Part shown: one piece after another, positions 1 through 64,000 of the stretch | Layout of the letters: each line of letters begins with the position of its first letter | Position numbering within the stretch: position 1 is the first letter of the stretch | Source of the DNA: Brevibacterium album DSM 18261 | Lineage (GTDB): Bacteria; Actinomycetota; Actinomycetes; Actinomycetales; Brevibacteriaceae | Assembly: GCF_000426445.1 (NCBI RefSeq) | Contig: NZ_AUFJ01000012.1 | Location: 124,001-188,000, forward strand | DNA length: 64,000 bases | Reading direction: 5' to 3' | The notes under the pieces: model-generated | The model's database searches: none | What the model was told of the DNA's origin: nothing | Seen by the model: the letters and a program-made list of their open reading frames with translations, nothing else | Translations under genes and position numbers: made by a program

Positions 1-26
1 CGGACGCGTGTCCACCGGACTCGTGC

Positions 27-1175
27 TCAGCCGTTCTGTGCTCGGCGGCCTCCGGCTCGGGGCATGCGCTCCAATATCCGCAGGCGGCTGAGGGTCCGTG
101 CGGCATCCTTCGGCGGAGTGGCTGAGGCGAGCATGCGTTCGGGCTCGGCGGTGCTCTCCACATGAAGGGGGATGTCCTCATCGCAGAGGACGTCGACCAG
201 GAGGCTGAGCCTCTGGAGGGGCTCGCGGCCCACTCCGGCGAGGTCCGGGACGGCATGGAGGTGCACGGCCGGGTGCGCCGAGGCCAGCGCCAGGTACTGG
301 TGCGTCCCCACGGCCCGTTCGCACAGCTCCCGGAAGGTGAAGGCGATGTCCGCTGTGCCCGGCCCTTCTGAGCCCTCGGGGCTTCCGAGGTCTCCCCGGC
401 GGGTGGGGCAGCTCAGGGTTAGGAGGCGCAGGCCCGCGAGGTCGACGGTCCGGCCCGGCTGGTGTGGGCGCAAGAGCTTCGGGGCGCGAGGCGCGAGGGT
501 CCAGGTGCCTGAGGCGAACCCGGTTCGCGCTGGCGTCTTCCCCTCGGGTCCGGCACCTTCCCGGAGCGAGGCGCTCTCAGCGTCCACTGTCCTCTCTGCC
601 TGCGCGATGCGCATGCGGTGGTCCGGGCCTGCGGGGGTGCCGATCACCCGGAGCCCGGCCTCGATCCGCGCGATGGCGGGCAGCGCGTGCTCGTGGAAGA
701 GGGGGTCGGGCAGCAGCCCTGCGGGCGGATAGTTGGAGGTGGCGATGAGCAGGATCCCTGCGTCGTCGATGAAGCGGAGGGCGGCGGTGAGGAACGCGGC
801 ATCGGCGACATCGTGGAGATGGAACTCGTCGAACATCACCGCGTGTGCGTCCCCCAGGGTCTGTGCCAGCGATGTGCGCAGCGGACGACGGGCGCGGGCG
901 ATCTCCGCGTGCAGGCGGCGGAAGAAGCCGTGGAAATGGAAACGCACCTTCCGCTCCGTGGGAACGGCCTCGAAGAGCGTCTGCGCGAGGAGCGTCTTGC
1001 CCCGGCCCGCGGGTCCCCACACGTACCAGCCGTGCTCATGCGGGGCAAGGGGGAGGCTCAGCTCTCCGATCACCTGTCGCTGTCCGGCGTCGTATTCGAG
1101 ACCGGGCCGCTCCGCCGCCGGGGCGAAGCGCGCCGCCGCGGCCCTCGCAAGTCTCCTCCGCGTGCGCCGTCCCAT
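27..1175 (-). CDS. zapE: AFG1/ZapE-family P-loop ATPase
   Basis: A 382-residue AFG1-like ATPase, related to the cell-division ATPase ZapE and mitochondrial Lace1/Afg1. A Walker A loop (GPAGRGKT, about residues 54-61), a Walker B run VMFDEFH and the family signature ATSNYPP near residue 155 are visible. ZapE in proteobacteria acts at the FtsZ ring; the actinobacterial role is not established. I prefer ATG at 1175, preceded by GGCAGGAGAGAG, over the in-frame TTG at 1196. A palindrome lies only 22 bases upstream of this start, so the divergent TetR protein may control it. The stretch between the P-loop domain and the C terminus (residues 200-260) is Pro/Ala-rich and poorly conserved in appearance. 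Confidence 0.88.
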   Translation of the reverse strand: MGRRTRRRLARAAAARFAPAAERPGLEYDAGQRQVIGELSLPLAPHEHGWYVWGPAGRGKTLLAQTLFEAVPTERKVRFHFHGFFRRLHAEIARARRPLRTSLAQTLGDAHAVMFDEFHLHDVADAAFLTAALRFIDDAGILLIATSNYPPAGLLPDPLFHEHALPAIARIEAGLRVIGTPAGPDHRMRIAQAERTVDAESASLREGAGPEGKTPARTGFASGTWTLAPRAPKLLRPHQPGRTVDLAGLRLLTLSCPTRRGDLGSPEGSEGPGTADIAFTFRELCERAVGTHQYLALASAHPAVHLHAVPDLAGVGREPLQRLSLLVDVLCDEDIPLHVESTAEPERMLASATPPKDAARTLSRLRILERMPRAGGRRAQNG

Positions 1176-1197
1176 CTCTCTCCTGCCCACCGGCAAT

Positions 1198-1219
1198 TTC
1201 CTCTACAGACGTAGAGGAA
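1198..1219. promoter_or_regulatory. palindromic operator 1 (TetR-type)
   Basis: Perfect inverted repeat TTCCTCTAC-AGAC-GTAGAGGAA with 9-base arms and a 4-base spacer, between the divergent ATPase and TetR genes. The core CTCTAC-N4-GTAGAG recurs 33 bases away (centre to centre), as expected of an autoregulating TetR protein binding a tandem site. Confidence 0.75.
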
Positions 1220-1230
1220 CTCATGCCCTC

Positions 1231-1252
1231 AGACTCTACGCCTGTAGAGTCT
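1231..1252. promoter_or_regulatory. palindromic operator 2 (TetR-type)
   Basis: Perfect inverted repeat AGACTCTAC-GCCT-GTAGAGTCT, same CTCTAC-N4-GTAGAG core as the site at 1198. It would sit inside the regulator gene if the upstream ATG at 1223 were used, which argues for the start at 1340. Confidence 0.75.
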
Positions 1253-1339
1253 GGGAGGGAAAGCCTTACTCTGCGCGGAGAGGAGAGGGAGGCGTTCCCC
1301 GCTGCAGGGCTCGGGAGATACGGGAGAGGGGAGGAACGG

Positions 1340-2101
1340 GTGTCCAGGGGAGACGAGCGCAGGGCGCTCATCGCAGACCACGCCATCGCGGTGCTCGCGG
1401 AGGGCGGGGCCCGTGCGCTCACCCACAAGGCTGTGGACGCGCATGCTGGATTGCCCGCCGGCTCCGCCTCCTACCACTTCCGCTCGCGGAGTGCGCTCGT
1501 CGGGGCGGTGGTCGAGCGGATCAGGCAGGGTTCGCGGGAGGCCTTCGACGCTGCGCGCACGATGATGCCGGACGCTGCTGGGAAGCCGGACCCGGCAGCG
1601 GCCTGGGGCGTCGCCGGCGCGGCGGACCCTGCCGGAGTGCTCGGGCGGAGCGGGACACACGGCCTCGATGCGGAACCCGGCCCTGCTGCACCCGGACCGG
1701 ATGCGGGACTCACCCTGGATGCGGTCACGGCCGTGATGACCGAGCATCTGCGCCTGCTCACCTCGGAACGGCGTGCCCCGGCACTGGCCGTGCTCGCCCT
1801 GCTGCCCGAGGTGGCGGGTGAGCCCCGGCTCCGCGATGCGCTCACCCGCTGCCTGTTCTCGCGCGCACTGGCCGTCGAGCTGCTGCAGCGGCTGGGCTCC
1901 CCTGAACCGGAGGCCGATGCCGCAGACCTGCTCGACCTCCTCACCGGGATGCTCGTGACCCGGCTGTTTGCGGACGGGCCCGGAGATCCGGCGCGACCGA
2001 TCGCGCGCTTCCTGCGGACGTGCGTGGGGCCTCGGGACGCTGACTGTGCTCAGACCGCCGAACGAGCAAGCTGCGCCGACCGTGCAGAGCACGCCGACTG
2101 A
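1340..2101 (+). CDS. TetR-family transcriptional regulator
   Basis: A 253-residue TetR-like repressor. The N-terminal helix-turn-helix is seen as ERRALIADHAIAVLAEGG followed by ALTHKAVDAHAGLPAGSASY with the usual YHFRSRSALV closing helix. The GTG at 1340 is chosen: it is preceded by GGGAGAGGGGAGGAACGG and gives a normal TetR N terminus, whereas the in-frame ATG at 1223 adds about 39 residues and would swallow an operator. A Gly/Pro/Ala-rich insert lies near residues 75-120 in the ligand domain. Effector unknown. Two matching palindromes upstream suggest autoregulation and control of the divergent ATPase gene. Confidence 0.85.
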   Translation: MSRGDERRALIADHAIAVLAEGGARALTHKAVDAHAGLPAGSASYHFRSRSALVGAVVERIRQGSREAFDAARTMMPDAAGKPDPAAAWGVAGAADPAGVLGRSGTHGLDAEPGPAAPGPDAGLTLDAVTAVMTEHLRLLTSERRAPALAVLALLPEVAGEPRLRDALTRCLFSRALAVELLQRLGSPEPEADAADLLDLLTGMLVTRLFADGPGDPARPIARFLRTCVGPRDADCAQTAERASCADRAEHAD

Positions 2102-2170
2102 CCACGACCCATCATCCGAACAGTGAGCGCCGGCCAGGTCAGGCGCGCCGGGGTCCCCGCCCGGCACATC

Positions 2171-3322
2171 TCACTCCTCGCGAGCCTCGCGGGTGGAGGC
2201 GACGTCGTCGACGATCGCCACGATGAACTCCGCGCTGCTGATGAGCGCGCCGTAGAGCGGCCATCCGGTGCGGGGGAGCGCGCCGTCGGCGGACATCTCC
2301 TCCGTCAGCCGGTGCAGGCGCTCGCGGACGGGCTCCACGTGGGCATCGGGATCGGCGATGGCACGGCCGGCGTCCCCGAGGATCGCGGACCACTCCTCGC
2401 GGAAGCGGGTGTCCCAGCCGCCCTCCTGTGCCGATGCCTCGCGCAGCGTCCGCACGAGGTTGCGCAGATGGGAGACGCTCTCGTCGACCCGGCCGAGGAT
2501 CTGCTCATAGCCCGGCTCCTCCCGGCCCCGCCGCGTGCGCAGCAGCCGCCGGGGATTCGCCCAGCGGCTCTCGCGAGCGCCCCGGACCGTCTGCCAGGCG
2601 GAGTCCAGGTCCTCGCTCATGGACTGGGTCTCGGCCATCCACGCCTCGGCGCGGTCCGTGTCCCACGACGAGGCGAACTCCTCCGCCATGCTCACGAGCA
2701 CCTCGCCCATGCGCCGGTTGATGCTGTCCACATAGCGGGCGGCCTCGCGATCGCGCAGCGGCGGGAGCAGGAGGAGGTTCGCAGCGATGCCCACCCCGGC
2801 GCCCACCGCGACCTCGAGGAGGCGGTCGTCCAGCAGCGGGGCCTGCTCGTCGAAGCCGGCCCCCAGGACGAAGATCGCGGTGGTCGCGACGGCCACGCCC
2901 TCCGTGCGCAGGCCCGGCACGCGAGCGAGTGCCAGACCCACCAGCAGGGCCAGCGCGAAGGTCCACAGGCTCACACCCAGATAGTTCCCGATGACGAAGG
3001 AGAGCCCCACGCCCAGCCATGAGGCCACGGTGGTCTGCAGACCGCGGCGCACGGACTGGTAGAGCGTGGGGAAGACGGTGAGGAGAGCCACCCACGGCGC
3101 GAGGAAGGGGACGGGGGACTCGAGGACGTTGACCGCGAGCCACCACGCGGCGGTCGCGGCGACCACGGACTTGGCGACCTGCAGGAGGTCCGAGGCGATC
3201 TCGGGGCGGGCGGCTGCGCGGAGGACGCCGACCGTCGTGTCGAGCGGGTGGGCGGCTGCGCTGCGGATGCGCGAGAGCACCCCGTCCTCGCGGTGCGGGG
3301 TGCTCCTGTGCGACTGCGTCAT
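2171..3322 (-). CDS. FUSC/aromatic-acid-exporter-like membrane protein
   Basis: 383 residues: six closely packed hydrophobic helices in residues about 30-190 (for example AWWLAVNVLESPVPFLAPWV and a later LLLLPPL), then a soluble helical domain of about 190 residues with Arg/Glu-rich helices. This is the layout of FUSC/ArAE-type proteins, which export aromatic acids or bear uncharacterised roles. ATG at 3322 is preceded by CTCGGAGAGT, a good ribosome site; the reading frame is open further upstream but that part holds the intergenic hairpin at 3358-3419. It is convergent with the TetR gene. Substrate cannot be inferred. Confidence 0.75.
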   Translation of the reverse strand: MTQSHRSTPHREDGVLSRIRSAAAHPLDTTVGVLRAAARPEIASDLLQVAKSVVAATAAWWLAVNVLESPVPFLAPWVALLTVFPTLYQSVRRGLQTTVASWLGVGLSFVIGNYLGVSLWTFALALLVGLALARVPGLRTEGVAVATTAIFVLGAGFDEQAPLLDDRLLEVAVGAGVGIAANLLLLPPLRDREAARYVDSINRRMGEVLVSMAEEFASSWDTDRAEAWMAETQSMSEDLDSAWQTVRGARESRWANPRRLLRTRRGREEPGYEQILGRVDESVSHLRNLVRTLREASAQEGGWDTRFREEWSAILGDAGRAIADPDAHVEPVRERLHRLTEEMSADGALPRTGWPLYGALISSAEFIVAIVDDVASTREAREE

Positions 3323-3357
3323 ACTCTCCGAGCGTAGTGCGGAACCGGGCGTCGTTG

Positions 3358-3419
3358 GCCACCCCTTGTGCCGCTGAACGCCCCGATGTATCTGGGCGGC
3401 CAGCGGCACAAGGGGTGGC
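3358..3419. terminator. long intergenic hairpin downstream of the TAXI TRAP operon
   Basis: A 19-base perfect inverted repeat (arms 3358-3376 and 3401-3419, GCCACCCCTTGTGCCGCTG and complement) with a second short CGCCC/GGGCG stem inside the loop. It lies after the stop of the solute-binding gene (minus strand) and before the FUSC gene. No T-tract follows on the minus strand, so it may be a transcript-end or stability hairpin rather than a canonical intrinsic terminator. Confidence 0.6.
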
Positions 3420-3474
3420 AGGCCTCGTCACGCGGACCGTTCACTCACACACGCGCGTGAGCGGGGCACGGGCC

Positions 3475-4635
3475 TCAGCCCATCGCCTCGGGATCGTCGG
3501 TGGCCTTCGCGATGCCGTGCTCCTCGCGCCATTCGATCCAGGCCGGCAGCATCTCCTCGTCGGAGTAGTCTTCGGCCGTCTCCATGAAGGCCGCCCACTC
3601 CTCGTCGAGGCGCTCGCCGCGCTCCAGCAGCTCCTCCTGCTGCGCCTGGGCCTCCGGAGTCCAGCGGCCCTGCTCCTCGAGCCAGCGGACGAGCCCCGGG
3701 TGGTAGGGCACCTCGCGGGGCATGTCCTCGACGAGCTCGGGGTTCCACCGCGGCATGTTGATGGTGGCGTTCTCGTACTTGGGGAACGTCTTCGCGATGG
3801 AGGAGACGAGGGCGTAGACCTCGTCCTCCGGCATATCCGAGTACCCGGCCAGCGGCAGCGTGTAGACGAAGCCGTTGACCTCCTCGCCCTCCTCCATGCC
3901 CGGCGCGTCCTCGAAGGGGAGCACGTTGACGGAGGGCGCCTTCTCGGTGACCCGGGCGACCGCCTCCTCGTCGTTCGGGTCGAGGTCGATCCAGGAGACG
4001 TCCACCTGGGATTCGAGCTCGTAGAGCGCTGCGCCGTAGACCTGCTGGTAGAGCATGTCGATCTTGCCCTGTTTGAGCGCTTCCGTCTGCTCGCCGTAGG
4101 CCACGCTCACCGACTGCACGTCGTCACGGGTGAGCCCGCCGTAGGCCAGATAGGCGTCGATCTTCTGGTTCACCGAGGGGTTCGCGGTGATGTAGGGGAC
4201 CTTCCTGCCCTCGAGGTCCGCGACCTCCTCGATGCCGTCGGCCTTCCGGGTGAGCAGCGAGTGCGCGGAGTGCGGGGCCCAGACCACGCGCGTGTCCTGC
4301 GGTCCCCAGTCCTCGTTGGCGAACTCGTTGACGCCCTCGAAGCCGAAGATGTACTCATCGCCCAGACGGCCCATCGTCGCGGCCCCGGCCCGCACGGAGG
4401 CGAGTCGGCCGATCGCGGTGTCCGAGGCGATGATCCGCACGCGGGAGCCCGTGTCGTTCGAGACCTGGTTGGCGACGGCGGAGAGGTCCGCATAGGTGGC
4501 GGTGCCGGTGCCGTAGGTGGAGAACACGAACGGATCGCGCAGCCCGCTCTCCGTCATCTCCGTCTGCGCCTGGCAGCCCGTGAGCAGGAGCGCGGCGGCG
4601 GTCAGCCCCGCCAGCAGTGCCTTGGTGCGCCTCAT
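3475..4635 (-). CDS. TAXI-family TRAP transporter solute-binding lipoprotein
   Basis: 386 residues. Signal peptide with lipobox AALLLTGC (Cys about 20) then a TAXI fold: VFSTYGTGTATYADLSAVAN near residue 37, the motif for sensing a ligand in TAXI proteins, and IASDTAIGRLASVRAGAATMG. TAXI proteins deliver organic acids to a fused TRAP permease. The start ATG at 4635 overlaps the permease stop by four bases (ATGA), so the two are translationally coupled; permease comes first. The C terminus (residues 300-386) is longer and more charged than usual, with coiled-coil-like Glu/Arg helices. Ligand not predictable. Confidence 0.9.
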   Translation of the reverse strand: MRRTKALLAGLTAAALLLTGCQAQTEMTESGLRDPFVFSTYGTGTATYADLSAVANQVSNDTGSRVRIIASDTAIGRLASVRAGAATMGRLGDEYIFGFEGVNEFANEDWGPQDTRVVWAPHSAHSLLTRKADGIEEVADLEGRKVPYITANPSVNQKIDAYLAYGGLTRDDVQSVSVAYGEQTEALKQGKIDMLYQQVYGAALYELESQVDVSWIDLDPNDEEAVARVTEKAPSVNVLPFEDAPGMEEGEEVNGFVYTLPLAGYSDMPEDEVYALVSSIAKTFPKYENATINMPRWNPELVEDMPREVPYHPGLVRWLEEQGRWTPEAQAQQEELLERGERLDEEWAAFMETAEDYSDEEMLPAWIEWREEHGIAKATDDPEAMG

Positions 4636-6809
4636 GACTGCGCCTTTCCGTTCGAGGTGGTGGATGCCGCGGCCGAGGCGCCGGGAGCGGTGCCTGCCGC
4701 GGTCGCCGGGGCGGCCTCGGCGGCGGGCCTCCGGCCCGTGAAGTACGTGAGGAGGATGCCCGCGAGCCCGATCCCCAGGCCCATGAGCGCGGCCGTCGTG
4801 GTCGGCCAGAACATGAGGAGGCCGCCGGCGGCGAGGACGATGCGGACGAGCGTGCCCGCGCGGCGGTCCGCGGCCGTCACGAAGCCCTCGAAGGCGGAGG
4901 CGAGGAAGTACACGCCGGCCATCGCGGTGAGCAGGGCCAGCACGATCTCCGTGAACGTCGACTCCTGGGCCACGAGGGCCGGGTTGAGGACGAACGCGAA
5001 CGGCACGATGTACTTCACCGCGCCCAGGCGCATGGCCGTGAGCGAGGTGGCCATGGGCGGGGTGCCGGCGATGTTCGCCGCGGCGAAGGAGGCCAGCGCG
5101 ACCGGCGGGGTGATGTAGGAGACCGTCGCCCAGTAGATGACGAAGAGGTGGGCGGCGATGGGATTCACCGCGATGGTCTCGCCGAACACCACGAAGGGCT
5201 CGGTGGTGAGCGCCGGCGCCAGGACGATCGCGAGCAGCACGTAGACGGCCGAGACCGTCATGCCCATGCCCAGGACGAACGAGGTGACTGCTCCGGCCAG
5301 CAGCATGAGCCACAGGTTGTCGCCCACGAGGCGGATGAGCTCGGTGGCGAGCGAGAGGCTCACGCCCGTCATCGACAGCCCGCCCACGATGAGGCCCACG
5401 CCGGCGATGATGCCCACGATCTCCGCCACGGTCCGGCCGGAGGTGAAGACGAAGTCCAGGAAGGAGCGCGGGGTGAGCCGGTGCTTCTTCATGAACAGCA
5501 TGCACACGAGGAGGAAGGCGATGACCCAGAAGGGCGCCTGCGTCTCGTTCTGCGTGACGACCATGAGGACGACGAGGCCGATGAGCGCGATCAGGTACGG
5601 CAGGCCCTTCATGACCGTGGGGACGAGCTGCGGCAGCGCCGCCTTCGGCATGCCGCGCAGACCGCTCTTGGCGGAGTAGGCGTCCACCTGGAGGAAGATG
5701 CCCCAGTAGTAGAGGAAGGCGGGGATGGCCGCGGCCAGGGCGATCTCACCGTAGGGCACGCCCACGAAGGAGACCATGAGGAACGCCGCGGTGCCCATGA
5801 TGGGCGGGGTGATGGTGCCGCCCGTGGCCGCGGTGGCCTCGATGCCGGCGGCGTAGCGGCCGGGGAAGCCGGTGCGCTTCATCGCGGGGATCGTCATGGG
5901 GCCGGTCGTGAGCACATTGGACACGGCGGAGCCCGACATCATGCCCATCGCGGCGGAGGAGACGACGGAGACCTTGGCCGAGCCGCCGCGGAAGCGGCCG
6001 AACACGCTCATGGCGAGGTTGTAGAAGAAGGTCGCACCGCCGGAGAACTGGAGGGCGACGCCGAAGATGAGGAAGCCCACGAGGATGCTCGCCGCGGTCT
6101 GCAGCGGCAGGCCGAGGATCGAGTCGACGCCCATCGCGTGGATCTGGGCGGTCAGCGGCAGGGAGAAGGGAATGCCCTCGAGGAAGGTGATGGGCACGCC
6201 TGCGGCGAACACGGGGTAGAGCGAGAACACGAAGGCGATCACGGTGACGACGAGGCCGGCCGTGCGGCGCAGCGCCTCGAGCACGAGGAACCAGAGGACG
6301 AAGGCGAGGACCGTGGCGCTCGTGGGGGCGATGTAGTCCCAGCCGCGCTCCGAGATGCGCTGTCCCTGCGCGCCCAGATAGGCGGTGGTGGCGAAGACGA
6401 TGACGGCCAGCGCGATGTCGTACCAGGGGACCGAGGTGCGAGGCCGGTCCGCCCGCTTCCGCAGGGGGAAGACGATGAAGACGATGGGCAGGAAGGCCGC
6501 GAGCAGCCAGTACAGGAAGGTGTTGGTGAGGATCGTGAGCCCGCCCAGGTTCCACAGGAACGACTGGTTGAGCACGAGGACCACGCCTGCCACCGTGAGG
6601 ACCATGACGACCACGCGCCAGAACAGGGGCAGACCCGGGCCGGACTCGCTGGGGTCCTCGAGGCTGTCGACGGCGGCGCTCTCACCGGCTGCGAGGTCCG
6701 CCGCTGCGGTGCTGGAAGGGGGGCGGTTCGCTGCCGTCCCGTCCGGGGCCTCGGGATCGGGCGTGACCGCGCCGCCTCGCGCGGCGGCACCGGTGTCTGG
6801 CGTGCTCAT
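4632..6809 (-). CDS. TRAP transporter fused permease (DctQ-DctM type)
   Basis: 725 residues with about 16-18 membrane segments: a proline/alanine-rich cytosolic N terminus (1-65), a DctQ-like four-helix part (about 65-230), then the DctM-like half with SGSAVSNVLTTGPMTIPAMK and GGTITPPIMGTAAFLM, the conserved TRAP substrate-translocation motifs, and the family-typical YITPPVALASFAAANIAGT. Fused permeases partner with TAXI binding proteins, as here. ATG at 6809 has GACGAGGTGCAG upstream; a GTG six bases earlier is possible. The C-terminal tail is low-complexity Ala/Pro. Likely imports a carboxylate by sodium symport. Confidence 0.92.
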   Translation of the reverse strand: MSTPDTGAAARGGAVTPDPEAPDGTAANRPPSSTAAADLAAGESAAVDSLEDPSESGPGLPLFWRVVVMVLTVAGVVLVLNQSFLWNLGGLTILTNTFLYWLLAAFLPIVFIVFPLRKRADRPRTSVPWYDIALAVIVFATTAYLGAQGQRISERGWDYIAPTSATVLAFVLWFLVLEALRRTAGLVVTVIAFVFSLYPVFAAGVPITFLEGIPFSLPLTAQIHAMGVDSILGLPLQTAASILVGFLIFGVALQFSGGATFFYNLAMSVFGRFRGGSAKVSVVSSAAMGMMSGSAVSNVLTTGPMTIPAMKRTGFPGRYAAGIEATAATGGTITPPIMGTAAFLMVSFVGVPYGEIALAAAIPAFLYYWGIFLQVDAYSAKSGLRGMPKAALPQLVPTVMKGLPYLIALIGLVVLMVVTQNETQAPFWVIAFLLVCMLFMKKHRLTPRSFLDFVFTSGRTVAEIVGIIAGVGLIVGGLSMTGVSLSLATELIRLVGDNLWLMLLAGAVTSFVLGMGMTVSAVYVLLAIVLAPALTTEPFVVFGETIAVNPIAAHLFVIYWATVSYITPPVALASFAAANIAGTPPMATSLTAMRLGAVKYIVPFAFVLNPALVAQESTFTEIVLALLTAMAGVYFLASAFEGFVTAADRRAGTLVRIVLAAGGLLMFWPTTTAALMGLGIGLAGILLTYFTGRRPAAEAAPATAAGTAPGASAAASTTSNGKAQS

Positions 6810-6868
6810 CTGCACCTCGTCAGGGTTGTCGTTCCGTCTTGGCTGTTCGTTCGATCAGCTGCGGAGAG

Positions 6869-6884
6869 CGAACGGGGCCGTTCG
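6869..6884. promoter_or_regulatory. inverted repeat upstream of TAXI TRAP operon
   Basis: CGAACGG-GG-CCGTTCG, 7-base perfect arms, 60 bases upstream of the permease start. Flanking AGAGC/GCTCT extend the pairing with one bulge. Could be an operator or a leader hairpin; no regulator is adjacent. Confidence 0.4.
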
Positions 6885-7080
6885 GCTCTCGAGGGGTTCA
6901 CCTCACGCCGACCTTTCCGGATGCGGCGAGCCTCTGCGGTCGCCGTGGTCCCGGTCACGGGTGAGGAAGCTCGCACAGGCTACAGCGCAACCCGCCATTC
7001 ATGCCAGTTCTGCACGCAATGCGGATTCAGGCATGTCCAGTTTGCAAATATCGGGGCGGGTCTTCGAGACCTCTCCGTTG

Positions 7081-7133
7081 TGGTCTGCCGTGCGAACGCG
7101 ATCGGGGCGAATCCGCGTTCGCACGGCAGACGA
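7081..7133 (-). repeat. dispersed hairpin element, copy 1
   Basis: A perfect 18-base stem (7083-7100 with 7114-7131) around a 13-base loop. Its reverse complement matches 18222-18274 at 47 of 53 positions, including the loop, so this is a dispersed element present twice in opposite orientation. It lies after the stop of the D-2-hydroxyacid dehydrogenase gene on the minus strand. Confidence 0.75.
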
Positions 7134-7238
7134 CCGCGAGGATCTGGGGGCGCCGGGAGGGTGGGCTCTGCGGCCTCCCGCCGACCGGAGGCGCGTGGCT
7201 GCGGCCGGAGGCGGTCGACCGCAGCAGGGGGAAGGGCC

Positions 7239-8219
7239 TCAGCGGTTCAGCTGGCAGCGCAGGCGCTCGCCGCGCACGGCACGGCCCATCTCCTCGGCCG
7301 CGAAGAGCTGCAGGTTGGCAAGCGAGCGCTCCGAGTAGAACGCGGCGTGCGGGGTGAGCAGCGTCCGCGGGGCGCTGCGCAGCGGATGCCCGGCCTCCAG
7401 CGGCTCGCTCTCGAACACGTCGAGGCCGAGGCCGCCGAGGCGCCCGGCGGTGACGGCCTCGGCGGCCGCCCGGGTGTCCACGAGCGCGCCGCGTGCGGTG
7501 TTGACGAGGATCGCGGTGTCCTTCATCGCGGCAATCGCGCTCGCGTCGATGAGATGACGGGTCTCCGGTGTGAGCGGAGCGTGGACGGACACGATGTCGG
7601 CGCTCTCCAGCAGCTCCTCGAGGCTCACGAGCCCGATGCCCTCGGCGGCCACGGCCGCGGGGTCCGCATACGGGTCGTAGGCGATGACGCGGGCGCCGAA
7701 GGCCCGGAGCCTGGCGGCCACCCTGCGGCCGATCTGGCCGGTGCCCACGAGGCCGCAGGTGACGTCGGAGACCGCGGGGACGGGGCCGAGGCCGGCCGTC
7801 GTGACCCAGCCGTCCTCCGAACCGGTGAGCGCGGCGTGGTGCTCGGTCACCCTGCGCAGGACCGTGAGGGCGAGGGTCACGGTGTGGTCGGCGACGGTGT
7901 CGGCGCCGTAGTCCGGCACATTGCACACGCGGACCCCGTGCCGGGTCGCCGCCTCGAAGTCGATCGTCTCGTATCCGATCCCGTAGCGGATGACGGTGGC
8001 ACCGGGTGCCAGTCCGGCCAGCACCGCATCGGTGATCTGCGCATAGGCGAGCATCACGACGTCCGCTCCCGCGGTGAGGGCGGCGACCTCGGCCTCGGCG
8101 ACGACGTCCTCGCGGACGATGAGCTCCGCGCAGGTCTCTGCGGCGATCCGCTTCTCCTCCGCGAGGTCCGGGAACGTCTGGTCCGTGATGACGACCCGGG
8201 CCCGGCGGCCTGCGGGCAT
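7239..8219 (-). CDS. D-2-hydroxyacid dehydrogenase (NAD-binding)
   Basis: 326 residues of the D-isomer-specific 2-hydroxyacid dehydrogenase family (SerA/GhrA/LdhA relatives). The Rossmann motif GLVGTGQIGRRVA is near residue 143; the catalytic Arg lies in NTARGALVD, Glu in FESEPLEAGHPL and His in LLTPHAAFYS. It is the last gene of the DctPQM-aldolase operon and its ATG overlaps the aldolase stop by one base (TGATG). Context suggests it reduces the aldehyde or 2-keto acid made by the aldolase (glyoxylate, hydroxypyruvate or a related compound); the exact substrate is inference. Confidence 0.88.
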   Translation of the reverse strand: MPAGRRARVVITDQTFPDLAEEKRIAAETCAELIVREDVVAEAEVAALTAGADVVMLAYAQITDAVLAGLAPGATVIRYGIGYETIDFEAATRHGVRVCNVPDYGADTVADHTVTLALTVLRRVTEHHAALTGSEDGWVTTAGLGPVPAVSDVTCGLVGTGQIGRRVAARLRAFGARVIAYDPYADPAAVAAEGIGLVSLEELLESADIVSVHAPLTPETRHLIDASAIAAMKDTAILVNTARGALVDTRAAAEAVTAGRLGGLGLDVFESEPLEAGHPLRSAPRTLLTPHAAFYSERSLANLQLFAAEEMGRAVRGERLRCQLNR

Positions 8220-8983
8220 CAGCGCTCACCCCGGCCGGCGGAGAGCTCCGCGCCGAATGCGGTGCGGGCGGCGGCCACATCCGCGGCGGTGGTGATGAAG
8301 GTGAAGCCCTGCTCCCGGCGGGCGTGGGCCTCGGCGCCGCCGCCGGTGTGGCAGGCTGCGATCTTGCCGTGCTCCCGGGTGGCCGCGAGGATGCTGGCGA
8401 TGGCCTCGGTGGTGGCCTGCTCCTCGGGTCCCGGCCGTGAGCCCACGGCGAAGGCGAGGTCGGAGGGGCCGATGTAGAGGCCGTCGACCCCCTCGAGCGC
8501 GGCGATCTCCTCGACGTTCGCGAGCGCCTCGGCCGTTTCGATCATGAGGAGGAGCAGGGGGCGGATCGCCGGGTCCTCGCCGGGATCGCCCATCATGAGC
8601 GCGTTCGCGGGCCCCCAGGAGCGGGTGCCGCCGGCGTCCGGGTAGCGCAGGGCGGAGACGGCGCGGCGGGCATCGTCGACGGAGTCGATGAGCGGGACGA
8701 TGATCGCCTCGGCGCCGGCATCGGCGGCCATGCCGAGCTGGGTGAAGTCGTTCTCCGGTACGCGGACGGTCACGAGCGCCTCGCCTCCGGAGCGGATCGC
8801 ATCGGACAGGCGCACGAGGTCGCCGGCGCGCGCGAAGCCGTGCTGCATGTCGATGCAGACGTAGCCGTAGCCCACGGAGGAGGCGATGCGGGCGAGATCG
8901 GCGCTGTCGGACATGAGCCACATGCCGTGGTGGACTTCGCCGCTGCGGACGGACTCGAGGCGGGTGGGGCGGAACTGGGACAT
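8219..8983 (-). CDS. HpcH/HpaI-type class II pyruvate aldolase
   Basis: 254 residues. Metal and substrate motifs of HpcH/HpaI aldolases are present: IDMQHGFA (residues about 44-51), MIETAEALANVEEIAA with the metal Glu, and GVDGLYIGPSDLAFAVG with the metal Asp. These enzymes cleave 4-hydroxy-2-oxo acids, as in 2-keto-3-deoxy-glucarate (GarL) or 4-hydroxy-2-oxoheptanedioate (HpaI) breakdown, to pyruvate and an aldehyde. ATG at 8983 follows GTGAGGAAGAATCCG. It sits between the TRAP permease and a hydroxyacid dehydrogenase, giving an uptake-cleavage-reduction operon. Confidence 0.88.
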   Translation of the reverse strand: MSQFRPTRLESVRSGEVHHGMWLMSDSADLARIASSVGYGYVCIDMQHGFARAGDLVRLSDAIRSGGEALVTVRVPENDFTQLGMAADAGAEAIIVPLIDSVDDARRAVSALRYPDAGGTRSWGPANALMMGDPGEDPAIRPLLLLMIETAEALANVEEIAALEGVDGLYIGPSDLAFAVGSRPGPEEQATTEAIASILAATREHGKIAACHTGGGAEAHARREQGFTFITTAADVAAARTAFGAELSAGRGER

Positions 8984-9056
8984 CGGATTCTTCCTCACTG
9001 TGCGGGGTGGACGGAACTGGTGGCGGGGGTGCTCCCGTGCGAGTGCATCGGGGTGT

Positions 9057-10331
9057 TCAGGACCCCACCAGGAATATGGACAGCGCGGGCACGAAGCTCA
9101 CGATGAGGCCCACCGCGACCAGGAGCCCGAAGCCGGGCAGCACGGCGACGATGGCCTCGCCCGTCCTCACCTTCGCCACCCCCGCGGCGATGAACAGGTT
9201 GACCCCCAGCGGCGGGGTGATGAAGCCGAACGAGAGCACGACGATGATGAGCACGCCGATGTGCACCGGATCGAGGCCTGCCAGGGTGAGGACGGGGACG
9301 AGGATGGGCGCGGTGATGGTGACGGCGGCGATGGTCTCCATGAACGTGCCCAGCAGCAGGAGCAGGAGGTTCACCAGGAGGACGATCACCACCGGATTCT
9401 CCGAGATCGAGGTGAGTGCTGCGACGACGACCTCCGGCGCGTTCTCGATCGTGAGGATCCGGCCGAAGATCGCCGCGGCCGCGACGATGAACATGAGGGC
9501 GCTCGTCGTCAGGGCGGCGTTCACGAAGGTCTCGAGGAGGTCCCGCGGGCGCATCTCGCGGTAGACGAGGACCGCGAGGACGAGTCCGTAGACGACGGCG
9601 ACCACGGCGGCCTCGGTGGGGGTGAAGATGCCGCCGTAGATGCCTCCGAGGATGACGACGGGCAGGAGGAGGCCTCCCTTGGCCCGGTTGAGGGCGCTCA
9701 GGCGCTCCCTCCACGTGGACCTGGCCGTTCCGCGCACCCCGCTCGTCCGAGCGTGCCAGATCGCCCAGCCGATGAGGACGAGTCCCATGAGGATCCCGGG
9801 GAGCACGGCGGCGAGGAACAGGTCTCCGATGCTCGTGCCGGTGACGACGCCGAACACCACGAGCGGGATGGACGGCGGGATGACGACGCCGATCGTGCCG
9901 GCCGCGGCGATGAGGGCGGCGGAGAACGTCCGCGAGTAGCCCACGCGGACCATCTCCGGGATCATGATGCCGCCCACGGCGGCGACGGTGGCCGGTCCGG
10001 AGCCGGAGATGGCGGAGAAGAACATGGCGGTGAGCACCGCGGCGATGCCGACGCCGCCGGGCACGTGGCCCACGAGGGAGTTGGCCGTGTCGAAGAGCCG
10101 CTTGGAGATGCCGCCGCGGCCCATGATGAGGCCGGCGAGGATGAAGAACGGCACCGCCATGATGGGGAACGAGTCGTTCGCCGTCGTGAGGGTCTGCGTG
10201 AGCATCCCCAGGGAGACGCCGGGGGCGAACAGGACGATGACGAGGAGGCTGGAGGCGAGCAGGCCGTAGGCGATGGGCAGGCCGAAGGCGATCGCGACCA
10301 GCAGGGCGATGAGAAGCACGGTGAGCGTCAT
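9057..10331 (-). CDS. dctM: TRAP transporter large permease (DctM)
   Basis: 424 residues, about 12 membrane helices, DctM family. Typical motifs: MAVPFFILAGLIMGRGGIS (about residues 45-63), FFSAISGSGPATVAAVGGIM and GTIGVVIPPSIPLVVFGVVT, and near the C terminus SFGFITPPLGVNLFIAAGVA. It is the sodium-driven transport subunit partnering with the DctQ and DctP genes just upstream (9 bases between DctQ stop and this start). A short 73-base gap separates it from the aldolase. Confidence 0.94.
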   Translation of the reverse strand: MTLTVLLIALLVAIAFGLPIAYGLLASSLLVIVLFAPGVSLGMLTQTLTTANDSFPIMAVPFFILAGLIMGRGGISKRLFDTANSLVGHVPGGVGIAAVLTAMFFSAISGSGPATVAAVGGIMIPEMVRVGYSRTFSAALIAAAGTIGVVIPPSIPLVVFGVVTGTSIGDLFLAAVLPGILMGLVLIGWAIWHARTSGVRGTARSTWRERLSALNRAKGGLLLPVVILGGIYGGIFTPTEAAVVAVVYGLVLAVLVYREMRPRDLLETFVNAALTTSALMFIVAAAAIFGRILTIENAPEVVVAALTSISENPVVIVLLVNLLLLLLGTFMETIAAVTITAPILVPVLTLAGLDPVHIGVLIIVVLSFGFITPPLGVNLFIAAGVAKVRTGEAIVAVLPGFGLLVAVGLIVSFVPALSIFLVGS

Positions 10332-10340
10332 GGCGGATCC

Positions 10341-10874
10341 TCAGCTCTCGCTCGCGTCGGTGGGTGCGGCTGGGGTGCCGGCCTCCCGCGGCGGCCTCCG
10401 CCACAGGAGGACGCTGGCCTGGACGCCGCGCAGGGCCGTGAGCGCCATGCCGACCGGCAGCGCCGCGTAGACGATCCACATGGGCAGGGAGAGCGCGGCC
10501 GAGGTCTGGCCGAGGTCCGCGATCACGAAGGCGATCTCGAAGCCCTTGACCAGGAGCGCGCAGTTGATCGCGAAGGCGAGGACGAGGCAGATCTGCCCGA
10601 GCACCCTCTGCGCCCCCGCGGGCATCCTGTCGGTGAGGATGTCGATGGCGATGTGCTCGCCGCGGACGGTCACCGCGCCCAGGCACAGGAAGATGAGCCA
10701 GATGAAGACGTAGCGGGCGAGCTCCTCGCTCCAGGACAGCGAGCTGCCGAGGACGAAGCGCGAGACGACCTGGACGAAGAGGACCGCGACCATCGTCGCC
10801 ATGAGGCCGGCTCCCAGGATCTCCTCGATCCGGAATCTGCGGGGTCCTGCGTGGGTGTCGGTGCCCCAGCTCAT
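10341..10874 (-). CDS. dctQ: TRAP transporter small permease (DctQ)
   Basis: 177 residues with four hydrophobic helices and the DctQ hallmark SSLSWSEELARYVFIWLIFL near residues 44-63. ATG at 10874 overlaps the stop of the binding-protein gene by four bases (ATGA), indicating translational coupling. It forms the membrane complex with the DctM protein encoded next. The open frame extends far upstream but only as antisense-free shadow of the DctP gene, so that longer reading is not used. Confidence 0.92.
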   Translation of the reverse strand: MSWGTDTHAGPRRFRIEEILGAGLMATMVAVLFVQVVSRFVLGSSLSWSEELARYVFIWLIFLCLGAVTVRGEHIAIDILTDRMPAGAQRVLGQICLVLAFAINCALLVKGFEIAFVIADLGQTSAALSLPMWIVYAALPVGMALTALRGVQASVLLWRRPPREAGTPAAPTDASES

Positions 10875-11941
10875 CGCGCCTCCTCGACTTCTGCCCTGAG
10901 CTCGTCGACCAGCCGGTCGCCGAGCAGCCTGCGGACGAACGGCTCCGCGGCCTCCGTCATCACGGTGCCGAACTCCTCGCGCTGCGCAGCGGAGAGCTCG
11001 GTGACCGTGAGGCCGGCGTCCTCGATGACGCCGAGGGCGGCCTCGTCGTCGACGACGGACTGCTCGCGGCAGTACCGCACGGATTCCGTCCCCGCCTCCT
11101 CGACCATCCGCTGCAGCTCGTCCGGCAGGCCGTCGTAGAACTTCCTGCTGAGGATGAGGGGTGAGGGCGTGTAGACGTGCCGGGAGAGGACGAGCGCCGT
11201 CTGCACCTCGTAGAACTTCTGCGTGACGATGAGGGGCAGGGGGTTCTCCTGCGCGTCGATGGTGCCCTGCTGCAGGCCGGTGTAGACCTCGGTGAATGCC
11301 ATGGGCGTGGCGCTGGCGCCGGTGGCGTTCCAGGCGCGGATCTGCGTGGGGTTCTCCAGGGTGCGCAGCTTGATGCCGCGCATGTCCGAGGGGCCGGTGA
11401 TGTCCTCGCGGTCGGCTGTGAGGTTGCGGAAGCCGTTCTCCCAGTAGCCGAGGCCCTTGAGGCGCACATCGCCGAGGTCGTCCATGATCCTGGTGCCGAG
11501 GGGTCCGTCGAGGACCGCATAGGCGTGCTCGCGGGAGTCGAAGAGATAGGGCAGGTCCCAGATGTTCATCGACGGCGAGAACGCGGCCAGGGGCGAGGAG
11601 GAGGGTGCGGTGAGCTGGAGGTTGTCCAGCTGGATGGCCTCGGTGAGCTCGCGGTCGCCGCCGAACACGCCGTTGGGGAAGATCTTCACCTCGATCCTGC
11701 CCTCGCTGATCTCCTCGAGGTGCTCCTTGAAGCGCACGAAGGAGCGGTGCATGAAGTGGTCGGTGGAGGAGGCATGGGCCGCGACGAGCGTGTGCTCGGC
11801 ATTGCCGGGAGCCGCGACTCCGCATCCCGCCAGCGCCAGGCCGGAGGCGCCCAGCAGGCCCAGCAGCGAGCGCCGGGAGAGTGAGCGGGCGTTCGAGGAG
11901 GGGGCCGGTCGGGGGAATCGCGCGTGGGCGGCTGCAGACAT
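10871..11941 (-). CDS. dctP: TRAP transporter solute-binding protein (DctP), Tat-like lipoprotein
   Basis: 356 residues. The leader carries a twin arginine (SLSRRSLLGLLGASGLALAG) running into a lipobox Cys at about 40, so it may be a Tat-exported lipoprotein. The DctP signature EVYTGLQQGTIDAQENPLPL (about residues 206-225) and the ligand Arg in GIKLRTLENPTQIRAWNATG are clear. First gene of the operon DctP-DctQ-DctM-aldolase-dehydrogenase. The start is 22 bases from a perfect 16-base palindrome, a likely operator of the divergent GntR protein. Family members bind C4-C6 carboxylates or sugar acids. Confidence 0.93.
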   Translation of the reverse strand: MSAAAHARFPRPAPSSNARSLSRRSLLGLLGASGLALAGCGVAAPGNAEHTLVAAHASSTDHFMHRSFVRFKEHLEEISEGRIEVKIFPNGVFGGDRELTEAIQLDNLQLTAPSSSPLAAFSPSMNIWDLPYLFDSREHAYAVLDGPLGTRIMDDLGDVRLKGLGYWENGFRNLTADREDITGPSDMRGIKLRTLENPTQIRAWNATGASATPMAFTEVYTGLQQGTIDAQENPLPLIVTQKFYEVQTALVLSRHVYTPSPLILSRKFYDGLPDELQRMVEEAGTESVRYCREQSVVDDEAALGVIEDAGLTVTELSAAQREEFGTVMTEAAEPFVRRLLGDRLVDELRAEVEEAR

Positions 11942-11963
11942 CGTCGTCTCCTTCAGGCGCAGT

Positions 11964-11979
11964 TAACGGTTAACCGTTA
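11964..11979. promoter_or_regulatory. perfect 16-base palindrome, candidate GntR operator
   Basis: TAACGGTTAACCGTTA, fully self-complementary, between the divergent dctP operon and the GntR gene at 12188. Its position directly upstream of dctP suggests repression of the TRAP-aldolase operon and perhaps autoregulation. Confidence 0.75.
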
Positions 11980-12187
11980 GCCGTGTGAGATCATTGGATC
12001 ATGCGTCGGATGTGGCGTCAAGCACATGGGTCGGTGGGGGCTGTCGTGCCGGGCGGGAGAGCGCGGCGAGTGCCTGCGGAGGGAGAGCGCGGCGTCCGCG
12101 GCGGCTGGGTGCGGCTGTCGGCCGGCGAATGTCCTGCGTGGGCGGACGGCTGCCCGGCGGGGTGCCGTCGCGGGAGCAGGTGCGAGG

Positions 12188-12856
12188 ATGAAGAGGAGCG
12201 GGTCCGGGGTGAAGATCAGGAACGAATCGCTGGGTGATCAGGCGGCACGTGTGCTCCGCCGCCGGATCCTCTCCGGTGAGTGCGAGGGCGGTTCGCTGCT
12301 CATCGAGAAGTCCCTCGCCGAGGAGTTCGGCACCAGCCGCGGTCCGGTGCGCGATGCGCTGGCCCAGCTGGCCGAGGACAGCCTCATCGCCGCCTCCGGC
12401 CGCAGCTTCCGGGTGCTCGAGGTGACGGCCGAGGACATCGAGGAGATCTACGACCTGCGGCACCTGCTGGAGCGCCACGCGATGAGCAGGGCGGCGCGGC
12501 TCTCCCTCGACCTCAGCTCCGCGCACGCGGCGCTCCGGAGGATGCGGGAGGCGGCGGAGCGGGGCGACGGCATCGCCTTCGGCCTTGCCGATGTGGCGTT
12601 CCACAGGAGCTTTCCGGAGGCGAGCGGCCAGCGCCGCATCCTGACGATGTGGCGGCAGTTCGAGCGCAGCCTGGAGACGCTGCTCGAGGTGAATCCGCAT
12701 CCCGCGGACGACCTCCTGCGCGCGGTCGATGTGCACGCCGAGCTGCTGCGCGCCGTCGAGGAGGGGGACCCTGCGTGGGAGGAGCAGCTGCGGGTGCACC
12801 TCGAGGAAGCGCGCGACCGCTTCGCGCTCGGCTACGCCGCGCGGCCGGATGCGTGA
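12188..12856 (+). CDS. GntR-family regulator, FCD/FadR subfamily
   Basis: 222 residues. Winged helix at residues about 10-75 (LGDQAARVLRRRILSGE, then FGTSRGPVRDALAQLAEDSL as recognition helix), followed by an FCD helical domain with the metal-binding pattern DLRHLLERHAM, ADVAFHRSF and VDVHAELLRAVEEGD. Such proteins respond to carboxylate ligands. ATG at 12188 has weak spacing to its Shine-Dalgarno; GTG at 12209, behind AGGAG, is an alternative. Divergent from the DctPQM-aldolase operon with a perfect palindrome between, so it very probably controls that operon. Confidence 0.88.
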   Translation: MKRSGSGVKIRNESLGDQAARVLRRRILSGECEGGSLLIEKSLAEEFGTSRGPVRDALAQLAEDSLIAASGRSFRVLEVTAEDIEEIYDLRHLLERHAMSRAARLSLDLSSAHAALRRMREAAERGDGIAFGLADVAFHRSFPEASGQRRILTMWRQFERSLETLLEVNPHPADDLLRAVDVHAELLRAVEEGDPAWEEQLRVHLEEARDRFALGYAARPDA

Positions 12857-12892
12857 GCGCGGCGCCCGGCTGAGTCGAGGCGCCCGCCTTCG

Positions 12893-12948
12893 GTCGCGAA
12901 AGCTCAGGTGCGTCGCGCAATTGCGTGGAGCACCTGAGCCTTCGCGAC
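12893..12948. terminator. intergenic hairpin, 19-base stem
   Basis: Arms 12893-12911 and 12930-12948 pair at 18 of 19 positions around an 18-base loop that itself holds the palindrome CGCAATTGCG. It lies 37 bases after the GntR stop. No T-tract; function as terminator is inferred from position only. Confidence 0.5.
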
Positions 12949-13097
12949 GGGGCCGGGTGAAGGGCGGCGCCGCGGACACCCGGGCTTCTATCGTGTGCGA
13001 GGGTGCCTCATGCGCGTGAGACCATGGCCCGGAGGGCATTCCGTGCTGGGCCGAGGGCGGGCCGGGTGCCGTGTGTCCGCATCGATGAGGGGGAAGC

Positions 13098-13808
13098 GTG
13101 GGCGACGAGCAGATAGTCACGGCTGCTGATTTCGTGCAGGTCCTCGCTGCCACGGGGCGTCCTGTCGACGGGGGCATCCGGGTGGCCCCGGAGCGCGAAC
13201 TCGTCTCCCTCACGAAGCTGAGCCGGCCGCGGATCCGGGAGTACCTCGCGGGCCTGCAGACGGTGGGCCTGCTCAAGCGGGTCCAGGGGTCCGGCACGCT
13301 CCTGCGGGTCCCCGGTGCGGACGACGAGGCCAACGTCTTCACTCTCATGGAGAGGTCCGGGCAGCTTCCGCTCGACGACATCGATGAGTTCCGCGAGATG
13401 CTGGAGATCGGTGTGCTGCCGCAGCTCGCCGGGACCCTGCAGGAGGCGCGGGTCGCAGAGCTCCGCCTGCGGATCGAAGAGATGCACGCCGCCTCGCGCG
13501 CCGGCGATGCGGAGGCGGGGTGCGAGGCGGACCTCGCCTTTCACCGGGCGGTGCTGCGCTGCGCCGGCAACAGGCTGCTCGACTTCATCATCGACAGCCT
13601 CGACGGCACCCTGCGCGCGCACATCCTGGATCGCCGGGTCAGGGCTCTCGCCGCTGAGGCGGAGGCTAACGGCGGTGAGAGGCCCGCTTCGTTCCGGACC
13701 GATGCGGTGCACGAGGAGATCCTCGAGGCGCTGATCTCGGGTGACGACGTCGCCACGGCCCGTGCCGTCCGGCTGCACTTCAGCGTGCACCGCGGCCTCC
13801 TCTCCTGA
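13098..13808 (+). CDS. FadR/GntR-family regulator (FCD domain)
   Basis: 236 residues. N-terminal winged helix is divergent but readable (APERELVSLTKLSRPRIREY with wing VQGSGTLLR, residues about 28-75); the FCD domain has DIDEFREMLEIGVLPQLA, ADLAFHRAVLRCAGNRLL and DAVHEEILEALISGD, giving the Asp/His metal-ligand set. GTG at 13098 follows GAGGGGGAAGC. It precedes, in the same direction, the dehydrogenase-GntP-transketolase operon, whose promoter carries two FadR-type TGGTC-N-GACCA sites; control of that operon is likely. Confidence 0.85.
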   Translation: MGDEQIVTAADFVQVLAATGRPVDGGIRVAPERELVSLTKLSRPRIREYLAGLQTVGLLKRVQGSGTLLRVPGADDEANVFTLMERSGQLPLDDIDEFREMLEIGVLPQLAGTLQEARVAELRLRIEEMHAASRAGDAEAGCEADLAFHRAVLRCAGNRLLDFIIDSLDGTLRAHILDRRVRALAAEAEANGGERPASFRTDAVHEEILEALISGDDVATARAVRLHFSVHRGLLS

Positions 13809-13907
13809 CGCGCGCGGCGCTCGGCCGGGCGCCGCGGCATTCCTCTTCTCCCCGTGCGTCCTCCGGGGGCTCTCTCCTGCCCCGATGGCACTGTGCCGTG
13901 CGGGGAC

Positions 13908-13947
13908 TTGACTCTGATTGATTGGTCAGACCATTATGGGCAGACCA
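13908..13947 (+). promoter_or_regulatory. promoter with two FadR-type operators
   Basis: -35 TTGACT at 13908-13913 and -10 CATTAT at 13932-13937 (18-base spacer). Two operators: TGGTCAGACCA at 13923-13933 (perfect) and TGGGCAGACCA at 13937-13947 (one change), centres 14 bases apart, overlapping the spacer and -10. This matches the TGGTN-N-ACCA consensus of FadR-type GntR repressors. Confidence 0.78.
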
Positions 13948-13991
13948 ATTGCGCATCGCAGTTGTGAGAGGCACGAGTCACCGGAGGAACA

Positions 13992-14876
13992 ATGCCGTTC
14001 ACACCACCACAGACGATCACCTTCATAGGCGTCGGCGCGATCGGCCTGCCGATGGCCCTGCAGCTGAAGGGGGCGGGATTCGAGGTCACCGGGGTCGACC
14101 CGGTCGAGGCGTCGCGTGAGCGCGGAGTCGCCGCAGGACTGGACATGGAGGTGGTCCCGGACTCCGTGCGCACTGCCGACGCGGTCGTGGTCATGGTCGC
14201 CACGCCGGAGCAGCTCGACACGGCGCTCGGCGGCGACGGCGGCGTCATCGCCGCGATGCGGCCGGGCGCGGCCCTCATCGTCATGAGCACGGTGGGCCCA
14301 GAGGCCGTCGTCCGGGCCGCCGAGCAGGCCGCTTCCGCGGGTGTGCGGATTCTCGATGTGCCGGTGACCGGCGGCGTGGCCGGCGCGGAGCGGGGCGCGC
14401 TCACGCTCTTCGCCTCCGGCGAGGCCGCGGTGATCGAGGGGCACAGGCCGGTGCTCGAGTGCTTCGGCCGGGTCGTCGAGGCGGGCGCGCGGATCGGCGA
14501 CGGGCAGGCGTTCAAGGCCGTCAACCAGCTCCTGTGCTCGGTCAACCTCGCCGCTGCTGCCGAGGCCCTCGCCTTCGCACGCGCCCTCGGCCTCGACCCC
14601 GAACAGGTGCTCGCCGCCGTGGAGCAGGGCGCCGGCGGTTCGTGGATGCTCAGCGACAGGGGGCCGCGGATGCTCGAGGGCCCCGAGGCCAGGGTGACGA
14701 GCGCTGTGAGCATCTTCGTCAAGGACGCCGGCCTCGTCGCTGACATCGCGGATGCGCAGGGATTCGACGCGCCCCTCGTGAGAGCCGCGCGTGCGCGCTT
14801 CGATCTGGCGGCAGCTGCGGGGATGGCCCAGCTCGACGACTCCCAGGTCATCCGGACCTACTCGACGGAGGGCTGA
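13992..14876 (+). CDS. beta-hydroxyacid dehydrogenase (3-HIBADH / GarR / LtnD-like)
   Basis: 294 residues of the 6-phosphogluconate-dehydrogenase-like family that includes 3-hydroxyisobutyrate dehydrogenase, tartronate-semialdehyde reductase and L-threonate 2-dehydrogenase. N-terminal GVGAIGLPMALQLKGAGFEV binds NAD(P); the substrate loop reads DVPVTGGVAGAERGALTLF and the catalytic Lys lies in GQAFKAVNQLLCSVNLAAAA (about residue 175). Strong ribosome site GGAGGAACA before ATG 13992. First gene of the operon with GntP permease and split transketolase. Substrate is therefore a small hydroxy acid imported by GntP; I cannot choose among family members. Confidence 0.87.
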   Translation: MPFTPPQTITFIGVGAIGLPMALQLKGAGFEVTGVDPVEASRERGVAAGLDMEVVPDSVRTADAVVVMVATPEQLDTALGGDGGVIAAMRPGAALIVMSTVGPEAVVRAAEQAASAGVRILDVPVTGGVAGAERGALTLFASGEAAVIEGHRPVLECFGRVVEAGARIGDGQAFKAVNQLLCSVNLAAAAEALAFARALGLDPEQVLAAVEQGAGGSWMLSDRGPRMLEGPEARVTSAVSIFVKDAGLVADIADAQGFDAPLVRAARARFDLAAAAGMAQLDDSQVIRTYSTEG

Positions 14877-14880
14877 GCGC

Positions 14881-16278
14881 ATGTCACCGGGCCTCCTCAT
14901 CCTCACCGCCCTCCTGGCGGTCGTGCTCCTGCTGGTGATGGTCATCTGGGTGAAGCTGCCCGCATTCATCGCCCTCCTCATCGTCTCCCTCCTCACCGCC
15001 CTGCTCGCCGGCGTGGGTCCGGCCGAGGTGATCCCGCTCATCATGGAGGGGCTGGGCGGCACGCTCGGCAATGTCGCCCTCCTCGTGGGCCTCGGCGCGA
15101 TGCTGGGCGCCATCGTGGAGAAGACGGGCGGCGCCGAGGTCCTTGCCCAGGCCTTCACCAGGGTGCTCGGCCCCGCGCGTGTGGCGCCGGCACTCGTCAC
15201 GGCGAGCTGCATCATCGCGATCCCGATCTTCTTCGACGTCGCCTTCATCATCCTCATCCCCATCGTCTACAGCTTCGCCAAGGCGGCGGGCATGCGGTCG
15301 CCGCTGGTTCTCGGCCTCCCCCTCGCCCTCATGCTGTTCGTGCACGTGACTGTCCCTCCGCACCCCGGCATCGTGGGCAGCGCGCAGGTCACGGAGGGTG
15401 ACATGGGGCTGATCACCCTCCTCGGCCTCGCGCTCTGCGTGCCCGTCGGCGTCATCGGCTACCTCATCTCCAGGCGGCTGACCCGCGGTGAGTTCGAGAT
15501 GCTTCCCGAGACCGCGAGGAACTACGCGACCTTCGGCACGGGCGCCTCTCCGGTGGCAGGGGAGGAGGGCGGGGACGTCCTCACCCGCACGCATGCGGAG
15601 AAGCGGACGCCCTCGGCGCTCGCCGTCCTCTTCGTCATCCTGCTGCCCGTGCTGATGATCGGCACGGGCACGGTGGGCGGGTCCTTCGCCGCCGAGGGTT
15701 CGGGCGCGGCAGCGGCTCTCGACCTGATCGGAGCTCCGGCGTTCGCACTGCTCGTCGCGTCCGTGGTTGGCCTGCTCCTGCTCGCCCTACCCTGCGGCTA
15801 CGGGGTCGCCCAGATGGGAAGGCTTATGGACGGGGCGCTCGGTCCCGCGGCCATCGTCGTCTTCGTGACGGGAGCCGGCGGTGTGTTCGCGGCCGTGCTC
15901 CGCGAGACCGGCATCGGCGAGGCGATTTCCGACATGTTCTCCGACCTCGGGCTCCCTCTCATCGTCCTGGCCTTCGTGCTGGCCGCCGCGCTGCGCGCGG
16001 CGCAGGGCTCGGCGACCGTCTCCGCGATCACCACGGCAGGACTGCTGGCGGCGCCGATCGCCTCGGGCGACTACACGACCTACCAGATCGCCCTGCTCAA
16101 CCTTGCGATCGGCTGCGGAGCCATCACCCTCTCCCACATCAACGACTCCGGGTTCTGGATCGTCACGCGCTACCTCGGCCTCTCGGTGCTCGACGGGCTC
16201 CGGACCTGGTCCGTCCTGGTGACCGCGCTCGGCCTCATCGGCGGCGCGTTCGTGGGCCTTGCCTGGGTGTTCGCATGA
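14881..16278 (+). CDS. GntP-family gluconate/organic acid permease
   Basis: 465 residues, about 12-14 membrane segments, GntP family. Motifs ASCIIAIPIFFDVAFIILIP (about residue 104) and the closing LSHINDSGFWIVTRYLG are characteristic. Starts at ATG 14881, four bases after the dehydrogenase stop. It shares its family with the permease at 43826. GntP proteins take up gluconate, idonate, serine or glycerate by proton symport; given the neighbours, a small hydroxy or sugar acid is likely. Confidence 0.93.
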   Translation: MSPGLLILTALLAVVLLLVMVIWVKLPAFIALLIVSLLTALLAGVGPAEVIPLIMEGLGGTLGNVALLVGLGAMLGAIVEKTGGAEVLAQAFTRVLGPARVAPALVTASCIIAIPIFFDVAFIILIPIVYSFAKAAGMRSPLVLGLPLALMLFVHVTVPPHPGIVGSAQVTEGDMGLITLLGLALCVPVGVIGYLISRRLTRGEFEMLPETARNYATFGTGASPVAGEEGGDVLTRTHAEKRTPSALAVLFVILLPVLMIGTGTVGGSFAAEGSGAAAALDLIGAPAFALLVASVVGLLLLALPCGYGVAQMGRLMDGALGPAAIVVFVTGAGGVFAAVLRETGIGEAISDMFSDLGLPLIVLAFVLAAALRAAQGSATVSAITTAGLLAAPIASGDYTTYQIALLNLAIGCGAITLSHINDSGFWIVTRYLGLSVLDGLRTWSVLVTALGLIGGAFVGLAWVFA

Positions 16279-16328
16279 GCTCCGGCACCTTCCCCGCAGG
16301 CAACCAACCGAAGGAGGACTGCGAAGGC

Positions 16329-17192
16329 ATGTCCACAGATTCCGCACCGCACGCGATCGATCCGGAGCGCCTGGAGCGCATCCGGGAGGCCGCCTACCGG
16401 ATCCGGCAGAACGCGCTGGTCCAGGCCGAGGTCCAGGGGCAGGGCTACATCGGGCAGGCGCTCGACATCGCCGATGTCCTCGCCGTCCTCTATGCCGATC
16501 AGCTGCGCCTGGAGCCGGCCGACCCGGAGTGGGAGGGCCGTGACCGGTTCTTCCTGTCGATCGGCCACTACGCCCTGGCGCTCTACGCCGCGCTCGCCGA
16601 GGCCAAGGTCCTGCCCGAGGAGGAGCTCGCCACCTATGCCGCGGACGATTCGCGGCTGCCCATGTCCGCCATGCGCACCTACACTCCCGGTGTGGAGATC
16701 TCCGGCGGCTCGCTGGGCCACGGGCTGACGATCGCCAACGGAGCGGCGATGGGTCTCAAGCGCAAGGGATCGGACGCCTTCGTCTACAACCTGCTCTCCG
16801 ACGGCGAGCTCGGTGAGGGCTCCACCTGGGAGGCCGCCGCCGTGGCCGCCCACCACGGGCTGGACAACCTCATCGCGATCGTCGACTTCAACGACCAGCA
16901 GGCCGACGGCAAGTCCACGGACATGCTCTCGATGGAGGACGCGGGCGCCAAATGGGAGGCCTTCGGCTGGTTCGTCCGCCGCTGCGACGGCAATGACATC
17001 GCAGCGGTGCTGGGCTGCCTCGAGGAGCTGCGGACGCTGAGCGATCCCCGCCCGCGCGTGCTCATCGCAGACACGCAGCTGGGCCGCGGCGTGGACTTCC
17101 TTGAGCGGAGGGAGAAGCTGCACTTCATGAAGGTCGCCCCGGAGGAATGGGAGCTGGCACGCAAGGCACTTGAGGAGGACTTCGCACGATGA
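16329..17192 (+). CDS. split transketolase, N-terminal (ThDP-binding) subunit
   Basis: 287 residues equal to the thiamine-diphosphate-binding half of transketolase. Readable motifs are GGSLGHGLTIANGAAMG and LSDGELGEGSTWEAA followed by IVDFNDQQ, the cofactor/Mg site (SDGE rather than GDGE). ATG at 16329 follows AAGGAGG with 11-base spacing; the ATG at 16275, overlapping the GntP stop as ATGA, would add 18 unconserved residues. Its partner subunit follows with a 4-base overlap. Split transketolases act in sugar and apiose-type pathways; here no sugar kinase is encoded nearby. Confidence 0.88.
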   Translation: MSTDSAPHAIDPERLERIREAAYRIRQNALVQAEVQGQGYIGQALDIADVLAVLYADQLRLEPADPEWEGRDRFFLSIGHYALALYAALAEAKVLPEEELATYAADDSRLPMSAMRTYTPGVEISGGSLGHGLTIANGAAMGLKRKGSDAFVYNLLSDGELGEGSTWEAAAVAAHHGLDNLIAIVDFNDQQADGKSTDMLSMEDAGAKWEAFGWFVRRCDGNDIAAVLGCLEELRTLSDPRPRVLIADTQLGRGVDFLERREKLHFMKVAPEEWELARKALEEDFAR

Positions 17193-18187
17193 GCACCCCC
17201 AACACAGACACCGGCTCAGTGGCGCGATCCGGCGCGATGGACGTGTCACTGGCCAAGGAGGGGCAGCGCGCGGTCCAGGCCCCGCTCGGCCACGCTCTGG
17301 TCAGGGCCGCGCAGGACGATGAGCGGATCGTGGGCCTGTCCGCAGACCTCGCGAAGTACACGGATCTGCACATCTTCCGCGATGCCATGCCCGACCGCTT
17401 CTACCAGATCGGCATGGCCGAGCAGGCGCTCATCGGGGCCGCCGCGGGTTTGGCGCAGGAGGGCTTCGTGCCCTTCGCCTCGACATATTCCGTGTTCGCC
17501 ACCCGCAGGGCGTTCGACTTCCTGCTCCTCGATGTGGCCGAACCCGGCCTGAACGTGAACATGGTCTGCGCTCTGCCGGGGCTCACCACCGGGTACGGGC
17601 CCTCCCACCAGGCCACGGAGGACATCGCGATCCTGCGCACAGTGCCGGGACTGACGATCGTGGACCCCTGCGATGCCGTCGACATAGCTCAGGCTGTGCC
17701 TCAGCTCGTCGCCCATGACGGTCCCACCTACACCCGCATCCTGCGGGGGAAGGTGCCCTCCGTGCTTGACGAGTACGACTACGAGTTCGAGCTGGGCCGG
17801 GCGAAGCTGCTGCGGGACGGCGCCGATGTGCTCATCGTGTCCTCGGGGCTGATGACGGAGAACGCGCTGGAGGCGGCGAAGCTCCTCGAGCGCGACCGCA
17901 TCGATGTGGCGGTCCTGCACTCGCCCACGCTCAAGCCCTTCGACTCGGAGACGGTGCTGGCCGAGGTCGCGAAGGACCGGGTGGTCCTCACGGCCGAGAA
18001 CCACGCCGTCATCGGCGGCCTCTTCGACACGGTGGCGCACGAATTGGCTCTGCGGGGTATGGGCAGGCAGGTCACGCCGGTCTCCCTGCCGGATGCGTTC
18101 TTGGACGCGGGCGCCCTGCCGACCCTGTTCGACCGGTACGGGGTGAGCACTGCGAGGCTCGTGGAACAGATCCGCGGGCTGGTCTGA
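17189..18187 (+). CDS. split transketolase, C-terminal subunit
   Basis: 332 residues covering the pyrimidine-binding and C-terminal domains of transketolase. The catalytic Glu lies in QIGMAEQALIGAAAGLAQEG (about residues 72-91), followed by PFASTYSVFATRRAFDFL and the GLTTGYGPSHQATEDIAILR loop. ATG at 17189 overlaps the N-subunit stop by four bases. The two subunits should form a heterotetramer transferring two-carbon ketol units. Last gene of the operon starting at 13992. Confidence 0.9.
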   Translation: MSTPNTDTGSVARSGAMDVSLAKEGQRAVQAPLGHALVRAAQDDERIVGLSADLAKYTDLHIFRDAMPDRFYQIGMAEQALIGAAAGLAQEGFVPFASTYSVFATRRAFDFLLLDVAEPGLNVNMVCALPGLTTGYGPSHQATEDIAILRTVPGLTIVDPCDAVDIAQAVPQLVAHDGPTYTRILRGKVPSVLDEYDYEFELGRAKLLRDGADVLIVSSGLMTENALEAAKLLERDRIDVAVLHSPTLKPFDSETVLAEVAKDRVVLTAENHAVIGGLFDTVAHELALRGMGRQVTPVSLPDAFLDAGALPTLFDRYGVSTARLVEQIRGLV

Positions 18188-18221
18188 GCCGCACCCGCGC
18201 TTTCGCGGCTGGTGCCGACTG

Positions 18222-18274
18222 TGGTCTGCCGTGCCGACGCGGATTCGCCTCGTTCGCGTTCGCACGGCAGACCG
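18222..18274 (+). repeat. dispersed hairpin element, copy 2
   Basis: Stem arms 18219-18241 and 18255-18277 pair at 20 of 23 positions. The sequence matches the reverse complement of 7081-7133 at 47 of 53 positions, loop included. It lies between the convergent ends of the transketolase operon and the HutD-like gene, where it may also act as a bidirectional terminator. Confidence 0.75.
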
Positions 18275-18406
18275 CAGTCTGGAGAGGACTGCGAGGGTGG
18301 GCTCTGCGGCTGCGGCTGCGGCTGCGGCTCTGCGGCTTCCCGGCGGCAGAGGGCCGCGTGGTGACGACAGGGAGGCGGGTGGCTGCGAACGCGATGGGGC
18401 GGAGCG

Positions 18407-19036
18407 TCAGAACCGCAGCACGCGGATTCCTCCGAGCGATTCCGCCGTGCCGTCATGCGGGGAGTCGTCGTCCGGGGCGCCTGCTCCTGGGCCGCTCCGC
18501 TGTCCCGTGCCTTCCTGTCCGCGCACGCCCCGCTCCCGCAGCAGGGTGAAGCGGGGGCCGAGGTCCGAGTCCTCCAGGGTGAGGAGGAAGGAGCCGTCCG
18601 GGCCGGCCGCGCTGTCTTCGGCGGCCTCGGGGGCGCTGTGCTCAGCGGAAGATTCGCCGGTCGCGAACCCTGTCTCCGTCATGAGGTTCACCGCGTGGCA
18701 CGGCCCGGTCAGCTCCACGAGGGAGGTCGCGGCTCCTCCGTCGAAGGCGCACGGGTCGCCGTCCGCGATCTCGTGACGCCGGCCGTCGATGAGGAGCACC
18801 ACGTCGGCTCCCACGGGGCGGAAGACTCGCCGCATGCCCGGCAGCGGCGAGAACTCCGCGGGGCGCTCCAGGGCGGCGATGCTCAGCCGCCAGCGGGGGC
18901 GGCCGGGCGTGAGCGAGGCGGACTCCGCGAGCGAGACGAGTTCGACGGTGGAGCCCGCACCATTGGCCCACGGCACCGGCTGCCTCTCCGCGTGCGAGGC
19001 GAGGGTCTGCAGGGACGATGCTCCGGGGTCGCTCAT
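18407..19036 (-). CDS. HutD-family protein
   Basis: 209 residues of the HutD family (DUF886), a bicupin-like fold linked in other bacteria to histidine-utilisation operons but of unknown biochemical role. Visible signatures: VPWANGAGSTVELVSLAE (about residues 20-37), RWRLSIAALERPAEFSPLPG and the DPCAFDGGAATS turn. ATG at 19036 has no strong ribosome site. The middle (about 135-155) and the C-terminal region carry Ala/Ser/Gly-rich inserts. No histidine genes are nearby; it is divergent from a GntR gene. Role not inferable. Confidence 0.75.
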   Translation of the reverse strand: MSDPGASSLQTLASHAERQPVPWANGAGSTVELVSLAESASLTPGRPRWRLSIAALERPAEFSPLPGMRRVFRPVGADVVLLIDGRRHEIADGDPCAFDGGAATSLVELTGPCHAVNLMTETGFATGESSAEHSAPEAAEDSAAGPDGSFLLTLEDSDLGPRFTLLRERGVRGQEGTGQRSGPGAGAPDDDSPHDGTAESLGGIRVLRF

Positions 19037-19147
19037 ACCGGCACTGTAGATGAGCCGCTGCCGGTGAGGTGAAGCCTCAGGTGAGCTCGCCGGCACCGCA
19101 GGCGAGCGCGGGAGGCCGATGTGAGATTCTGTATCCGCATCGCGCCC

Positions 19148-19190
19148 CCATGAACCCATAGACCCGTGAATCCATGAACCCATGAACCAT
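19148..19190. repeat. short degenerate tandem repeat CCATGAACC
   Basis: Unit CC(C)ATGAACC appears at 19148, 19172 and 19180 with degenerate copies between (CCCGTGAAT). It lies between the divergent HutD and GntR genes, in an otherwise GC-rich stretch. Possibly slippage-derived; could also affect their promoters. Confidence 0.55.
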
Positions 19191-19253
19191 ACTTCGCCGT
19201 TCAGCCGGCACGGTGCTGCCTCGTCCGCACGCTCCCAGGGAAGGGGAGACCGC

Positions 19254-19934
19254 ATGCCTCGGCCTTCGGTGTACGACCGCATCCGCGAGAAGATCATCCG
19301 CAATGAGATCGCCTCAGGCGAGCGGGTCAGCATCGATGCGCTCGTGCGGGAGCTGGGCGTCTCCCAGACCCCCGTGCGTGAGGCCCTGCAGCATCTCGAA
19401 GGGGACGGGCTCGTCATGCGGGCCCGCGGCCGCGGCTACTCCACGACCCCTCTCCTCGACGAGGATCAGCTGCGCAGGATGTTCGAGGTGCGCCTGCTCA
19501 TCGAGCCCTGGGCTGCGCGCGTCGTCTCCGTGGACCGCGCCTCCAATCCGGGCCGGGGGCTCCTCCGGCTCGTTGCGGTCTTCGCCGCCGAGCACCCGGA
19601 CGTCTGCTCACGCAGCGCGCTCGCCTCCCACGACCTCGAGTTCCACCGGGCGATCCACCGGGCCACCGGCAATGCCTTCCTCATCAGCGCTTATGAGGGT
19701 CTGCATGCGCAGCTTCACCTCTTCCGGCTCTACGCCGAGGATGTCACCAGCGCGGACACGCTGGAGGAGCATCGTGAGGTCGCCGAGGCGATAGCCGCCT
19801 GCGAGGGCGAGCGTGCCCAGGCGCTCATGCGCACGCACCTTGAGCAGTCCCTGGGCCGCTTCCTGCCGACCGTGGGCGGCGAGAGCGACGGCCGGCCGCT
19901 GCCGCCCACCGGCTGCGTCCTGCCCACCATCTGA
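19254..19934 (+). CDS. GntR-family regulator (FCD), sugar-acid block
   Basis: 226 residues. Winged helix: VYDRIREKIIRNEIASGERV then ELGVSQTPVREALQHLEGDG (residues about 6-56); FCD domain with MFEVRLLIEPWAARVV, HDLEFHRAIHRATGN and LEEHREVAEAIAACEGE. ATG at 19254 follows AAGGGGAGACCGC. Closely similar to the regulator at 33108 (SVSQTPVREA helix and MFEVRLL-EPWAAR start of the FCD domain shared), indicating paralogues that bracket the catabolic operon. Likely controls the gene cluster starting at 20128. Confidence 0.88.
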   Translation: MPRPSVYDRIREKIIRNEIASGERVSIDALVRELGVSQTPVREALQHLEGDGLVMRARGRGYSTTPLLDEDQLRRMFEVRLLIEPWAARVVSVDRASNPGRGLLRLVAVFAAEHPDVCSRSALASHDLEFHRAIHRATGNAFLISAYEGLHAQLHLFRLYAEDVTSADTLEEHREVAEAIAACEGERAQALMRTHLEQSLGRFLPTVGGESDGRPLPPTGCVLPTI

Positions 19935-20030
19935 CAGCTCACACGCCCCGCCCTCACTCTCCCGCCGCCCGGAACCGGACACGGGTGTTCCATTGCGCTC
20001 CGCCTCCGGCGGCCCTATCCTTGGCTCAAA

Positions 20031-20056
20031 TATGTAAAAACGTGTTTTGCTATACG
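20031..20056 (+). promoter_or_regulatory. AT-rich inverted repeat upstream of catabolic operon
   Basis: TATGTAAAAACGTGTTTTGC followed by TATACG: arms AAAAC (20037-20041) and GTTTT (20044-20048) around GT, in an AT-rich island within GC-rich DNA. TATACG at 20051 could be a -10 box. Candidate operator for one of the GntR proteins; no matching second copy was found elsewhere. Confidence 0.5.
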
Positions 20057-20127
20057 ATTGTGCCGCTGGATCGCTTCCGGCCGCACCGTCGTGGAGAAGA
20101 CCGAGCCGTGGAGAGGACAGCGCCGTC

Positions 20128-21660
20128 ATGACCGAGAGACTCGGACGCAGCACCCTGCCCCGCCGTGCCCTCATCGGCGCTTCGGCTCCGGCCCGCACGG
20201 GAATCGTCCACCTGGGCCTCGGCAACTTCCACCGCGCCCACGCCGCGGTCCACACCGCTCGTGCGATGGCCGTCGCCGGAGGTGACTGGGGGATCCGCGG
20301 CTTCGCCTTCTCCTCGGGCCGGGTCGTGGAGCCGATGCGCGCCCAGGACCACCTCTACTCGATCCTCCAGCTCACCGAGGACGGTGTGCAGGCCGGAGTG
20401 GTCGACGTCCACCGCGACACCGGGATCGCTGCCGAGGACCCCGCCGCCGTGGTCGCGTCGCTCGCCGATCCCGCCCACCGCATCCTCACCCTCACCATCT
20501 CCGAGCTCGGCTACAGCCGGGACGGGGCCACGGGCCGCCTCGCCGTCGACGACCCCCGCGTCGCCGCGGACCTCCGTCCGGGTGCCGCTCCCTCGACCGG
20601 CATCGCCATGATCGCCCGCGGCCTCGAGGCCCGTGCGGCGAGCGGCGAGCCGTTCACCGTGGTCTCCTGCGACAACCTGCAGTCCAACGGCGCGGCCACG
20701 CGCACAGCGGTCCTCGAGTTCCTGCAGGCGGCCGGCGCCTCCCCGGACGTGCAGGACTACGCGGCCTCGGCGGTGTCCTTCCCCAACACGATGGTCGACC
20801 GGATCGTCCCCGCCACCACTGCCGCGCACTCCCGGCGGGTCGCGGAGCTCCTGGGCGTCGAGGACGCCTGCCCGGTGCCGGCCGAGGACTTCTCCATGTG
20901 GGTCATGGAGGACGATTTCGCCGGCGGGCGCCCTGCCTGGGAGCAGGGCGGTGCCGTCTTCTCCGCGGAGGTCGGTGCCTACGAGATGGTGAAGCTGCGC
21001 CTGCTCAACGCCTCGCACTCCCTCATCGCCTACCTGGGCGTGCTCACCGGCCGCGAGACCATCGCCGAGTCCTGGAATCAGGACTTCGTGCGCGAGGCCG
21101 TCATGGGCGGCATCCGCGCGGACCTCCTGCCCACCTTCGCCCTGCCCTCCGGGTTCGACCTCGAGGCACACCTCGCGCAGCTGTCCCGGCGCTGGGGCAA
21201 CCCCCTCATCGGCCACGCGACCGCGCAGGTCGGCTCGGACGGCTCCTCGAAGCTCGTCCAGCGGCTCACGGACGCGGCCCTGCACTCCCTCGAACGCGGG
21301 GGCATGCCGCACCACCTCGCGCTGTGCGTCGCGGCATGGATCGCCTGCACGGTGCCCCCGGCCGGCTTCGATCCGGGGCCGCTGGCGGAGAGGATCGCCG
21401 AGCCCGCGCGGGAGCGCCTCATAGAGGCCGTGCGCGGAGCGGCGGGAGCCCAGGACCACGCCCGCCGCGTCCTCGACGCGGGCCTCTTCCCTCCGGCGCT
21501 CGCCGGGCGCGAGGACTTCGCCGCCCGCGTCGCAGACCTGCTGGACGTCCTTGTGCGGCACGGAGCCCGCGCCGCTGCAGAGGAGGCGGGGGCGGCTGAG
21601 GGCACCGGGGCTGCCGGAGCCTCGGCCGGTGCCGGAGCAGGAATCGCCGAGGGCGCGTGA
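20128..21660 (+). CDS. mannitol-dehydrogenase-family oxidoreductase (tagaturonate/fructuronate reductase type)
   Basis: 510 residues. N-terminal Rossmann half begins VHLGLGNFHRAHAAVHTARA (about residues 24-43); the catalytic region has EDFSMWVMEDDFAGGRP and KLRLLNASHSLIAYLG, carrying the family Lys, Asn and His. UxaB, UxuB, mannitol and altronate oxidoreductases share this fold; neighbours (UxaA-type dehydratase, KDG kinase, KDPG aldolase) favour tagaturonate to altronate or fructuronate to mannonate. The C terminus has an added Ala/Gly/Glu tail of about 30 residues. ATG 20128 follows GGAGAGGACAG at a long spacing. First gene of the block. Confidence 0.87.
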   Translation: MTERLGRSTLPRRALIGASAPARTGIVHLGLGNFHRAHAAVHTARAMAVAGGDWGIRGFAFSSGRVVEPMRAQDHLYSILQLTEDGVQAGVVDVHRDTGIAAEDPAAVVASLADPAHRILTLTISELGYSRDGATGRLAVDDPRVAADLRPGAAPSTGIAMIARGLEARAASGEPFTVVSCDNLQSNGAATRTAVLEFLQAAGASPDVQDYAASAVSFPNTMVDRIVPATTAAHSRRVAELLGVEDACPVPAEDFSMWVMEDDFAGGRPAWEQGGAVFSAEVGAYEMVKLRLLNASHSLIAYLGVLTGRETIAESWNQDFVREAVMGGIRADLLPTFALPSGFDLEAHLAQLSRRWGNPLIGHATAQVGSDGSSKLVQRLTDAALHSLERGGMPHHLALCVAAWIACTVPPAGFDPGPLAERIAEPARERLIEAVRGAAGAQDHARRVLDAGLFPPALAGREDFAARVADLLDVLVRHGARAAAEEAGAAEGTGAAGASAGAGAGIAEGA

Positions 21661-21822
21661 CCTCCCGCTGCCTCGGCCTGAGACCTGAGCGGCCTCCGCC
21701 GGCCCGCCGCCGGGACACCCACCGCCTGAGACACCACTTGCCCGAGGCGCGACTCGCCCGAGACACGACCCGGGCCGCCCACCCCCGATCCACCCGCATA
21801 AGACCCAGAAGAGAGAGACACG

Positions 21823-22830
21823 ATGCGAGCACTGCGAATCCAGTCCGCCGGCCAGATGGACTGGGAGGACGCGCCGGTTCCGGAGCCCGGCCCGGACCAG
21901 GTGCGCCTGCGCGTGCGCTACGTGGGCATCTGCGGCTCCGACCTGCACTACTTCTTCAACGGCGCGAACGGGGAGAACGTCATCCGCGAACCGCTGATCC
22001 CCGGCCATGAGCTCTCCGCCGAGGTGGACCTGGACCCTTCGGGGCAGCTGGCGCCGGGCACGGCCGTGACCGTGCACCCGGCGCGCTATGGCCGCTCCCA
22101 GCCGGGCCTGGAGGACCGCGGCCACCTGTGGCCCGGGGGCCAGTACCTGGGCAGCGCCTCGAGCACCCCGCACTGCCAGGGCGCCCTCGCGGACCTCCTC
22201 GTGGTGGAGCGGGACATGGTGCGCGTCCTGCCTGAGGGCCTCGGACTGCGCGATGCGGCACTGGCCGAACCCCTCGCGGTGGCCCTCCACGCACTCACCA
22301 TCGCCGGGGAGGTCGCGGGCAGGAAGGTGCTGGTGCTGGGCGCCGGGCCGGTGGGTCTGCTGGCGCTCGCCGCACTGCGGGCGCGGGGCGCGGCCGAGGT
22401 GGCCGTCGGCGACATCCAGGAGTCGGCGCTGGAGCGCGCCCGTGCGCTCGGCGCTGACGAGGTGCTGCACGTCGGCACGGACGAGGTTCCCGCAGACGCC
22501 TACGACGTGGTCCTCGAGTGCTCGGCTGCTCCGGCCTCGCTGAGCCAGGCCGTGCTCTCGGCGCGGCCGGCGGGCACCATCGTGCAGGTGGGCATCCTCC
22601 CGGACGTGCCGCTGGGCGCCAACCTCTCACGCCTGGTCTCCAAGGAGCTGCAGCTGCGCGGGACCTTCCGCTTCGACACGGAGATCGACGACGCCGTGGC
22701 GATGCTCGCCGCGCGCCCGGGGCTCAGCGACGTGATCGTCACCCACGTGCTGCCCGCCGCCGAGGCCCTGAGCGCCTTCGACGTGGCCCGTGACTCCGCG
22801 GTCTCCAGCAAGGTCCTCATCGAACTCTGA
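21823..22830 (+). CDS. zinc-type alcohol dehydrogenase, idonate/galactonate 5-dehydrogenase-like
   Basis: 335 residues, MDR superfamily, closest in layout to L-idonate 5-dehydrogenase (IdnD) and L-galactonate 5-dehydrogenase (LgoD). Catalytic zinc ligands: Cys in YVGICGSDLHYFFNG (about 38) and His-Glu in IPGHELSAEV; EPLAVALHAL provides the third. Cofactor loop is VLGAGPVGLLALAALRARGA. The four structural-zinc cysteines normally between residues about 90-115 are absent, replaced by RYGRSQPGLEDRGHLWPGG. It would oxidise the C5 hydroxyl of an aldonate to a 5-keto acid (for L-galactonate this is D-tagaturonate). ATG 21823 follows GAAGAGAGAGACACG. Confidence 0.85.
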   Translation: MRALRIQSAGQMDWEDAPVPEPGPDQVRLRVRYVGICGSDLHYFFNGANGENVIREPLIPGHELSAEVDLDPSGQLAPGTAVTVHPARYGRSQPGLEDRGHLWPGGQYLGSASSTPHCQGALADLLVVERDMVRVLPEGLGLRDAALAEPLAVALHALTIAGEVAGRKVLVLGAGPVGLLALAALRARGAAEVAVGDIQESALERARALGADEVLHVGTDEVPADAYDVVLECSAAPASLSQAVLSARPAGTIVQVGILPDVPLGANLSRLVSKELQLRGTFRFDTEIDDAVAMLAARPGLSDVIVTHVLPAAEALSAFDVARDSAVSSKVLIEL

Positions 22831-22908
22831 ACTCCGGGGACGAACACGGCTCGTGTGAGCCGGCCCGTTCCTCCCCACCACCTCCCACTCGCAGACAGGA
22901 CGCGAACA

Positions 22909-25719
22909 TTGGCTCCCACGCACATCCTCCCCACTCCCGAGGACAATGTCGCCATCGTGCCGGAAAGGCTCGAGGCCGGAGAGGTCCTCGACCTCGAGGG
23001 CGCTCGGGTCGTCCTGAAGCACGCCGTCCTGCAGGGGCACCGGATCTGCGTGCGCGCAGTGCGGGAGGGCGAATCCCTCCTGTCCTGGGGGCTGCCGTTC
23101 GGCACCGCGCTCGAGGACATCGCACCGGGCGAGTACGTCTGCAATGCGAAGATGCGCGAGGTGCTGCTGCAGCGCAATCCCGAGGACTTCCCGGCAGGCA
23201 GCGCTCCCGCTGTGAACTTCAGCGACCGGGACACCGTGGCCGAGCGCACGCTTCCCGCCGCTCCGGTGTTCGGCGCCAATGCGCCCACCCGGGCGGGCGA
23301 GCGCACCTTCCCGGGCTTCCGCCGCGGCCCCTCGCGCGGCTGGGGCACCCGCAACCACCTCGCGGTCATCGGCACGACCTCGCACTCGCGCGCGGCCGTG
23401 CTCGCCGCCGCCGAGGAGCTCGCGCGCCTGCACCCGGCAGGCGAGGGCTTCGACGGGGTGGTGCCGGTGGTCCACACCGAGGGCGGCGGCCGCGATGCTC
23501 CCCTCAATGCGGATCTGCTCGTGCGCACGCTCGCGGGCTTCGCGGTGAACCCCAATGTGGGAGCGGCGGTCATCGTGGGGGATCCCGATGCCGCCGTGAG
23601 CAACCGGGACGTGCTCGCGGCCCTGGGCGAGCTGCCCCATTCGCCCCACGAGTACACGGTGCGGTTCTGCCAGGTGCCCGACGCCTCGGCGGACTCCGTC
23701 GCGCAGATCGTGGCGACGGCGCAGACCGTGGCCGGCCGGGTCACCGGGCTCGTGCGGGAGCCGGCACCGCTGAGTGCACTCAAGGTCGGCATGCAGTGCG
23801 GCGGCTCCGACGCCTTCTCCGGCGTCTCCGCCAACCAGGTGCTGGGGCGGGCCATGCACACCCTCATCGACCACGGCGGTGCGGTGGGCATCGCGGAGAC
23901 GGACGAGCTCATCGGCTCCGAGGTCTTCACCCTCGCGCGCGTGGCGGATCCGCGGATCACGCAGCGGTTCCTCGAGATCCAGCAGCGCTTCAAGGACTAT
24001 GCGCAGGCGCACGGGCACACCGCGGAGGGCAATGTCTCCGGCGGCAACATCTACCGGGGCCTGTACAACATCACCCTCAAATCGCTCGGGGCCGCGCGCA
24101 AGAAGGACCCGCAGACCGCGATCGACCACGTCATCGACTACGCACAGCCCATGGACCGGCCCGGCTTCTACTTCATGGACAGCCCGGGCAACGACCTCGA
24201 GTCCGTCGCCGGGCAGGTGGCGAGCGGGGCGAATCTCATCATCTTCACGACCGGCAACGGCTCCATCACGAACTTCCCGTTCGTGCCCACCCTCAAGGTC
24301 GTCACCACCACCGCGCGGTTCCGGCATCTGGAAAGCGACATGGATTACAACGCCGGCCGCATCCTCGACGGCAGCTCTATGGACGCGGAGGGGCAGGAGC
24401 TGTTCGAGCTGGCGGTGGCGACCGCCGGCGGACAGGCCGCCAAGGGCGAGGCGAGCCGGCAGTCGCAGACGCAGATCTGGCGCAGCTGGCACTTCGGGGG
24501 ATCCGAGGGGCCGGCCCCCGGTGCCGCGCGGGACCGCGACTCCTTCACGGGCGAGCCGCTGCTGCCGCTCGGGGCGGACACCGTGCCCGAGGCGGGAGCC
24601 GGTGCCGTGTCCGAGGCGGGCCCCGGCGGTGCTTCCTCCCCACCGCAGATCGTGGTGGCCGGAGGGCGCTTCGACCTCGTCCTGCCCACGAGCCTGTGCT
24701 CCGGCCAGGTGGCGGAGCAGATCGCGGCCCGGATCGGCGAGGCGCGGACGGAGGGCGCGAAGTCGGCAGGCGGCGGTCTCGGCGCCTCCGGCAGCGGGCT
24801 GTCCGTCGTGGCGCTCTCGCACACCGAGGGCTGCGGCGTGTCCTCCGGCAGCGCAGAGGAGATCTTCCGGGACACGCTCCTGGGCTATGCGACGCATCCG
24901 CTCACCGCGCATGCGGTGTTCCTGGAGCACGGCTGCGAGAAGACCCACAACGACTTCTTCCGCCGATCGCTCGCCGGCCGCGGGATCGACGCCGGCGGCT
25001 TCGACTGGGCGAGCATCCAGGGCGAGGGCGGCATCGCCAGCGTCACCGAGCACGTGCTCTCCGCCCTCGCCGCCGCGCAGGCCGCCAGGGAGGCGGCGCG
25101 GGCGGGCGCGGATTCCGTCGCGGGCGCATCCGCCGCGGTCTCGCGGCCCGCTCCGCTCGTGGGCGTCTCCACCTCCGCGAAGAACGCCGGACGCACCGCG
25201 TCCCTGGTCGCGGCACTGGTGCGCACGCTCCTGGACGGCGGCACGGGCGTGCTCATCGCCGCCGCCGACCCGGTGCTGGGTGAGGACGGATTCCTGCGCC
25301 CGCTGGGACTCGACGCACGGCCCGAGCCCACTCTTGCGCACGCCGCCCAGGTTCGGATCCCCGGCCTGCATCTCATGGACGACTCCTCCTCGGACTGGCT
25401 GGAGACGGCCACTGGTCTGGGCGCCTCGGGCGCGAGCGTCCTGCTGGTGTTCGCGGACGAGCACCCCCGCCAGCCGCACCGCTTCCTCCCGACCGTCCAG
25501 GTCGGTACGGCCGGGAGGTCCGCGGGAATGGACGTCCTCCTGGGCGGACCCGACGCCGGCGAGGGGCCGGCGGCGACCGATGCCGGCACGGGGAGGACTC
25601 TCGAGACCGTGCTCGCCGCTGTGGCGGGCGCTGCCGCAGGGGACTTCGTCCAGGCGACACCGCCCCGGGCGAACGTGGGCTTCCAGGTCTCGCGCGGACG
25701 CTTCGGGGTCTCACTGTGA
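22909..25719 (+). CDS. double-length UxaA-type altronate/galactarate dehydratase
   Basis: 936 residues from TTG 22909 (AGGACGCGAACA upstream); upstream residues are not family-like. Order: SAF domain (about 1-95), a UxaA-like N half with degenerate motif VVHTEGGG (about 187), a normal C half with VGMQCGGSDAFSG (about 293) and NDLESVAGQVASGANLIIFT (about 427), a Gly/Ala linker, then a second N half with intact SHTEGCG (about 637) and HGCEKTHND (about 674), and a second, degenerate C half (VGVSTSAKN at about 751; SDWLETATGLGASGASVLLV near 826). Standard UxaA is about 500 residues. Probable dehydration of an aldonate/aldarate to 2-keto-3-deoxy acid. Confidence 0.85.
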   Translation: MAPTHILPTPEDNVAIVPERLEAGEVLDLEGARVVLKHAVLQGHRICVRAVREGESLLSWGLPFGTALEDIAPGEYVCNAKMREVLLQRNPEDFPAGSAPAVNFSDRDTVAERTLPAAPVFGANAPTRAGERTFPGFRRGPSRGWGTRNHLAVIGTTSHSRAAVLAAAEELARLHPAGEGFDGVVPVVHTEGGGRDAPLNADLLVRTLAGFAVNPNVGAAVIVGDPDAAVSNRDVLAALGELPHSPHEYTVRFCQVPDASADSVAQIVATAQTVAGRVTGLVREPAPLSALKVGMQCGGSDAFSGVSANQVLGRAMHTLIDHGGAVGIAETDELIGSEVFTLARVADPRITQRFLEIQQRFKDYAQAHGHTAEGNVSGGNIYRGLYNITLKSLGAARKKDPQTAIDHVIDYAQPMDRPGFYFMDSPGNDLESVAGQVASGANLIIFTTGNGSITNFPFVPTLKVVTTTARFRHLESDMDYNAGRILDGSSMDAEGQELFELAVATAGGQAAKGEASRQSQTQIWRSWHFGGSEGPAPGAARDRDSFTGEPLLPLGADTVPEAGAGAVSEAGPGGASSPPQIVVAGGRFDLVLPTSLCSGQVAEQIAARIGEARTEGAKSAGGGLGASGSGLSVVALSHTEGCGVSSGSAEEIFRDTLLGYATHPLTAHAVFLEHGCEKTHNDFFRRSLAGRGIDAGGFDWASIQGEGGIASVTEHVLSALAAAQAAREAARAGADSVAGASAAVSRPAPLVGVSTSAKNAGRTASLVAALVRTLLDGGTGVLIAAADPVLGEDGFLRPLGLDARPEPTLAHAAQVRIPGLHLMDDSSSDWLETATGLGASGASVLLVFADEHPRQPHRFLPTVQVGTAGRSAGMDVLLGGPDAGEGPAATDAGTGRTLETVLAAVAGAAAGDFVQATPPRANVGFQVSRGRFGVSL

Positions 25720-25825
25720 GTCAGTGAGACCCCGCCCCCAGTCCGCCGTCCCACTGCGAGACGGCACGGACGACCACAGCAGATCACCACTTCGCGGATT
25801 CACCGAGGAAACCGGAGGAACAGCA

Positions 25826-26977
25826 ATGACGCAGAACGACGAGGATGCCGCGCGCCTCTTCGCGGTCGAGGAGCTGGTGGGCTTCGCCCGCGCAGCACTC
25901 GCGACGCAGGGCGTCCCGGATGCGGACGCCGCACTCGTGGCCCGCTCACTCGTGGAGGCCGATCAGCGGGGCATCGCCTCGCACGGACTCCTGCGGCTGC
26001 CGCTGTACGTGAGTGCGCTGCGACACGGAGGCATCACGGCGCGCCCGCAGCTGCGGTTCGAGAACGCCGAGGGCGCCACCGCAGTCCTCGACGGAGACGC
26101 CGGCCTCGGCCAGGTCGTGATGCAGGCCGCCGTCGACTGGAGCCTCGCACACGCGGCTGCTCACGGCATCAGCGCCGTCGCGGTGCACAACTCCAGTCAC
26201 TACGGGGCCGGCCGGTTCTGGACGGACCAGCTCACGGCGCACGGCATGATCGGCATCCTCACCTCGACGACAGGGCCCGTCACCGCGCCGTTCGGCGGGG
26301 TGCGCACAGTGCTGGGCACCAACCCGCTCACCGTCGCGATGCCCAGCACGGGCGAGCCGCTCACGGTGGACATGGCCACCTCGGCGGGCGCGCTGGGCAA
26401 GGTGATGGCCGCCAAGCAGGCGGGTGAGCGGATCCCGGCGGACTGGGCCGTGGACGCACACGGCGAGCCCACGACGGACCCGGACGCCGCGATCGGGGGT
26501 GCGCTGCTGCCGTTCGGCGGCCACAAGGGCTCGGGGCTCTCGGTGCTCATCGAGGGGCTCTCGGCCGCGCTCACACCGGCGACCTTCGCCTTCGACACCC
26601 AGGACATCTGGGAGTCGCCGGCCTCGCGGATGAACAACGGGCACCTGCTCATCACCCTGGACACGCGCGCCTTCGCGGGCCGCGAGACGGTCGAGTCCCG
26701 CATCAGCGACCTCGCCGGTGCCGTGCACGCAGCCGGAGAGGGGGTGCTCGTGCCGGGGGAGAGGGAGTACGTGCTCCACCGGCGCAATGCTGCACGCCTC
26801 GCACTCGGGGCGGGCCTCATCGCGGACCTGCGCGCGCTCGCCCGCGAGCTCGGGCTGGAGCTGCCGGCCGCCGCCGAGGCGGCCTCGGAGGCTGCGCCGC
26901 GGCAGGCGGAGGAGGACACGACGACTGCGCAGGACAGGTGCGCAGAGGAGAAGACGACTGCAATGGAGGAGTCATGA
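25826..26977 (+). CDS. Ldh2/malate-lactate dehydrogenase-family oxidoreductase
   Basis: 383 residues of the Ldh_2 family (YlbC/YiaK/DpkA relatives, NAD(P)-dependent reduction of 2-keto or imino acids). Motifs: VEADQRGIASHGLLRLPLYV (about 34-53), the active-site His in VAVHNSSHYGAGRFW, VLGTNPLTVAMP for cofactor and LPFGGHKGSGLSVLIEGLS near 235. ATG 25826 follows GGAGGAACAGC; it ends by overlapping dctP by four bases. An Ala/Glu-rich tail of about 35 residues follows the conserved core. In sugar-acid clusters such enzymes reduce diketo-gulonate or 2-keto-3-deoxy acids; substrate here is unknown. Confidence 0.87.
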   Translation: MTQNDEDAARLFAVEELVGFARAALATQGVPDADAALVARSLVEADQRGIASHGLLRLPLYVSALRHGGITARPQLRFENAEGATAVLDGDAGLGQVVMQAAVDWSLAHAAAHGISAVAVHNSSHYGAGRFWTDQLTAHGMIGILTSTTGPVTAPFGGVRTVLGTNPLTVAMPSTGEPLTVDMATSAGALGKVMAAKQAGERIPADWAVDAHGEPTTDPDAAIGGALLPFGGHKGSGLSVLIEGLSAALTPATFAFDTQDIWESPASRMNNGHLLITLDTRAFAGRETVESRISDLAGAVHAAGEGVLVPGEREYVLHRRNAARLALGAGLIADLRALARELGLELPAAAEAASEAAPRQAEEDTTTAQDRCAEEKTTAMEES

Positions 26978-28071
26978 GAAGGAAGACGCTCACCGCGCTC
27001 GCGGCAGGGGCGAGCGCACTGGCGCTGAGCGGCTGCAGCCTCATGCAGCCGGTCGACATCAGCGGCTTCGCGGCCGAGGCGCCTGATCCGGACGCCACGG
27101 TCGTGCGCCTGGCGAACGTCTACGAACCGGGCCACCCCGCGAACACGTGCGGGACGGCGACGATGAGGGAGGAGCTCGCACAGGACGGCATCGACCTCAA
27201 GGTGTATCCGGCCGCGCAGCTGGGCGGCGAGCCCGAGATCATCGAGCAGGTCGCGACGGGCGCGCTCGACATCGGCATCTCCGGCGGCTCGTTCTTCGGT
27301 GCCTGGTACCCGGACGCCGAGGTGGTGGACGGGGCGTTCCTCGTCGACAACAGCCGCGAGTACGACCGTGCGACCCGCGGCCCCCTGCTCACCCGGCTGT
27401 ACGACGACATGGCCGAGGAGACCGGACTGCGCGTCTTCAGCTCCTGGTACTACGGCGCGCGCAATGTCACGGCGAACAAGCCGGTGCGCTCGCCCGAGGA
27501 CCTCCGCGGTCTGAAGATCCGCACGCCCGATGCCGCGCTCTACCTCGAGACGATCCGGGCACTCGGGGGCACGGCCACCCCGATGGCCCTGTCCGAGGTC
27601 TATCTGGGCCTGCAGCAGGGCGCGATCGATGCGCAGGAGAACCCCATCCCGACCATCGCCTCGAACAAGTTCGAGGAGGTGCAGTCGACCGTGAGCATCA
27701 CCCGCCACATGGTGCAGGGGGTGCAGCTGGTCACGAGCGAGAACTTCATGGAGGGGCTCAGCGAGGGCGAGCGGACGGCCGTGCTCGAGGCCGCGGATGC
27801 CGCGCGTCTGGCCAACCTCAAATGCATCGAGGACGAGGAGCGGGAGATCCTCGAGCAGTGGCGCGCCGAGGGCACCATCGAGATCGTCGAGGACATCGAC
27901 GCCGAGGCCTTCCGGCAGGGCGTGAAGGAGAACCTGCTGCCCGCGAAGGAATGGGGCGACCTGTACCTGGAGGTGCAGGAGGAGATCGCCGCGGACACGC
28001 CCACCGTGGTGGGCACCGACCCGGAGGACTCCCCGGTGTTCGCAGACGGGAAGACGGAGGACGAGTCATGA
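26974..28071 (+). CDS. dctP: TRAP solute-binding lipoprotein (DctP)
   Basis: 365 residues. Signal peptide with lipobox ALALSGC (Cys about 20). DctP motifs: LKIRTPDAALYLETIRALGG and ALSEVYLGLQQGAIDAQENP (about 215), with the conserved Arg expected to pair with a carboxylate. ATG 26974 overlaps the Ldh2 gene's stop (ATGA), placing it in the same operon as the catabolic enzymes. The C-terminal tail after residue 340 is acidic. With DctQ and DctM it imports the sugar acid degraded by this block. Confidence 0.93.
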   Translation: MRRKTLTALAAGASALALSGCSLMQPVDISGFAAEAPDPDATVVRLANVYEPGHPANTCGTATMREELAQDGIDLKVYPAAQLGGEPEIIEQVATGALDIGISGGSFFGAWYPDAEVVDGAFLVDNSREYDRATRGPLLTRLYDDMAEETGLRVFSSWYYGARNVTANKPVRSPEDLRGLKIRTPDAALYLETIRALGGTATPMALSEVYLGLQQGAIDAQENPIPTIASNKFEEVQSTVSITRHMVQGVQLVTSENFMEGLSEGERTAVLEAADAARLANLKCIEDEEREILEQWRAEGTIEIVEDIDAEAFRQGVKENLLPAKEWGDLYLEVQEEIAADTPTVVGTDPEDSPVFADGKTEDES

Positions 28072-28709
28072 GCGAGCAGACACCCGGCCCCGCGCAGCCG
28101 GCCGAGCCGGAAGGGACGGCGGGCGCATCGACGTCGGCGGGCGCCCCGGCCGCGGAGGCTGAGGACTACAGCTTCCGGCAGGACCGCCTCGAGCAGAACT
28201 CGGCGCTCTACCGGTGGATCATCCGCATCGAGCGCTCCGTCGCGGGCGTGTTCCTCGTGGGCGTCTTCGTCCTCGTGCTCACCCAGGTCGTGTCCCGTTA
28301 CGTCTTCAGCTCGCCGTTCTCCTGGACGGAGGAGCTGGCCCGCGTCGTGATGGTCTGGCTGACCTTCCTCGCGGCGCTGTTCGTCTCCAGCCGGCGGGCG
28401 CACATCACGGTCGATCTGCTCGCCACCGTGGTGCCGCCGCGCGTGAGCCGCGCCGTGAGCGCGTTCGCGGAGCTCGTGGTGATCGCCACCGCCGCCGTGA
28501 TGAGCATCGCCGGCATCGCCATGGTGGTCCTCGTCAGCGGCGTCTCGCTGCCGGCGACGGGGCTGCCCACCACGCTCCTCTACGGGGCCGCCGTCGTGGG
28601 CTTCGCCGGCATCTTCATCCATTCGATCCTCGCCCTGTACCTGCAGATCAGGCATCCCGAGGACGAACTCGATCCGGTCATGAAGGCCGCGGAGCTGGAG
28701 GGCATCTGA
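28068..28709 (+). CDS. dctQ: TRAP small permease (DctQ)
   Basis: 213 residues: a Pro/Ala/Thr-rich cytosolic N terminus (1-45), then four helices with SSPFSWTEELARVVMVWLTF (about 82), the DctQ hallmark, and RRAHITVDLLATVVP. ATG 28068 overlaps the dctP stop by four bases. The long N-terminal extension is unusual for DctQ and is of the same low-complexity type seen in several proteins here. Confidence 0.92.
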   Translation: MSEQTPGPAQPAEPEGTAGASTSAGAPAAEAEDYSFRQDRLEQNSALYRWIIRIERSVAGVFLVGVFVLVLTQVVSRYVFSSPFSWTEELARVVMVWLTFLAALFVSSRRAHITVDLLATVVPPRVSRAVSAFAELVVIATAAVMSIAGIAMVVLVSGVSLPATGLPTTLLYGAAVVGFAGIFIHSILALYLQIRHPEDELDPVMKAAELEGI

Positions 28710-28710
28710 C

Positions 28711-29991
28711 ATGACTCTTCTCATCATGGTCCTCGCCCTGCTGGCGCTGCTGGCCCTGCGGGTGCCCGTCGGGGTGGCGCTCATCGTCCCCTCGCTCGTC
28801 TACATCCTCGTCGACCCCACGGCGACGCTCGCGCTCGCCGCGCAGCAGGCCACCTCGGGCGTCTTCGACTTCGCGATCCTCGCGGTGCCGATGTTCATCC
28901 TGCTGGGCAACCTCGCGAACATCTCCGGCGCCACCGACCGGCTCTACGACGCCGCCGTCGCGGCGATCGGGCACGTGCGCGGCTCGCTGGGCTACGTCAA
29001 CATCCTCACGAGCTTCGGCTTCTCCTGGATCTCCGGGGCCGCGATCTCCGATGCCGCCGCGATGGGCCGCATCCAGGTGCCGGCGATGGTGCGCCGCGGC
29101 TACTCGCCGGGCTTCTCGCTGGGCGTCACGGGTGCCTCCTCGCTCATCGCGCCCATGATGCCGCCGTCCATCCCGGCGATCATCTACGCCGTCACCGCCG
29201 GCGTCTCCGTGGGTGCCCTGTTCATGGCCGGGATCGTGCCCGCGCTCGTGCTCGTCGTCGCTCTCTCCCTCATGGTCTGGTTCCTCACACGGGGGCGCGA
29301 GGACCTGCGCCTGGAGAAGGCGAGCCGGCGCGAGCGCGTGCGGCTGGGTGTGAGGGCGCTGCCGCCGGTGGGCGCGGCGGTCGTCATCCTCGGCGGCATC
29401 CTCTCCGGCATCTTCACCCCCACCGAGGCCTCGGCGGTGGGCGTGGCCTACATCGCGATCCTGGCCGCCTGCTACGGCAACCTGGGCTGGGAGAAGGTCA
29501 GGTACGCGCTGGCCACGAGCGTGGAGACGGTGGGCGGCGTGCTCATCATCGTCGCCGGTGCCGCGCTGTTCGGCTGGGTGCTCGCGCGTGAACAGGCCCC
29601 GCAGGTGGCCGCCGACCTCATCCTCCAGATCACGGACCGCCCGCTCGTGTTCCTCATCCTCGCGAACATCCTGCTGCTCATCGTGGGCGCGGTCCTCGAG
29701 CCCACGAGCGCGATCCTCATCCTCGCGCCCGTCCTCGTTCCCGTGGCCGAGGCGTTCGGGCTCAGCCCCATCCACTTCGGCACCATGATGATCTTCAACC
29801 TCATGATCGGCCTGCTCACCCCGCCCGTGGGGCTCGTGCTGTTCGTGCTGTCGTCCGTGACGAAGCACCCCGTCACGACGGTCATCAGGGGCACGGTGCC
29901 GTTCTTCGTCCCGATGCTGGTGACGCTGCTGCTCATCGCCTTCATCCCGATGCTCAGCCTGTGGCTGCCGGGACTGCTGGGAATGGTGTGA
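28711..29991 (+). CDS. dctM: TRAP large permease (DctM)
   Basis: 426 residues, DctM family with about 12 helices. Motifs: LAVPMFILLGNLANISGATD (about 54), SWISGAAISDAAAMGRIQVP, SLIAPMMPPSIPAIIYAVTA and, near the C terminus, IGLLTPPVGLVLFVLSS. One base separates it from the DctQ stop. Transport subunit of the second DctPQM set in this window; about as similar to the copy at 9057 as two unrelated-substrate family members. Confidence 0.94.
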   Translation: MTLLIMVLALLALLALRVPVGVALIVPSLVYILVDPTATLALAAQQATSGVFDFAILAVPMFILLGNLANISGATDRLYDAAVAAIGHVRGSLGYVNILTSFGFSWISGAAISDAAAMGRIQVPAMVRRGYSPGFSLGVTGASSLIAPMMPPSIPAIIYAVTAGVSVGALFMAGIVPALVLVVALSLMVWFLTRGREDLRLEKASRRERVRLGVRALPPVGAAVVILGGILSGIFTPTEASAVGVAYIAILAACYGNLGWEKVRYALATSVETVGGVLIIVAGAALFGWVLAREQAPQVAADLILQITDRPLVFLILANILLLIVGAVLEPTSAILILAPVLVPVAEAFGLSPIHFGTMMIFNLMIGLLTPPVGLVLFVLSSVTKHPVTTVIRGTVPFFVPMLVTLLLIAFIPMLSLWLPGLLGMV

Positions 29992-30030
29992 GCATGCCCG
30001 GGCCGATCGCCCCTAGTGTGGAGACCCCAG

Positions 30031-30043
30031 TGCGGAATCCGCA
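30031..30043. promoter_or_regulatory. short palindrome upstream of aldehyde dehydrogenase
   Basis: TGCGGA-A-TCCGCA, 6-base arms around one base, 25 bases before the start of the dehydrogenase gene. Possible operator for a separate promoter in the 76-base gap after dctM; weak evidence. Confidence 0.35.
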
Positions 30044-30067
30044 GACCTCGAACGGAAGGAAGAATCC

Positions 30068-31543
30068 ATGACACTCGCACACGCCGAGGCCCGCACCGGC
30101 TCGCACGGGGCCGACGCGGTCGTCCGTGCCGCCCACGCGGCGTTCCTCGCCGCCCGCACCCGCACCCGCGAGGAGCGTGCGGCCTGGATGGAGGCCGTCG
30201 CCGACGCCCTCGAGTCCCACCGCGAGGAGCTCGTGCCGCTCGCGATGGAGGAGACGCACCTGCCGGAGGCGCGGCTGAACGGCGAGCTCACCCGCTCCGC
30301 CTTCCAGCTGCGCCTGCTGGCCGGTGAGGCCCGCCGCGGCGAGTTCCTGGGCGCGGTGGTGGACCACGCGGACCCGGACTGGGGCATGGGTCCGCGCCCC
30401 GACCTGCGCCGCATGAATGTGCCGCTGGGCGTGGTGGGCGTGTTCGGCGCCTCGAACTTCCCCTTCGCGTTCTCCGTGATCGGCGGGGACTCGGCCTCGG
30501 CGCTCGCGGCCGGCTGCGCCGTGGTGCACAAGCTGCACGGCGCGCACGCCCGCCTCGCCGCGCGCACGGCGGAGATCGTGGTCCGGGCGCTCGCCGAGGC
30601 CGGGGCACCGGAGGGGCTCTTCGGCGCGGTCTCCGGGCGCGAGGCCGCCGAGGCCCTCGTCGACCACCCGCTCGTGAAGGCCGTGGGCTTCACCGGCTCC
30701 GAGGCCGGCGGGCGTGCGCTGTTCGACCGCGCCGTCGCCCGGCCCGAGCCGATCCCCTTCTACGGGGAGCTGGGCTCGCTCAACCCCGTCGTGGTCACGG
30801 AGGCGGCCTGCGCGGCCCGCGCCGAGGAGATCCTCACCGGCTGGATCGGGTCCATGACGATGGGCGTGGGCCAGTTCTGCACCAAGCCCGGTCTGCTCCT
30901 CCTCCCGGAGGCCGGCGCCGAGGCCGCCGCGCGGGTCCTGCCCGGTGCTGCCTCGGCCGCGGCCCTCGGTACGGGCATGCTCACCGAGTCCATCCGCGAC
31001 GGCTTCGTGGCCAACCGCGATGCCGTGGCGGCCTCGGCGGACGTGTCCGTGCTGGTGGCCGGTGACGCCGCGAATCCGCCCGCCCCGGGCGTGCTCACGG
31101 TGCGCGCGGCGGACCTGGACGAGGACGCCGCGGCGGTGCGCACCGAGATGTTCGGTCCGGCGGCCGTGCTCATCACCTATGCGGACACGGCCGAACTCGA
31201 CCGCGTGCTGGGCCTGCTGGGCGGTCAGCTCACGGGCACCATCCACTCCGAGGACGGGGAGGACGTCTCCGGCGTCCTCCAGCTCCTCCAGGACCGCTGC
31301 GGCCGGGTGCTGCGCGGCGGCTGGCCCACCGGCGTGACGGTGTCCTATGCGCAGCAGCACGGCGGGCCGTACCCCGCTGCCACGCAGCACGCGACGAGCG
31401 TGGGGACGGCGGCGATCGACCGCTGGCTCCGCCCCGTCGCCTTCCAGGACATGGAGGACGGGATGCTCCCGCCGGAGCTGCAGGAGGCCAATCCGCTGGG
31501 CATCGCCCGCCGGGTGGACGGCGAGTGGCAGGCCGCACGGTGA
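30068..31543 (+). CDS. 2,5-dioxovalerate (alpha-ketoglutarate semialdehyde) dehydrogenase-like ALDH
   Basis: 491 residues of the NADP-type aldehyde dehydrogenase subgroup of ketoglutarate-semialdehyde dehydrogenases (XylA/GucD type). Signatures: PLGVVGVFGASNFPFAFSVI (about 118), PLVKAVGFTGSEAGGRALF, general base Glu in FYGELGSLNPVVV and catalytic Cys in GVGQFCTKPGLLLL (about 278). ATG 30068 follows CGGAAGGAAGAATCC. The next gene overlaps by four bases (GTGA). Together they would convert a 2-keto-3-deoxy-pentonate to ketoglutarate semialdehyde and then 2-oxoglutarate. Confidence 0.88.
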   Translation: MTLAHAEARTGSHGADAVVRAAHAAFLAARTRTREERAAWMEAVADALESHREELVPLAMEETHLPEARLNGELTRSAFQLRLLAGEARRGEFLGAVVDHADPDWGMGPRPDLRRMNVPLGVVGVFGASNFPFAFSVIGGDSASALAAGCAVVHKLHGAHARLAARTAEIVVRALAEAGAPEGLFGAVSGREAAEALVDHPLVKAVGFTGSEAGGRALFDRAVARPEPIPFYGELGSLNPVVVTEAACAARAEEILTGWIGSMTMGVGQFCTKPGLLLLPEAGAEAAARVLPGAASAAALGTGMLTESIRDGFVANRDAVAASADVSVLVAGDAANPPAPGVLTVRAADLDEDAAAVRTEMFGPAAVLITYADTAELDRVLGLLGGQLTGTIHSEDGEDVSGVLQLLQDRCGRVLRGGWPTGVTVSYAQQHGGPYPAATQHATSVGTAAIDRWLRPVAFQDMEDGMLPPELQEANPLGIARRVDGEWQAAR

Positions 31544-32904
31544 CGGCAGGGGAGACGGCGGTCGCAGGAGGTGCGGCGGCCGGCACTTCGGCTGAGACGA
31601 CCCTCCGCGATGTGCTGCCGGTGGGCGAGGAGAACGGCACCTTCGTGGGACGGGTCTGGGACCCGGCACGCGGTGCGCCGGTGCCCGTCGCCTACCGCGG
31701 CACGGGGCTGTGGGACGTCTCGCAGCTGGCCGGCACCTCGGCGACGCTGATGGAACGGGCGGACCTCGCAGCGGAGCTGGCCGAGGTCTACGCGACCGAG
31801 CCCACCTGGCACATCGAGGAGGTGCGCCTGCCGGAGCAGGCCACGGGCCCGGTCTCGGTCTCGGGCGCAGGCCCTGCCTCGGGCGCAGGCCCTGCCTCGG
31901 GCGCAGGCCCTGCCTCGGGTGCAGGCCCGGACGCGGCCGCTGCGGCGGGTGACAGCGCCGGTCGCGGGGAGGCGGCCTCGGCGCCCGTCCTGCTCGCGCC
32001 CGTGGACCTGCAGGTGCTCAAGGCCTGCGGCGTGACGTTCGCGGGCTCCATGATCGAACGCCTCATCGAGGAGCGCGCGCAGGGCGATCCGGCCCGTGCC
32101 CAGCAGATCCGCGAGGAGATGCAGGCGGCTGTGGGCGTGGACCTCTCCGCCGTGGTTCCCGGTTCGGCGGAGGCCGCCGCCGTCAAGGAGCAGCTGCTGG
32201 GCCTCGGCTGGTGGTCGCAGTACCTCGAGGTGGGGCTGGGACCGGACCCCGAGGTGTTCACGAAGGGGCCGGTGCTCTCCGCCGTGGGCACGGGCGATGC
32301 GATCGGCATCCCCGCGTTCTCCGCGTGGAACAACCCGGAGCCGGAGCTCACGCTCGTGGTGACGGCCGAGGGGCGGATCGCCGGCGTGACGCTGGGCAAC
32401 GACGTCAACCTCCGCGATGTCGAGGGCCGCTCCGCGCTGCTGCTCGGCATGGCGAAGGACAACAACCGCTCGACGGCGCTGGGGCCGGTCATCCGCGTGT
32501 TCGACGAGGGGTTCACCCTCGACGATGCGCGCACCGTCTCGATCGAGCTGACGGTGGAGGGCGCGTCGGAGGCCGCCGGCGGCGACGGCTACGTGCTGCG
32601 GGGGCTCAACACGTGCGGCTCGCTCAGCCGGACGTTCGAGCGCCTGGTCGACGCCGCCCTCGGGGACCACCACCAGTACCCGGACGGCTGCGTCATCCTC
32701 ACGGGCACGCTGTTCGCGCCCACGGAGGACCGCGCGGTGCCCGGCGAGGGCTTCACGCATGCGCTCGGCGACCGGGTGGTCATCGAGAATCCGCTGCTGG
32801 GCAGGCTCGTGAACACGGTGGGCCGCACGGAGGAGCTGGAGCCGTGGACCTACGGGGTGCGGGCGCTGTTCGCAGACCTCGCCCGGGCGGGTCTGCAGGC
32901 CTGA
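31540..32904 (+). CDS. FAH-superfamily 2-keto-3-deoxy-pentonate dehydratase-like protein
   Basis: 454 residues of the fumarylacetoacetate-hydrolase superfamily, in the subgroup holding 2-keto-3-deoxy-D-xylonate/arabinonate dehydratases. Visible: DLQVLKACGVTFAGSMIERL (about 155), SAWNNPEPELTLVVTAEG with acidic metal ligands, LGNDVNLRDVEGRSALLLGM and KDNNRSTALGPVIRVF. Start is the GTG at 31540 overlapping the dehydrogenase stop. Four copies of an 18-base repeat give an SGAGPA array at about residues 108-131, an insertion in a surface region. Product would be ketoglutarate semialdehyde, substrate of the preceding gene's enzyme. Confidence 0.82.
   Translation: MTAGETAVAGGAAAGTSAETTLRDVLPVGEENGTFVGRVWDPARGAPVPVAYRGTGLWDVSQLAGTSATLMERADLAAELAEVYATEPTWHIEEVRLPEQATGPVSVSGAGPASGAGPASGAGPASGAGPDAAAAAGDSAGRGEAASAPVLLAPVDLQVLKACGVTFAGSMIERLIEERAQGDPARAQQIREEMQAAVGVDLSAVVPGSAEAAAVKEQLLGLGWWSQYLEVGLGPDPEVFTKGPVLSAVGTGDAIGIPAFSAWNNPEPELTLVVTAEGRIAGVTLGNDVNLRDVEGRSALLLGMAKDNNRSTALGPVIRVFDEGFTLDDARTVSIELTVEGASEAAGGDGYVLRGLNTCGSLSRTFERLVDAALGDHHQYPDGCVILTGTLFAPTEDRAVPGEGFTHALGDRVVIENPLLGRLVNTVGRTEELEPWTYGVRALFADLARAGLQA
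31861..31932 (+). repeat. 18-base coding tandem repeat (4 copies)
   Basis: Unit TCGGGCGCAGGCCCTGCC, three exact copies and a fourth with changes, inside the FAH-type gene. It is in frame and encodes SGAGPA units, so copy-number changes would preserve the reading frame. Confidence 0.9.
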
Positions 32905-32980
32905 GCCGTCGCAGGGGCCGGATTCCGTAGAGTGAGCAACCGATGACACGATTCCGGCCCGCCCCGTCCCCTCCCGCTGG

Positions 32981-33031
32981 GTGAGCGGTTCTTGTCGGAT
33001 CTGGCACTCGAATCCGTCAGGAACCGCTCAC
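32981..33031. repeat. GTGAGC-type intergenic hairpin, copy 1
   Basis: Arms 32981-33000 and 33012-33031 pair at 18 of 20 positions with an 11-base loop. The left arm GTGAGCGGTTCTTGTCGGAT resembles the left arm of the hairpin at 37661 (GTGAGCACTTTCTGTCGGGT), 15 of 20 identical. It follows the FAH gene by 76 bases. Confidence 0.65.
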
Positions 33032-33107
33032 TCGTGTGAGGTGGGCGCGAGGCGTGTGCGGACCGGATGAAGCTGGGCGCTCAGCGGAGCGTCGGAGAGG
33101 TTGTGGT

Positions 33108-33797
33108 GTGGCCGAGCAGAACGGGGCGGCGGAGTCCGTCTACCAGCGGATCCGTGCGCTCATCTTCGATCGGAGCATCCCGCCGGGGGAGCGGATCAAC
33201 ATCGACCGGCTCGCCCGGGAGCTGGGCGTCTCGCAGACCCCGGTGCGCGAGGCGGTCCAGCGGCTCGAGGGCGACAAGCTCGTGTTCGCACGCAGGCCGC
33301 GCGGCTACCAGACCAGCGATCTGCTCACGGAGCAGCAGCTCGGCGAGATGTTCGAGGTGCGGCTGCTGCTGGAGCCGTGGGCCGCACGGGCGGGTGCGGA
33401 GCTGGAGGGCGATCTGGGCGGGCAGCTGTTCGCGGAGATCGCGCGGTTCCAGGACGAACAGGCCCACGCGCACGGGGGCGTGCATGCGAACTTCCACCAC
33501 GACGTGCGCTTCCACGAGGCCATTCTCGGGGCCGTGGACCCGGGGTTCCTCCTGGCCGCGTTCACGCAGCTGCACTCGCACCTGCACCTCTTCCGCCTCT
33601 TCCCCGCCGACCGCGACGGCTCCTGCACCCTCGCCGAGCACACCGCGATCGCCCGCGCGATCTCCGACGGCGCGCCGGAGGAGGCGGAGACCGCGATGCG
33701 CATGCATCTGCACTCCTCCCTCGACCGGTTCAGCGAGGGCCTGCGCGAGGCCCCCGCGGGCGCTCCGCCGGTCGGCCCTCTGCGCTCGACGGGCTGA
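33108..33797 (+). CDS. GntR-family regulator (FCD), paralogue of the one at 19254
   Basis: 229 residues. Winged helix SVYQRIRALIFDRSIPPGER and LARELGVSQTPVREAVQRLE (residues about 9-54); FCD domain opens MFEVRLLLEPWAARAGAELE and carries HHDVRFHEAILGAVDPGFLL and LAEHTAIARAISDGAPEEAE. GTG 33108 follows CGGAGAGGTTGTGGT. Its strong resemblance to the regulator at 19254 suggests duplication. It precedes KDPG aldolase and KDG kinase in the same direction, so it probably senses an intermediate of this pathway. Confidence 0.88.
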   Translation: MAEQNGAAESVYQRIRALIFDRSIPPGERINIDRLARELGVSQTPVREAVQRLEGDKLVFARRPRGYQTSDLLTEQQLGEMFEVRLLLEPWAARAGAELEGDLGGQLFAEIARFQDEQAHAHGGVHANFHHDVRFHEAILGAVDPGFLLAAFTQLHSHLHLFRLFPADRDGSCTLAEHTAIARAISDGAPEEAETAMRMHLHSSLDRFSEGLREAPAGAPPVGPLRSTG

Positions 33798-33937
33798 GGC
33801 GGCGCGGCCCATCGGTGCGCGCACCGGCGTTCCGACAGCAGGTGCCTCCGCGTTCCGCCCGTGGCGCCTCCCGCCCTGTGCTGCCATAGGCCGCCACCGC
33901 GCGCATCTCACCCCATCGCCGGGACCGGTCGTACTGT

Positions 33938-33952
33938 GGTGTCAGGAACACC
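33938..33952. promoter_or_regulatory. short inverted repeat before KDPG aldolase
   Basis: GGTGT-CAGGA-ACACC, 5-base arms, in the 219-base gap between the GntR gene and the aldolase. Suggestive of an operator but short. Confidence 0.35.
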
Positions 33953-34016
33953 CGGTGGAGAGGCCGCTGACCCGGCTGCCACCGCTCACCATCCACCCGC
34001 TCTTCGGAAGGACGCC

Positions 34017-34823
34017 ATGTCTCAGCACTCCGACCCACCTTCGAACGCGCCGCAGCCGCACGCCGCAGCGCAGCCGCACCCGGCGGCGCATCAGCGCCCC
34101 GCGGCGCAGGCACCTCAGGCAGCGGGGGACGCGGCCTCGTCCTCGCCGGAGCGCTCCGCGGTCCCCGCACGTCCCGAGCTCCCCGCACGCACCCGTGCCT
34201 CCCGCCTCATCGCCGTCATGCGTGCGAAGCGTGCGGAGGACTACGCGCCCGTCATCGAGGTGCTCGCGGCCGCAGGCGTGCGCAGCTTCGAGCTCACCCT
34301 CACCACGCCGGGCACGTTCGAGGCGCTGCCCGGGCTGGTGGAGCGCTTCGGCGCCGAGGCGGATCTGGGCGTGGGCACCGTGACGACCCCGGAGCAGGTG
34401 GACCTCGCGGCGGCTGCCGGTGCGCACTACCTCGTCACGCCCGTGTCCGTGCTGCCCGTCGTGGACCGCGCAGTGGAGCGCGGCATCCCGGTCATCCCGG
34501 GAGGGCTCACCCCCACGGAGCTGCACTCCACCTGGAGCCGAGGCGCCGCTGCCGTCAAGGTCTTCCCCGCCGGCGTCGTGGGTGCCGGGTACGTCAAGGA
34601 CCTGCGCGGACCGTTCCCCGGCATGCGCGTCGTGCCCTCGGGCGGAGTGGACTTCGAGGCCGCCGAGGCGTGGCTCGCCGCCGGCGCGGAGGCCGTGAGC
34701 GTGGGCGGTCCCCTCCTGGGCGATGCCTTCGCCGGTGGTGACCTGGACGCCCTCGCGGAGCGCGCTCGGAGGTTCGTCGCCGCCTGTGCGCAGGATGCGG
34801 ACGCGGCGGGAGCGCAGGCATGA
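34017..34823 (+). CDS. 2-dehydro-3-deoxy-phosphogluconate (KDPG) aldolase
   Basis: 268 residues. The aldolase core (about 60-265) has LIAVMRAKRAEDYAPVIEVL, SFELTLTTPGTFEAL with the catalytic Glu, GVGTVTTPEQVDLAAAAGAH and the Schiff-base Lys in GAAAVKVFPAGVVGAGYVKD (about 182), then VVPSGGVDFEAAEAWLAAGA. It cleaves KDPG to pyruvate and glyceraldehyde-3-phosphate. Unusual: an N-terminal extension of about 55 residues rich in Pro, Ala, His and Gln. ATG 34017 follows CGGAAGGACGCC. The kinase gene overlaps its end by four bases (ATGA). Confidence 0.93.
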   Translation: MSQHSDPPSNAPQPHAAAQPHPAAHQRPAAQAPQAAGDAASSSPERSAVPARPELPARTRASRLIAVMRAKRAEDYAPVIEVLAAAGVRSFELTLTTPGTFEALPGLVERFGAEADLGVGTVTTPEQVDLAAAAGAHYLVTPVSVLPVVDRAVERGIPVIPGGLTPTELHSTWSRGAAAVKVFPAGVVGAGYVKDLRGPFPGMRVVPSGGVDFEAAEAWLAAGAEAVSVGGPLLGDAFAGGDLDALAERARRFVAACAQDADAAGAQA

Positions 34824-36031
34824 CCGGCGCTCACGGCGGCGAGGGCTCCGGGGCGACCGCGGCCTCGGGCGCCTCCTCCCGGGCGGGCGGCACCAGGGCC
34901 TCGGCACCGGTCGTGACGCTGGGCGAGACCATGGCGCTCATGACGGGCGCGCGGCTGGGCACGCTGGCACATGTGGACCAGGCGCACGTGAGCATCGGCG
35001 GGGCGGAGTCGAACGTCGCGGTGGGGCTGAGCCGCCTGGGCGCGCCGGTGCGCTGGATCGGCCGGGTGGGTGAGGACTCCCTCGGCACGCGGGTGGTGCG
35101 GGAGCTGCGCGGAGAGGGCATCGAGGTGCGCGGCATCGAAGATGCGGACGCCGCGACCGGCCTCATGCTCAAGGAGCTCACGGGACCCGGGACCGCGCGC
35201 GTGCTCTACTACCGCCGGGGGTCCGCCGGTTCCCGACTGTGCCCGGAGGATCTGGCCCCCGGCGTGATCGAGGATGCCGCGCTGCTCCACCTCACAGGGA
35301 TCACGCCGCTGCTCTCGGACGCCGCGCGCCGGGCATGCCGGGAAGCCGTGCGCAGGGCGCAGGCCGCGGGTGTGCCCGTCAGCTTCGACGTGAACCACCG
35401 CCGCGCGCTGGCCTCCGCGGAGGAGGCGTCTGGGGTGCTGCGCGAGTTCGCCGCCGAGGCCGACCTCCTCTTCGGCTCCCTCGAGGAGCTCGCGATGGTG
35501 CTGGGCGAGGACGGATGCGCGCCCGGTGAGGACTTCACGTACGAGACGCTGCGCGATGCGGTGCGCTTCGCGGATGCCGGTGCGGCTGCGGACACCGGTG
35601 CGGCCTCGGGTGCGGGTGCTCGCGAGATGCGCGCGGGCGTGCACACGGTCGAGGGTGCAGGCGCCGGCTCGGAGGCCGGTGACGCTGAGAGCTCCCGCGG
35701 GGGTGCGCAGTCCGCGTCTGCACGCGAGATCATCGTGAAGCTCGGCGAGGACGGCGCGGCGGTGCTCCTCCCGGACGGCGCCGGCGGTCTGCGGGAGGTG
35801 CGGGCGGCCGGTCATCGGATCAGCGTCGTGGACACCGTGGGGGCGGGGGACTCCTTCGTCGCGGGCTATCTCAGCGGGATGCTCGCGGGGATGAGAGTCG
35901 AGGAGCGCCTGGCCCGGGCGAACGCCTGCGGGGCGTACATGTGCACGGCCCCCGGAGACTGGGAGGGCGCGCCCACGCTGCGGGACCTCGACGGGTTCGG
36001 CGCCTCGGGGGCTGATCCGGTCCAGCGGTGA
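34820..36031 (+). CDS. 2-keto-3-deoxygluconate (KDG) kinase, PfkB family
   Basis: 403 residues of the ribokinase/PfkB family. Signature 1 lies in VSIGGAESNVAVGLSRLGAP (about 57-76), signature 2 in DTVGAGDSFVAGYLSGML (about 337) with the catalytic Asp. The sugar-acid kinase type fits KDG because KDPG aldolase is the coupled upstream gene. Roughly residues 255-305 are an Ala/Gly/Ser-rich insert not usual in this family (about 310-330 residues); the N-terminal 30 residues are also low-complexity. Produces KDPG. Confidence 0.9.
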   Translation: MTGAHGGEGSGATAASGASSRAGGTRASAPVVTLGETMALMTGARLGTLAHVDQAHVSIGGAESNVAVGLSRLGAPVRWIGRVGEDSLGTRVVRELRGEGIEVRGIEDADAATGLMLKELTGPGTARVLYYRRGSAGSRLCPEDLAPGVIEDAALLHLTGITPLLSDAARRACREAVRRAQAAGVPVSFDVNHRRALASAEEASGVLREFAAEADLLFGSLEELAMVLGEDGCAPGEDFTYETLRDAVRFADAGAAADTGAASGAGAREMRAGVHTVEGAGAGSEAGDAESSRGGAQSASAREIIVKLGEDGAAVLLPDGAGGLREVRAAGHRISVVDTVGAGDSFVAGYLSGMLAGMRVEERLARANACGAYMCTAPGDWEGAPTLRDLDGFGASGADPVQR

Positions 36032-36234
36032 GCCGAGCGCGGCCCCGCGGCGAGCGCGGCCGCGCGGCGGGTACGGTCCTGCGGTGCGTCCGGCACCGCG
36101 GCGAGCGTGAACCGGCCGTGAGCACTGTCGAACTGCAGCTCCAGCACGCCCCCACGCCACCGCGTGGACGGCGGGCCGCGTGGGAGGCGGACCGGACCGC
36201 CGCCGTGTCACTGGGCGGGCGGTGATGGAACACG

Positions 36235-36254
36235 TATGCGCGGCGGCGCATAAT
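36235..36254 (+). promoter_or_regulatory. inverted repeat overlapping a -10 box
   Basis: TATGCGC-GGCG-GCGCATA (36235-36252), perfect 7-base arms, overlapping CATAAT at 36249-36254 which matches the -10 consensus at five of six positions. It lies 48 bases before the M20 gene start and could be its operator-promoter. Confidence 0.55.
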
Positions 36255-36302
36255 TGGCTCAGCAGATGTGTTCCCCGTCTCCCCCGGGAAAGGATTCCAC
36301 CC

Positions 36303-37664
36303 ATGACCCATTCCGCCGCAGGCACCGGCGCTCCCGCCGCAGGCACTGCTGCAGCAGGCAGCGCTCCAGTGGACAGCCCTGGGGTCCCCGCTCCCGCAGA
36401 CACCTCGGGAGCCCCCGCCTCGGACGTCTCCGCCTCGCTCACCGCCGAGGCCGCAGCACTCCTGCCGCAGCTCCAGGATCTGCGCCGCGAGCTGCACCGC
36501 ATTCCGGAGACCGGCCTCGACCTGCCGCAGACGCAGGCGCGCGTCCTCGCAGCCCTCGAAGGGCTGGGCCTGGAGGTGACGACGGGCACCGGGACCACCT
36601 CGGTCGTGGCGGTGCTGCGCGGCACCCATCCTGAGCGGCCGGCGACCGGGGCGCCCGCCGTCCTGCTCCGCGGCGACATGGACGCCCTGCCCGTGCGAGA
36701 GCTCACGGACGAGCCCTTCCGCTCGGAGAACGGGAACATGCACGCCTGCGGTCACGACCTCCACACCGCAGGCCTCGTGGGCGCGGCCCGCCTGCTCGCG
36801 GCGCACCGGCACGAGCTCGCCGGCGATGTGGTGTTCATGTTCCAGCCGGGCGAGGAGGGCTTCCACGGCGCGAAGATCATGATCGAGGAGGGTGTGCTGG
36901 ATGCTGCGGGAGTGCGGGTGGGCGCCGCCTACGGCGTCCATGTCACCAGCTCGGCTCAGCGCGGCCTCTTCGCCACGAAGCCGGGCAGCCTGCAGGCCGG
37001 CTCCAACGTCCTCGAGGTCACGGTCCACGGCGCCGGGGGCCACGGCTCGCAGCCTCACAATGCGGCCGATCCCGTGCCGGCCCTGGCGGAGACGATCCTC
37101 GGGCTGCAGACCATGATCACCCGCCGGTTCGACGTCTTCGACCCCGTCGTCATGTCCATCACGCAGCTGAGCGCGGGGGAGGCCGTCAACGTCATCCCGC
37201 CCAGCGCCTCCCTGGGCGCGACCGTCCGCACGCTCTCGCAGGAATCCACCGAGCGGTTCCGCGAGGAGTCGCGGCGGCTGGCCGAGGGCATCGCCGCAGC
37301 GCACGGGTGCACCGCCGAGGTGCGCTTCTCCGTCGAGTACCCCGTCACCGTCAACGACGCGGCCGAGACGGCGTGGGCCGTGGACCGCCTGCGCGGGCTG
37401 CTGGGCGAGGAGCGGGTGGCGGTCGTGGACAATCCGATCATGCCCAGCGAGGACTTCTCCTACGTGCTGCGGGAGGTGCCCGGCACCTACATCATGCTCG
37501 GCGCCCGCCCGGAGGCACTCGCAGCGGAGGACGCGGTCGACAACCACTCGCCGTACGTCGTGTTCGACGACTCCGTGCTGGGCGATCAGGCCGCCGCCCT
37601 GGCGCACCTCGCGCTCGCCCGCGTCCGCGCATCCGCACCCGCCCCCGCGCACCACCGCGAGTGA
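36303..37664 (+). CDS. M20-family amidohydrolase (hippurate/aminoacylase type)
   Basis: 453 residues of the M20 peptidase/amidohydrolase family. Metal site: NGNMHACGHDLHTAGLVGAA (about 138-157), VFMFQPGEEGFHGAK with catalytic Glu-Glu, and a His in GGHGSQPHNAADPVPALA; the last ligand is in PIMPSEDFSYVLREVPG. N-terminal 55 residues are Ala/Pro/Ser-rich. ATG 36303 follows GAAAGGATTCCACCC. A clear paralogue lies at 52549 (shared LPQTQARVLAALEGL type segment), each next to a transporter. Deacylates an N-acyl amino acid or related amide; substrate unknown. Its stop overlaps a hairpin. Confidence 0.88.
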   Translation: MTHSAAGTGAPAAGTAAAGSAPVDSPGVPAPADTSGAPASDVSASLTAEAAALLPQLQDLRRELHRIPETGLDLPQTQARVLAALEGLGLEVTTGTGTTSVVAVLRGTHPERPATGAPAVLLRGDMDALPVRELTDEPFRSENGNMHACGHDLHTAGLVGAARLLAAHRHELAGDVVFMFQPGEEGFHGAKIMIEEGVLDAAGVRVGAAYGVHVTSSAQRGLFATKPGSLQAGSNVLEVTVHGAGGHGSQPHNAADPVPALAETILGLQTMITRRFDVFDPVVMSITQLSAGEAVNVIPPSASLGATVRTLSQESTERFREESRRLAEGIAAAHGCTAEVRFSVEYPVTVNDAAETAWAVDRLRGLLGEERVAVVDNPIMPSEDFSYVLREVPGTYIMLGARPEALAAEDAVDNHSPYVVFDDSVLGDQAAALAHLALARVRASAPAPAHHRE

Positions 37665-37711
37665 GCACTTTCTGTCGGGTTCAGCGCCTGAAACCGACAG
37701 AAAGCGCTCAC
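37661..37711. repeat. GTGAGC-type hairpin overlapping a stop codon, copy 2
   Basis: Arms 37661-37684 and 37688-37711 pair at 22 of 24 positions with a 3-base loop. The TGA stop of the M20 gene (37662-37664) lies within the left arm. The arm resembles that at 32981. A stem this long starting on the stop codon is a likely transcript-end structure. Confidence 0.7.
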
Positions 37712-37797
37712 CCGGCGGATGGCGTTCGGCCCGGGCTGGCGCAGCCCGGGCAGGCCCCTCACCACCATCACCAGCCCCACCCCAGAAGGAGTTCCCC

Positions 37798-39030
37798 ATG
37801 GCAGAGAAGCTCATCGTCGCCGGCGCCAAGGTCTTCGACGGCACCGAGTTCATCGGCAAGCGCGATGTCATCGCGGTCGACGGCGTCATCACGGAGATCA
37901 CCGCGGCCTGGACCCACACGGAGAAGTCCGCCGAGGCCGAGGGCGCGCAGTTCGTCGACGGCACCGGCAGGACCCTCACCCCCGGGCTCATCGACTGCCA
38001 CGTGCACGTCACGGTCAGCGGTGCGGGCAGGCTCGACGCATTCACGGAGCCCTTCTCGCTCAAGTTCTTCCACGCGGTGGAGAACCTGCGCAGGACCCTG
38101 CACGCGGGCGTAACCACCGCACGTGACGCCGGGGGAGCCGATGCCGGGGTCAAGGCCGCCCTCGCCAAGCGCCTCATCGAGGGTCCCAAGCTGCGGGCGG
38201 CGATCTCGATCATGAGCCAGACGGGCGGGCACGGCGACGGATGCATGGCCTCGGGCGCGGAGATGCCCATGCTCGCGGGGCATCCCGGCGCACCCAACGG
38301 GGTGGCCGACGGCATCGAGGGCGTGACGCGCAAGGCCCGTGAGATCCTGCGCGCCGGTGCCGACCAGATCAAGATCTGCTCCACCGGCGGCGTCCTCTCG
38401 CCCACCGATGACCCGCGCCACAGCCAGTTCACGGTCGCCGAGATCGAGGCGATCGTCGCCGAGGCCGAGACGCAGGGCGCCTACGTCATGTCCCACGCCC
38501 AGGGCACCCAGGGCATCCGGAACGCGCTGGAGGCCGGCGTCCGCTCGATCGAGCACGGCATCTTCCTCGATCAGGAGACCATCGAGCTCTTCATCGAGAA
38601 GGGCGCGTACCTCGTGCCGACGCTGCAGGCGCCCGTCGCCGTCATCAAGGCCGCCGAGGCCGGAGCCGCACTGCCGCCTGCGGTCGTGGAGAAGGCGATC
38701 ATGGTCGCGGAGACCCACCGTGAGGCGTTCCAGGCCGCCTATGCCGCCGGGGTGAAGATCGCGATGGGCACGGATGCGGGTGTGGGCCCGCACGGCGAGA
38801 ACCTCGAGGAGCTCGAGCTCATGTTCGCCGCGGGGATGACCGCGCAGGATGCGCTGCGGGCCGCAACGGCGAACGCCGCGGACCTCATCGGCTCGGAGTC
38901 CGTGGGCCGGATCGCGGAGGGGAAGGCCGCCGACCTCGTGCTGTTCGACGGCGATCTCGCCGCCACGGGCCTCGGCGCCCTCCGGGGCCAGATCGAGGCC
39001 GTCTTCCAGGACGGCGTGCGCAGGCGCTGA
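37798..39030 (+). CDS. metal-dependent amidohydrolase (imidazolonepropionase/prolidase-like)
   Basis: 410 residues of the amidohydrolase superfamily, Xaa-Pro dipeptidase/imidazolonase-like subgroup. Metal ligands: HVHV in PGLIDCHVHVTVSG (about 66), bridging Lys in GADQIKICSTGGVLS, His in MSHAQGTQGIRNALE and SIEHGIFLDQETIEL, Asp in IAMGTDAGVGPHGENLEEL. ATG 37798 follows AGAAGGAGTTCCCC. Lies between the M20 hydrolase and an APC permease, so amide or peptide degradation is plausible; I do not assign a substrate. Confidence 0.88.
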   Translation: MAEKLIVAGAKVFDGTEFIGKRDVIAVDGVITEITAAWTHTEKSAEAEGAQFVDGTGRTLTPGLIDCHVHVTVSGAGRLDAFTEPFSLKFFHAVENLRRTLHAGVTTARDAGGADAGVKAALAKRLIEGPKLRAAISIMSQTGGHGDGCMASGAEMPMLAGHPGAPNGVADGIEGVTRKAREILRAGADQIKICSTGGVLSPTDDPRHSQFTVAEIEAIVAEAETQGAYVMSHAQGTQGIRNALEAGVRSIEHGIFLDQETIELFIEKGAYLVPTLQAPVAVIKAAEAGAALPPAVVEKAIMVAETHREAFQAAYAAGVKIAMGTDAGVGPHGENLEELELMFAAGMTAQDALRAATANAADLIGSESVGRIAEGKAADLVLFDGDLAATGLGALRGQIEAVFQDGVRRR

Positions 39031-39059
39031 GCGGAGCGCGCGTCGGCGTGCGGATGCCT

Positions 39060-39071
39060 GACCGTACGGTC
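39060..39071. promoter_or_regulatory. palindrome GACCGTACGGTC upstream of permease
   Basis: Perfect 12-base palindrome of the type bound by TetR-family repressors, 46 bases upstream of the preferred permease start at 39117. Its presence argues against the earlier possible starts at 39048 and 39054. No regulator gene is adjacent. Confidence 0.5.
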
Positions 39072-39116
39072 GGTGCGGACACGCGCGCGGACGGCACCGG
39101 TGCGCGGACAGAGCCG

Positions 39117-40643
39117 ATGGCGGCAGTGAGAGCAGAGGGAGACGGTACGATTTCTGAGCGGAACACGCTGAAGGCGGAGGAGGGGAGGCCGGACGCGGCC
39201 TCGGGCCGGGCAGCCGGGCCGGGTCTGAGCCGCAGCCTCGGGGTCACGGGCATCGTGCTCATGGTGGTGGCCGCAGCGGCGCCCATCACCGTCGTGGCCG
39301 CGAACTTCCCGATCATCCTCCTGGAATCGGGGACCGTGGGCGCGCCGCTCATGATCCTCGCGGCCACGGCCATCCTCCTGCTGTTCTCCGTGGGCTATGC
39401 CTGGATGACACCGCATGTGCCGGACGCGGGGGCCTTCTACTCGTACGTGCACCGGGGGCTGGGCCGGCGTGCGGGGCTCGGCACGGCGGCGGTCGCCCTG
39501 TTCTCATATGTCCTCCTCACCGTCTCCATGACGTGCTATCTGGGCGTGCAGACGGGCAATCTGCTCACTCTGTGGACAGGCGTGGAGCTGCCGTGGTGGC
39601 TCATCTCCGGAGTCATGCTCCTCGTCGTGGGGCTGCTCGGCTACCGGCAGATCGATCTTTCGGCCAAGGTGCTGGGCATCGTCCTCGTGCTCGAGGTCAT
39701 GGCCGTCGTCGCGATCGACGTGGGCGTGCTCCTCTCCGGCCGTGAGCTCGCGGCCGCTCCCTTCAGCCCCGCCGAGGCGCTCGCCGGCGCTCCGGGCCTC
39801 GGCCTGCTGTTCGCGTTCCTGGGCTTCTTCGGGTTCGAGGCGACGGCGGTGTTCCGCGGTGAGGCGCGGGATCCGCTGCACACCGTGCCGCGGGCGACCT
39901 ACATCGCGGTGATCCTCATCGGTGTGCTCTACACGCTCTCGGCATGGCTCGTGATCTCCGGTCTGGGTGCGGGCGAGGCGGTCGCCGCCTCGGGGGAGAA
40001 TCCTGACGGCGTGGTCGTGGGGCTGGCCGGGGAGGTCGTCGCCCCCATCATGCGCGATGTCGTCCAGGTGCTCGTCGTGACCAGCATGTTCGCGTGCATG
40101 CTCGCCTTCCACAACATCGTCACCCGCTACCTGTTCACGCTGGGCGGGCGCGGAGTGCTGCCGGAGAGCCTGGGGCGTGCGCATCCGGTGCACCGCGCAC
40201 CCTCGCACGCCTCGCTGTGGGTGAGCGGGGTGACGACGACGGTGGTCGCGGTCTCCGCGCTCGCACAGCTGCATCCCGTCACGCAGATCTACACCTGGTA
40301 CTCGGGGGCGGGTGCCGTGGGGGTCATCCTCATGATGGCGCTCACGAGTGCGGCGGTGCTGCGGTTCGGGATCGCGGGCCGGGACGCGTCCGGGGTACGC
40401 GCCTCGACCGGGGCGGATGCCTCCACCGGGGCGCATGCCTCGACCGGAACCCGGGCCTCGACGGCGGTGCTCGCGGCGACGGGGCTGGGCGGTGCGGGCC
40501 TGCTCGGCGTGCTCGCGATCTCCGTGTGGAACCTCCCTCTGCTGGTGGGCGGCGCCGCGGCGGCGGTGGTCTGGGGTGCGGCGCTCGCGGCAGTGTTCCT
40601 CGCAGGGCTCGCCCTGCCGGAGCGGCGCACGCACGCAGGCTGA
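39117..40643 (+). CDS. APC-family amino acid permease
   Basis: 508 residues with about 12 helices, APC superfamily. Helix 1 region LGVTGIVLMVVAAAAPITVV contains the unwound-helix motif; FGFFGFEATAVFRGEARDP (about 240) is the conserved helix 6 region. Starts at 39048 (GTG), 39054 and 39117 (ATG) are all open; I favour 39117, though its ribosome site is weak. Residues about 428-450 carry an ASTGAD-type repeat in a loop. Co-oriented with the two hydrolases, it may import or export an amino acid or acyl-amino-acid product. Confidence 0.85.
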   Translation: MAAVRAEGDGTISERNTLKAEEGRPDAASGRAAGPGLSRSLGVTGIVLMVVAAAAPITVVAANFPIILLESGTVGAPLMILAATAILLLFSVGYAWMTPHVPDAGAFYSYVHRGLGRRAGLGTAAVALFSYVLLTVSMTCYLGVQTGNLLTLWTGVELPWWLISGVMLLVVGLLGYRQIDLSAKVLGIVLVLEVMAVVAIDVGVLLSGRELAAAPFSPAEALAGAPGLGLLFAFLGFFGFEATAVFRGEARDPLHTVPRATYIAVILIGVLYTLSAWLVISGLGAGEAVAASGENPDGVVVGLAGEVVAPIMRDVVQVLVVTSMFACMLAFHNIVTRYLFTLGGRGVLPESLGRAHPVHRAPSHASLWVSGVTTTVVAVSALAQLHPVTQIYTWYSGAGAVGVILMMALTSAAVLRFGIAGRDASGVRASTGADASTGAHASTGTRASTAVLAATGLGGAGLLGVLAISVWNLPLLVGGAAAAVVWGAALAAVFLAGLALPERRTHAG

Positions 40644-40650
40644 GCCGCGA

Positions 40651-41193
40651 TCAGTCCTCCGCGCTCGCCTCTGCCTCGTGCAGCACCTGGAGCGCGGCCT
40701 CACGGGGTGAGACGCCGCCGGCGACGAGGTCCGGCCACGCGCGCCACAGGCCCACATCGAACGGCAGCGTCTGCGGCTGATGCGGGAACACGAGGGCCAG
40801 GTTGTGCGGATGGGCGGGGTGCTCGCTGGGGGAGAGGTCCGCGAGCGCCGAGCGGAGGATCTTCAGCGTGAGCGGGGTGAAGCCCGCGCTGCGCGCCTCG
40901 CGTGCCGTCTGCGCCCAGGCGAGGACCTGGGGCACCTCGCTCGCGCGCCACTGGTCGTGGGCCCGGCGCAGCGCCTCGGCGCTCACGGGATGCGGGTGCA
41001 CGTGGAAAAGGGCTCCGGCCCAGCTGTGCGCCTCGTCCGGGGAGAAGCCGTCCCATTCGCGGGCGGCCTCGGCGGAGGGGAAGCGCGCATGCGGAAGGTA
41101 CTCGCGGTCGGCCGCGTGCGCGGCCTCCTGCGGGGAGCGGGTGCGATCCTCGGCGTCGCAGAGCGGTGTGGTGCGGATGTAGTCGACGGACAC
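40651..41193 (-). CDS. conserved hypothetical protein
   Basis: 180 residues, soluble, no recognised domain. Sequence is rich in Ala, Glu, Arg and Trp with an acidic start (DYIRTTPLCDAEDRTRSPQE) and helical C terminus ending HEAEASAED. GTG at 41193 is chosen because GGAGAGGCAGGACGAC precedes it; an ATG at 41226 lacks a ribosome site. It is convergent with the APC permease, which ends 7 bases away. Codon bias is normal for the window, so it is likely real. Confidence 0.6.
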   Translation of the reverse strand: MSVDYIRTTPLCDAEDRTRSPQEAAHAADREYLPHARFPSAEAAREWDGFSPDEAHSWAGALFHVHPHPVSAEALRRAHDQWRASEVPQVLAWAQTAREARSAGFTPLTLKILRSALADLSPSEHPAHPHNLALVFPHQPQTLPFDVGLWRAWPDLVAGGVSPREAALQVLHEAEASAED

Positions 41194-41455
41194 GTCGTCC
41201 TGCCTCTCCGGGGCGCTGCCCCGCATCGATTCTTGCCCGGGGCGCGTGGCCGCGGGCCTGTTCTGTTGCCTGGGAGCACCCGGTCGCACTCGGGTTGCCG
41301 TGCGGCCGGCCAGGCCCTGGACCGCATCTCTGGAACGTGGTGGCGACGTTAGCAGGCCGTACCCGAGGTCGGCCGGGATCGGCACCGGAAAGCGTCAGGA
41401 GCCGTCATCCGGCGTCACAGGGCGGTGCCGACGTGCGCGTGCGCGAGGATCTTCT

Positions 41456-41505
41456 CGGTGCGGTGCGGTGCGGTGCGGTGCGGTGCGGTGCGGTGCGGTG
41501 CGGTG
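41456..41505. repeat. CGGTG pentanucleotide tandem repeat (10 copies)
   Basis: Ten uninterrupted copies of CGGTG in non-coding DNA. A 5-base unit is typical of slippage-prone tracts. It lies 249 bases upstream of the dehydratase start. Confidence 0.95.
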
Positions 41506-41561
41506 CAGGGCAGAACAGGGCAGAGCAGAAGAGGGCGCCGCGCGAGCGTGGACAGTCGCAG

Positions 41562-41614
41562 CTCGCGCAGTAGCAGAAGAACCAGGGCCCCTAGTTTTTC
41601 TGCTACTGCGCGAG
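41562..41614. repeat. 17-base-stem hairpin in a divergent intergenic region
   Basis: Arms 41562-41578 (CTCGCGCAGTAGCAGAA) and 41598-41614 are perfectly complementary with a 19-base loop containing AGGGCCCCT. It lies between two divergent genes, so it cannot be a gene-end terminator; a leader structure or repetitive element is more likely. Confidence 0.7.
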
Positions 41615-41753
41615 GAGGACTGCTGTCATCCCGAGGCCGAGGCCGGAGCCGGTCCCGGAGGAGAATATTCGTCGGTCCAGCGTCGCCGCAGAGACGATCG
41701 TGCGACACCGCGCTCTGATAGCGTGCATCCACCGAGGACGAAGGAGTGCTGCA

Positions 41754-43715
41754 ATGCCGGAGCAGATGCCCGAACACGACCACCGTGCAGAGAACGGGGG
41801 AGGCGACGTCGCCGCACCGGCAGGTGTCACCGACTACAGCGCGCACAGCACGAGGGGATACGACCCCGAGGGCTTCCCCGGGACCGTGCCGGTCTCTCCC
41901 GCCGCGGCACCTCCCGCAGGTGAGCACGTTCCTCTGCGCTGGCGGTCGCAGGAGTGGTTCGACAACCCGAACGAGCCGGACTCCACGATCCTCATCCTCG
42001 AGCGCTACCTCAACTACGGGCTCACGCGGGAGGAGCTGCAGTCCGGGAAGCCGATCATCGGGATCGCGCAGTCCGGCAGCGATCTCACCCCGTGCAACCG
42101 CCACCACATCGAGCTCGCGAAGCGGGTGCGAGAGGGCATCCGCGACGCCGGCGGCATCTGCTTCGAGTTCCCCGTCCACCCCATCCAGGAGACGGGCCGG
42201 CGCCCCACCGCCGCGCTCGACCGCAACCTCCAGTACCTGGGCCTCGTCGAGACCCTGCACGGCTACCCGCTCGACGCCGTGGTGCTCACCACCGGCTGCG
42301 ACAAGACCACTCCGGCGCAGCTCATGGCGGCGGCGACGGTGAACATCCCCGCGATCGTGCTCTCCGGCGGGCCCATGCTCAACGGCTGGTACCGCGGCGA
42401 GCGGGTGGGCACGGGCACCATCGCGTGGAAGGCGCGCGACGACTTCGCCGCCGGCCGCATCGACCGGGACGAGTACTGGGCGATCGTCAAGCAGTCCTCG
42501 CCCTCGATCGGCCACTGCAACACGATGGGCACGGCCTCGACCATGAACGCCGTCGCCGAGGCGCTCGGCATGAGCCTGCCCGGCTGCTCCGCCATCCCGG
42601 CCGCCTACCAGGAGCGGCCCTCCATCGCCTATCAGACGGGCCGGCAGATCGTGGAGATGGCGTACGCGGACCGCAAGCCCTCGGACATCATGACCCGCGA
42701 GGCGTTCCTCAATGCGATCCGCGTGTGCTCGGCGATCGGCGGCTCCTCGAACGCGCCCTGGCACCTCACGGCCATCGCGAAGCACATGGGCGTGGACGTG
42801 GGGCTGGACGAATGGCAGGAGCACGGCCACGACGTGCCCCTGCTGCTCGACATGCAGCCGGCCGGCCGGTTCCTGGGCGAGGAGTTCTTCCGCGCCGGAG
42901 GCGTGCCCGCCGTCGTCCGCGAGCTCATGGACGCGGGTCTCATCGAGGAGGACGCGCTCACCGTCAACGGCCGCACCCTCGGCGAGAACTGCCGGGATGC
43001 GCGCACCACCGACCGGGAGGTCATCCGGCCCATCGGCGAGCCCCTCGTGGAGCAGGCGGGCTTCCGCGTCATGACGGGCTCCCTGTTCGACAACGCGGTG
43101 CTCAAGACCTCCGTGATCGGCGAGGAGTTCCGGGCGCGCTACCTCTCGGATCCGGACGATCCCGAGGCGTTCGAGGGCCGCGCAGTCGTCTTCGACGGGC
43201 CGGAGGACTACCACCGTCGCATCGACGATCCCGAGCTCGGGATCGACGAGCGCTCCATCCTCGTCATGCGGGGCACCGGTCCGCTGGGCTATCCGGGCGC
43301 GGCCGAGGTCGTGAACATGCATCCGCCGGCGAGGCTCATCCGCGAGGGCATCACGAGCCTGCCCTGCCTGGGGGACGGCCGCCAGTCCGGCACCTCGGCC
43401 TCGCCCTCCATCCTCAACTGCTCGCCCGAGGCCGCGGCACCGGACGCACCGCTCGCTCTCCTGCGCACCGGCGACCGCCTGCGGGTGGACGTGGGGAAGG
43501 GGCGGGTGGATCTCCTCGTGGAGCTCGCGGAGCTGGAGAGCCGACGCACTGCGCTCGAGGCTGCCGGCGGCTATCGCATCCCACCCAGCCAGACGCCGTG
43601 GCAGGAGATCAGCCGCGCGCTCACGCTGCAGCTGGGCGACGGCATGGTGCTGGGTCCGGCGGTGAAGCACCAGCGGGTGGCGCAGACGCAGCCCGTTCCG
43701 CGCCTCAACCACTGA
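41754..43715 (+). CDS. IlvD/EDD-family sugar-acid dehydratase
   Basis: 653 residues of the dihydroxyacid dehydratase/6-phosphogluconate dehydratase family. Fe-S ligand motifs: TTGCDKTTPAQLMAAATVN (about 184) and SIGHCNTMGTASTMNAVAEA (about 252); the late LPCLGDGRQSGTSASPS is also family-typical. The TGCDKTTPA form and length above 600 fit pentonate/xylonate or arabinonate dehydratases better than IlvD. N-terminal 45 residues are low-complexity. ATG 41754 follows AAGGAGTGCTGCA. With the FAH and ALDH genes at 30-33 kb it would complete a Weimberg-type route. Followed by a GntP permease. Confidence 0.88.
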   Translation: MPEQMPEHDHRAENGGGDVAAPAGVTDYSAHSTRGYDPEGFPGTVPVSPAAAPPAGEHVPLRWRSQEWFDNPNEPDSTILILERYLNYGLTREELQSGKPIIGIAQSGSDLTPCNRHHIELAKRVREGIRDAGGICFEFPVHPIQETGRRPTAALDRNLQYLGLVETLHGYPLDAVVLTTGCDKTTPAQLMAAATVNIPAIVLSGGPMLNGWYRGERVGTGTIAWKARDDFAAGRIDRDEYWAIVKQSSPSIGHCNTMGTASTMNAVAEALGMSLPGCSAIPAAYQERPSIAYQTGRQIVEMAYADRKPSDIMTREAFLNAIRVCSAIGGSSNAPWHLTAIAKHMGVDVGLDEWQEHGHDVPLLLDMQPAGRFLGEEFFRAGGVPAVVRELMDAGLIEEDALTVNGRTLGENCRDARTTDREVIRPIGEPLVEQAGFRVMTGSLFDNAVLKTSVIGEEFRARYLSDPDDPEAFEGRAVVFDGPEDYHRRIDDPELGIDERSILVMRGTGPLGYPGAAEVVNMHPPARLIREGITSLPCLGDGRQSGTSASPSILNCSPEAAAPDAPLALLRTGDRLRVDVGKGRVDLLVELAELESRRTALEAAGGYRIPPSQTPWQEISRALTLQLGDGMVLGPAVKHQRVAQTQPVPRLNH

Positions 43716-43825
43716 GCCTCAGCTGCTGGAGCTCGATCTGCTGAGCCTCGACGACTCAGGGCGGGCCCACCTCCGTTCCATCCACCCCGTGCTGCGGCGC
43801 GCAGCGCGGACGAGAAAGGACGACG

Positions 43826-45232
43826 ATGTCCGAAGAGACCACCTTCCTCTGGGAGCTGTCCACGAGCTCCCTGCTCCTTCTGGCCGCCGGTGCGATCGCG
43901 CTGCTGCTGTTCCTCATCATGGCGCTGCGGCTGCATGCGTTCATCGCGCTCGTGGTGGTGAGCCTGCTGACCTCGGTGGCATCGGGCATTGCGCCGCCGG
44001 ATGTGGTGCCCACAATGCTCGACGGCTTCGGCGGGACGCTCGCGAGCGTGGCGCTGCTCGTGGGGCTGGGCGCGATGCTGGGGCGCATGCTCGAGGCCAG
44101 CGGCGGCGCGGAGCGGATGACGCAGAAGCTCCTGGGCGTGTTCGGGGAGAGGCGCGCGCCTCTGGCGGTGTCGATCGCGAGCCTGCTCATGGGGTTCCCC
44201 ATCTTCTTCGACGCGGGCCTCGTGCTCATGCTGCCGATCATCTACGCGGTTGCACGGCGCCTGGAGATGTCCTTCCTGGCCATCGCGTACCCCGCGGCCA
44301 TCGCGTTCAGCGCTATGCACGCCTTCGTGCCTCCGCACCCGGGGCCGGTCACGGCGGTGGACCTCTACGGTGCGGATCAGGGGCTCATGGTGATCCTCGG
44401 TCTGCTGTTCGTGCTGCCCACCTGGTACCTCTGCGGCTACCTCCTGGGCACGCCGATGGCCCGCCGCTTCGATCTGCCGGTGCCGGAGATCTTCGACTCC
44501 CCGCAGGACGAGAAGACCGCCGCGCGGTTCCGGTCCGAGCCGAGCACATGGATCGTGGTGCTGCTGCTCCTCCTGCCGCTCGTGCTCATCGGCATGAACA
44601 CCGTGCTGAGCACGCTCGTGACCGCGGGAACGGTGGACGAGGAGAACGGAGCGGTGCAGGTGCTCTCGCTCATCGGCGAGACGCCCGTGGCGCTGCTCAT
44701 CACCGTGCTCCTGGGCTTCGTCGTCCTGGGCGTGGCCCGCGGGAAGCCCGGCAGGCTCACGGAGGCGATCGCGGACTCCGCGCTCGGTCCGGTCTGCTCG
44801 GTCATCCTCATCACGGGAGCGGGCGGGATGTTCGGCGGGGTGCTCAGGGCCTCGGGCATCGGCGATGCGATCGCGGACTCCATGGCCGGGCTGGGCATGC
44901 CGCTCATCGTGGCGGTGTTCCTCGTGGCGCTGCTGGTGCGCATCGCGCAGGGGTCCGCGACGGTCGCGCTCACGACCTCGGCCGCGCTCATGCAGCCGGC
45001 CGTCCACGCCGGCGGCTTCAACTCGGTGCAGCTCGTGGCGCTCGTGGGTGCCACCGCAGCGGGGTCGATCGCCGCGAGCCATGTGAACGACTCCGGGTTC
45101 TGGCTGGTGAGCCGGTTCTTCGGCATGTCGACCTCGCAGACGCTGCGCACGTGGACCATCGGCAGCACCGGGGTGGGGCTGGTGGGCTTCGTCATCGCGC
45201 TCGTGATGTACGCGGCGGCGTCGGTGGGATGA
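43826..45232 (+). CDS. GntP-family permease
   Basis: 468 residues with about 12-14 helices. Motifs SLLMGFPIFFDAGLVLMLPI (about 115), PPHPGPVTAVDLYGADQGLM and, near the end, HVNDSGFWLVSRFFGMSTSQ are the GntP hallmarks. ATG 43826 follows GAGAAAGGACGACG. It is 110 bases from the dehydratase, so gene pairing suggests uptake of the aldonate dehydrated by that enzyme. About 35-40% identical in appearance to the GntP protein at 14881. Confidence 0.93.
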   Translation: MSEETTFLWELSTSSLLLLAAGAIALLLFLIMALRLHAFIALVVVSLLTSVASGIAPPDVVPTMLDGFGGTLASVALLVGLGAMLGRMLEASGGAERMTQKLLGVFGERRAPLAVSIASLLMGFPIFFDAGLVLMLPIIYAVARRLEMSFLAIAYPAAIAFSAMHAFVPPHPGPVTAVDLYGADQGLMVILGLLFVLPTWYLCGYLLGTPMARRFDLPVPEIFDSPQDEKTAARFRSEPSTWIVVLLLLLPLVLIGMNTVLSTLVTAGTVDEENGAVQVLSLIGETPVALLITVLLGFVVLGVARGKPGRLTEAIADSALGPVCSVILITGAGGMFGGVLRASGIGDAIADSMAGLGMPLIVAVFLVALLVRIAQGSATVALTTSAALMQPAVHAGGFNSVQLVALVGATAAGSIAASHVNDSGFWLVSRFFGMSTSQTLRTWTIGSTGVGLVGFVIALVMYAAASVG

Positions 45233-45256
45233 GCGCCGGGCGGCCGCGCTCCGAGC

Positions 45257-46492
45257 TCATTCCAGGTCCGGCCACTCGCTCGTGAGGGCGGCCTCGACCG
45301 CGCGATGGCTGAAGCTGTACGGCTTCCCGCGGCGGACGATGCCTCGCACCGTGTCCAGGCGGCGGGAGGTGGGGCCCGCATCGGAGGTCTTCGCGTATCC
45401 CATCGCCTCGGAGATGCGAGTGAGGGTGCGGTCCTCCGGGGAGAGCCCGGCCATGGCCTCGACGAACTGCCGCTCACGCTGGGGCAGACGGGCGAGGATC
45501 CGCTCCACATGAGCCTCGGCCTCGGCGCTTGCGCTCTGCCAGCCTGCTCTCACCTGCGCGGTGGTGATGACGTCGCCGCTGCCGGCGTACCACGCTCGCT
45601 CGCCCGCGAGCTGGAAGAGGAACGGCTCTCCGCGGCAGAGATCGACGATCGCCTGCTGCGCTTCCGGCTCCATGAAGACGCGCTCGCTGCGGCCTTCGCT
45701 CCCTGGGGTCTCCCATCCTTCGACGACGAAGGGCTGCAGGGCCGCCAGGAGATCGCTGTCCTCGAGGGGCGCGAGCATGGTCGTCTGGAAGCGGCGGACG
45801 AATGTGGCTCCCGTGCGGGCGCCGGCCATGTCCGCGAACTCGGGGAGGCCTGTGAGATAGACGGCGAGGGGCAGCGCGCACTGGAACTGCACGCCTCCCG
45901 GCACGGTGATCTGCTCCTCGTGGGTCAGCGCGTCTCCCAGGGCGATGAGCAGCTGCGACAGGGCATCCTCGGAGCTGATGTTCTGGACCTCGTCGATGTG
46001 GATCAGCGCCACGACGTCACCCTGGCGGAGGGCCGCCCGGCCGATCTCGATGAGCAGCTCTGTCAGCACGGTGTACGGCTCCGGACCGGAGGCCTGGCGC
46101 AGCGAGAGCGAGAAGCCTGACGCCGCGACGCTTTCGACGCGGTTCAGCAGGGCGCCGATCTGCTTTTCCTTCATGGCGGACAGCCCCGCCTGGTCTGCCA
46201 GCCGCAGGAGTGCTTCGGCCACCTTCTTCAGGGGATCTGCACCGGAGGGGATGCGCAGCTGAGGGGTGACCCAATCGCCCTCGTTCTGAGCAGAGGCGGC
46301 AATGCGGCGCACCAGCGAGGACTTTCCGAGCCCCGCCTCGCCGAGGATGGTGCGGCCCCGTTCGTGAAGCCCGGCGAGTCTGCGGGGCCGCACGACGTCG
46401 CGCCAGTCGCTGAGCTGTTCCGTGCGGCCGGCCCAGATCTGAGGCACTGTGTCCGAGCCCGGGCTGAAGGGTGAGTCGAGCGGAGTGCGCAT
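45257..46492 (-). CDS. AAA-type ATP-binding protein with C-terminal helix-turn-helix-like region
   Basis: 411 residues. Walker A GEAGLGKSSLVRRIA (about 51-65), Walker B VALIHIDEVQNISSEDAL (about 165), sensor region LAVYLTGLPEFADMAGARTG, and a C-terminal part (about 330-411) resembling a winged helix (LTRISEAMGYAKTSDAGPTS). Arch_ATPase/STAND-like. ATG at 46492 lies two bases from a 19-base AT-rich repeat with no ribosome site, so leaderless or repressor-occluded translation is possible; ATG 46549 (MRYSLI...) is the alternative. Convergent with the GntP gene. Composition of its start region is unlike the neighbours, suggesting separate origin. Function unknown. Confidence 0.75.
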   Translation of the reverse strand: MRTPLDSPFSPGSDTVPQIWAGRTEQLSDWRDVVRPRRLAGLHERGRTILGEAGLGKSSLVRRIAASAQNEGDWVTPQLRIPSGADPLKKVAEALLRLADQAGLSAMKEKQIGALLNRVESVAASGFSLSLRQASGPEPYTVLTELLIEIGRAALRQGDVVALIHIDEVQNISSEDALSQLLIALGDALTHEEQITVPGGVQFQCALPLAVYLTGLPEFADMAGARTGATFVRRFQTTMLAPLEDSDLLAALQPFVVEGWETPGSEGRSERVFMEPEAQQAIVDLCRGEPFLFQLAGERAWYAGSGDVITTAQVRAGWQSASAEAEAHVERILARLPQRERQFVEAMAGLSPEDRTLTRISEAMGYAKTSDAGPTSRRLDTVRGIVRRGKPYSFSHRAVEAALTSEWPDLE

Positions 46493-46493
46493 G

Positions 46494-46540
46494 TTGATAA
46501 ATTTATCAGCGAAGAGATCCGTTGATAAATTTATCAGCGA
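46494..46540. promoter_or_regulatory. two 19-base AT-rich direct repeats with inner palindrome
   Basis: TTGATAAATTTATCAGCGA at 46494-46512 and again, identical, at 46522-46540. Each holds the perfect 14-base palindrome TGATAAATTTATCA. The 28-base period is not a multiple of three, so the conservation is at DNA level. They adjoin the start of the ATPase gene: likely operator pair, possibly bound by the ATPase's own helix-turn-helix. Confidence 0.8.
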
Positions 46541-46631
46541 GTATCTCATCGATTCGCTCGGCAACTGGGTGCTGCCGGCTGTGCCGTGCCTGGGTCGGTC
46601 CGTGAGGGGGCTCACATTCCGCCCGTATGCG

Positions 46632-46673
46632 TGGTACGTTTGTGTACCAACCTGCCGGTACGCTCGCGTACCG
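46632..46673. promoter_or_regulatory. twin palindromic operators upstream of the P450 operon
   Basis: TGGTAC-GTTTGT-GTACCA (46632-46649) and CGGTACGC-TC-GCGTACCG (46656-46673), sharing GGTACG/CGTACC cores with centres about 24 bases apart. They precede the DUF1059 gene and fit a TetR-family repressor such as the one encoded at the end of the cluster. Confidence 0.7.
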
Positions 46674-46747
46674 CAGGGGTGAGCGCACTGCAGCGCTCGT
46701 GCAGGACCGCCGCCCCTGACACCGACCCAGACCGGGAGTGAACGCCG

Positions 46748-46990
46748 ATGATGACGCTGAACTGCCCCTGCGGCCATGCGGTCTCCGCGCACGACGAGGA
46801 CGAACTCGTGGAGATGAGCCGCGCGCACCTGCGGGAGGCGCACCCGGAGCGCAGCTACACCCGCGAGCAGATCCTCTTCTTCGCGGACCTGTGCGCGGAC
46901 CGGGAGTACGCCCTTGTCGGCGCTGACCGGCACCTCCCGCCCAGCACACTGCGGCCGCGGGTGTCCGCAGCCAAAGCCCGGAGAAATTGA
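46748..46990 (+). CDS. DUF1059 small protein
   Basis: 80 residues. Begins with NCPCGHAVSAHDEDELVEMS, matching the DUF1059 pattern of a CxCG start and acidic EDELV helix. These small proteins are found near stress and oxygenase genes; role unknown. ATG 46748 is preceded by GGGAGTGAACGCCG; a nearby ATG three bases downstream reads equally well. The first gene of the P450 cluster, followed after 34 bases by the ferredoxin. Confidence 0.75.
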   Translation: MMTLNCPCGHAVSAHDEDELVEMSRAHLREAHPERSYTREQILFFADLCADREYALVGADRHLPPSTLRPRVSAAKARRN

Positions 46991-47024
46991 CCAGTGAAGC
47001 CAGCCAGAGAGACCGGAGACGACG

Positions 47025-47339
47025 ATGACGACGATCACCTTCCAGATCCACGACGGCTCGGAGCAGCCGATCGAAGCTGAGACCGGCATCCCGCTGATGG
47101 AGGCCGCGGTGGAGAACGATGTTCCCGGCATCGACGGCGACTGCGGAGGCATGGCCGCCTGCGCCACCTGCCATGTCTACGTCGACGAGGCCTGGTGCCA
47201 GAAGCTGGGAGAGCGCACCCCTGCCGAGCGCGCCATGCTCGAGAACTCCTTCGATGTGCAGGAGAACAGCAGGCTTGCGTGCCAGATCCCCGTCACGGAG
47301 GAGCTCGACGGCCTCCGCGTGGAAGTGGCACCCAGCTGA
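47025..47339 (+). CDS. 2Fe-2S ferredoxin (putidaredoxin type)
   Basis: 104 residues, adrenodoxin/putidaredoxin-like. Cluster ligands Cys40, Cys46, Cys49 and Cys86 (DCGGMAACATCH and SRLACQIPV) have the exact spacing of the class. Hydrophobic VYVDEAWCQKLGERTPAE helix follows, with an extra Cys58. ATG 47025 is preceded by GAGACCGGAGACGACG. It would carry electrons from the FAD reductase at 48923 to the P450 at 47388. Confidence 0.93.
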   Translation: MTTITFQIHDGSEQPIEAETGIPLMEAAVENDVPGIDGDCGGMAACATCHVYVDEAWCQKLGERTPAERAMLENSFDVQENSRLACQIPVTEELDGLRVEVAPS

Positions 47340-47387
47340 CAGCAGATCCCCCGCATCCCCGGCAGCGAACACAATGAGGTGACGACA

Positions 47388-48926
47388 ATGCCCGCAAGTG
47401 ATCCCACAGCAACAGCCCTCACCAGTGCAGATACTCTGCCTTCTGAGACCACTGAGACCACTGAGACCACTGAGACCACTGAGACCACTGAGACCCGAGC
47501 GGCGCGCAGAGCCGCGGAGGCTCTCGCACAGGTCGAGGTCGCGCGCGGCAGCAGGACTGCGGCCTCGGCGGAACGGCTCGAGGACATCCGCACGCGCCCC
47601 CTGGAACAGCTGGACCCCGGCTCCCCGAGCGCCTTTCGGGACGAGAGCGTCTTCGCCAAGTTCGAGCGGCTCCGCCGGGAGGACCCCGTCCACTTCACTC
47701 CGGCCGAGCACACCCGGATGGGCGCCTACTGGTCGCTCACCACCTGGGAGCACATCATGGCCGCGGACACGGACCCGGAGACATTCTCCGCGGATGCCGG
47801 GATCGCGATGCGGCCCGAGCCCGGCGAGGGCGATGCGAGTCTCGCGGACGCCTATGAGGATCCCGCCGAACGCGCGGCCTCCAGCCAGGACGGCCCGACC
47901 AGCCAGACTGCGCAGACCAACCACGACGCGCAGCCCTTCCAGATCCAGTCCCTGCTCTCGATGGACCCGCCCGAGCACGATCTGCACCGCCAGATCGTCG
48001 CTCCCGGCGTGGCGCCCACGCGGCTGACCGACCTGGAGCCCCTCATCCGGGAGCGCGCGCAGAAGATTCTCGATGGCCTGCCCATCGGCGAGGAGTTCGA
48101 CTGGGTGGACCTCGTCTCGAAGGAGCTCACGGCGATGACGCTCGCCACCCTGCTGAACTTCCCGCAGGAGCACCGCCGCAGGCTCACCGACTGGTCCGAT
48201 GCCGTCACCGCGATCGCGGGGCCGGGCCAGGCCATCGAGACGCCCGAGGAGCGCGTGGCCGCGATGGGCGAGTTCTTCGCGACGCTCATGGGCGTCCTGG
48301 AGAGCCGGCGGGCCGAGGAGCCCGGGCTGGACTTCGCCTCGCTCCTGGCTCACAGCCCGCACACGGGCGAGTTCACGAAGGCGCAGCTGTTCGGGGACCT
48401 CGTGGTCCTGCTGGTGGGCGGCAACGACACCACCCGCAACACCATCACTGGCTCCCTCTACGCACTCAGCCGCTGGCCGGAGCAGTTCGCGAAACTGCGC
48501 AGCGGGGAGGCGAAGATCCCGTCCATGGTCTCCGAGACGATCCGCTGGCAGACCCCGCTCACGCACATGATGCGGGTGGCGACGAAGGACACGGAGCTGG
48601 GCGGGAAGACCATCCGCAAGGGTGACCGGGTCGCGCTCTGGTACATCTCCGGCAACCGCGACACAGCGGTGATCGAGGACCCCGACGAGTTCATCATCGA
48701 CAGGAAGAACCCCCGGCGGCACATCTCCTTCGGCTTCGGCATCCACCGCTGCCTCGGTAACCGGCTGGCGGAGCTCCAGCTGCGCATCATCTGGGAGGAG
48801 ATCCTCGTGCGCTTCCCGGAGATCCACGTCGTGGAGGAGCCGGTGCGCACCTTCGACAACTTCGTGCGCGGCTACGAGTCCATGCGGGTGCTCATCCCGC
48901 GACGGAATGCTGCGGAGGCGCGATGA
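47388..48926 (+). CDS. cytochrome P450
   Basis: 512 residues, class I bacterial P450. I-helix VVLLVGGNDTTRNTITGSL with the acid-alcohol pair, ExxR in VSETIRWQTPLTHMM, and heme loop FGFGIHRCLGNRLAE with the axial Cys455. The first about 60 residues hold a run of five 9-base repeats encoding ETT units (47445-47495), in frame. ATG 47388 follows GAGGTGACGACA. Flanked by ferredoxin and reductase genes, so a complete monooxygenase. CYP subfamily and substrate are not determinable; the low-complexity stretch around residue 165 (SSQDGPTSQTAQTNHDAQ) is a surface insert. Confidence 0.95.
   Translation: MPASDPTATALTSADTLPSETTETTETTETTETTETRAARRAAEALAQVEVARGSRTAASAERLEDIRTRPLEQLDPGSPSAFRDESVFAKFERLRREDPVHFTPAEHTRMGAYWSLTTWEHIMAADTDPETFSADAGIAMRPEPGEGDASLADAYEDPAERAASSQDGPTSQTAQTNHDAQPFQIQSLLSMDPPEHDLHRQIVAPGVAPTRLTDLEPLIRERAQKILDGLPIGEEFDWVDLVSKELTAMTLATLLNFPQEHRRRLTDWSDAVTAIAGPGQAIETPEERVAAMGEFFATLMGVLESRRAEEPGLDFASLLAHSPHTGEFTKAQLFGDLVVLLVGGNDTTRNTITGSLYALSRWPEQFAKLRSGEAKIPSMVSETIRWQTPLTHMMRVATKDTELGGKTIRKGDRVALWYISGNRDTAVIEDPDEFIIDRKNPRRHISFGFGIHRCLGNRLAELQLRIIWEEILVRFPEIHVVEEPVRTFDNFVRGYESMRVLIPRRNAAEAR
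47445..47495 (+). repeat. 9-base coding tandem repeat
   Basis: Five and a half copies of GAGACCACT encoding ETT repeats at the N terminus of the P450. In frame, so copy changes alter only tract length. Confidence 0.9.
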
Positions 48927-50278
48927 GCGCCCCCTCCTCGGTGGTGGTGATAGGCGGCGGTCAGGCCGGTCAGCAGACGGTCGCCTCACTGCGCAAGCAG
49001 GGCTACGAGGGCAGCCTCACGCTGGTCTGCGCGGAGGCGCACCTGCCCTACCAGCGGCCGCCGCTGTCCAAGGCCTACCTCACAGGGGAGCTGCCGGCGC
49101 GCAGACTCACGCTGCGGACGGAGGACTGGTACGCGAATCAGGACATCGAGGTGGTGCACGAGGCGGCGGTGGGCATCGACCGCGAGGCCGCTGCCGTGGT
49201 GCTCGCCGGCGGGAGGCGGCTGGGCTACGACCACCTCGTGCTCGCAACGGGGGCGGAGAACCGCCGGCTGACAGTGCCCGGGGCGGAGCTGAGCACCGTT
49301 ATGGACCTGCGCACCAAGGACGATGCGGACGCGCTGGCGGCAGTCCTGACCACGGCCGAGGACGTGGTGATCGTGGGCGCCGGGTTCATCGGGCTCGAGG
49401 TCGCGGCGTCGGCCCGGAAACAGGGGGCGAATGTGCGCGTCCTCGAGATCGCGGACAGAGTGATGGAACGCGTGCTGTCACCCGAGGCCTCGGCCTACTT
49501 CGCTCGGGCACACGCCGAGGCCGGCATCGAGGTGCGCCTCGGCACAGGGATCGCCGCCGTCGAAGGCGGCATAGGCCGTGAAGACTGCGGTGAGGGTGAT
49601 TGCCGTGCAACCGGAGGAAGCGGCAGCGGCGGCAGCGCAGGCGGCACGAACCGCGACCGCGGAGGCAGCGCCGACCGCGATGGCCGCGTCACCGGTGTGG
49701 TGACGAGCACTGGCGAGCATCTGCCGGCGGACCTCGTGCTCAGCGGCATCGGCGCCGTGCCGCGGACGCAGCTGGCCGAGGAGGCGGGGCTGGAGGTGGA
49801 TCGCGGCATCGTGGTCGATGCGGCGCTGCGCACCAGTGATCCCGCGATCTCCGCCATCGGCGATGTCGCGGTGTTCCCTGACGGCAGCGGCCGCCGGGTG
49901 CGGCTGGAATCGGTGCAGAACGCGAGTGATCAGGCGCGCTTCCTCGCGCAGTCCCTGCTGGATGGGTCCGAGGTACCGGGCACCTATGCGGCGGTGCCCT
50001 GGTTCTGGTCCGATCAGGGATCCCACACGCTGCAGATCGCGGGGCTGCGCGATGACTGTGAGGAGACGGTGCTGCTGCCCGTGGACGGTCCCGAGGAGTT
50101 CATCGCCGCGCACTTCGCCCGAGGCCGACTGCGCTGTGTCGAGACCGTGAACCGGGCGGGGGAGCACATGGCCGCGCGCCGGGCGCTCGCCACCGATGTC
50201 GTTCCGAGCGCCGAGGAGGCCCGCGCGCCGGGCTTCGATCTGAGCCGGTGGGTCAGAGAGTCCGTGCAGCGGGCCTGA
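48923..50278 (+). CDS. NAD(P)H-ferredoxin reductase (FAD, class I P450 partner)
   Basis: 451 residues, putidaredoxin-reductase family. FAD site VVVIGGGQAGQQTVASLRKQ (about 8-27), NAD(P) site VVIVGAGFIGLEVAASARKQ (about 150), and the later DVAVFPDGSGRRVRLESVQN region. A Gly/Ser/Arg-rich insert (about residues 215-250) interrupts the family pattern. ATG 48923 overlaps the P450 stop by four bases. Completes the electron chain NAD(P)H - FAD - 2Fe2S - P450. Confidence 0.92.
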   Translation: MSAPSSVVVIGGGQAGQQTVASLRKQGYEGSLTLVCAEAHLPYQRPPLSKAYLTGELPARRLTLRTEDWYANQDIEVVHEAAVGIDREAAAVVLAGGRRLGYDHLVLATGAENRRLTVPGAELSTVMDLRTKDDADALAAVLTTAEDVVIVGAGFIGLEVAASARKQGANVRVLEIADRVMERVLSPEASAYFARAHAEAGIEVRLGTGIAAVEGGIGREDCGEGDCRATGGSGSGGSAGGTNRDRGGSADRDGRVTGVVTSTGEHLPADLVLSGIGAVPRTQLAEEAGLEVDRGIVVDAALRTSDPAISAIGDVAVFPDGSGRRVRLESVQNASDQARFLAQSLLDGSEVPGTYAAVPWFWSDQGSHTLQIAGLRDDCEETVLLPVDGPEEFIAAHFARGRLRCVETVNRAGEHMAARRALATDVVPSAEEARAPGFDLSRWVRESVQRA

Positions 50279-50317
50279 GCGGGGCGCATCCGGTGCGGTC
50301 TGCCTCGGGCGCGGTGG

Positions 50318-50917
50318 TCAGACGTCCGTCGGCCTGAGCGCGGTCGTCATGAAGCCACGGGCGGAGGCGACGACCTCCTCCATCGGGACGCCCTGCTCCA
50401 CCGCATACCGGTAGAGCTCCCTGATCCCGCCCATGAGGATGATGGCCTCGTGGCGGTGCACGGGCCGGACGCCGCCCGCGATCATGCCCGGGTTCTCGGA
50501 GATCGAGATCAGCAGCTGCACGTACTCCTCGAGGACGGCCTTCTGCAGCCGAGCGCCGGCCGGCCCGCTGCTGCGCGGGAGCCGGATCTCCAGGGCTGCG
50601 CTCGCCGCCGTGCCCCAGGCCGTGAGCGCCTGGTCGATCTGCTCCGTCCAGGCGGCGTGCGGGTCGATGGCCGATGCGACAGCCGTGAGCACGCGCGTGT
50701 TCTCGCGCCGGACGAGCTGGAGCAGGCAGTCCTCGAGGTTCTCGAACACGGCGTAGAACGTGCGTCTCGACGCGCGTGCCTCGCGGACGACCGCGGCGAC
50801 GGTGGCGCTCTGGGGGCCGTGCGTGCGGATCACCTCGGCGAGGCTGTCGAGGAACCTCTGGTGGTCGTCGCCGGTGCGGGAGCGATCATCGGAGGCGGGG
50901 GCCGGTTGTGCTGACAC
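50318..50917 (-). CDS. TetR-family regulator
   Basis: 199 residues. TetR helix-turn-helix at about residues 20-65: FLDSLAEVIRTHGPQSATVA then AVVREARASRRTFYAVFENL, with the typical FY-FENL end. The C-terminal ligand domain is all helical with no recognised signature. GTG 50917 follows AGGATGGACGC. Convergent with the P450 operon end; the GGTACG palindromes upstream of that operon are plausible targets, but that is inference since no operator lies at its own start. Confidence 0.85.
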   Translation of the reverse strand: MSAQPAPASDDRSRTGDDHQRFLDSLAEVIRTHGPQSATVAAVVREARASRRTFYAVFENLEDCLLQLVRRENTRVLTAVASAIDPHAAWTEQIDQALTAWGTAASAALEIRLPRSSGPAGARLQKAVLEEYVQLLISISENPGMIAGGVRPVHRHEAIILMGGIRELYRYAVEQGVPMEEVVASARGFMTTALRPTDV

Positions 50918-51024
50918 GCGTCCATCCTATGTGGGCAGGTGCGGGGCGGCACCGGGTCAGTGAAGCCGAGGCAGTGACGCCGGAGCATTGGCGCCGAGGG
51001 GACGGCACCGGGGGCAGCCGGACG

Positions 51025-51062
51025 TGCCCGAGGCCGCACCCGGCTGGGTGCGGCCTCGGGCA
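51025..51062. terminator. perfect 17-base-stem hairpin
   Basis: TGCCCGAGGCCGCACCC paired with its complement at 51046-51062 around a 4-base loop GGCT. It lies between the TetR start and the transporter stop (both minus strand), 60 bases after the latter. A strong structure; no T-tract is evident, so a canonical intrinsic terminator is not proven. Confidence 0.6.
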
Positions 51063-51121
51063 GCTGCCTGTTCCGGCCTCGGCGGCGGTGTGCGCCCTGT
51101 CCGGTGAGCGGCGGGTGAGCG

Positions 51122-52303
51122 TCAGAGGAAGCTGACGAGGACGCTCGCGATCGCGACGGAGCCGGCGCTCACTGAGGTGAAGCCGCCCACGAGCATGGCC
51201 GGCAGCATCGCCTCGGTGAGCTTGTTGCGCTCCTCGGTGTCGCGACCCACGGAGCGGGCGACCTCGTTGGTGAGGAGGTAGTCCGCGGGGAAGCCGTACA
51301 TGGCGGTGAGCGCGACGGACATGCCGAGGGTGGGCTTCCAGCGCACCAGCTTGGTGGCGATGAAGCCGCCGATCATGATGCCGGCGGCACCCACGATGAG
51401 GATCGTGACCATGGGCAGGAGGGCGGCGAGGACATCGGCCATGGAGGCCGTGAGCAGCGGCGCCATGACGATCGCGACCACGCCGGCCATCGCGATGCCG
51501 AAGCTCGAGGACTTCTCCATCGCGCGCTCGGGGGTGAGGCCGATCGCGGTGGAGATGATGCCGAGGATCAGGCCGAGGATGGAGGCCGGGATGTGGGTGG
51601 GGATGGCCAGGAGAGTCGCGACGGAACCGCCCACGAGGATCATGAAGAGGACGAACAGCTCGTTGTTCGCGAGCATGTCCGGCAGGGTGATGAGCTTCTT
51701 CTTGGCGCCGCCCTCCTTGGCGAGGGCCTCGCGCTTCTCGGCCTCGGCGGCGAGGCGGTCCAGCTCGCCGCTGTCGCGCAGGCTGATCGCGAACTTCCGG
51801 AGCAGGAAGTTGGTCAGCGGCATCGCGGGCAGCGACTGCATCATGAGCACGAGGGAGGGCAGGACGATGATCGCAGAGGAGACGCCTGCGGCCGTGATGC
51901 CCTCTGTGGTGAGGCCCGTGGCGACGATGCCGCCGGCGAGCGGGCCCGCACCCGCGACGAAGTGCTCGAAGCTGAAGAGCGGGGTGACGACCGCTGCGAG
52001 CAGGAGCACCGCGACGAGCATGCCGGCGATCGCGATGACGACGGAGCGCCACTGCTGGATCATGGTGGGCAGCGGGATGAGCGAGCCCATGTGGAAGAGC
52101 AGCGGCACGACGAGGATCGCGTAGATCTGGGCGAGCAGCGACTGGTCGATGGTGTCCGCGGGGATGAGTCCCAGCTGGGCGAAGGCGAATGCGGCCAGCA
52201 TTGCGACGAGGAGGCCGGGGATGCGGGCCTTCGACCAGATCGAGACGAGCTCGCCCAGGGCGATGAACGCCAGGACGATGGCTGCGGCGAAGATGGGTTC
52301 CAT
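51122..52303 (-). CDS. polytopic membrane transporter, function not recognised
   Basis: 393 residues with about 10 membrane segments, starting FAAAIVLAFIALGELVSIWS, and including LAAVVTPLFSFEHFVAGAGP, TPERAMEKSSSFGIAMAGVV, VGAAGIMIGGFIATKLVRWK and PADYLLTNEVARSVGRDTEE. A central cytosolic loop (about 165-200) is charged. It loosely resembles glutamate-symporter-like permeases but I cannot place it in a family with confidence. ATG 52303 follows AGAAAGGCTCTCCA. It lies just downstream of an M20 amidohydrolase in the same direction (gap about 245 bases), so transport of the hydrolase's substrate or product is plausible. Confidence 0.7.
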   Translation of the reverse strand: MEPIFAAAIVLAFIALGELVSIWSKARIPGLLVAMLAAFAFAQLGLIPADTIDQSLLAQIYAILVVPLLFHMGSLIPLPTMIQQWRSVVIAIAGMLVAVLLLAAVVTPLFSFEHFVAGAGPLAGGIVATGLTTEGITAAGVSSAIIVLPSLVLMMQSLPAMPLTNFLLRKFAISLRDSGELDRLAAEAEKREALAKEGGAKKKLITLPDMLANNELFVLFMILVGGSVATLLAIPTHIPASILGLILGIISTAIGLTPERAMEKSSSFGIAMAGVVAIVMAPLLTASMADVLAALLPMVTILIVGAAGIMIGGFIATKLVRWKPTLGMSVALTAMYGFPADYLLTNEVARSVGRDTEERNKLTEAMLPAMLVGGFTSVSAGSVAIASVLVSFL

Positions 52304-52548
52304 TGGAGAGCCTTTCTGCTGTCTCCGTGCGGCGTCCTCCCGTGAGGACGCCGGTTCAGGTGTGCGCGGAGGCGCGTGCGCCGTGCACCGGGCGGCTGCC
52401 CGGCGCACGGCGGCTGCGGCCTCGGTGAGGTACCGGGCCGGCGGGCTGGGGCTGTGAGGCCCGTGCCGCCGGCGGGGCTGACCTCGGCGAGGCGTGACCG
52501 GTGGAAGACCGGTCCGCTGAACCTGCGATCAAGTGTGAGGCAGGACAC

Positions 52549-53799
52549 TCAGTCCTGTGAAGCCGACGCGCGGGTGTTGTGCGCGAATGCGAGGGCCGCG
52601 AGCGAGGCGGCCTGGTCCGCGAGGACGGCGTCGTCGAACTGCACGAGGGGGGAGTGGTTGACGGCGGCGGTCTCCGGGTCGATCTCCGGAAGGGTGGCCT
52701 GGAGGAAGTAGAAGGCGCCGGGGACCTCGTTGAGGACGAAGGAGAAGTCCTCCGAGCCCATGAGGGGATCCGGGGCATCGACCACGCGGTCCTCGCCGAA
52801 CACCTGGGCGAGGGTGTCGAGGGCGAATCCGGCCTGCTCGTGGTCGTTGATGGTGGGCGGGTAGAGGACCTCCCAGGAGAACTCCGCGGTGCAGCCGTGG
52901 GCGGCGGCGATGGAGTGTGCGAGCTCCTCGGCGTGCTGCGGGAAGGCGGCGGTGGTCTCCGCGGAGAGCGTGCGTACGGACCCGCCCATGGAGGCGCTGG
53001 GCGGGATGACGTTGACGGCCTCGCCGGCGCTGAGGTTGGTGATGGCGGCGACGACGGGGTCGAAGACGCTGAAGCGGCGGGTGACCATGACCTGAAGGGC
53101 CTGGCAGAACTCGACGAGCGGCGGGACCGGGTCGAGGGCCTTCTGGGGCTGGGAGCCATGGCCGCCCTGGCCGTGGAAGGTGACGCGGAGGATGTTGGAG
53201 CCGGCCATGAGGGGGCCGCGGCGGGTGTTGAACACGCCCTGCTCGCCCGGCATGACGTGGACGCCGAAGGCGGCGTCCGCGCGGGTGCCGGCGGCGTCGA
53301 GCACGCCCTCGTCGATCATGGGCTTGGCGCCGCCGGGGCCCTCCTCGCCGGGCTGGAACATGAAGACGACGTTGCCGGGCAGCTCGTCCCGGTGCGCGGA
53401 GAGCAGGCGGGCGGCACCCACGAGGCCGGTCGTGTGGAGGTCATGGCCGCAGGCGTGCATGTTGCCGTTGTCCGAGGCGAAGTCCAGGCCGGTCTGCTCG
53501 CGGACGGGCAGGCCGTCCATGTCGCCGCGGAGCAGGACGGTGGGGCCGGGCTTCCCGCCGCGCAGCACTGCCGTGATGGAGGTGAGGCTGGTGCCGGTGG
53601 TGATCTCCAGCGGCAGGCCGTCGAGTGCGGCGAGGACGCGCGCCTGCGTCTGCGGGAGGTCGTTGCCGAGCTCCGGGATCCGGTGGAGGTCGCGGCGCAG
53701 TGCGATGAGGTCGTCCGCGAGGGCGCGGGCCTCGGCGGGGAAATCCGGGCCAGCCGTGGATGTGGCTGCCGATGCAACGGTGGTGGGTGCGGCGGTCAT
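52549..53799 (-). CDS. M20-family amidohydrolase, paralogue of the one at 36303
   Basis: 416 residues, M20 fold. Metal motifs: NGNMHACGHDLHTTGLVGAA (about 107-126), VVFMFQPGEEGPGGAKPMID, and PLMGSEDFSFVLNEVPGAFY. The segment RRDLHRIPELGNDLPQTQAR is nearly the same as in the paralogue. ATG 53799 follows CAGGAGCCCCTC. Next in the same direction is the unrecognised transporter gene. Amide hydrolysis of an N-acyl amino acid or similar is inferred from the family. Confidence 0.88.
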   Translation of the reverse strand: MTAAPTTVASAATSTAGPDFPAEARALADDLIALRRDLHRIPELGNDLPQTQARVLAALDGLPLEITTGTSLTSITAVLRGGKPGPTVLLRGDMDGLPVREQTGLDFASDNGNMHACGHDLHTTGLVGAARLLSAHRDELPGNVVFMFQPGEEGPGGAKPMIDEGVLDAAGTRADAAFGVHVMPGEQGVFNTRRGPLMAGSNILRVTFHGQGGHGSQPQKALDPVPPLVEFCQALQVMVTRRFSVFDPVVAAITNLSAGEAVNVIPPSASMGGSVRTLSAETTAAFPQHAEELAHSIAAAHGCTAEFSWEVLYPPTINDHEQAGFALDTLAQVFGEDRVVDAPDPLMGSEDFSFVLNEVPGAFYFLQATLPEIDPETAAVNHSPLVQFDDAVLADQAASLAALAFAHNTRASASQD

Positions 53800-54014
53800 G
53801 AGGGGCTCCTGATGGGCCTGTTGATTCGTGAGGCACGAGGGCAGGTTCGTATGCACACACGGCCATCTGTGCTGGGGGTCATAATGCCACTGTCTCATTA
53901 CGCGGTTGTTACGCCCGACGGATGGTGAGACGAGGCGGTTTTCGGCTTGCTCGGCTGGGGTGGGACGGGCCGAAGAGCGCTCTTCTGTGCAGATCAGGGC
54001 ACGCTGCCTCACCC

Positions 54015-55465
54015 TCACTGCCGCAGCGCATGCCGACGGATCTTGCCCACGCTTGTCCGGGGGAGCGTCTCCAGCCATGTCCACCGGCGCGGCCGAGCTG
54101 CCTTGGGCAGGCGCTCCGCGGCGTACCGCGTGAGTTCCTCCTCCGAGGGAGGGCGCGCGGGATCCTGCGCCACCACATGGGCGACTGGCACCGCATCACG
54201 GATGGGATCGGCCTCCGAGACGACTGCCACCTCGAGCACCCCCGGTGCCTCCGCCAGCACCGCTTCCACCTCAGCGAGGCTGACGTTCTCCCCGGCGACC
54301 TTGATGATGTCGTCGGATCTGCCGGCGAAGCGCAGCACCCCTGAAGCATCGCTCGTCACCAGATCTCCGGTGGTGAAGAGGACCTCCGGAAGGTCATCTC
54401 CCTCCTCCTGCTCTGCATCGCTCGCGAATGCACGCCGTGTGACCTCCGGTGCGTCAAGGTATTCGCGGAACAGCTCAACGCCGCGGCGCCCGTATACCTG
54501 CAGAAGGCCAGGACGATCTTCAGTGCTGCGGGTGGCAGCCGCCGGGGCTTCTGAAGACTCATGGCCGGCTTCGGCGCCAGCAGCTTCTGTCTCGGCGAGC
54601 AGATCGATCCGGATGCGCCGTCCGGGGACGACGGGGCCGATGGAGTCAGGCGCCTCCCCGCCCTGCGGCTGGCACGTGACGACGGCCGTGGTCTCCGTCA
54701 TTCCGTAGAGCTGCCGGGGGCGGACGCCGCAGAGGCGCGCAAATGCTTCATAGTGGGCATGCGAGAGGTTCTGGGCGAACCACACATGTGTGAGGGCGAG
54801 CCGGAGCTCCTCCGCGGCCGCGATGCGATCCGCCTGCTTGGACAGGATCATGCGGATGGGTGCGGCGAAGAGGCTGGCGTGCGTGGCACGGAGTTCGGAT
54901 GCGTCGTCCACCCAGCGGCTGGCGCTGAATGAGGAGGTCAGCGCCACCGAGGCGCCTGTCGCGATCGCACTGGCGAAGCAGTAGAACTGTGCGTTCTCGT
55001 GGAACAGCGGAAGCGTCACCAGCCACCTGTGATGCGCGCGGAGGTCGTCGGCGGTCTGCTCGAGGAGGATGACGGGGACGCTCAGGCCGGCTGCCGCGTC
55101 TGCGTGCTCGGCGGCGATGAAGGTGACGGCCGGAGAGGTTCTCTCCGCCTGGTGCTGGAGTTCACGGGCGCCGGAGGAAGGGTCGGCGGGCACGATCCAT
55201 GTGCCTATGCGCGAGGCCGCGAGCCAGAGCAGGACGAAGGCGGGGCAGTTGCCCACGCAGAGGTGCACGGGACGTTCACTGTCCGCGCCCAGTTCCTGCA
55301 GCCGTGCGGCGGCAGCCGTGCGGCGGCGGCCGTCACCAGCCGGTCGAACTCCGCGTAGGTCCATCCCGCATCGGTGCGCTGACGGTCTCGGAAGAGCAGG
55401 AAGGTCCGGTCGCCGTGAGCAGCGACAGTCCGCTGCCACAGCTGCTCGAAAGTGAGGAGGTCCAT
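54015..55465 (-). pseudogene. acyl-CoA synthetase (AMP-forming) pseudogene
   Basis: A ligase of the CaiC type, broken twice. (1) The first frame (LTFEQLWQRTVAAHG, DRLVTAAAARL) ends at a 14-base tandem duplication at 55301-55328; deleting one copy restores the frame into LQELGADSERPVHLCVGNCP. (2) The AMP-binding P-loop region (TSG-type motif) is missing: VPVILLEQTADDL runs directly into RAHHRWLVTLPLFHENAQFY, an in-frame loss of about 60 residues versus relatives. A5 QLYGMTETT, A8 TGDLVTSDASGVLRFAGRSD and the A10 Lys in TSVGKIRR remain. Position behind the FAH gene suggests it once activated a pathway acid. Not functional as read. Confidence 0.85.
55301..55328. repeat. 14-base tandem duplication causing a frameshift
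   Basis: GCCGTGCGGCGGCA at 55301-55314 followed by GCCGTGCGGCGGCG at 55315-55328, differing only at the last base. Fourteen is not a multiple of three; removing one copy joins the two ligase frames exactly. Confidence 0.9.
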
Positions 55466-55569
55466 GATCGATCGCTCGTCTCGGGGAGTGAGCCGCCCAC
55501 GGCTCTGAGAGCGACGGGACGCCGTCGACTCCCACAGCCGTGGGCGCAGTGGAGTATGGGCGGATGAGG

Positions 55570-56496
55570 TCAGTGTCCGCTGGAGAGCGGATGCCGGGGG
55601 AGGCCTTCGGCCACGGTCTGCGTCAAGGAGCCGAGAAGCTCGACCTCCAGCTTCACCGTGTCGCCCGGCTGCAGCCAGCCGGAGAAGGCCTCACTGCCCG
55701 TGCGCTCGTGTTCGAGCAGGCATCCGCCGCCCACCGTTCCGGAGCCCAGCACCTCTCCTGCGCTGAGCGTGGTCCCGCGTCCGGCGTAGGCGATCACGTC
55801 GCCGAAGTCCCAGTTGATCGTCTTCCAGCTGCCGTCGGTCACGAGCCTGTCGTTGACCCATGCGCGCATCCGCAGGTCGAAGCCCTTGCCGGCTCGCCGA
55901 GGTTCGAGCTCGTCCGCGGTGACGAAGTGCGGGCCCAGCGTGGTGGCGCTGTCCTTCCCCTTCGCAGGGCCCAGGCCCAGTGCCATCTCCTCCATCTGCA
56001 GATCGCGAGCGCTCCAGTCGATGTAGAGGGTGTAGCCGGCGATCGCCGCCCGCGCCTCCTCGGGGGTGGGATTGTGCAGCTCCCTTCCCAGCACGGCACA
56101 GACCTCGAGCTCGTAGTCGAAGGTCTGGCAGCCCGGTGGTACCTGCACCGGGTCCTCAGGTCCGATCACTGCATTGTGGTTGCTGATGTAGAAGGCGGGG
56201 AACTGCTCGTGCCTGGGGTCGAACGTGCCCGGCCTGCAGTTGCGGATGTGCTCGTGGAAGCACATGCAGTCGCGCATGGCAGGCGGTCTCACCGGCGTCA
56301 GGAGCCGGACTTCGTCGAGGGGCATGGATGTGCCGGCGCGGGCTTCGGCCGCGAGCTGATCGAGGTCCGCCCCGGCGGCAAGGGCCTCGGCGACCTCGCT
56401 GAACTGCGGAACGGGATGGACGCGGTCGTCCTCGAGCAGCCCGAGGAACAGCTGCCCTGCGGACTCGCCGCTGGTCTGTGCGCTGACGAATCTCAT
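55570..56496 (-). CDS. fumarylacetoacetate-hydrolase-family protein
   Basis: 308 residues, FAH superfamily C-terminal fold. Motifs: MCFHEHIRNCRPGTF (about 90), FDYELEVCAVLGRELHNPTP with metal Glu, YTLYIDWSARDLQMEEMALG with metal Asp, and GEVLGSGTVGGGCLLEH. Family reactions include hydrolysis of C-C bonds in diketo acids and decarboxylation or dehydration of 2-oxo acids. The start is coupled to the MBL stop (overlap of 4 bases). Last intact enzyme gene of the ABC-transporter operon. Substrate not known. Confidence 0.85.
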   Translation of the reverse strand: MRFVSAQTSGESAGQLFLGLLEDDRVHPVPQFSEVAEALAAGADLDQLAAEARAGTSMPLDEVRLLTPVRPPAMRDCMCFHEHIRNCRPGTFDPRHEQFPAFYISNHNAVIGPEDPVQVPPGCQTFDYELEVCAVLGRELHNPTPEEARAAIAGYTLYIDWSARDLQMEEMALGLGPAKGKDSATTLGPHFVTADELEPRRAGKGFDLRMRAWVNDRLVTDGSWKTINWDFGDVIAYAGRGTTLSAGEVLGSGTVGGGCLLEHERTGSEAFSGWLQPGDTVKLEVELLGSLTQTVAEGLPRHPLSSGH

Positions 56497-57452
56497 TTCT
56501 CTCCTCCGGTCGGGATGGGAAGGCCTTCGAGGCGCGCCATGGCCTCGAAGGGGGCCGGCTGGGACGGGGCCACGTGGTCGGGGTCCAGATGGGTGTAGAT
56601 GTTGATGACGTTCTGCCCTAGCCTCTCGCTGTCGCCCAGCTGCGCGAACTCGCCCAGTTCGATGTCGTCGATCGCCTCCGCCGCGCTCATGCCGCGGTGG
56701 TAGCGGTCCTCGGCCTCGTGCTTGACGAACTCGAGATAGCGCTTGACCTCGGCGACGCCTGCCGCATCCGTGACGGGGCCGTGGCCGGGCACGTAGTGCT
56801 CGGCGTCGAGCCCGATGAGGTAGTCGCAGGCGCTGATCCAGTTCTCCACGGGTCCGGCCCAGATGATGGGGGTGCCGCCGATGAACAGCGCGTCCCCGGC
56901 ATAGACCACCCCTTTCTCCTTCACGTGGGCGATCGCATCTCCCGGAGTGTGCGCGGGCCCCACGAACACGAGGTCCACGTCTGTCGCGCCCACTGTGAGA
57001 GTAAGGGACTCATCGAAGGTGCGGGTGGGCGGAGTGGCCACGATGCCGGAGAAGTCGAAGGGCCCGAAGACCTTGCGGATGTAGTCGCCGACGGGGCCCT
57101 CGAGGTCCTTGTAGCTGACGATGCGGTCGACGTCCTCCTGCGTCATCTCCGCGGCGGCCACGGAGGAGGCGATGATCTCCGTGGGCTTCGGCAGCAGCTG
57201 GTTACCGTAGTAGTGATCGCCGTTGGCGTGGGTGTTGAACAGGTAGGTGATGTCACGGGTGCCCAGCAGCTCTGCATAGGCATCGAGCATCTCCGCGGTG
57301 AGCTTGAGGTCGAACAGCGTGTCGACGATGAGGGATTCTCCTTCGTCGACGATGAGGCCGGAGTTGCTCCAGCCCCATCCGCCGTCGGGGAGCATCCACG
57401 CATAGCAGCCGTCAGCCACGCGCGTGAGTCCGCGCTCGTAGGTCTCGGTCAT
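56493..57452 (-). CDS. metallo-beta-lactamase-fold hydrolase
   Basis: 319 residues, MBL fold. Metal ligands: THANGDHYYGN (about 76), where the usual second His is Asn, VGPAHTPGDAIAHV, YAGDALFIGGTPIIW and YVPGHGPVTDAAG. The N-G-D-H form is a recognised variant of MBL hydrolases. ATG 57452 follows GAAAGGTGAGGACC; a GTG nine bases earlier, overlapping the ABC gene stop, is possible. Lies between the ABC transporter genes and the FAH gene, so it likely hydrolyses an imported ester, amide or lactone. Confidence 0.85.
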   Translation of the reverse strand: MTETYERGLTRVADGCYAWMLPDGGWGWSNSGLIVDEGESLIVDTLFDLKLTAEMLDAYAELLGTRDITYLFNTHANGDHYYGNQLLPKPTEIIASSVAAAEMTQEDVDRIVSYKDLEGPVGDYIRKVFGPFDFSGIVATPPTRTFDESLTLTVGATDVDLVFVGPAHTPGDAIAHVKEKGVVYAGDALFIGGTPIIWAGPVENWISACDYLIGLDAEHYVPGHGPVTDAAGVAEVKRYLEFVKHEAEDRYHRGMSAAEAIDDIELGEFAQLGDSERLGQNVINIYTHLDPDHVAPSQPAPFEAMARLEGLPIPTGGEK

Positions 57453-57457
57453 GGTCC

Positions 57458-58444
57458 TCACCTTTCTTCGGGAGTGCTGGAGGTCAGGGTGAGCGGATTG
57501 TGGCAGGCGAACATGCGGGCTTCGCCGTTGTCGTCCGCACCGCTCAGTTCTGGGGGCACAGTGGTGCAGATATCCGTCCGCCGGGGGCAGCGCGAGGCGA
57601 AGGCACAGCCGGGCGGGGGGTTCGAGGCGCTCGGCACTTCTCCGGTGCGGGCGAGCGCCCTGAGATCCATCCGATTCTGCGGATCGGGACGCGGGATGGA
57701 ATCCATGAGGAGGCGGGTGTAGGGGTGCCGGGGAGCGCTGAAGACCTGCCGGGTGGGTCCGGTCTCCACCACTTCGCCAAGGTAGACGATCACCACTCTG
57801 TCGCTGATCGCCTCCACCAGGGAGAGGTCGTGGGTGATGAACAGGATGCCGAACCCGTGTTCGGCCTGCAGATCCTTGAGGAGATTGATGATGCTCGCCC
57901 GCGTGGACACGTCCAGGGCTGCCACGGCTTCGTCGCAGATGAGCAGTTCCGGATTGCAGGCGAGAGCCCGGGCGATGGCCACGCGCTGCCGTTGGCCGCC
58001 GGAGAGTTCGTAGGGGTAGCGATGGAGGAATGACTCCGGTAGGCCCACCTTCTGCAGCAGCTCGGCGGGATCGGCGCGGGGAGCGCTGCCGCCGGAGGTG
58101 CGGGCATGCAGGGGTTCGAGGATGACCTCCCGAATGGTCCAGGAGGGGTCGATCGAGGAGTAGGGGTCCTGGAACACCATGGGCATGGACTGGCGGGCGT
58201 TGTTCATCTGCGTGCGCGTGAGCTCGGTGAGCTCCCTGCCGTTGAAGACGACGGAGCCGGAGTCCGGGTCGATGAGGCGGAGAATCAGCCTGGCGCTCGT
58301 GGACTTCCCGGAGCCGGACTCGCCGACCACCGCGACGGTGCTGCCCGGCTCCACCGCGAAGGACATGCCGCGGACGGCATGCACCCGCTGGCGGGAGAGC
58401 GGGGAGATGCGGAAGGCCTTACGCAGATCGGTGACTGTGAGCAT
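57458..58444 (-). CDS. ABC transporter ATPase (OppF/DppF type)
   Basis: 328 residues. Walker [10 protein letters not shown] (about 41-49), Q-loop MPMVFQDPYSSIDPS, signature YELSGGQRQRVAIARAL, Walker B LLICDEAVAALD and H-loop ITHDLS. C-terminal OppF-type zinc-like region GCAFASRCPRRTDICTTVPP. Its start lies inside the end of the DppD gene (26-base overlap). Energises import with the partner ATPase at 58419. Substrate class: peptide, nickel or other compound, inferred by family only. Confidence 0.93.
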   Translation of the reverse strand: MLTVTDLRKAFRISPLSRQRVHAVRGMSFAVEPGSTVAVVGESGSGKSTSARLILRLIDPDSGSVVFNGRELTELTRTQMNNARQSMPMVFQDPYSSIDPSWTIREVILEPLHARTSGGSAPRADPAELLQKVGLPESFLHRYPYELSGGQRQRVAIARALACNPELLICDEAVAALDVSTRASIINLLKDLQAEHGFGILFITHDLSLVEAISDRVVIVYLGEVVETGPTRQVFSAPRHPYTRLLMDSIPRPDPQNRMDLRALARTGEVPSASNPPPGCAFASRCPRRTDICTTVPPELSGADDNGEARMFACHNPLTLTSSTPEER

Positions 58445-59414
58445 TGTCGATCCTCTCCGGGAAGATGCACCGCACTCTGTGCTCGGGGCTGTCGGCGGTC
58501 AGCGGAATGGGCATGGCCTCGCACTCCTCCGAGGCGAAGCGGCAGCGTGCGGCGAAGCGGCATCCGTGCGGCAGCGAGCGGAACTCGGGCACCGTGCCGG
58601 GGATGTCGACCAGCCGGTCGCCGGGGCCGTTGGGGATGCAGTCCATCAGTGCGCGGGTGTAGGGGTGGCGCGGGTTCGCGAACAGCTCCGCGGCCTCGGC
58701 GTTCTCCACCACCTGCCCGGCGTACATGACCGCCACCTCGTCGCAGATCTGTGCGATGACCCCTAGGTCGTGGGAGATGAAGAGCGTTGCGACGCCCTGG
58801 GTCTCGCTGATCTCCTGCAGGAGCGCGAGCACCTGGGCTTGAGTGGTGACGTCGAGAGCGGTGGTGGGTTCGTCTGCGAGGAGCACGTCCGGTGAGCAGG
58901 CGATCGCCATGGCGATGACGACGCGCTGGCGCATGCCGCCGGAGAACTTGTGCGGGTGATCGCGTGCCCGCACCTGCGGGGAAGGGATGTGCACCTGGTC
59001 GAGCACCTCCACGGCACGGGCCCAGGCGTCGCGTCTGTTCATGCCGGTGTGGCGGCGCACCGTCTCCGCGATCTGCTCACCCACGGTGTAGTTGGGGTCG
59101 AGCGCGGTCATGGGCTCCTGGAAGACCATCGCGATCCGGTTGCCGCGGATGTCGCGCATCTGCTTCTCAGACATTGCGCGGAGGCTCTGTCCCTCGAGGC
59201 GGATGTCGCCGGAGGCGATCCGCGCGGAGCCGATCAGGCCGAGAACGGCATTGGCGGTGATCGACTTTCCGGAGCCGGACTCGCCCACGAGCCCCAGGGC
59301 GCGGCCGCGCTCCAGCGTCAGCGAGACCTCGTCGACGATGGTGATGGGACCGGTGGCGCCGGGCACCTCGACGACGAGGTCCTCGATCTCCAGCAGGGGT
59401 GGTGTCTGAGGCAT
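58419..59414 (-). CDS. ABC transporter ATPase (DppD/OppD type)
   Basis: 331 residues. Walker [17 protein letters not shown] (about 46), Q-loop [20 protein letters not shown], signature [20 protein letters not shown], Walker [18 protein letters not shown]-loop LFISHDLG. OppD-type tail [22 protein letters not shown] 59414 overlaps the permease stop by one base (TGATG). Second of two ATPases of this importer. Confidence 0.93.
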
Positions 59415-60292
59415 CAGAACTTCCTTTGCTCGCGTCCGAGGGAGTCGCGGACGGAGTCTCCCACGGTGTTGAAGGCCAGTACGACGACGAGGATCGCGAG
59501 GCCGGGCCAGAGGACCAGGCCGATGTTCTCCGAGGCGTAGGCCGTTGCGTTGCGCAGCATGGAGCCCCAGGAGGCCTCGGGCGCCTGCACGCCCAGGCCC
59601 AGGAAGCTGAGCCCGGCCTCGAACAGGATGGAGAAGCCGATGGTCATGCTGATCTGCACGATCAGCGGCGAGGCCATATTGGGCAGCACGTGCGTGCGGA
59701 GGATCCGCGAGTGCGAGATGCCGAGGGAGCGTGAGGCCTCGATGTAGGTCTCCTGCCGGATGACGAGGGCGATGCTCCTGGCCACGCGGAAGAAGCGCGG
59801 GGCGTTGGCCACGCCGATCGCGAGGATGACCGTGCGGATGCCCGGTCCCAGGATCGCCACCAGCGCGAGGGCGAAGAGCAGCGAGGGGATGGCCATGACC
59901 GCATCGGTGAACCGGCTCAGCGCTGTGTCGAGCGCGCCGCGGAAGTAGCCTGCGGCGAGCCCCGTGGGCAGTCCGATGAGGAGGCTGAGCGCCGTGGCCA
60001 GCACTCCGGCGAGGAGGGTGGGCCGGATGGCGTGGAGCATCCTGCTCAGGTAGTCGCGGCCCACCTCGTCCGTGCCCAGCAGGTGCGCCGCCGAGGCCGG
60101 GGCGAAGGCGCTTCCGAGGTCCTGCGCCTCCGGGTCGTAGGGGGAGATGAGGGGCGCCAGCAGGCCGACCGCGATGAGGACCAGCAGGAACACCAGGAAG
60201 CTCATCCCCAGGCGGTCTGAGAGGAAGCGCCGCGTGAACCGCGCGAAGGGGGATTCGTGCTCCTTGGGGGCACGGAGGGATCTCATGAACAT
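59414..60292 (-). CDS. ABC transporter permease (DppC/OppC type)
   Basis: 292 residues, six helices. N-terminal OppC-like region HLLGTDEVGRDYLSRMLHAI (about 70-89) and the EAA-type loop YIEASRSLGISHSRILRTHV (about 183). SGSMLRNATAY-type start of the last loop present. ATG 60292 follows the DppB stop by three bases; a second ATG six bases later is possible. Forms the membrane pair with the DppB protein. Confidence 0.92.
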   Translation of the reverse strand: MFMRSLRAPKEHESPFARFTRRFLSDRLGMSFLVFLLVLIAVGLLAPLISPYDPEAQDLGSAFAPASAAHLLGTDEVGRDYLSRMLHAIRPTLLAGVLATALSLLIGLPTGLAAGYFRGALDTALSRFTDAVMAIPSLLFALALVAILGPGIRTVILAIGVANAPRFFRVARSIALVIRQETYIEASRSLGISHSRILRTHVLPNMASPLIVQISMTIGFSILFEAGLSFLGLGVQAPEASWGSMLRNATAYASENIGLVLWPGLAILVVVLAFNTVGDSVRDSLGREQRKF

Positions 60293-60295
60293 GGG

Positions 60296-61234
60296 TCACA
60301 CCGTCTTCGGGTTGAGCCAGCGGTAGGACAGATCGACGACGAGGTTCACCGCGATCACGACGCACGTGATGAGGAGCACTGTGCCCTGCACCATGACGAT
60401 GTCGCGGGTGAAGACGGAGCTGACGAGGAGGGAGCCGATTCCGGGGATCCGGAAGACCGCCTCGATGAGCACGGAGAGGCCGAACAGCCTGTTCACCTGC
60501 AGCCCGGCTACGGTGACGACCGGGATCATCGCCGACCGCAGCACGTGCCGCAGCTTGATCGTCACGGGGTCGAGGCCCTTCGCCTTGAGCGTGCGGACGA
60601 ACTCCATCTCCTGGACGTCGATGAGGCTGGCCCGCGACTGCCGCGCGATCTCTGCGATGCCGCCGGCGGCCAGCGCGATGACGGGCAGCGTGAGGTTTCT
60701 CGCCCACCGCTGAGGGTCGTCGCCGAATGCCGTGTAGTCGCCGCTCGGCAGCCATGCCAGCGAGATCGAGAAGATCGCGATGAGCATGGCGCCCAGCCAG
60801 AAGTTCGGCACCGCGATGCCCACGGAGCTCAGGGTCTGAATGGCCCGGTCGAGGACGCTGCGCGGCCTGATCGAGCTGATGACGCCCACAGCGGTGCCGA
60901 TGAGCAGCGAGAGGACGAGAGCGAACAGGATGAGCTCCACCGTGGGCGTGATGCGTGAGGCGATCGCGCCTGCCACGGTCTGGCTGGAGAACAGCGATTG
61001 CCCGAGGTCTCCGCTCAGCACCGCCGTGAGCCACTGGAAGTATCTCGCCACGAGGGGCTGGTCGAGGCCCAGCTGCGCGTGGACCTCGGCGATCTGCTCC
61101 GGAGTGGCGTTCTCGCCCAGGATCGTCAGCGCCGGGTCACCTGGGATGAGCGCGGTGAGCATGAAGACGATGACGGAGACCAGCCAGAGCACGAGGAGTG
61201 AGGACAGCAGCCGCGTGAGGATTTCGCGCGCCAT
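60296..61234 (-). CDS. ABC transporter permease (DppB/OppB type)
   Basis: 312 residues, six helices. N-terminal LALIPGDPALTILGEN-like segment (about 24-43) and EIARQSRASLIDVQEMEFVR (about 183-202), the EAA loop of OppB proteins. ATG 61234 is three bases after the binding-protein stop. First permease after the binding protein in the operon. Confidence 0.92.
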   Translation of the reverse strand: MAREILTRLLSSLLVLWLVSVIVFMLTALIPGDPALTILGENATPEQIAEVHAQLGLDQPLVARYFQWLTAVLSGDLGQSLFSSQTVAGAIASRITPTVELILFALVLSLLIGTAVGVISSIRPRSVLDRAIQTLSSVGIAVPNFWLGAMLIAIFSISLAWLPSGDYTAFGDDPQRWARNLTLPVIALAAGGIAEIARQSRASLIDVQEMEFVRTLKAKGLDPVTIKLRHVLRSAMIPVVTVAGLQVNRLFGLSVLIEAVFRIPGIGSLLVSSVFTRDIVMVQGTVLLITCVVIAVNLVVDLSYRWLNPKTV

Positions 61235-61237
61235 AGG

Positions 61238-62782
61238 TCACTCCTCGATCGAGATCTCGGAGTAGTCCACGGTGCCCGCGGCGGTGAGTCCGATGCCGGT
61301 GACGGGTGCCTTCTCCGCACGCAGTGCCTTTGAGCTGCAGATGGGGATCTGCACGACCTGGTCTGCTGCCCGCTCATTGGCCTTGGCATATGCGGCGGCG
61401 CGGTCCTCCTGAGTGGCGGCGCTGCGGCCCTCTTCCAGGAGGGAGAGCAGCTCCTCGTCCTCGTAGGCGCCGGGGTTGAACAGTCCGGTGGGCTGGTACA
61501 GGCTGGCGAAGGTCTTGGCCGGGTCCGTGGCTCCCGGCCAGAGGGAGGTGTAGGCGTCCGTGGTCTTCTGGCCGTTGAAGTCGCTGACGACCTTGGTGGG
61601 CTCGCTGATCTGGAGGTCCACGTCGATCCCGATCTCCGCGAGCTGTGCGGCCTCGGCCTCTGCGATGACCCGGTAGGGTGCCGCGGAGATCGCGGAGAGG
61701 GACATTGTGAAGCCGTCGGCGTACCCGGCCTCTGCGAGCAGCTTCTTCGCCTCATCCACATCGCGCTCGGGCACCTGCACCTCGGGACTCGCTGCCCAGT
61801 AGTCCTGTGTGAAGAGCTGGCCGGTGGGTTCGCAGTTGCCTTCGAGGATGGTCTCGGAGATGCCCTGGCGGTCGATCGCCAGTGAGATCGCCCGGCGCAC
61901 CTGGGGATCGTTGAGGGGGCTGCCCTCCTTCATATTGAGGTAGATCATCAGGGGCATGGTCATGGGCTCCATCGCAGTGACGCTGAGCCCGGCTTGTTCG
62001 GCGGCCGCGCCCTGGTCCTGCCCTAGGGCCGCGATGTCGATCTCACCGGTGGAGATCGCGCGGAGGCGGGCTTCGGGGTCCACGATCATCTTGAGGGTGA
62101 GCTTGGGGGTGCCGGCGTGGTCCGGGTTCCAGTACTCATCGAACTTCTCATAGGTGATCGACGAGCCGGGGAGGTGCTCCGTGACCTTGTACGGACCGGC
62201 GCCCACCGGCTGGAGATCGAGATCGGGACTGTCGAGGGCGTCCGGGCTGATCATCATGCCGGCGCGGTCGGCGAGGGCGGAGAGGAAGGCAGCGTCCCGG
62301 TTCTCGAGCTCGATGACGACGGTGGAGTCGTCGGGAGCGTCGATCGATTCGACCGAGGCGAAGTCGGCTTTGAGGACCGAGCCCTCTCCGTTCATGCTCC
62401 GCTCGAAGTTCTTCTTCACGGCATCTGCGGTGAGCTCGGCGCCGTCGTGGAACTTCACCCCCTGCCGCAGGTGCAGAGTGAGCGTCTTTCCGTCGTCTGA
62501 GAGCTCGAACGACTCGGCCAGACTCGCGCCGACCTCGCCCGCGTCGTCCACGCTGAGGAGGCTGTCATAGGTGGGAAGCAGGTAGACGGAGACGTACTGA
62601 TTGCCTGCCTTGGCCGGATCGTAGTTCTGTCCTCCGTCGGTGGAGTACCCCACGGTGATGGGGGCGCTGCTGGAGCCGGAATCTGCGTCGCTGCCGCTGG
62701 CGGAGCTGCCGCAGCCGGCGAACAGCGCCAGTGAGGCGACCGTCGCCGTTGCGGCGAGGACGGATCTGCTGAGTCGAGTCAT
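61238..62782 (-). CDS. ABC transporter solute-binding lipoprotein (peptide/nickel type)
   Basis: 514 residues, SBP_bac_5 family. Lipobox VASLALFAGC (Cys about 24), then a Ser-rich linker, then LTLHLRQGVKFHDGAELTAD (about 100-119) typical of DppA/OppA/NikA proteins, and VRRAISLAIDRQGISETILE. ATG 62782 follows CAAGGGAGTGTGACA; the frame is open 12 codons further upstream, not needed. First gene of the operon with DppBCDF, MBL and FAH, divergent from the AsnC-like regulator. Confidence 0.93.
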   Translation of the reverse strand: MTRLSRSVLAATATVASLALFAGCGSSASGSDADSGSSSAPITVGYSTDGGQNYDPAKAGNQYVSVYLLPTYDSLLSVDDAGEVGASLAESFELSDDGKTLTLHLRQGVKFHDGAELTADAVKKNFERSMNGEGSVLKADFASVESIDAPDDSTVVIELENRDAAFLSALADRAGMMISPDALDSPDLDLQPVGAGPYKVTEHLPGSSITYEKFDEYWNPDHAGTPKLTLKMIVDPEARLRAISTGEIDIAALGQDQGAAAEQAGLSVTAMEPMTMPLMIYLNMKEGSPLNDPQVRRAISLAIDRQGISETILEGNCEPTGQLFTQDYWAASPEVQVPERDVDEAKKLLAEAGYADGFTMSLSAISAAPYRVIAEAEAAQLAEIGIDVDLQISEPTKVVSDFNGQKTTDAYTSLWPGATDPAKTFASLYQPTGLFNPGAYEDEELLSLLEEGRSAATQEDRAAAYAKANERAADQVVQIPICSSKALRAEKAPVTGIGLTAAGTVDYSEISIEE

Positions 62783-62807
62783 TGTCACACTCCCTTGTGA
62801 GACGTAA

Positions 62808-62836
62808 TTCGGACCCAATCTCTAGTTAAGTCCGAA
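62808..62836. promoter_or_regulatory. inverted repeat in divergent promoter region
   Basis: TTCGGAC (62808-62814) and GTCCGAA (62830-62836), 15 bases between, in the 86-base divergent gap between the binding-protein and AsnC-GAF genes. Possible operator of the divergent regulator. Confidence 0.5.
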
Positions 62837-62868
62837 GCCTGAACCCATTAAGCCGCTAACCTAGGGGT

Positions 62869-63840
62869 ATGTCAAGACCCAGATCCACACACCTCGATGA
62901 GCTTGATGCGCGGCTGATCGGGTTGCTCGAAGAGAATCCGCGCGGCTCGAACTCCGGATTCGCAAGGGAGCTGGGGGTCTCTGAGAAGACGATTCGCGTC
63001 CGGATGGAGCGGCTGTTCTCCGAGTTCGACATGCGCATCGAGGTGTCGGTGCGCGATCGCCCGCGGACGGCTGCCCGTATGCTCTACGTCCTCAGCTGTG
63101 ATGTGGCGGAGAGGTTCCGGATACTCAACCGGCTCACTGCGGAGCCAGCGGTGCAGTACGGCTATGCGGTGACGGGTGGAGCGGAGATCGCTCTCCTCGC
63201 GGGCTTCGACGACGATGCAGAGGCGTTCAAGTTCCAGCACGACATCCTCGAGCCGCTCGAAGATGTGGAGATGGTGCTGGCGCTGCGCCTGATGTCAGAG
63301 GTGCTGGCCGGTTCCTCCAGCCGTGCCATGCCGCTCATCGATCCGAAGGCGCTGAACGCGGCACTGCTGCGGAATACGGCGGAGATGGACGTGCAGGAGC
63401 TTCTGGGCTGGCTGACTCACGAGCTGGTGAGCGTATTCGGTGCGGACCGTTCGATGGCAGGTGCGTTCGGTGAGCCTGGAAGCGTCAAACTTGCCCACCA
63501 TCTGTGGCACAACTTCCCGCCGTACTATGCGCCGCAGATCCTGAAGCTGAGCGAGCCCGACCGCTCGCCGGGCACCATCAACTCGGTTGCGCAGACGCAG
63601 CGGGTGGTCTATGTGCGTGACGCCCAGGAGTCGAAGATGTTCGACTGGGCCAAGCCGCTCATCAAGCGCGTGGGCTATCGCACCGTCGTCTCATTTCCGC
63701 TCAAATACGGCGATTCCCTGGTGGGGGTGGCGACCCTGTACTTCGACGAGATCCGCGAGCTCGACGACTCCTACACGGCCACCGTGCAGAGCTTCCTGGA
63801 CCAAGTGGCCCTGCGGCTGCATCTGGCGCTGCGGACGTGA
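62869..63840 (+). CDS. AsnC/Lrp-type HTH regulator with C-terminal GAF domain
   Basis: 323 residues. Residues about 8-55 form an AsnC-like helix-turn-helix (LDARLIGLLEENPRGSNSGF, ARELGVSEKTIRVRMERL), followed by a RAM-like stretch (LYVLSCDVAERF to about 150) and a C-terminal GAF-like domain (about 165-320; ADRSMAGAFGEPGSV, VSFPLKYGDSLVGVATLYFD). Typical Lrp proteins are about 150 residues, so this is a fusion. ATG 62869 follows AGGGGT at short spacing. It likely senses a small molecule and controls the divergent ABC operon. Confidence 0.8.
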   Translation: MSRPRSTHLDELDARLIGLLEENPRGSNSGFARELGVSEKTIRVRMERLFSEFDMRIEVSVRDRPRTAARMLYVLSCDVAERFRILNRLTAEPAVQYGYAVTGGAEIALLAGFDDDAEAFKFQHDILEPLEDVEMVLALRLMSEVLAGSSSRAMPLIDPKALNAALLRNTAEMDVQELLGWLTHELVSVFGADRSMAGAFGEPGSVKLAHHLWHNFPPYYAPQILKLSEPDRSPGTINSVAQTQRVVYVRDAQESKMFDWAKPLIKRVGYRTVVSFPLKYGDSLVGVATLYFDEIRELDDSYTATVQSFLDQVALRLHLALRT

Positions 63841-64000
63841 GTAGGTGTTGTTCTGCTTGGGAGGATGGCGCTGCATGCGGCTGTGTGCGCTCTGCGGTTA
63901 CATGCGGTATGAGGTTCTTGATCGCCTGTGGTGCGCCCGTATCCTGGCGGGCAGATAGGCTTCCTCCCAGGTCCTACTGGTCTTTGCCTTACTGATCGTT

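Follow-up and report, generated by a model that had tools for sequence, protein, structure and literature searches.

In Brevibacterium album DSM 18261, the operon described here lies within a 64,000-nucleotide stretch of DNA, the whole of which we call the window. Its open reading frames, strands and coordinates are as an initial annotation of the interval 13992-18187 had placed them, and a GntR/FCD regulator gene lies just outside that interval (Table 1). The dehydrogenase and the permease are spaced by 4 bases, and the ORFs of the two transketolase subunits overlap by 4 bases. Although the longest ORF of the N subunit begins at 16275, its true start is probably at 16329, since GGAGG precedes this alternative start. 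The initial annotation had named a dehydrogenase, a GntP permease and a two-part transketolase, and domain and family models bear out all three. It had also described one regulated operon that contains no kinase, isomerase or aldolase, in agreement with the ORFs that we find from the regulator to the operon end.

Table 1. Genes and predicted regulatory features of the operon (positions in the window)
Feature	Position	Strand	Basis
GntR/FCD-type regulator	13098..13808	+	PF07729 FCD 65.8 bits; GntR HTH 20 bits, below cut-off 27
Predicted sigma-70-like promoter TTGACT-18-CATTAT	13908..13937	+	promoter-like site, predicted
Tandem palindrome TTGGTCAGACCAT + ATGGGCAGACCAA, candidate operator	13922..13948	.	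over promoter spacer and -10
HIBADH-superfamily beta-hydroxyacid dehydrogenase, L-threonate-dehydrogenase-like	13992..14876	+	PF03446 + PF14833
GntP-family permease, YgbN-like	14881..16278	+	PF02447 365 bits
Split transketolase N subunit, TPP pyrophosphate domain	16329..17192	+	PF00456, Transketolase_N alone
Split transketolase C subunit, pyrimidine-binding + C-terminal domains	17189..18187	+	PF02779 Transket_pyr, PF02780 Transketolase_C

The HIBADH-type dehydrogenase scores 227 bits against the L-threonate dehydrogenase model and 160 bits against the tartronate semialdehyde reductase model, while the LtnD equivalog NF043037 has a cut-off of 350 bits. It is 72% identical to the enzyme of B. 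yomogidense, 53% to the operon members of Pantoea piersonii and Klebsiella aerogenes, 34% to E. coli YgbJ, 27% to GarR and 30% to GlxR. In the alignment, the module-linked HIBADHs have SW and DDS at the positions where YgbJ has them, and not the ST/SR and DHS of GarR/GlxR; one of them (locus L113) has DDA in place of DDS. In our own reading these positions would mark a YgbJ-like family. A role as tartronate semialdehyde reductase was set aside on the basis of the family scores and these local motifs. The permease belongs to the GntP family by TIGR00791 (309.5 bits, cut-off 292.75) as well as by PF02447; it reaches 472 bits against PRK09821 (cut-off 524) and is 45% identical to E. coli YgbN.

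The predicted promoter is the sole promoter-like site on both strands of 13780-18420, where 0.2 are expected in shuffled sequences. Relatives of the regulator in B. yomogidense (71% identical) and Brachybacterium (37-38%) adjoin the same split transketolase, and the GntR/FCD protein is probably the repressor of its own operon. Upstream of the dehydrogenase of B. yomogidense (L038), copies of the tandem palindrome are found at 6508 and 6522, and in three Brachybacterium loci (L039, L040, L042) the motif lies between divergent SDR and GntR-transketolase operons. With at most one mismatch, TTGGTCNGACCAA has a single site in the genome, but so does a backward control pattern. Because HIBADH-GntP-transketolase operons and the Brachybacterium SDR/transketolase operons have the same palindrome upstream, the two types of dehydrogenase probably serve one pathway, as far as these sequences indicate.

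The set of dehydrogenase, transporter and split transketolase is conserved across phyla. We counted 107 loci, leaving out a duplicate (L024, of L038) and the distant transketolases L031-L034 and L037, and keeping the identical rows L073/L141 and L085/L155. An SDR or HIBADH dehydrogenase lies within 6 kb of this transketolase in 102 of them, and each of the remaining 5 is cut short of 6 kb on one side or both. Where a HIBADH is present, it is on the transketolase strand (19/19 loci), and an SDR without HIBADH is found in 83/106 loci. P. piersonii and K. aerogenes have operons of HIBADH dehydrogenase, permease and split transketolase with no SDR. One scan gave at least 578 stretches encoding the transketolase family, and the module looks like a widespread nutrient pathway, for which we found no description in the open-access literature searched. 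In the plasmid records examined, the family is annotated simply as transketolase.

TRAP and GntP systems are typical carboxylate carriers. The transporters near the module come from unrelated families: TRAP in 59 of the 107 loci, an MFS resembling galactonate transporters in 21, a different MFS in 10 and GntP in 3, where the TRAP (DctP) count includes the window's own TRAP genes and several matches that are merely 23-31% identical. The TRAP genes of the window have a separate regulator and are probably a different system. All three carboxylate-residue motifs are present in 43/58 TRAP binding proteins, a mixed picture on which we do not rely, and binders of C6 sugar acids are also among the related proteins (PMC11668362).

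Consistent linkage to a kinase or isomerase gene from an established route, such as that for threonate or apiose, would have counted against the initial annotation; among the families searched, there was none. Six families of sugar kinase were tested, and 8/107 loci have a member within 6 kb. These same 8 loci were obtained with a first set of queries (DAK, DUF1537, FGGY, glycerate kinase, PfkB) and a second one (full KdgK, RbsK, the own-genome PfkB and the ROK kinase AlsK), and a hidden linked kinase of these families was rejected on this count. Further kinase matches lie just past 6 kb in L040, L084, L095, L103 and L110, and P. piersonii (L163) has genes for an allose kinase and a ribokinase, which belong to a different cluster, some 5-7 kb upstream of the transketolase. 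One of the 107 loci (L113) has the complete threonate set linked to the module, with LtnD-OtnK-OtnC-OtnI directly before the two transketolase genes and an SDR. TIM-barrel isomerase-like genes are near the module in 18/107 loci. L056 has a D-erythrulose-4-phosphate isomerase that scores just over the cut-off (242.4 bits, cut-off 240). DUF1537 kinases occur somewhere in 14/15 module genomes checked, that of L113 being the linked one, and in the genome of the window a GntP-DUF1537-PdxA locus is present apart from the module. On these grounds plain L-threonate catabolism was rejected: such a role would be partly redundant, and since DUF1537 genes are present elsewhere, the module is probably not the sole tetronate route.

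The transketolase of the module differs from known ones in its pocket residues. All three transketolase domains expected for EC 2.2.1.1, the TPP motif and the catalytic Glu are present; H66 and H261 of the N subunit and E411, F437, H473 and R520 of the C subunit are kept in 106/106 loci with both subunits (TktA numbering). In the same 106 loci, the window included, we found H26Y, H100S, S385Y, H461L and D469Y, with the S385 and H461 columns read from an alignment with bridging sequences; the H461 column is alignment-dependent because of a one-residue gap nearby, and His stands there in no version. Residue 440 is Arg or Tyr depending on the alignment and was not used. At the R358 position, Arg is present in 1/69 readable rows; of the sugar-phosphate pocket (R358, S385, H461, D469, R520), R520 is kept in 106/106 loci. 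Changes at R358, S385 and D469 alone are not distinctive, because distant split transketolases vary there too (Asp at D469 in 0/4, Arg at R358 in 0/3 readable rows, S385 missing in 2/4), whereas H26Y, H100S, Tyr at 385 and H461L are special to this family.

Laboratory changes at S385, H461 and D469 aimed to move transketolase to unphosphorylated substrates (PMC5073344, PMC10787763, PMC12016104). According to these studies, the TktA variant S385Y/D469T/R520Q works on unphosphorylated aldehydes (PMC5073344), the variant H100L+D469T+S385Y uses pyruvate (PMC10787763) and R358I/H461S/R520Q is better on 5-keto-gluconate (PMC12016104). H100 has been implicated in donor binding in a further study (PMC7661550). 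A sugar-phosphate acceptor is disfavoured because the pocket residues are changed in 106/106 loci while the TPP and catalytic residues stay, and on the sequence level the changes argue against such an acceptor. Hence, of the reading given in the initial annotation, the kinase-free regulated operon and the conserved gene set stand, and the transfer of a two-carbon unit onto a sugar phosphate is not supported.

Our tentative proposal, which we rate a little below an even chance, is oxidation of a small dihydroxy acid, possibly of the tetronate type, to an unphosphorylated oxo-acid that the TPP enzyme then splits. GntP would import the acid, most likely a C4-C5 compound such as a threonate- or erythronate-type tetronate or a close analogue, and the dehydrogenase, using NAD(P), would turn it into an oxo-acid ketol that carries no phosphate. 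This ketol would be attacked at its keto group by the two-subunit TPP enzyme and broken at the adjacent C-C bond in a retro-acyloin cleavage. One product would be a small 2-oxo acid, namely glyoxylate in the case of 3-oxo-tetronate as the ketol; the other, a two-carbon unit bound to TPP, may be released or handed to an unphosphorylated acceptor. No kinase would be needed, because in this proposal the products enter central metabolism. A C4 context is suggested by the LtnD-like enzyme with its YgbJ-type motifs, the YgbN-like permease, the threonate set of L113 and the isomerase of L056. Our confidence is reduced by the C6-acid binders among the related binding proteins and by the pocket changes shared with distant split transketolases. 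The unlinked SDRs of the window genome are at best 40% identical to the SDR query from L044 and 35% to that from L038. One of them (C2 711947-712672, L125) shows a mean of 42% and a maximum of 48% identity to 96 module SDRs; a contribution to the pathway is conceivable, as this matches the level between actinobacterial and proteobacterial module SDRs (median 43%), and it may take part.

Alternatively, the substrate could be a 2,3-dihydroxy acid that lacks the terminal hydroxyl, such as 2,3-dihydroxy-2-methylbutanoate or 4-deoxy-tetronate, which would be oxidised to an acetolactate-like acid and cleaved to pyruvate or glyoxylate and an acetaldehyde unit. One type of linked TRAP binding protein has 4oan as closest solved relative (424 and 408 bits), whose density was reportedly modelled as (2S)-2-acetolactate, but that ligand was presumably co-purified. 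The Ser at H100 in all 106 loci would also suit such a methyl ketone: the engineered variants that use pyruvate, which is without that hydroxyl, carry H100L (PMC10787763), and DXS is without this His (PMC7661550). However, the Ser of the module differs from the Phe of DXS and from the engineered Leu, and we regard this version as unlikely. Still, the Ser is easier to reconcile with a donor of the methyl-ketone kind than with 3-oxo-tetronate and its hydroxymethyl ketone, and this counts against the reading that we prefer.

The L-threonate dehydrogenase is the best family model, and a true LtnD would give 2-oxo-tetronate, which the TPP enzyme might decarboxylate to glyceraldehyde or ligate. TPP enzymes of the transketolase superfamily do decarboxylate 2-oxo acids. 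That LtnD is described as giving 2-oxo-tetronate, which is not a ketol donor unless isomerised, counts against our preferred reading; YgbM of E. coli carries the annotation of a putative 2-oxo-tetronate isomerase. The many loci with an SDR and no HIBADH do not fit, and the isomerase-like TIM-barrel genes would be unneeded on a simple decarboxylase route, which makes this quite unlikely.

The initial annotation had suggested that the dehydrogenase yields hydroxypyruvate or a similar ketol, from which the transketolase moves a two-carbon unit onto a sugar phosphate. HIBADH-type enzymes usually oxidise the beta carbon and would convert glycerate to tartronate semialdehyde, and glycerate has a simple kinase route. 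The conserved R520 is in line with sugar-phosphate transfer, but the replacements at S385, H461 and D469 and the near absence of Arg at R358 are not. Hydroxypyruvate is a usual unphosphorylated assay donor and was used for the split enzyme of C. hydrogenoformans (PMC7661550). It may be the donor here, but we found nothing in favour of this, and we consider the reading with transfer onto a sugar phosphate very unlikely. An ordinary split transketolase, or an apulose-4-phosphate transketolase, standing beside the dehydrogenase by chance is highly improbable: among solved structures the C subunit is nearest to 6yaj, and distant split transketolases share some of the changes, but 6yaj keeps the residues changed here (PMC7661550), the dehydrogenase linkage is too constant, and the 107 loci gave one weak FGGY kinase match and no isomerase of the XylA or AraA kind.

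Transketolase has been treated as a sugar-phosphate enzyme, and engineers have worked towards other substrates. It is possible, though less likely than not, that a widespread transketolase-derived family has given up sugar phosphates and cleaves unphosphorylated oxo-acids in a kinase-independent route for small sugar acids, with dehydrogenase (SDR or HIBADH) and transporter interchangeable around a fixed TPP enzyme. If so, this would explain operons that have a sugar-acid dehydrogenase and a transporter but no kinase, and the natural S385Y with the changes at H26, H100 and H461 could mean a missing catabolic enzyme class and a ready catalyst.

Among known systems, the L-threonate pathway LtnD-OtnI-OtnK-OtnC (E. 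coli ygbJKLM and ygbN) shares an LtnD-like dehydrogenase and a YgbN-like GntP with the window, whose operon is without OtnI, OtnK and OtnC and has a TPP enzyme in their place. AptAB (apulose-4-phosphate) and SqwGH (sulfoglycolytic) are two-subunit transketolases recruited to dedicated catabolic operons; their substrates are phosphorylated apulose or sulfofructose, and an isomerase or kinase works alongside them, AptAB being linked to an apiose isomerase and an apulose kinase. Set against these descriptions, the window operon is kinase-free and its phosphate pocket altered, and near the module in 107 loci, searches for XylA-like and AraA-like genes gave no match and that for FGGY kinases gave one (26% identical, on the opposite strand), beside the TIM-barrel isomerase-like genes of 18 loci. 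DXS, to whose model the C subunit scores 168 bits, likewise has no His at the H100 position, but it is a single chain binding glyceraldehyde phosphate, whereas the module enzyme is split into two chains with changed phosphate contacts. The C. hydrogenoformans split transketolase (6yaj/6yak), which among solved structures comes closest to the C subunit (213 bits for 6yaj), has the same domains over two chains, the TPP motif, the catalytic Glu, H66, H261, H473 and R520. In contrast to the module family, it retains the pocket residues at 26, 100, 385, 461 and 469, and it is reported to have His at 100 and none of the engineered R358, S385, D469 or R520 substitutions (PMC7661550). Two engineered variants of the E. 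coli enzyme, S385Y/D469T/R520Q and H100L/D469T/S385Y, are changed at the same positions, S385Y being identical, whereas the natural family adds H26Y and H461L and keeps R520.

Four genes lie in one orientation with short gaps in this interval, coding for a dehydrogenase of the HIBADH superfamily, a GntP permease and the N and C subunits (TKN, TKC) of a split transketolase. The promoter-like sequence ahead of them is unique on both strands of 13780-18420, where 0.2 would be expected, and is overlapped by two palindromes. At no more than one mismatch, TTGGTCNGACCAA is found at one place in the window genome (4.09 Mb assembly), which is no better than chance because its backward control likewise matches once; sites with two or more mismatches, such as the second tandem half, escape this search. 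The weight of the palindromes rests on their tandem layout, their place on the promoter and their conservation. Two further single-mismatch 11-base matches lie inside the window, at 26219 and 50006.

Features of the operon, its upstream region and the adjoining TRAP cluster
Feature	Position	Remark
ORF matching NAD-binding domain	7437-7757	in TRAP cluster 7239-11941
HpcH/GarL-type aldolase-like ORF	8219-8983	in TRAP cluster 7239-11941
FCD-type GntR regulator	13098-13808	upstream of operon
Promoter-like site, TTGACT-18-CATTAT	13908-13937	predicted
Palindrome TTGGTCAGACCAT	13922	overlaps promoter-like site
Palindrome ATGGGCAGACCAA	13936	overlaps promoter-like site
HIBADH-superfamily dehydrogenase	13992-14876	
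GntP permease	14881-16278	
Transketolase N half	16329-17192	
Transketolase C half	17189-18187	

The operon adjoins a TRAP transporter cluster with its own GntR regulator (7239-11941, minus strand, and 12209-12856, plus strand), which appears to be a second acid-catabolism module. A third sugar-acid cluster (19269-32904) holds GntR, fructuronate-reductase-like, idonate-5-dehydrogenase-like and large galactarate-dehydratase-like ORFs, followed by another TRAP system.

Among the 98 sampled genomes nearest to the window genome, seven have a strong TKN match (E ≤3.3e-99), including three of the 56 from the same genus. A scan of genome contigs gave at least 597 pattern matches, at least 578 of them encoding a relative. 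We compared 107 loci, two pairs of which are identical: the window, six others, the best 80 of these relatives (a set skewed in favour of sequences like the window's), and 20 out of 29 positive genomes among 295 in the family of L113, a locus discussed below.

The combination of dehydrogenase, transporter and split transketolase that the initial annotation had singled out proved to be kept across phyla, where the transketolase is constant and the types of dehydrogenase and transporter vary. Using tblastn within 6 kb of the transketolase, we found an SDR in 98 of the 107 loci (defined by similarity to six module SDRs, so that some may be unrelated SDRs), a HIBADH in 19 and at least one of the two in 102. 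The five loci with neither (L041, L047, L051, L108, L151) all belong to the 15 in which one or both flanks fall short of 6 kb. When both subunits are present (106 loci), 83 have SDR only, 15 have both, four have HIBADH only (the window, L045, L084, L103) and four have neither. The HIBADH gene always shares the transketolase strand (19/19) and in 16 loci lies no more than 3 kb away. A TRAP binding protein occurs within 6 kb in 59 of the 107 loci, two MFS types in 21 and 10, and GntP in three. Annotated records of Azospirillum, Pantoea agglomerans, Sinorhizobium and Bradyrhizobium show LysR, SDR, TKN and TKC with TRAP or MFS, while the order LysR-TKN-TKC-NAD(P)-dependent oxidoreductase-MFS is annotated in a plasmid record of Pantoea piersonii and on a conjugative plasmid of Klebsiella aerogenes, with dehydrogenases 53% identical to the window's. 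The K. aerogenes operon, of HIBADH type (L164, 6950-14798), is close to a Tn3-family transposase gene and to a gene annotated "aminoglycoside phosphotransferase family protein".

On a tree of the loci the HIBADH label requires 12 changes, compared with 17-18 in each of the five labelings listed out of 50 shuffled ones, so it is clustered yet has been gained or lost repeatedly. The window's partner on this tree is Brevibacterium yomogidense (support 89), where the HIBADH-GntP-transketolase order recurs with an extra SDR upstream.

The strongest support for HIBADH and SDR serving one pathway is a palindrome and a regulator relative common to both operon types. In three Brachybacterium loci (L039, L040, L042), the TKN-TKC operon is headed by a regulator 37-38% identical to the window's; an SDR-isomerase-TRAP operon runs divergently from it, with TGGTC(A/T)GACCA in the space between the two. 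Single-mismatch matches are absent from loci with other regulators (L025, L041, L043, L044, L088), two of which (L025, L088) have two-mismatch matches; L026 has one single-mismatch match, off the operon. The window operon has no SDR inside. An unlinked SDR on contig C2 of the same genome (711947-712672) has a mean identity of 42% to module SDRs, on a par with the similarity that module SDRs of different phyla show among themselves, and might be its partner.

Linked kinases are rare. Within 6 kb, any tested kinase was found in eight of the 107 loci, in four of them on the same strand and no more than 3 kb away: DAK kinase in five, DUF1537 in two (one 26% identical) and FGGY in one (26% identical); no glycerate kinase, PfkB or ROK kinase turned up. 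Genes resembling TIM-barrel isomerases are present in 18/107. Three exceptions indicate four-carbon chemistry: L113 (5410-11587) carries a complete threonate set, LtnD-OtnK-OtnC-OtnI, directly 5' of TKN-TKC-SDR on one strand; L029 (1962-10693) is a kinase-bearing variant, TRAP-SDR-TIM barrel-DAK-RpiB-TKN-TKC on one strand, whose gene set hints at erythrulose as product; and an isomerase in L056 scores just over the D-erythrulose-4-phosphate isomerase cut-off.

The window dehydrogenase is LtnD-like, scoring below the LtnD equivalog cut-off, and has SW and DDS as in YgbJ, where GarR and GlxR carry ST/SR and DHS; the permease shares 45% identity with YgbN. For one type of linked TRAP binding protein the closest solved structure is 4oan, reportedly modelled with acetolactate, and 4p47, 4pfr, 7bbr, 4n8y and 4x8r are among the structure matches. 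PMC11668362 describes a set of solved homologues, their ligands mostly co-purified: several hold pantoate or erythronate, three are C6 sugar acid binders (7BBR, 4N8Y, 4X8R), two have open structures, and others differ. Enzyme, permease and TRAP ligands together point to a small dihydroxy acid as the putative substrate, C4-C5 being more likely than C6. The window genome has a separate GntP-DUF1537-PdxA locus, which we take to resemble the D-threonate route; this suggests that the operon handles another acid or isomer.

In the pocket of the split transketolase family (E. coli TktA numbering), H26Y and H100S, as well as S385Y, H461L and D469Y along with the deletion of one residue, occur in 106/106 loci, and Arg at R358 in one of 69 readable rows, while H66, H261, E411, F437, H473 and R520 are retained. 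In engineered E. coli transketolase, S385Y/D469T/R520Q ends a walk from phosphorylated through unphosphorylated to aromatic acceptors (PMC5073344), S385Y added to H100L/D469T allows pyruvate to be converted well with an aromatic aldehyde that bears a carboxylate, docked towards R520 (PMC10787763), and R358I/H461S/R520Q improves use of 5-keto-gluconate (PMC12016104). Judged from these residues, the split family most likely acts on unphosphorylated, probably carboxylated, substrates. Wild-type transketolase accepts some unphosphorylated aldehydes too.

The acid would be imported and oxidised in an NAD(P)-linked step to an alpha-hydroxy-beta-keto acid, whose keto group TPP would attack; C-C cleavage would yield a two-carbon unit, set free or passed to a small unphosphorylated acceptor, together with glyoxylate, or with pyruvate if the substrate is 2-methylated. 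In loci bearing DAK and RpiB, erythrulose could be the product. Two observations sit poorly with this mechanism: with Ser at position 100, a methyl ketone would fit more easily than a hydroxymethyl one, and oxidation by LtnD is believed to take place at C2.

In the open-access literature, where apulose-4-phosphate transketolase was also unmatched, we found no description of the module; the subscription literature may hold one. PMC3333776 places two transketolases of R. leguminosarum, RL2718-19, in an arabinogalactan-induced cluster, and they may or may not belong to the split family. A full-length second transketolase lies up to about 8 kb from the module in 20 loci (e.g. L052 14818-16812, L091 13176-15152), with S385P and D469N in 19/20, Arg at 358 missing in 19/20, and the six catalytic His residues H26, H66, H100, H261, H461 and H473 retained in 20/20; it is perhaps another phosphate-independent enzyme. 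A different split pair (L034, 8927-10839 on contig C6 of the window genome; its N subunit shares 37% identity with that of the window) has, judged by eye, aminotransferase-like and peptide-type ABC transporter-like neighbours. In four distant split transketolases, H26 and H100 (4/4) and mostly H461 (3/4), all three replaced in the split family, are unchanged, but Ser is found at S385 in just 2/4 and Asp at D469 in 0/4.
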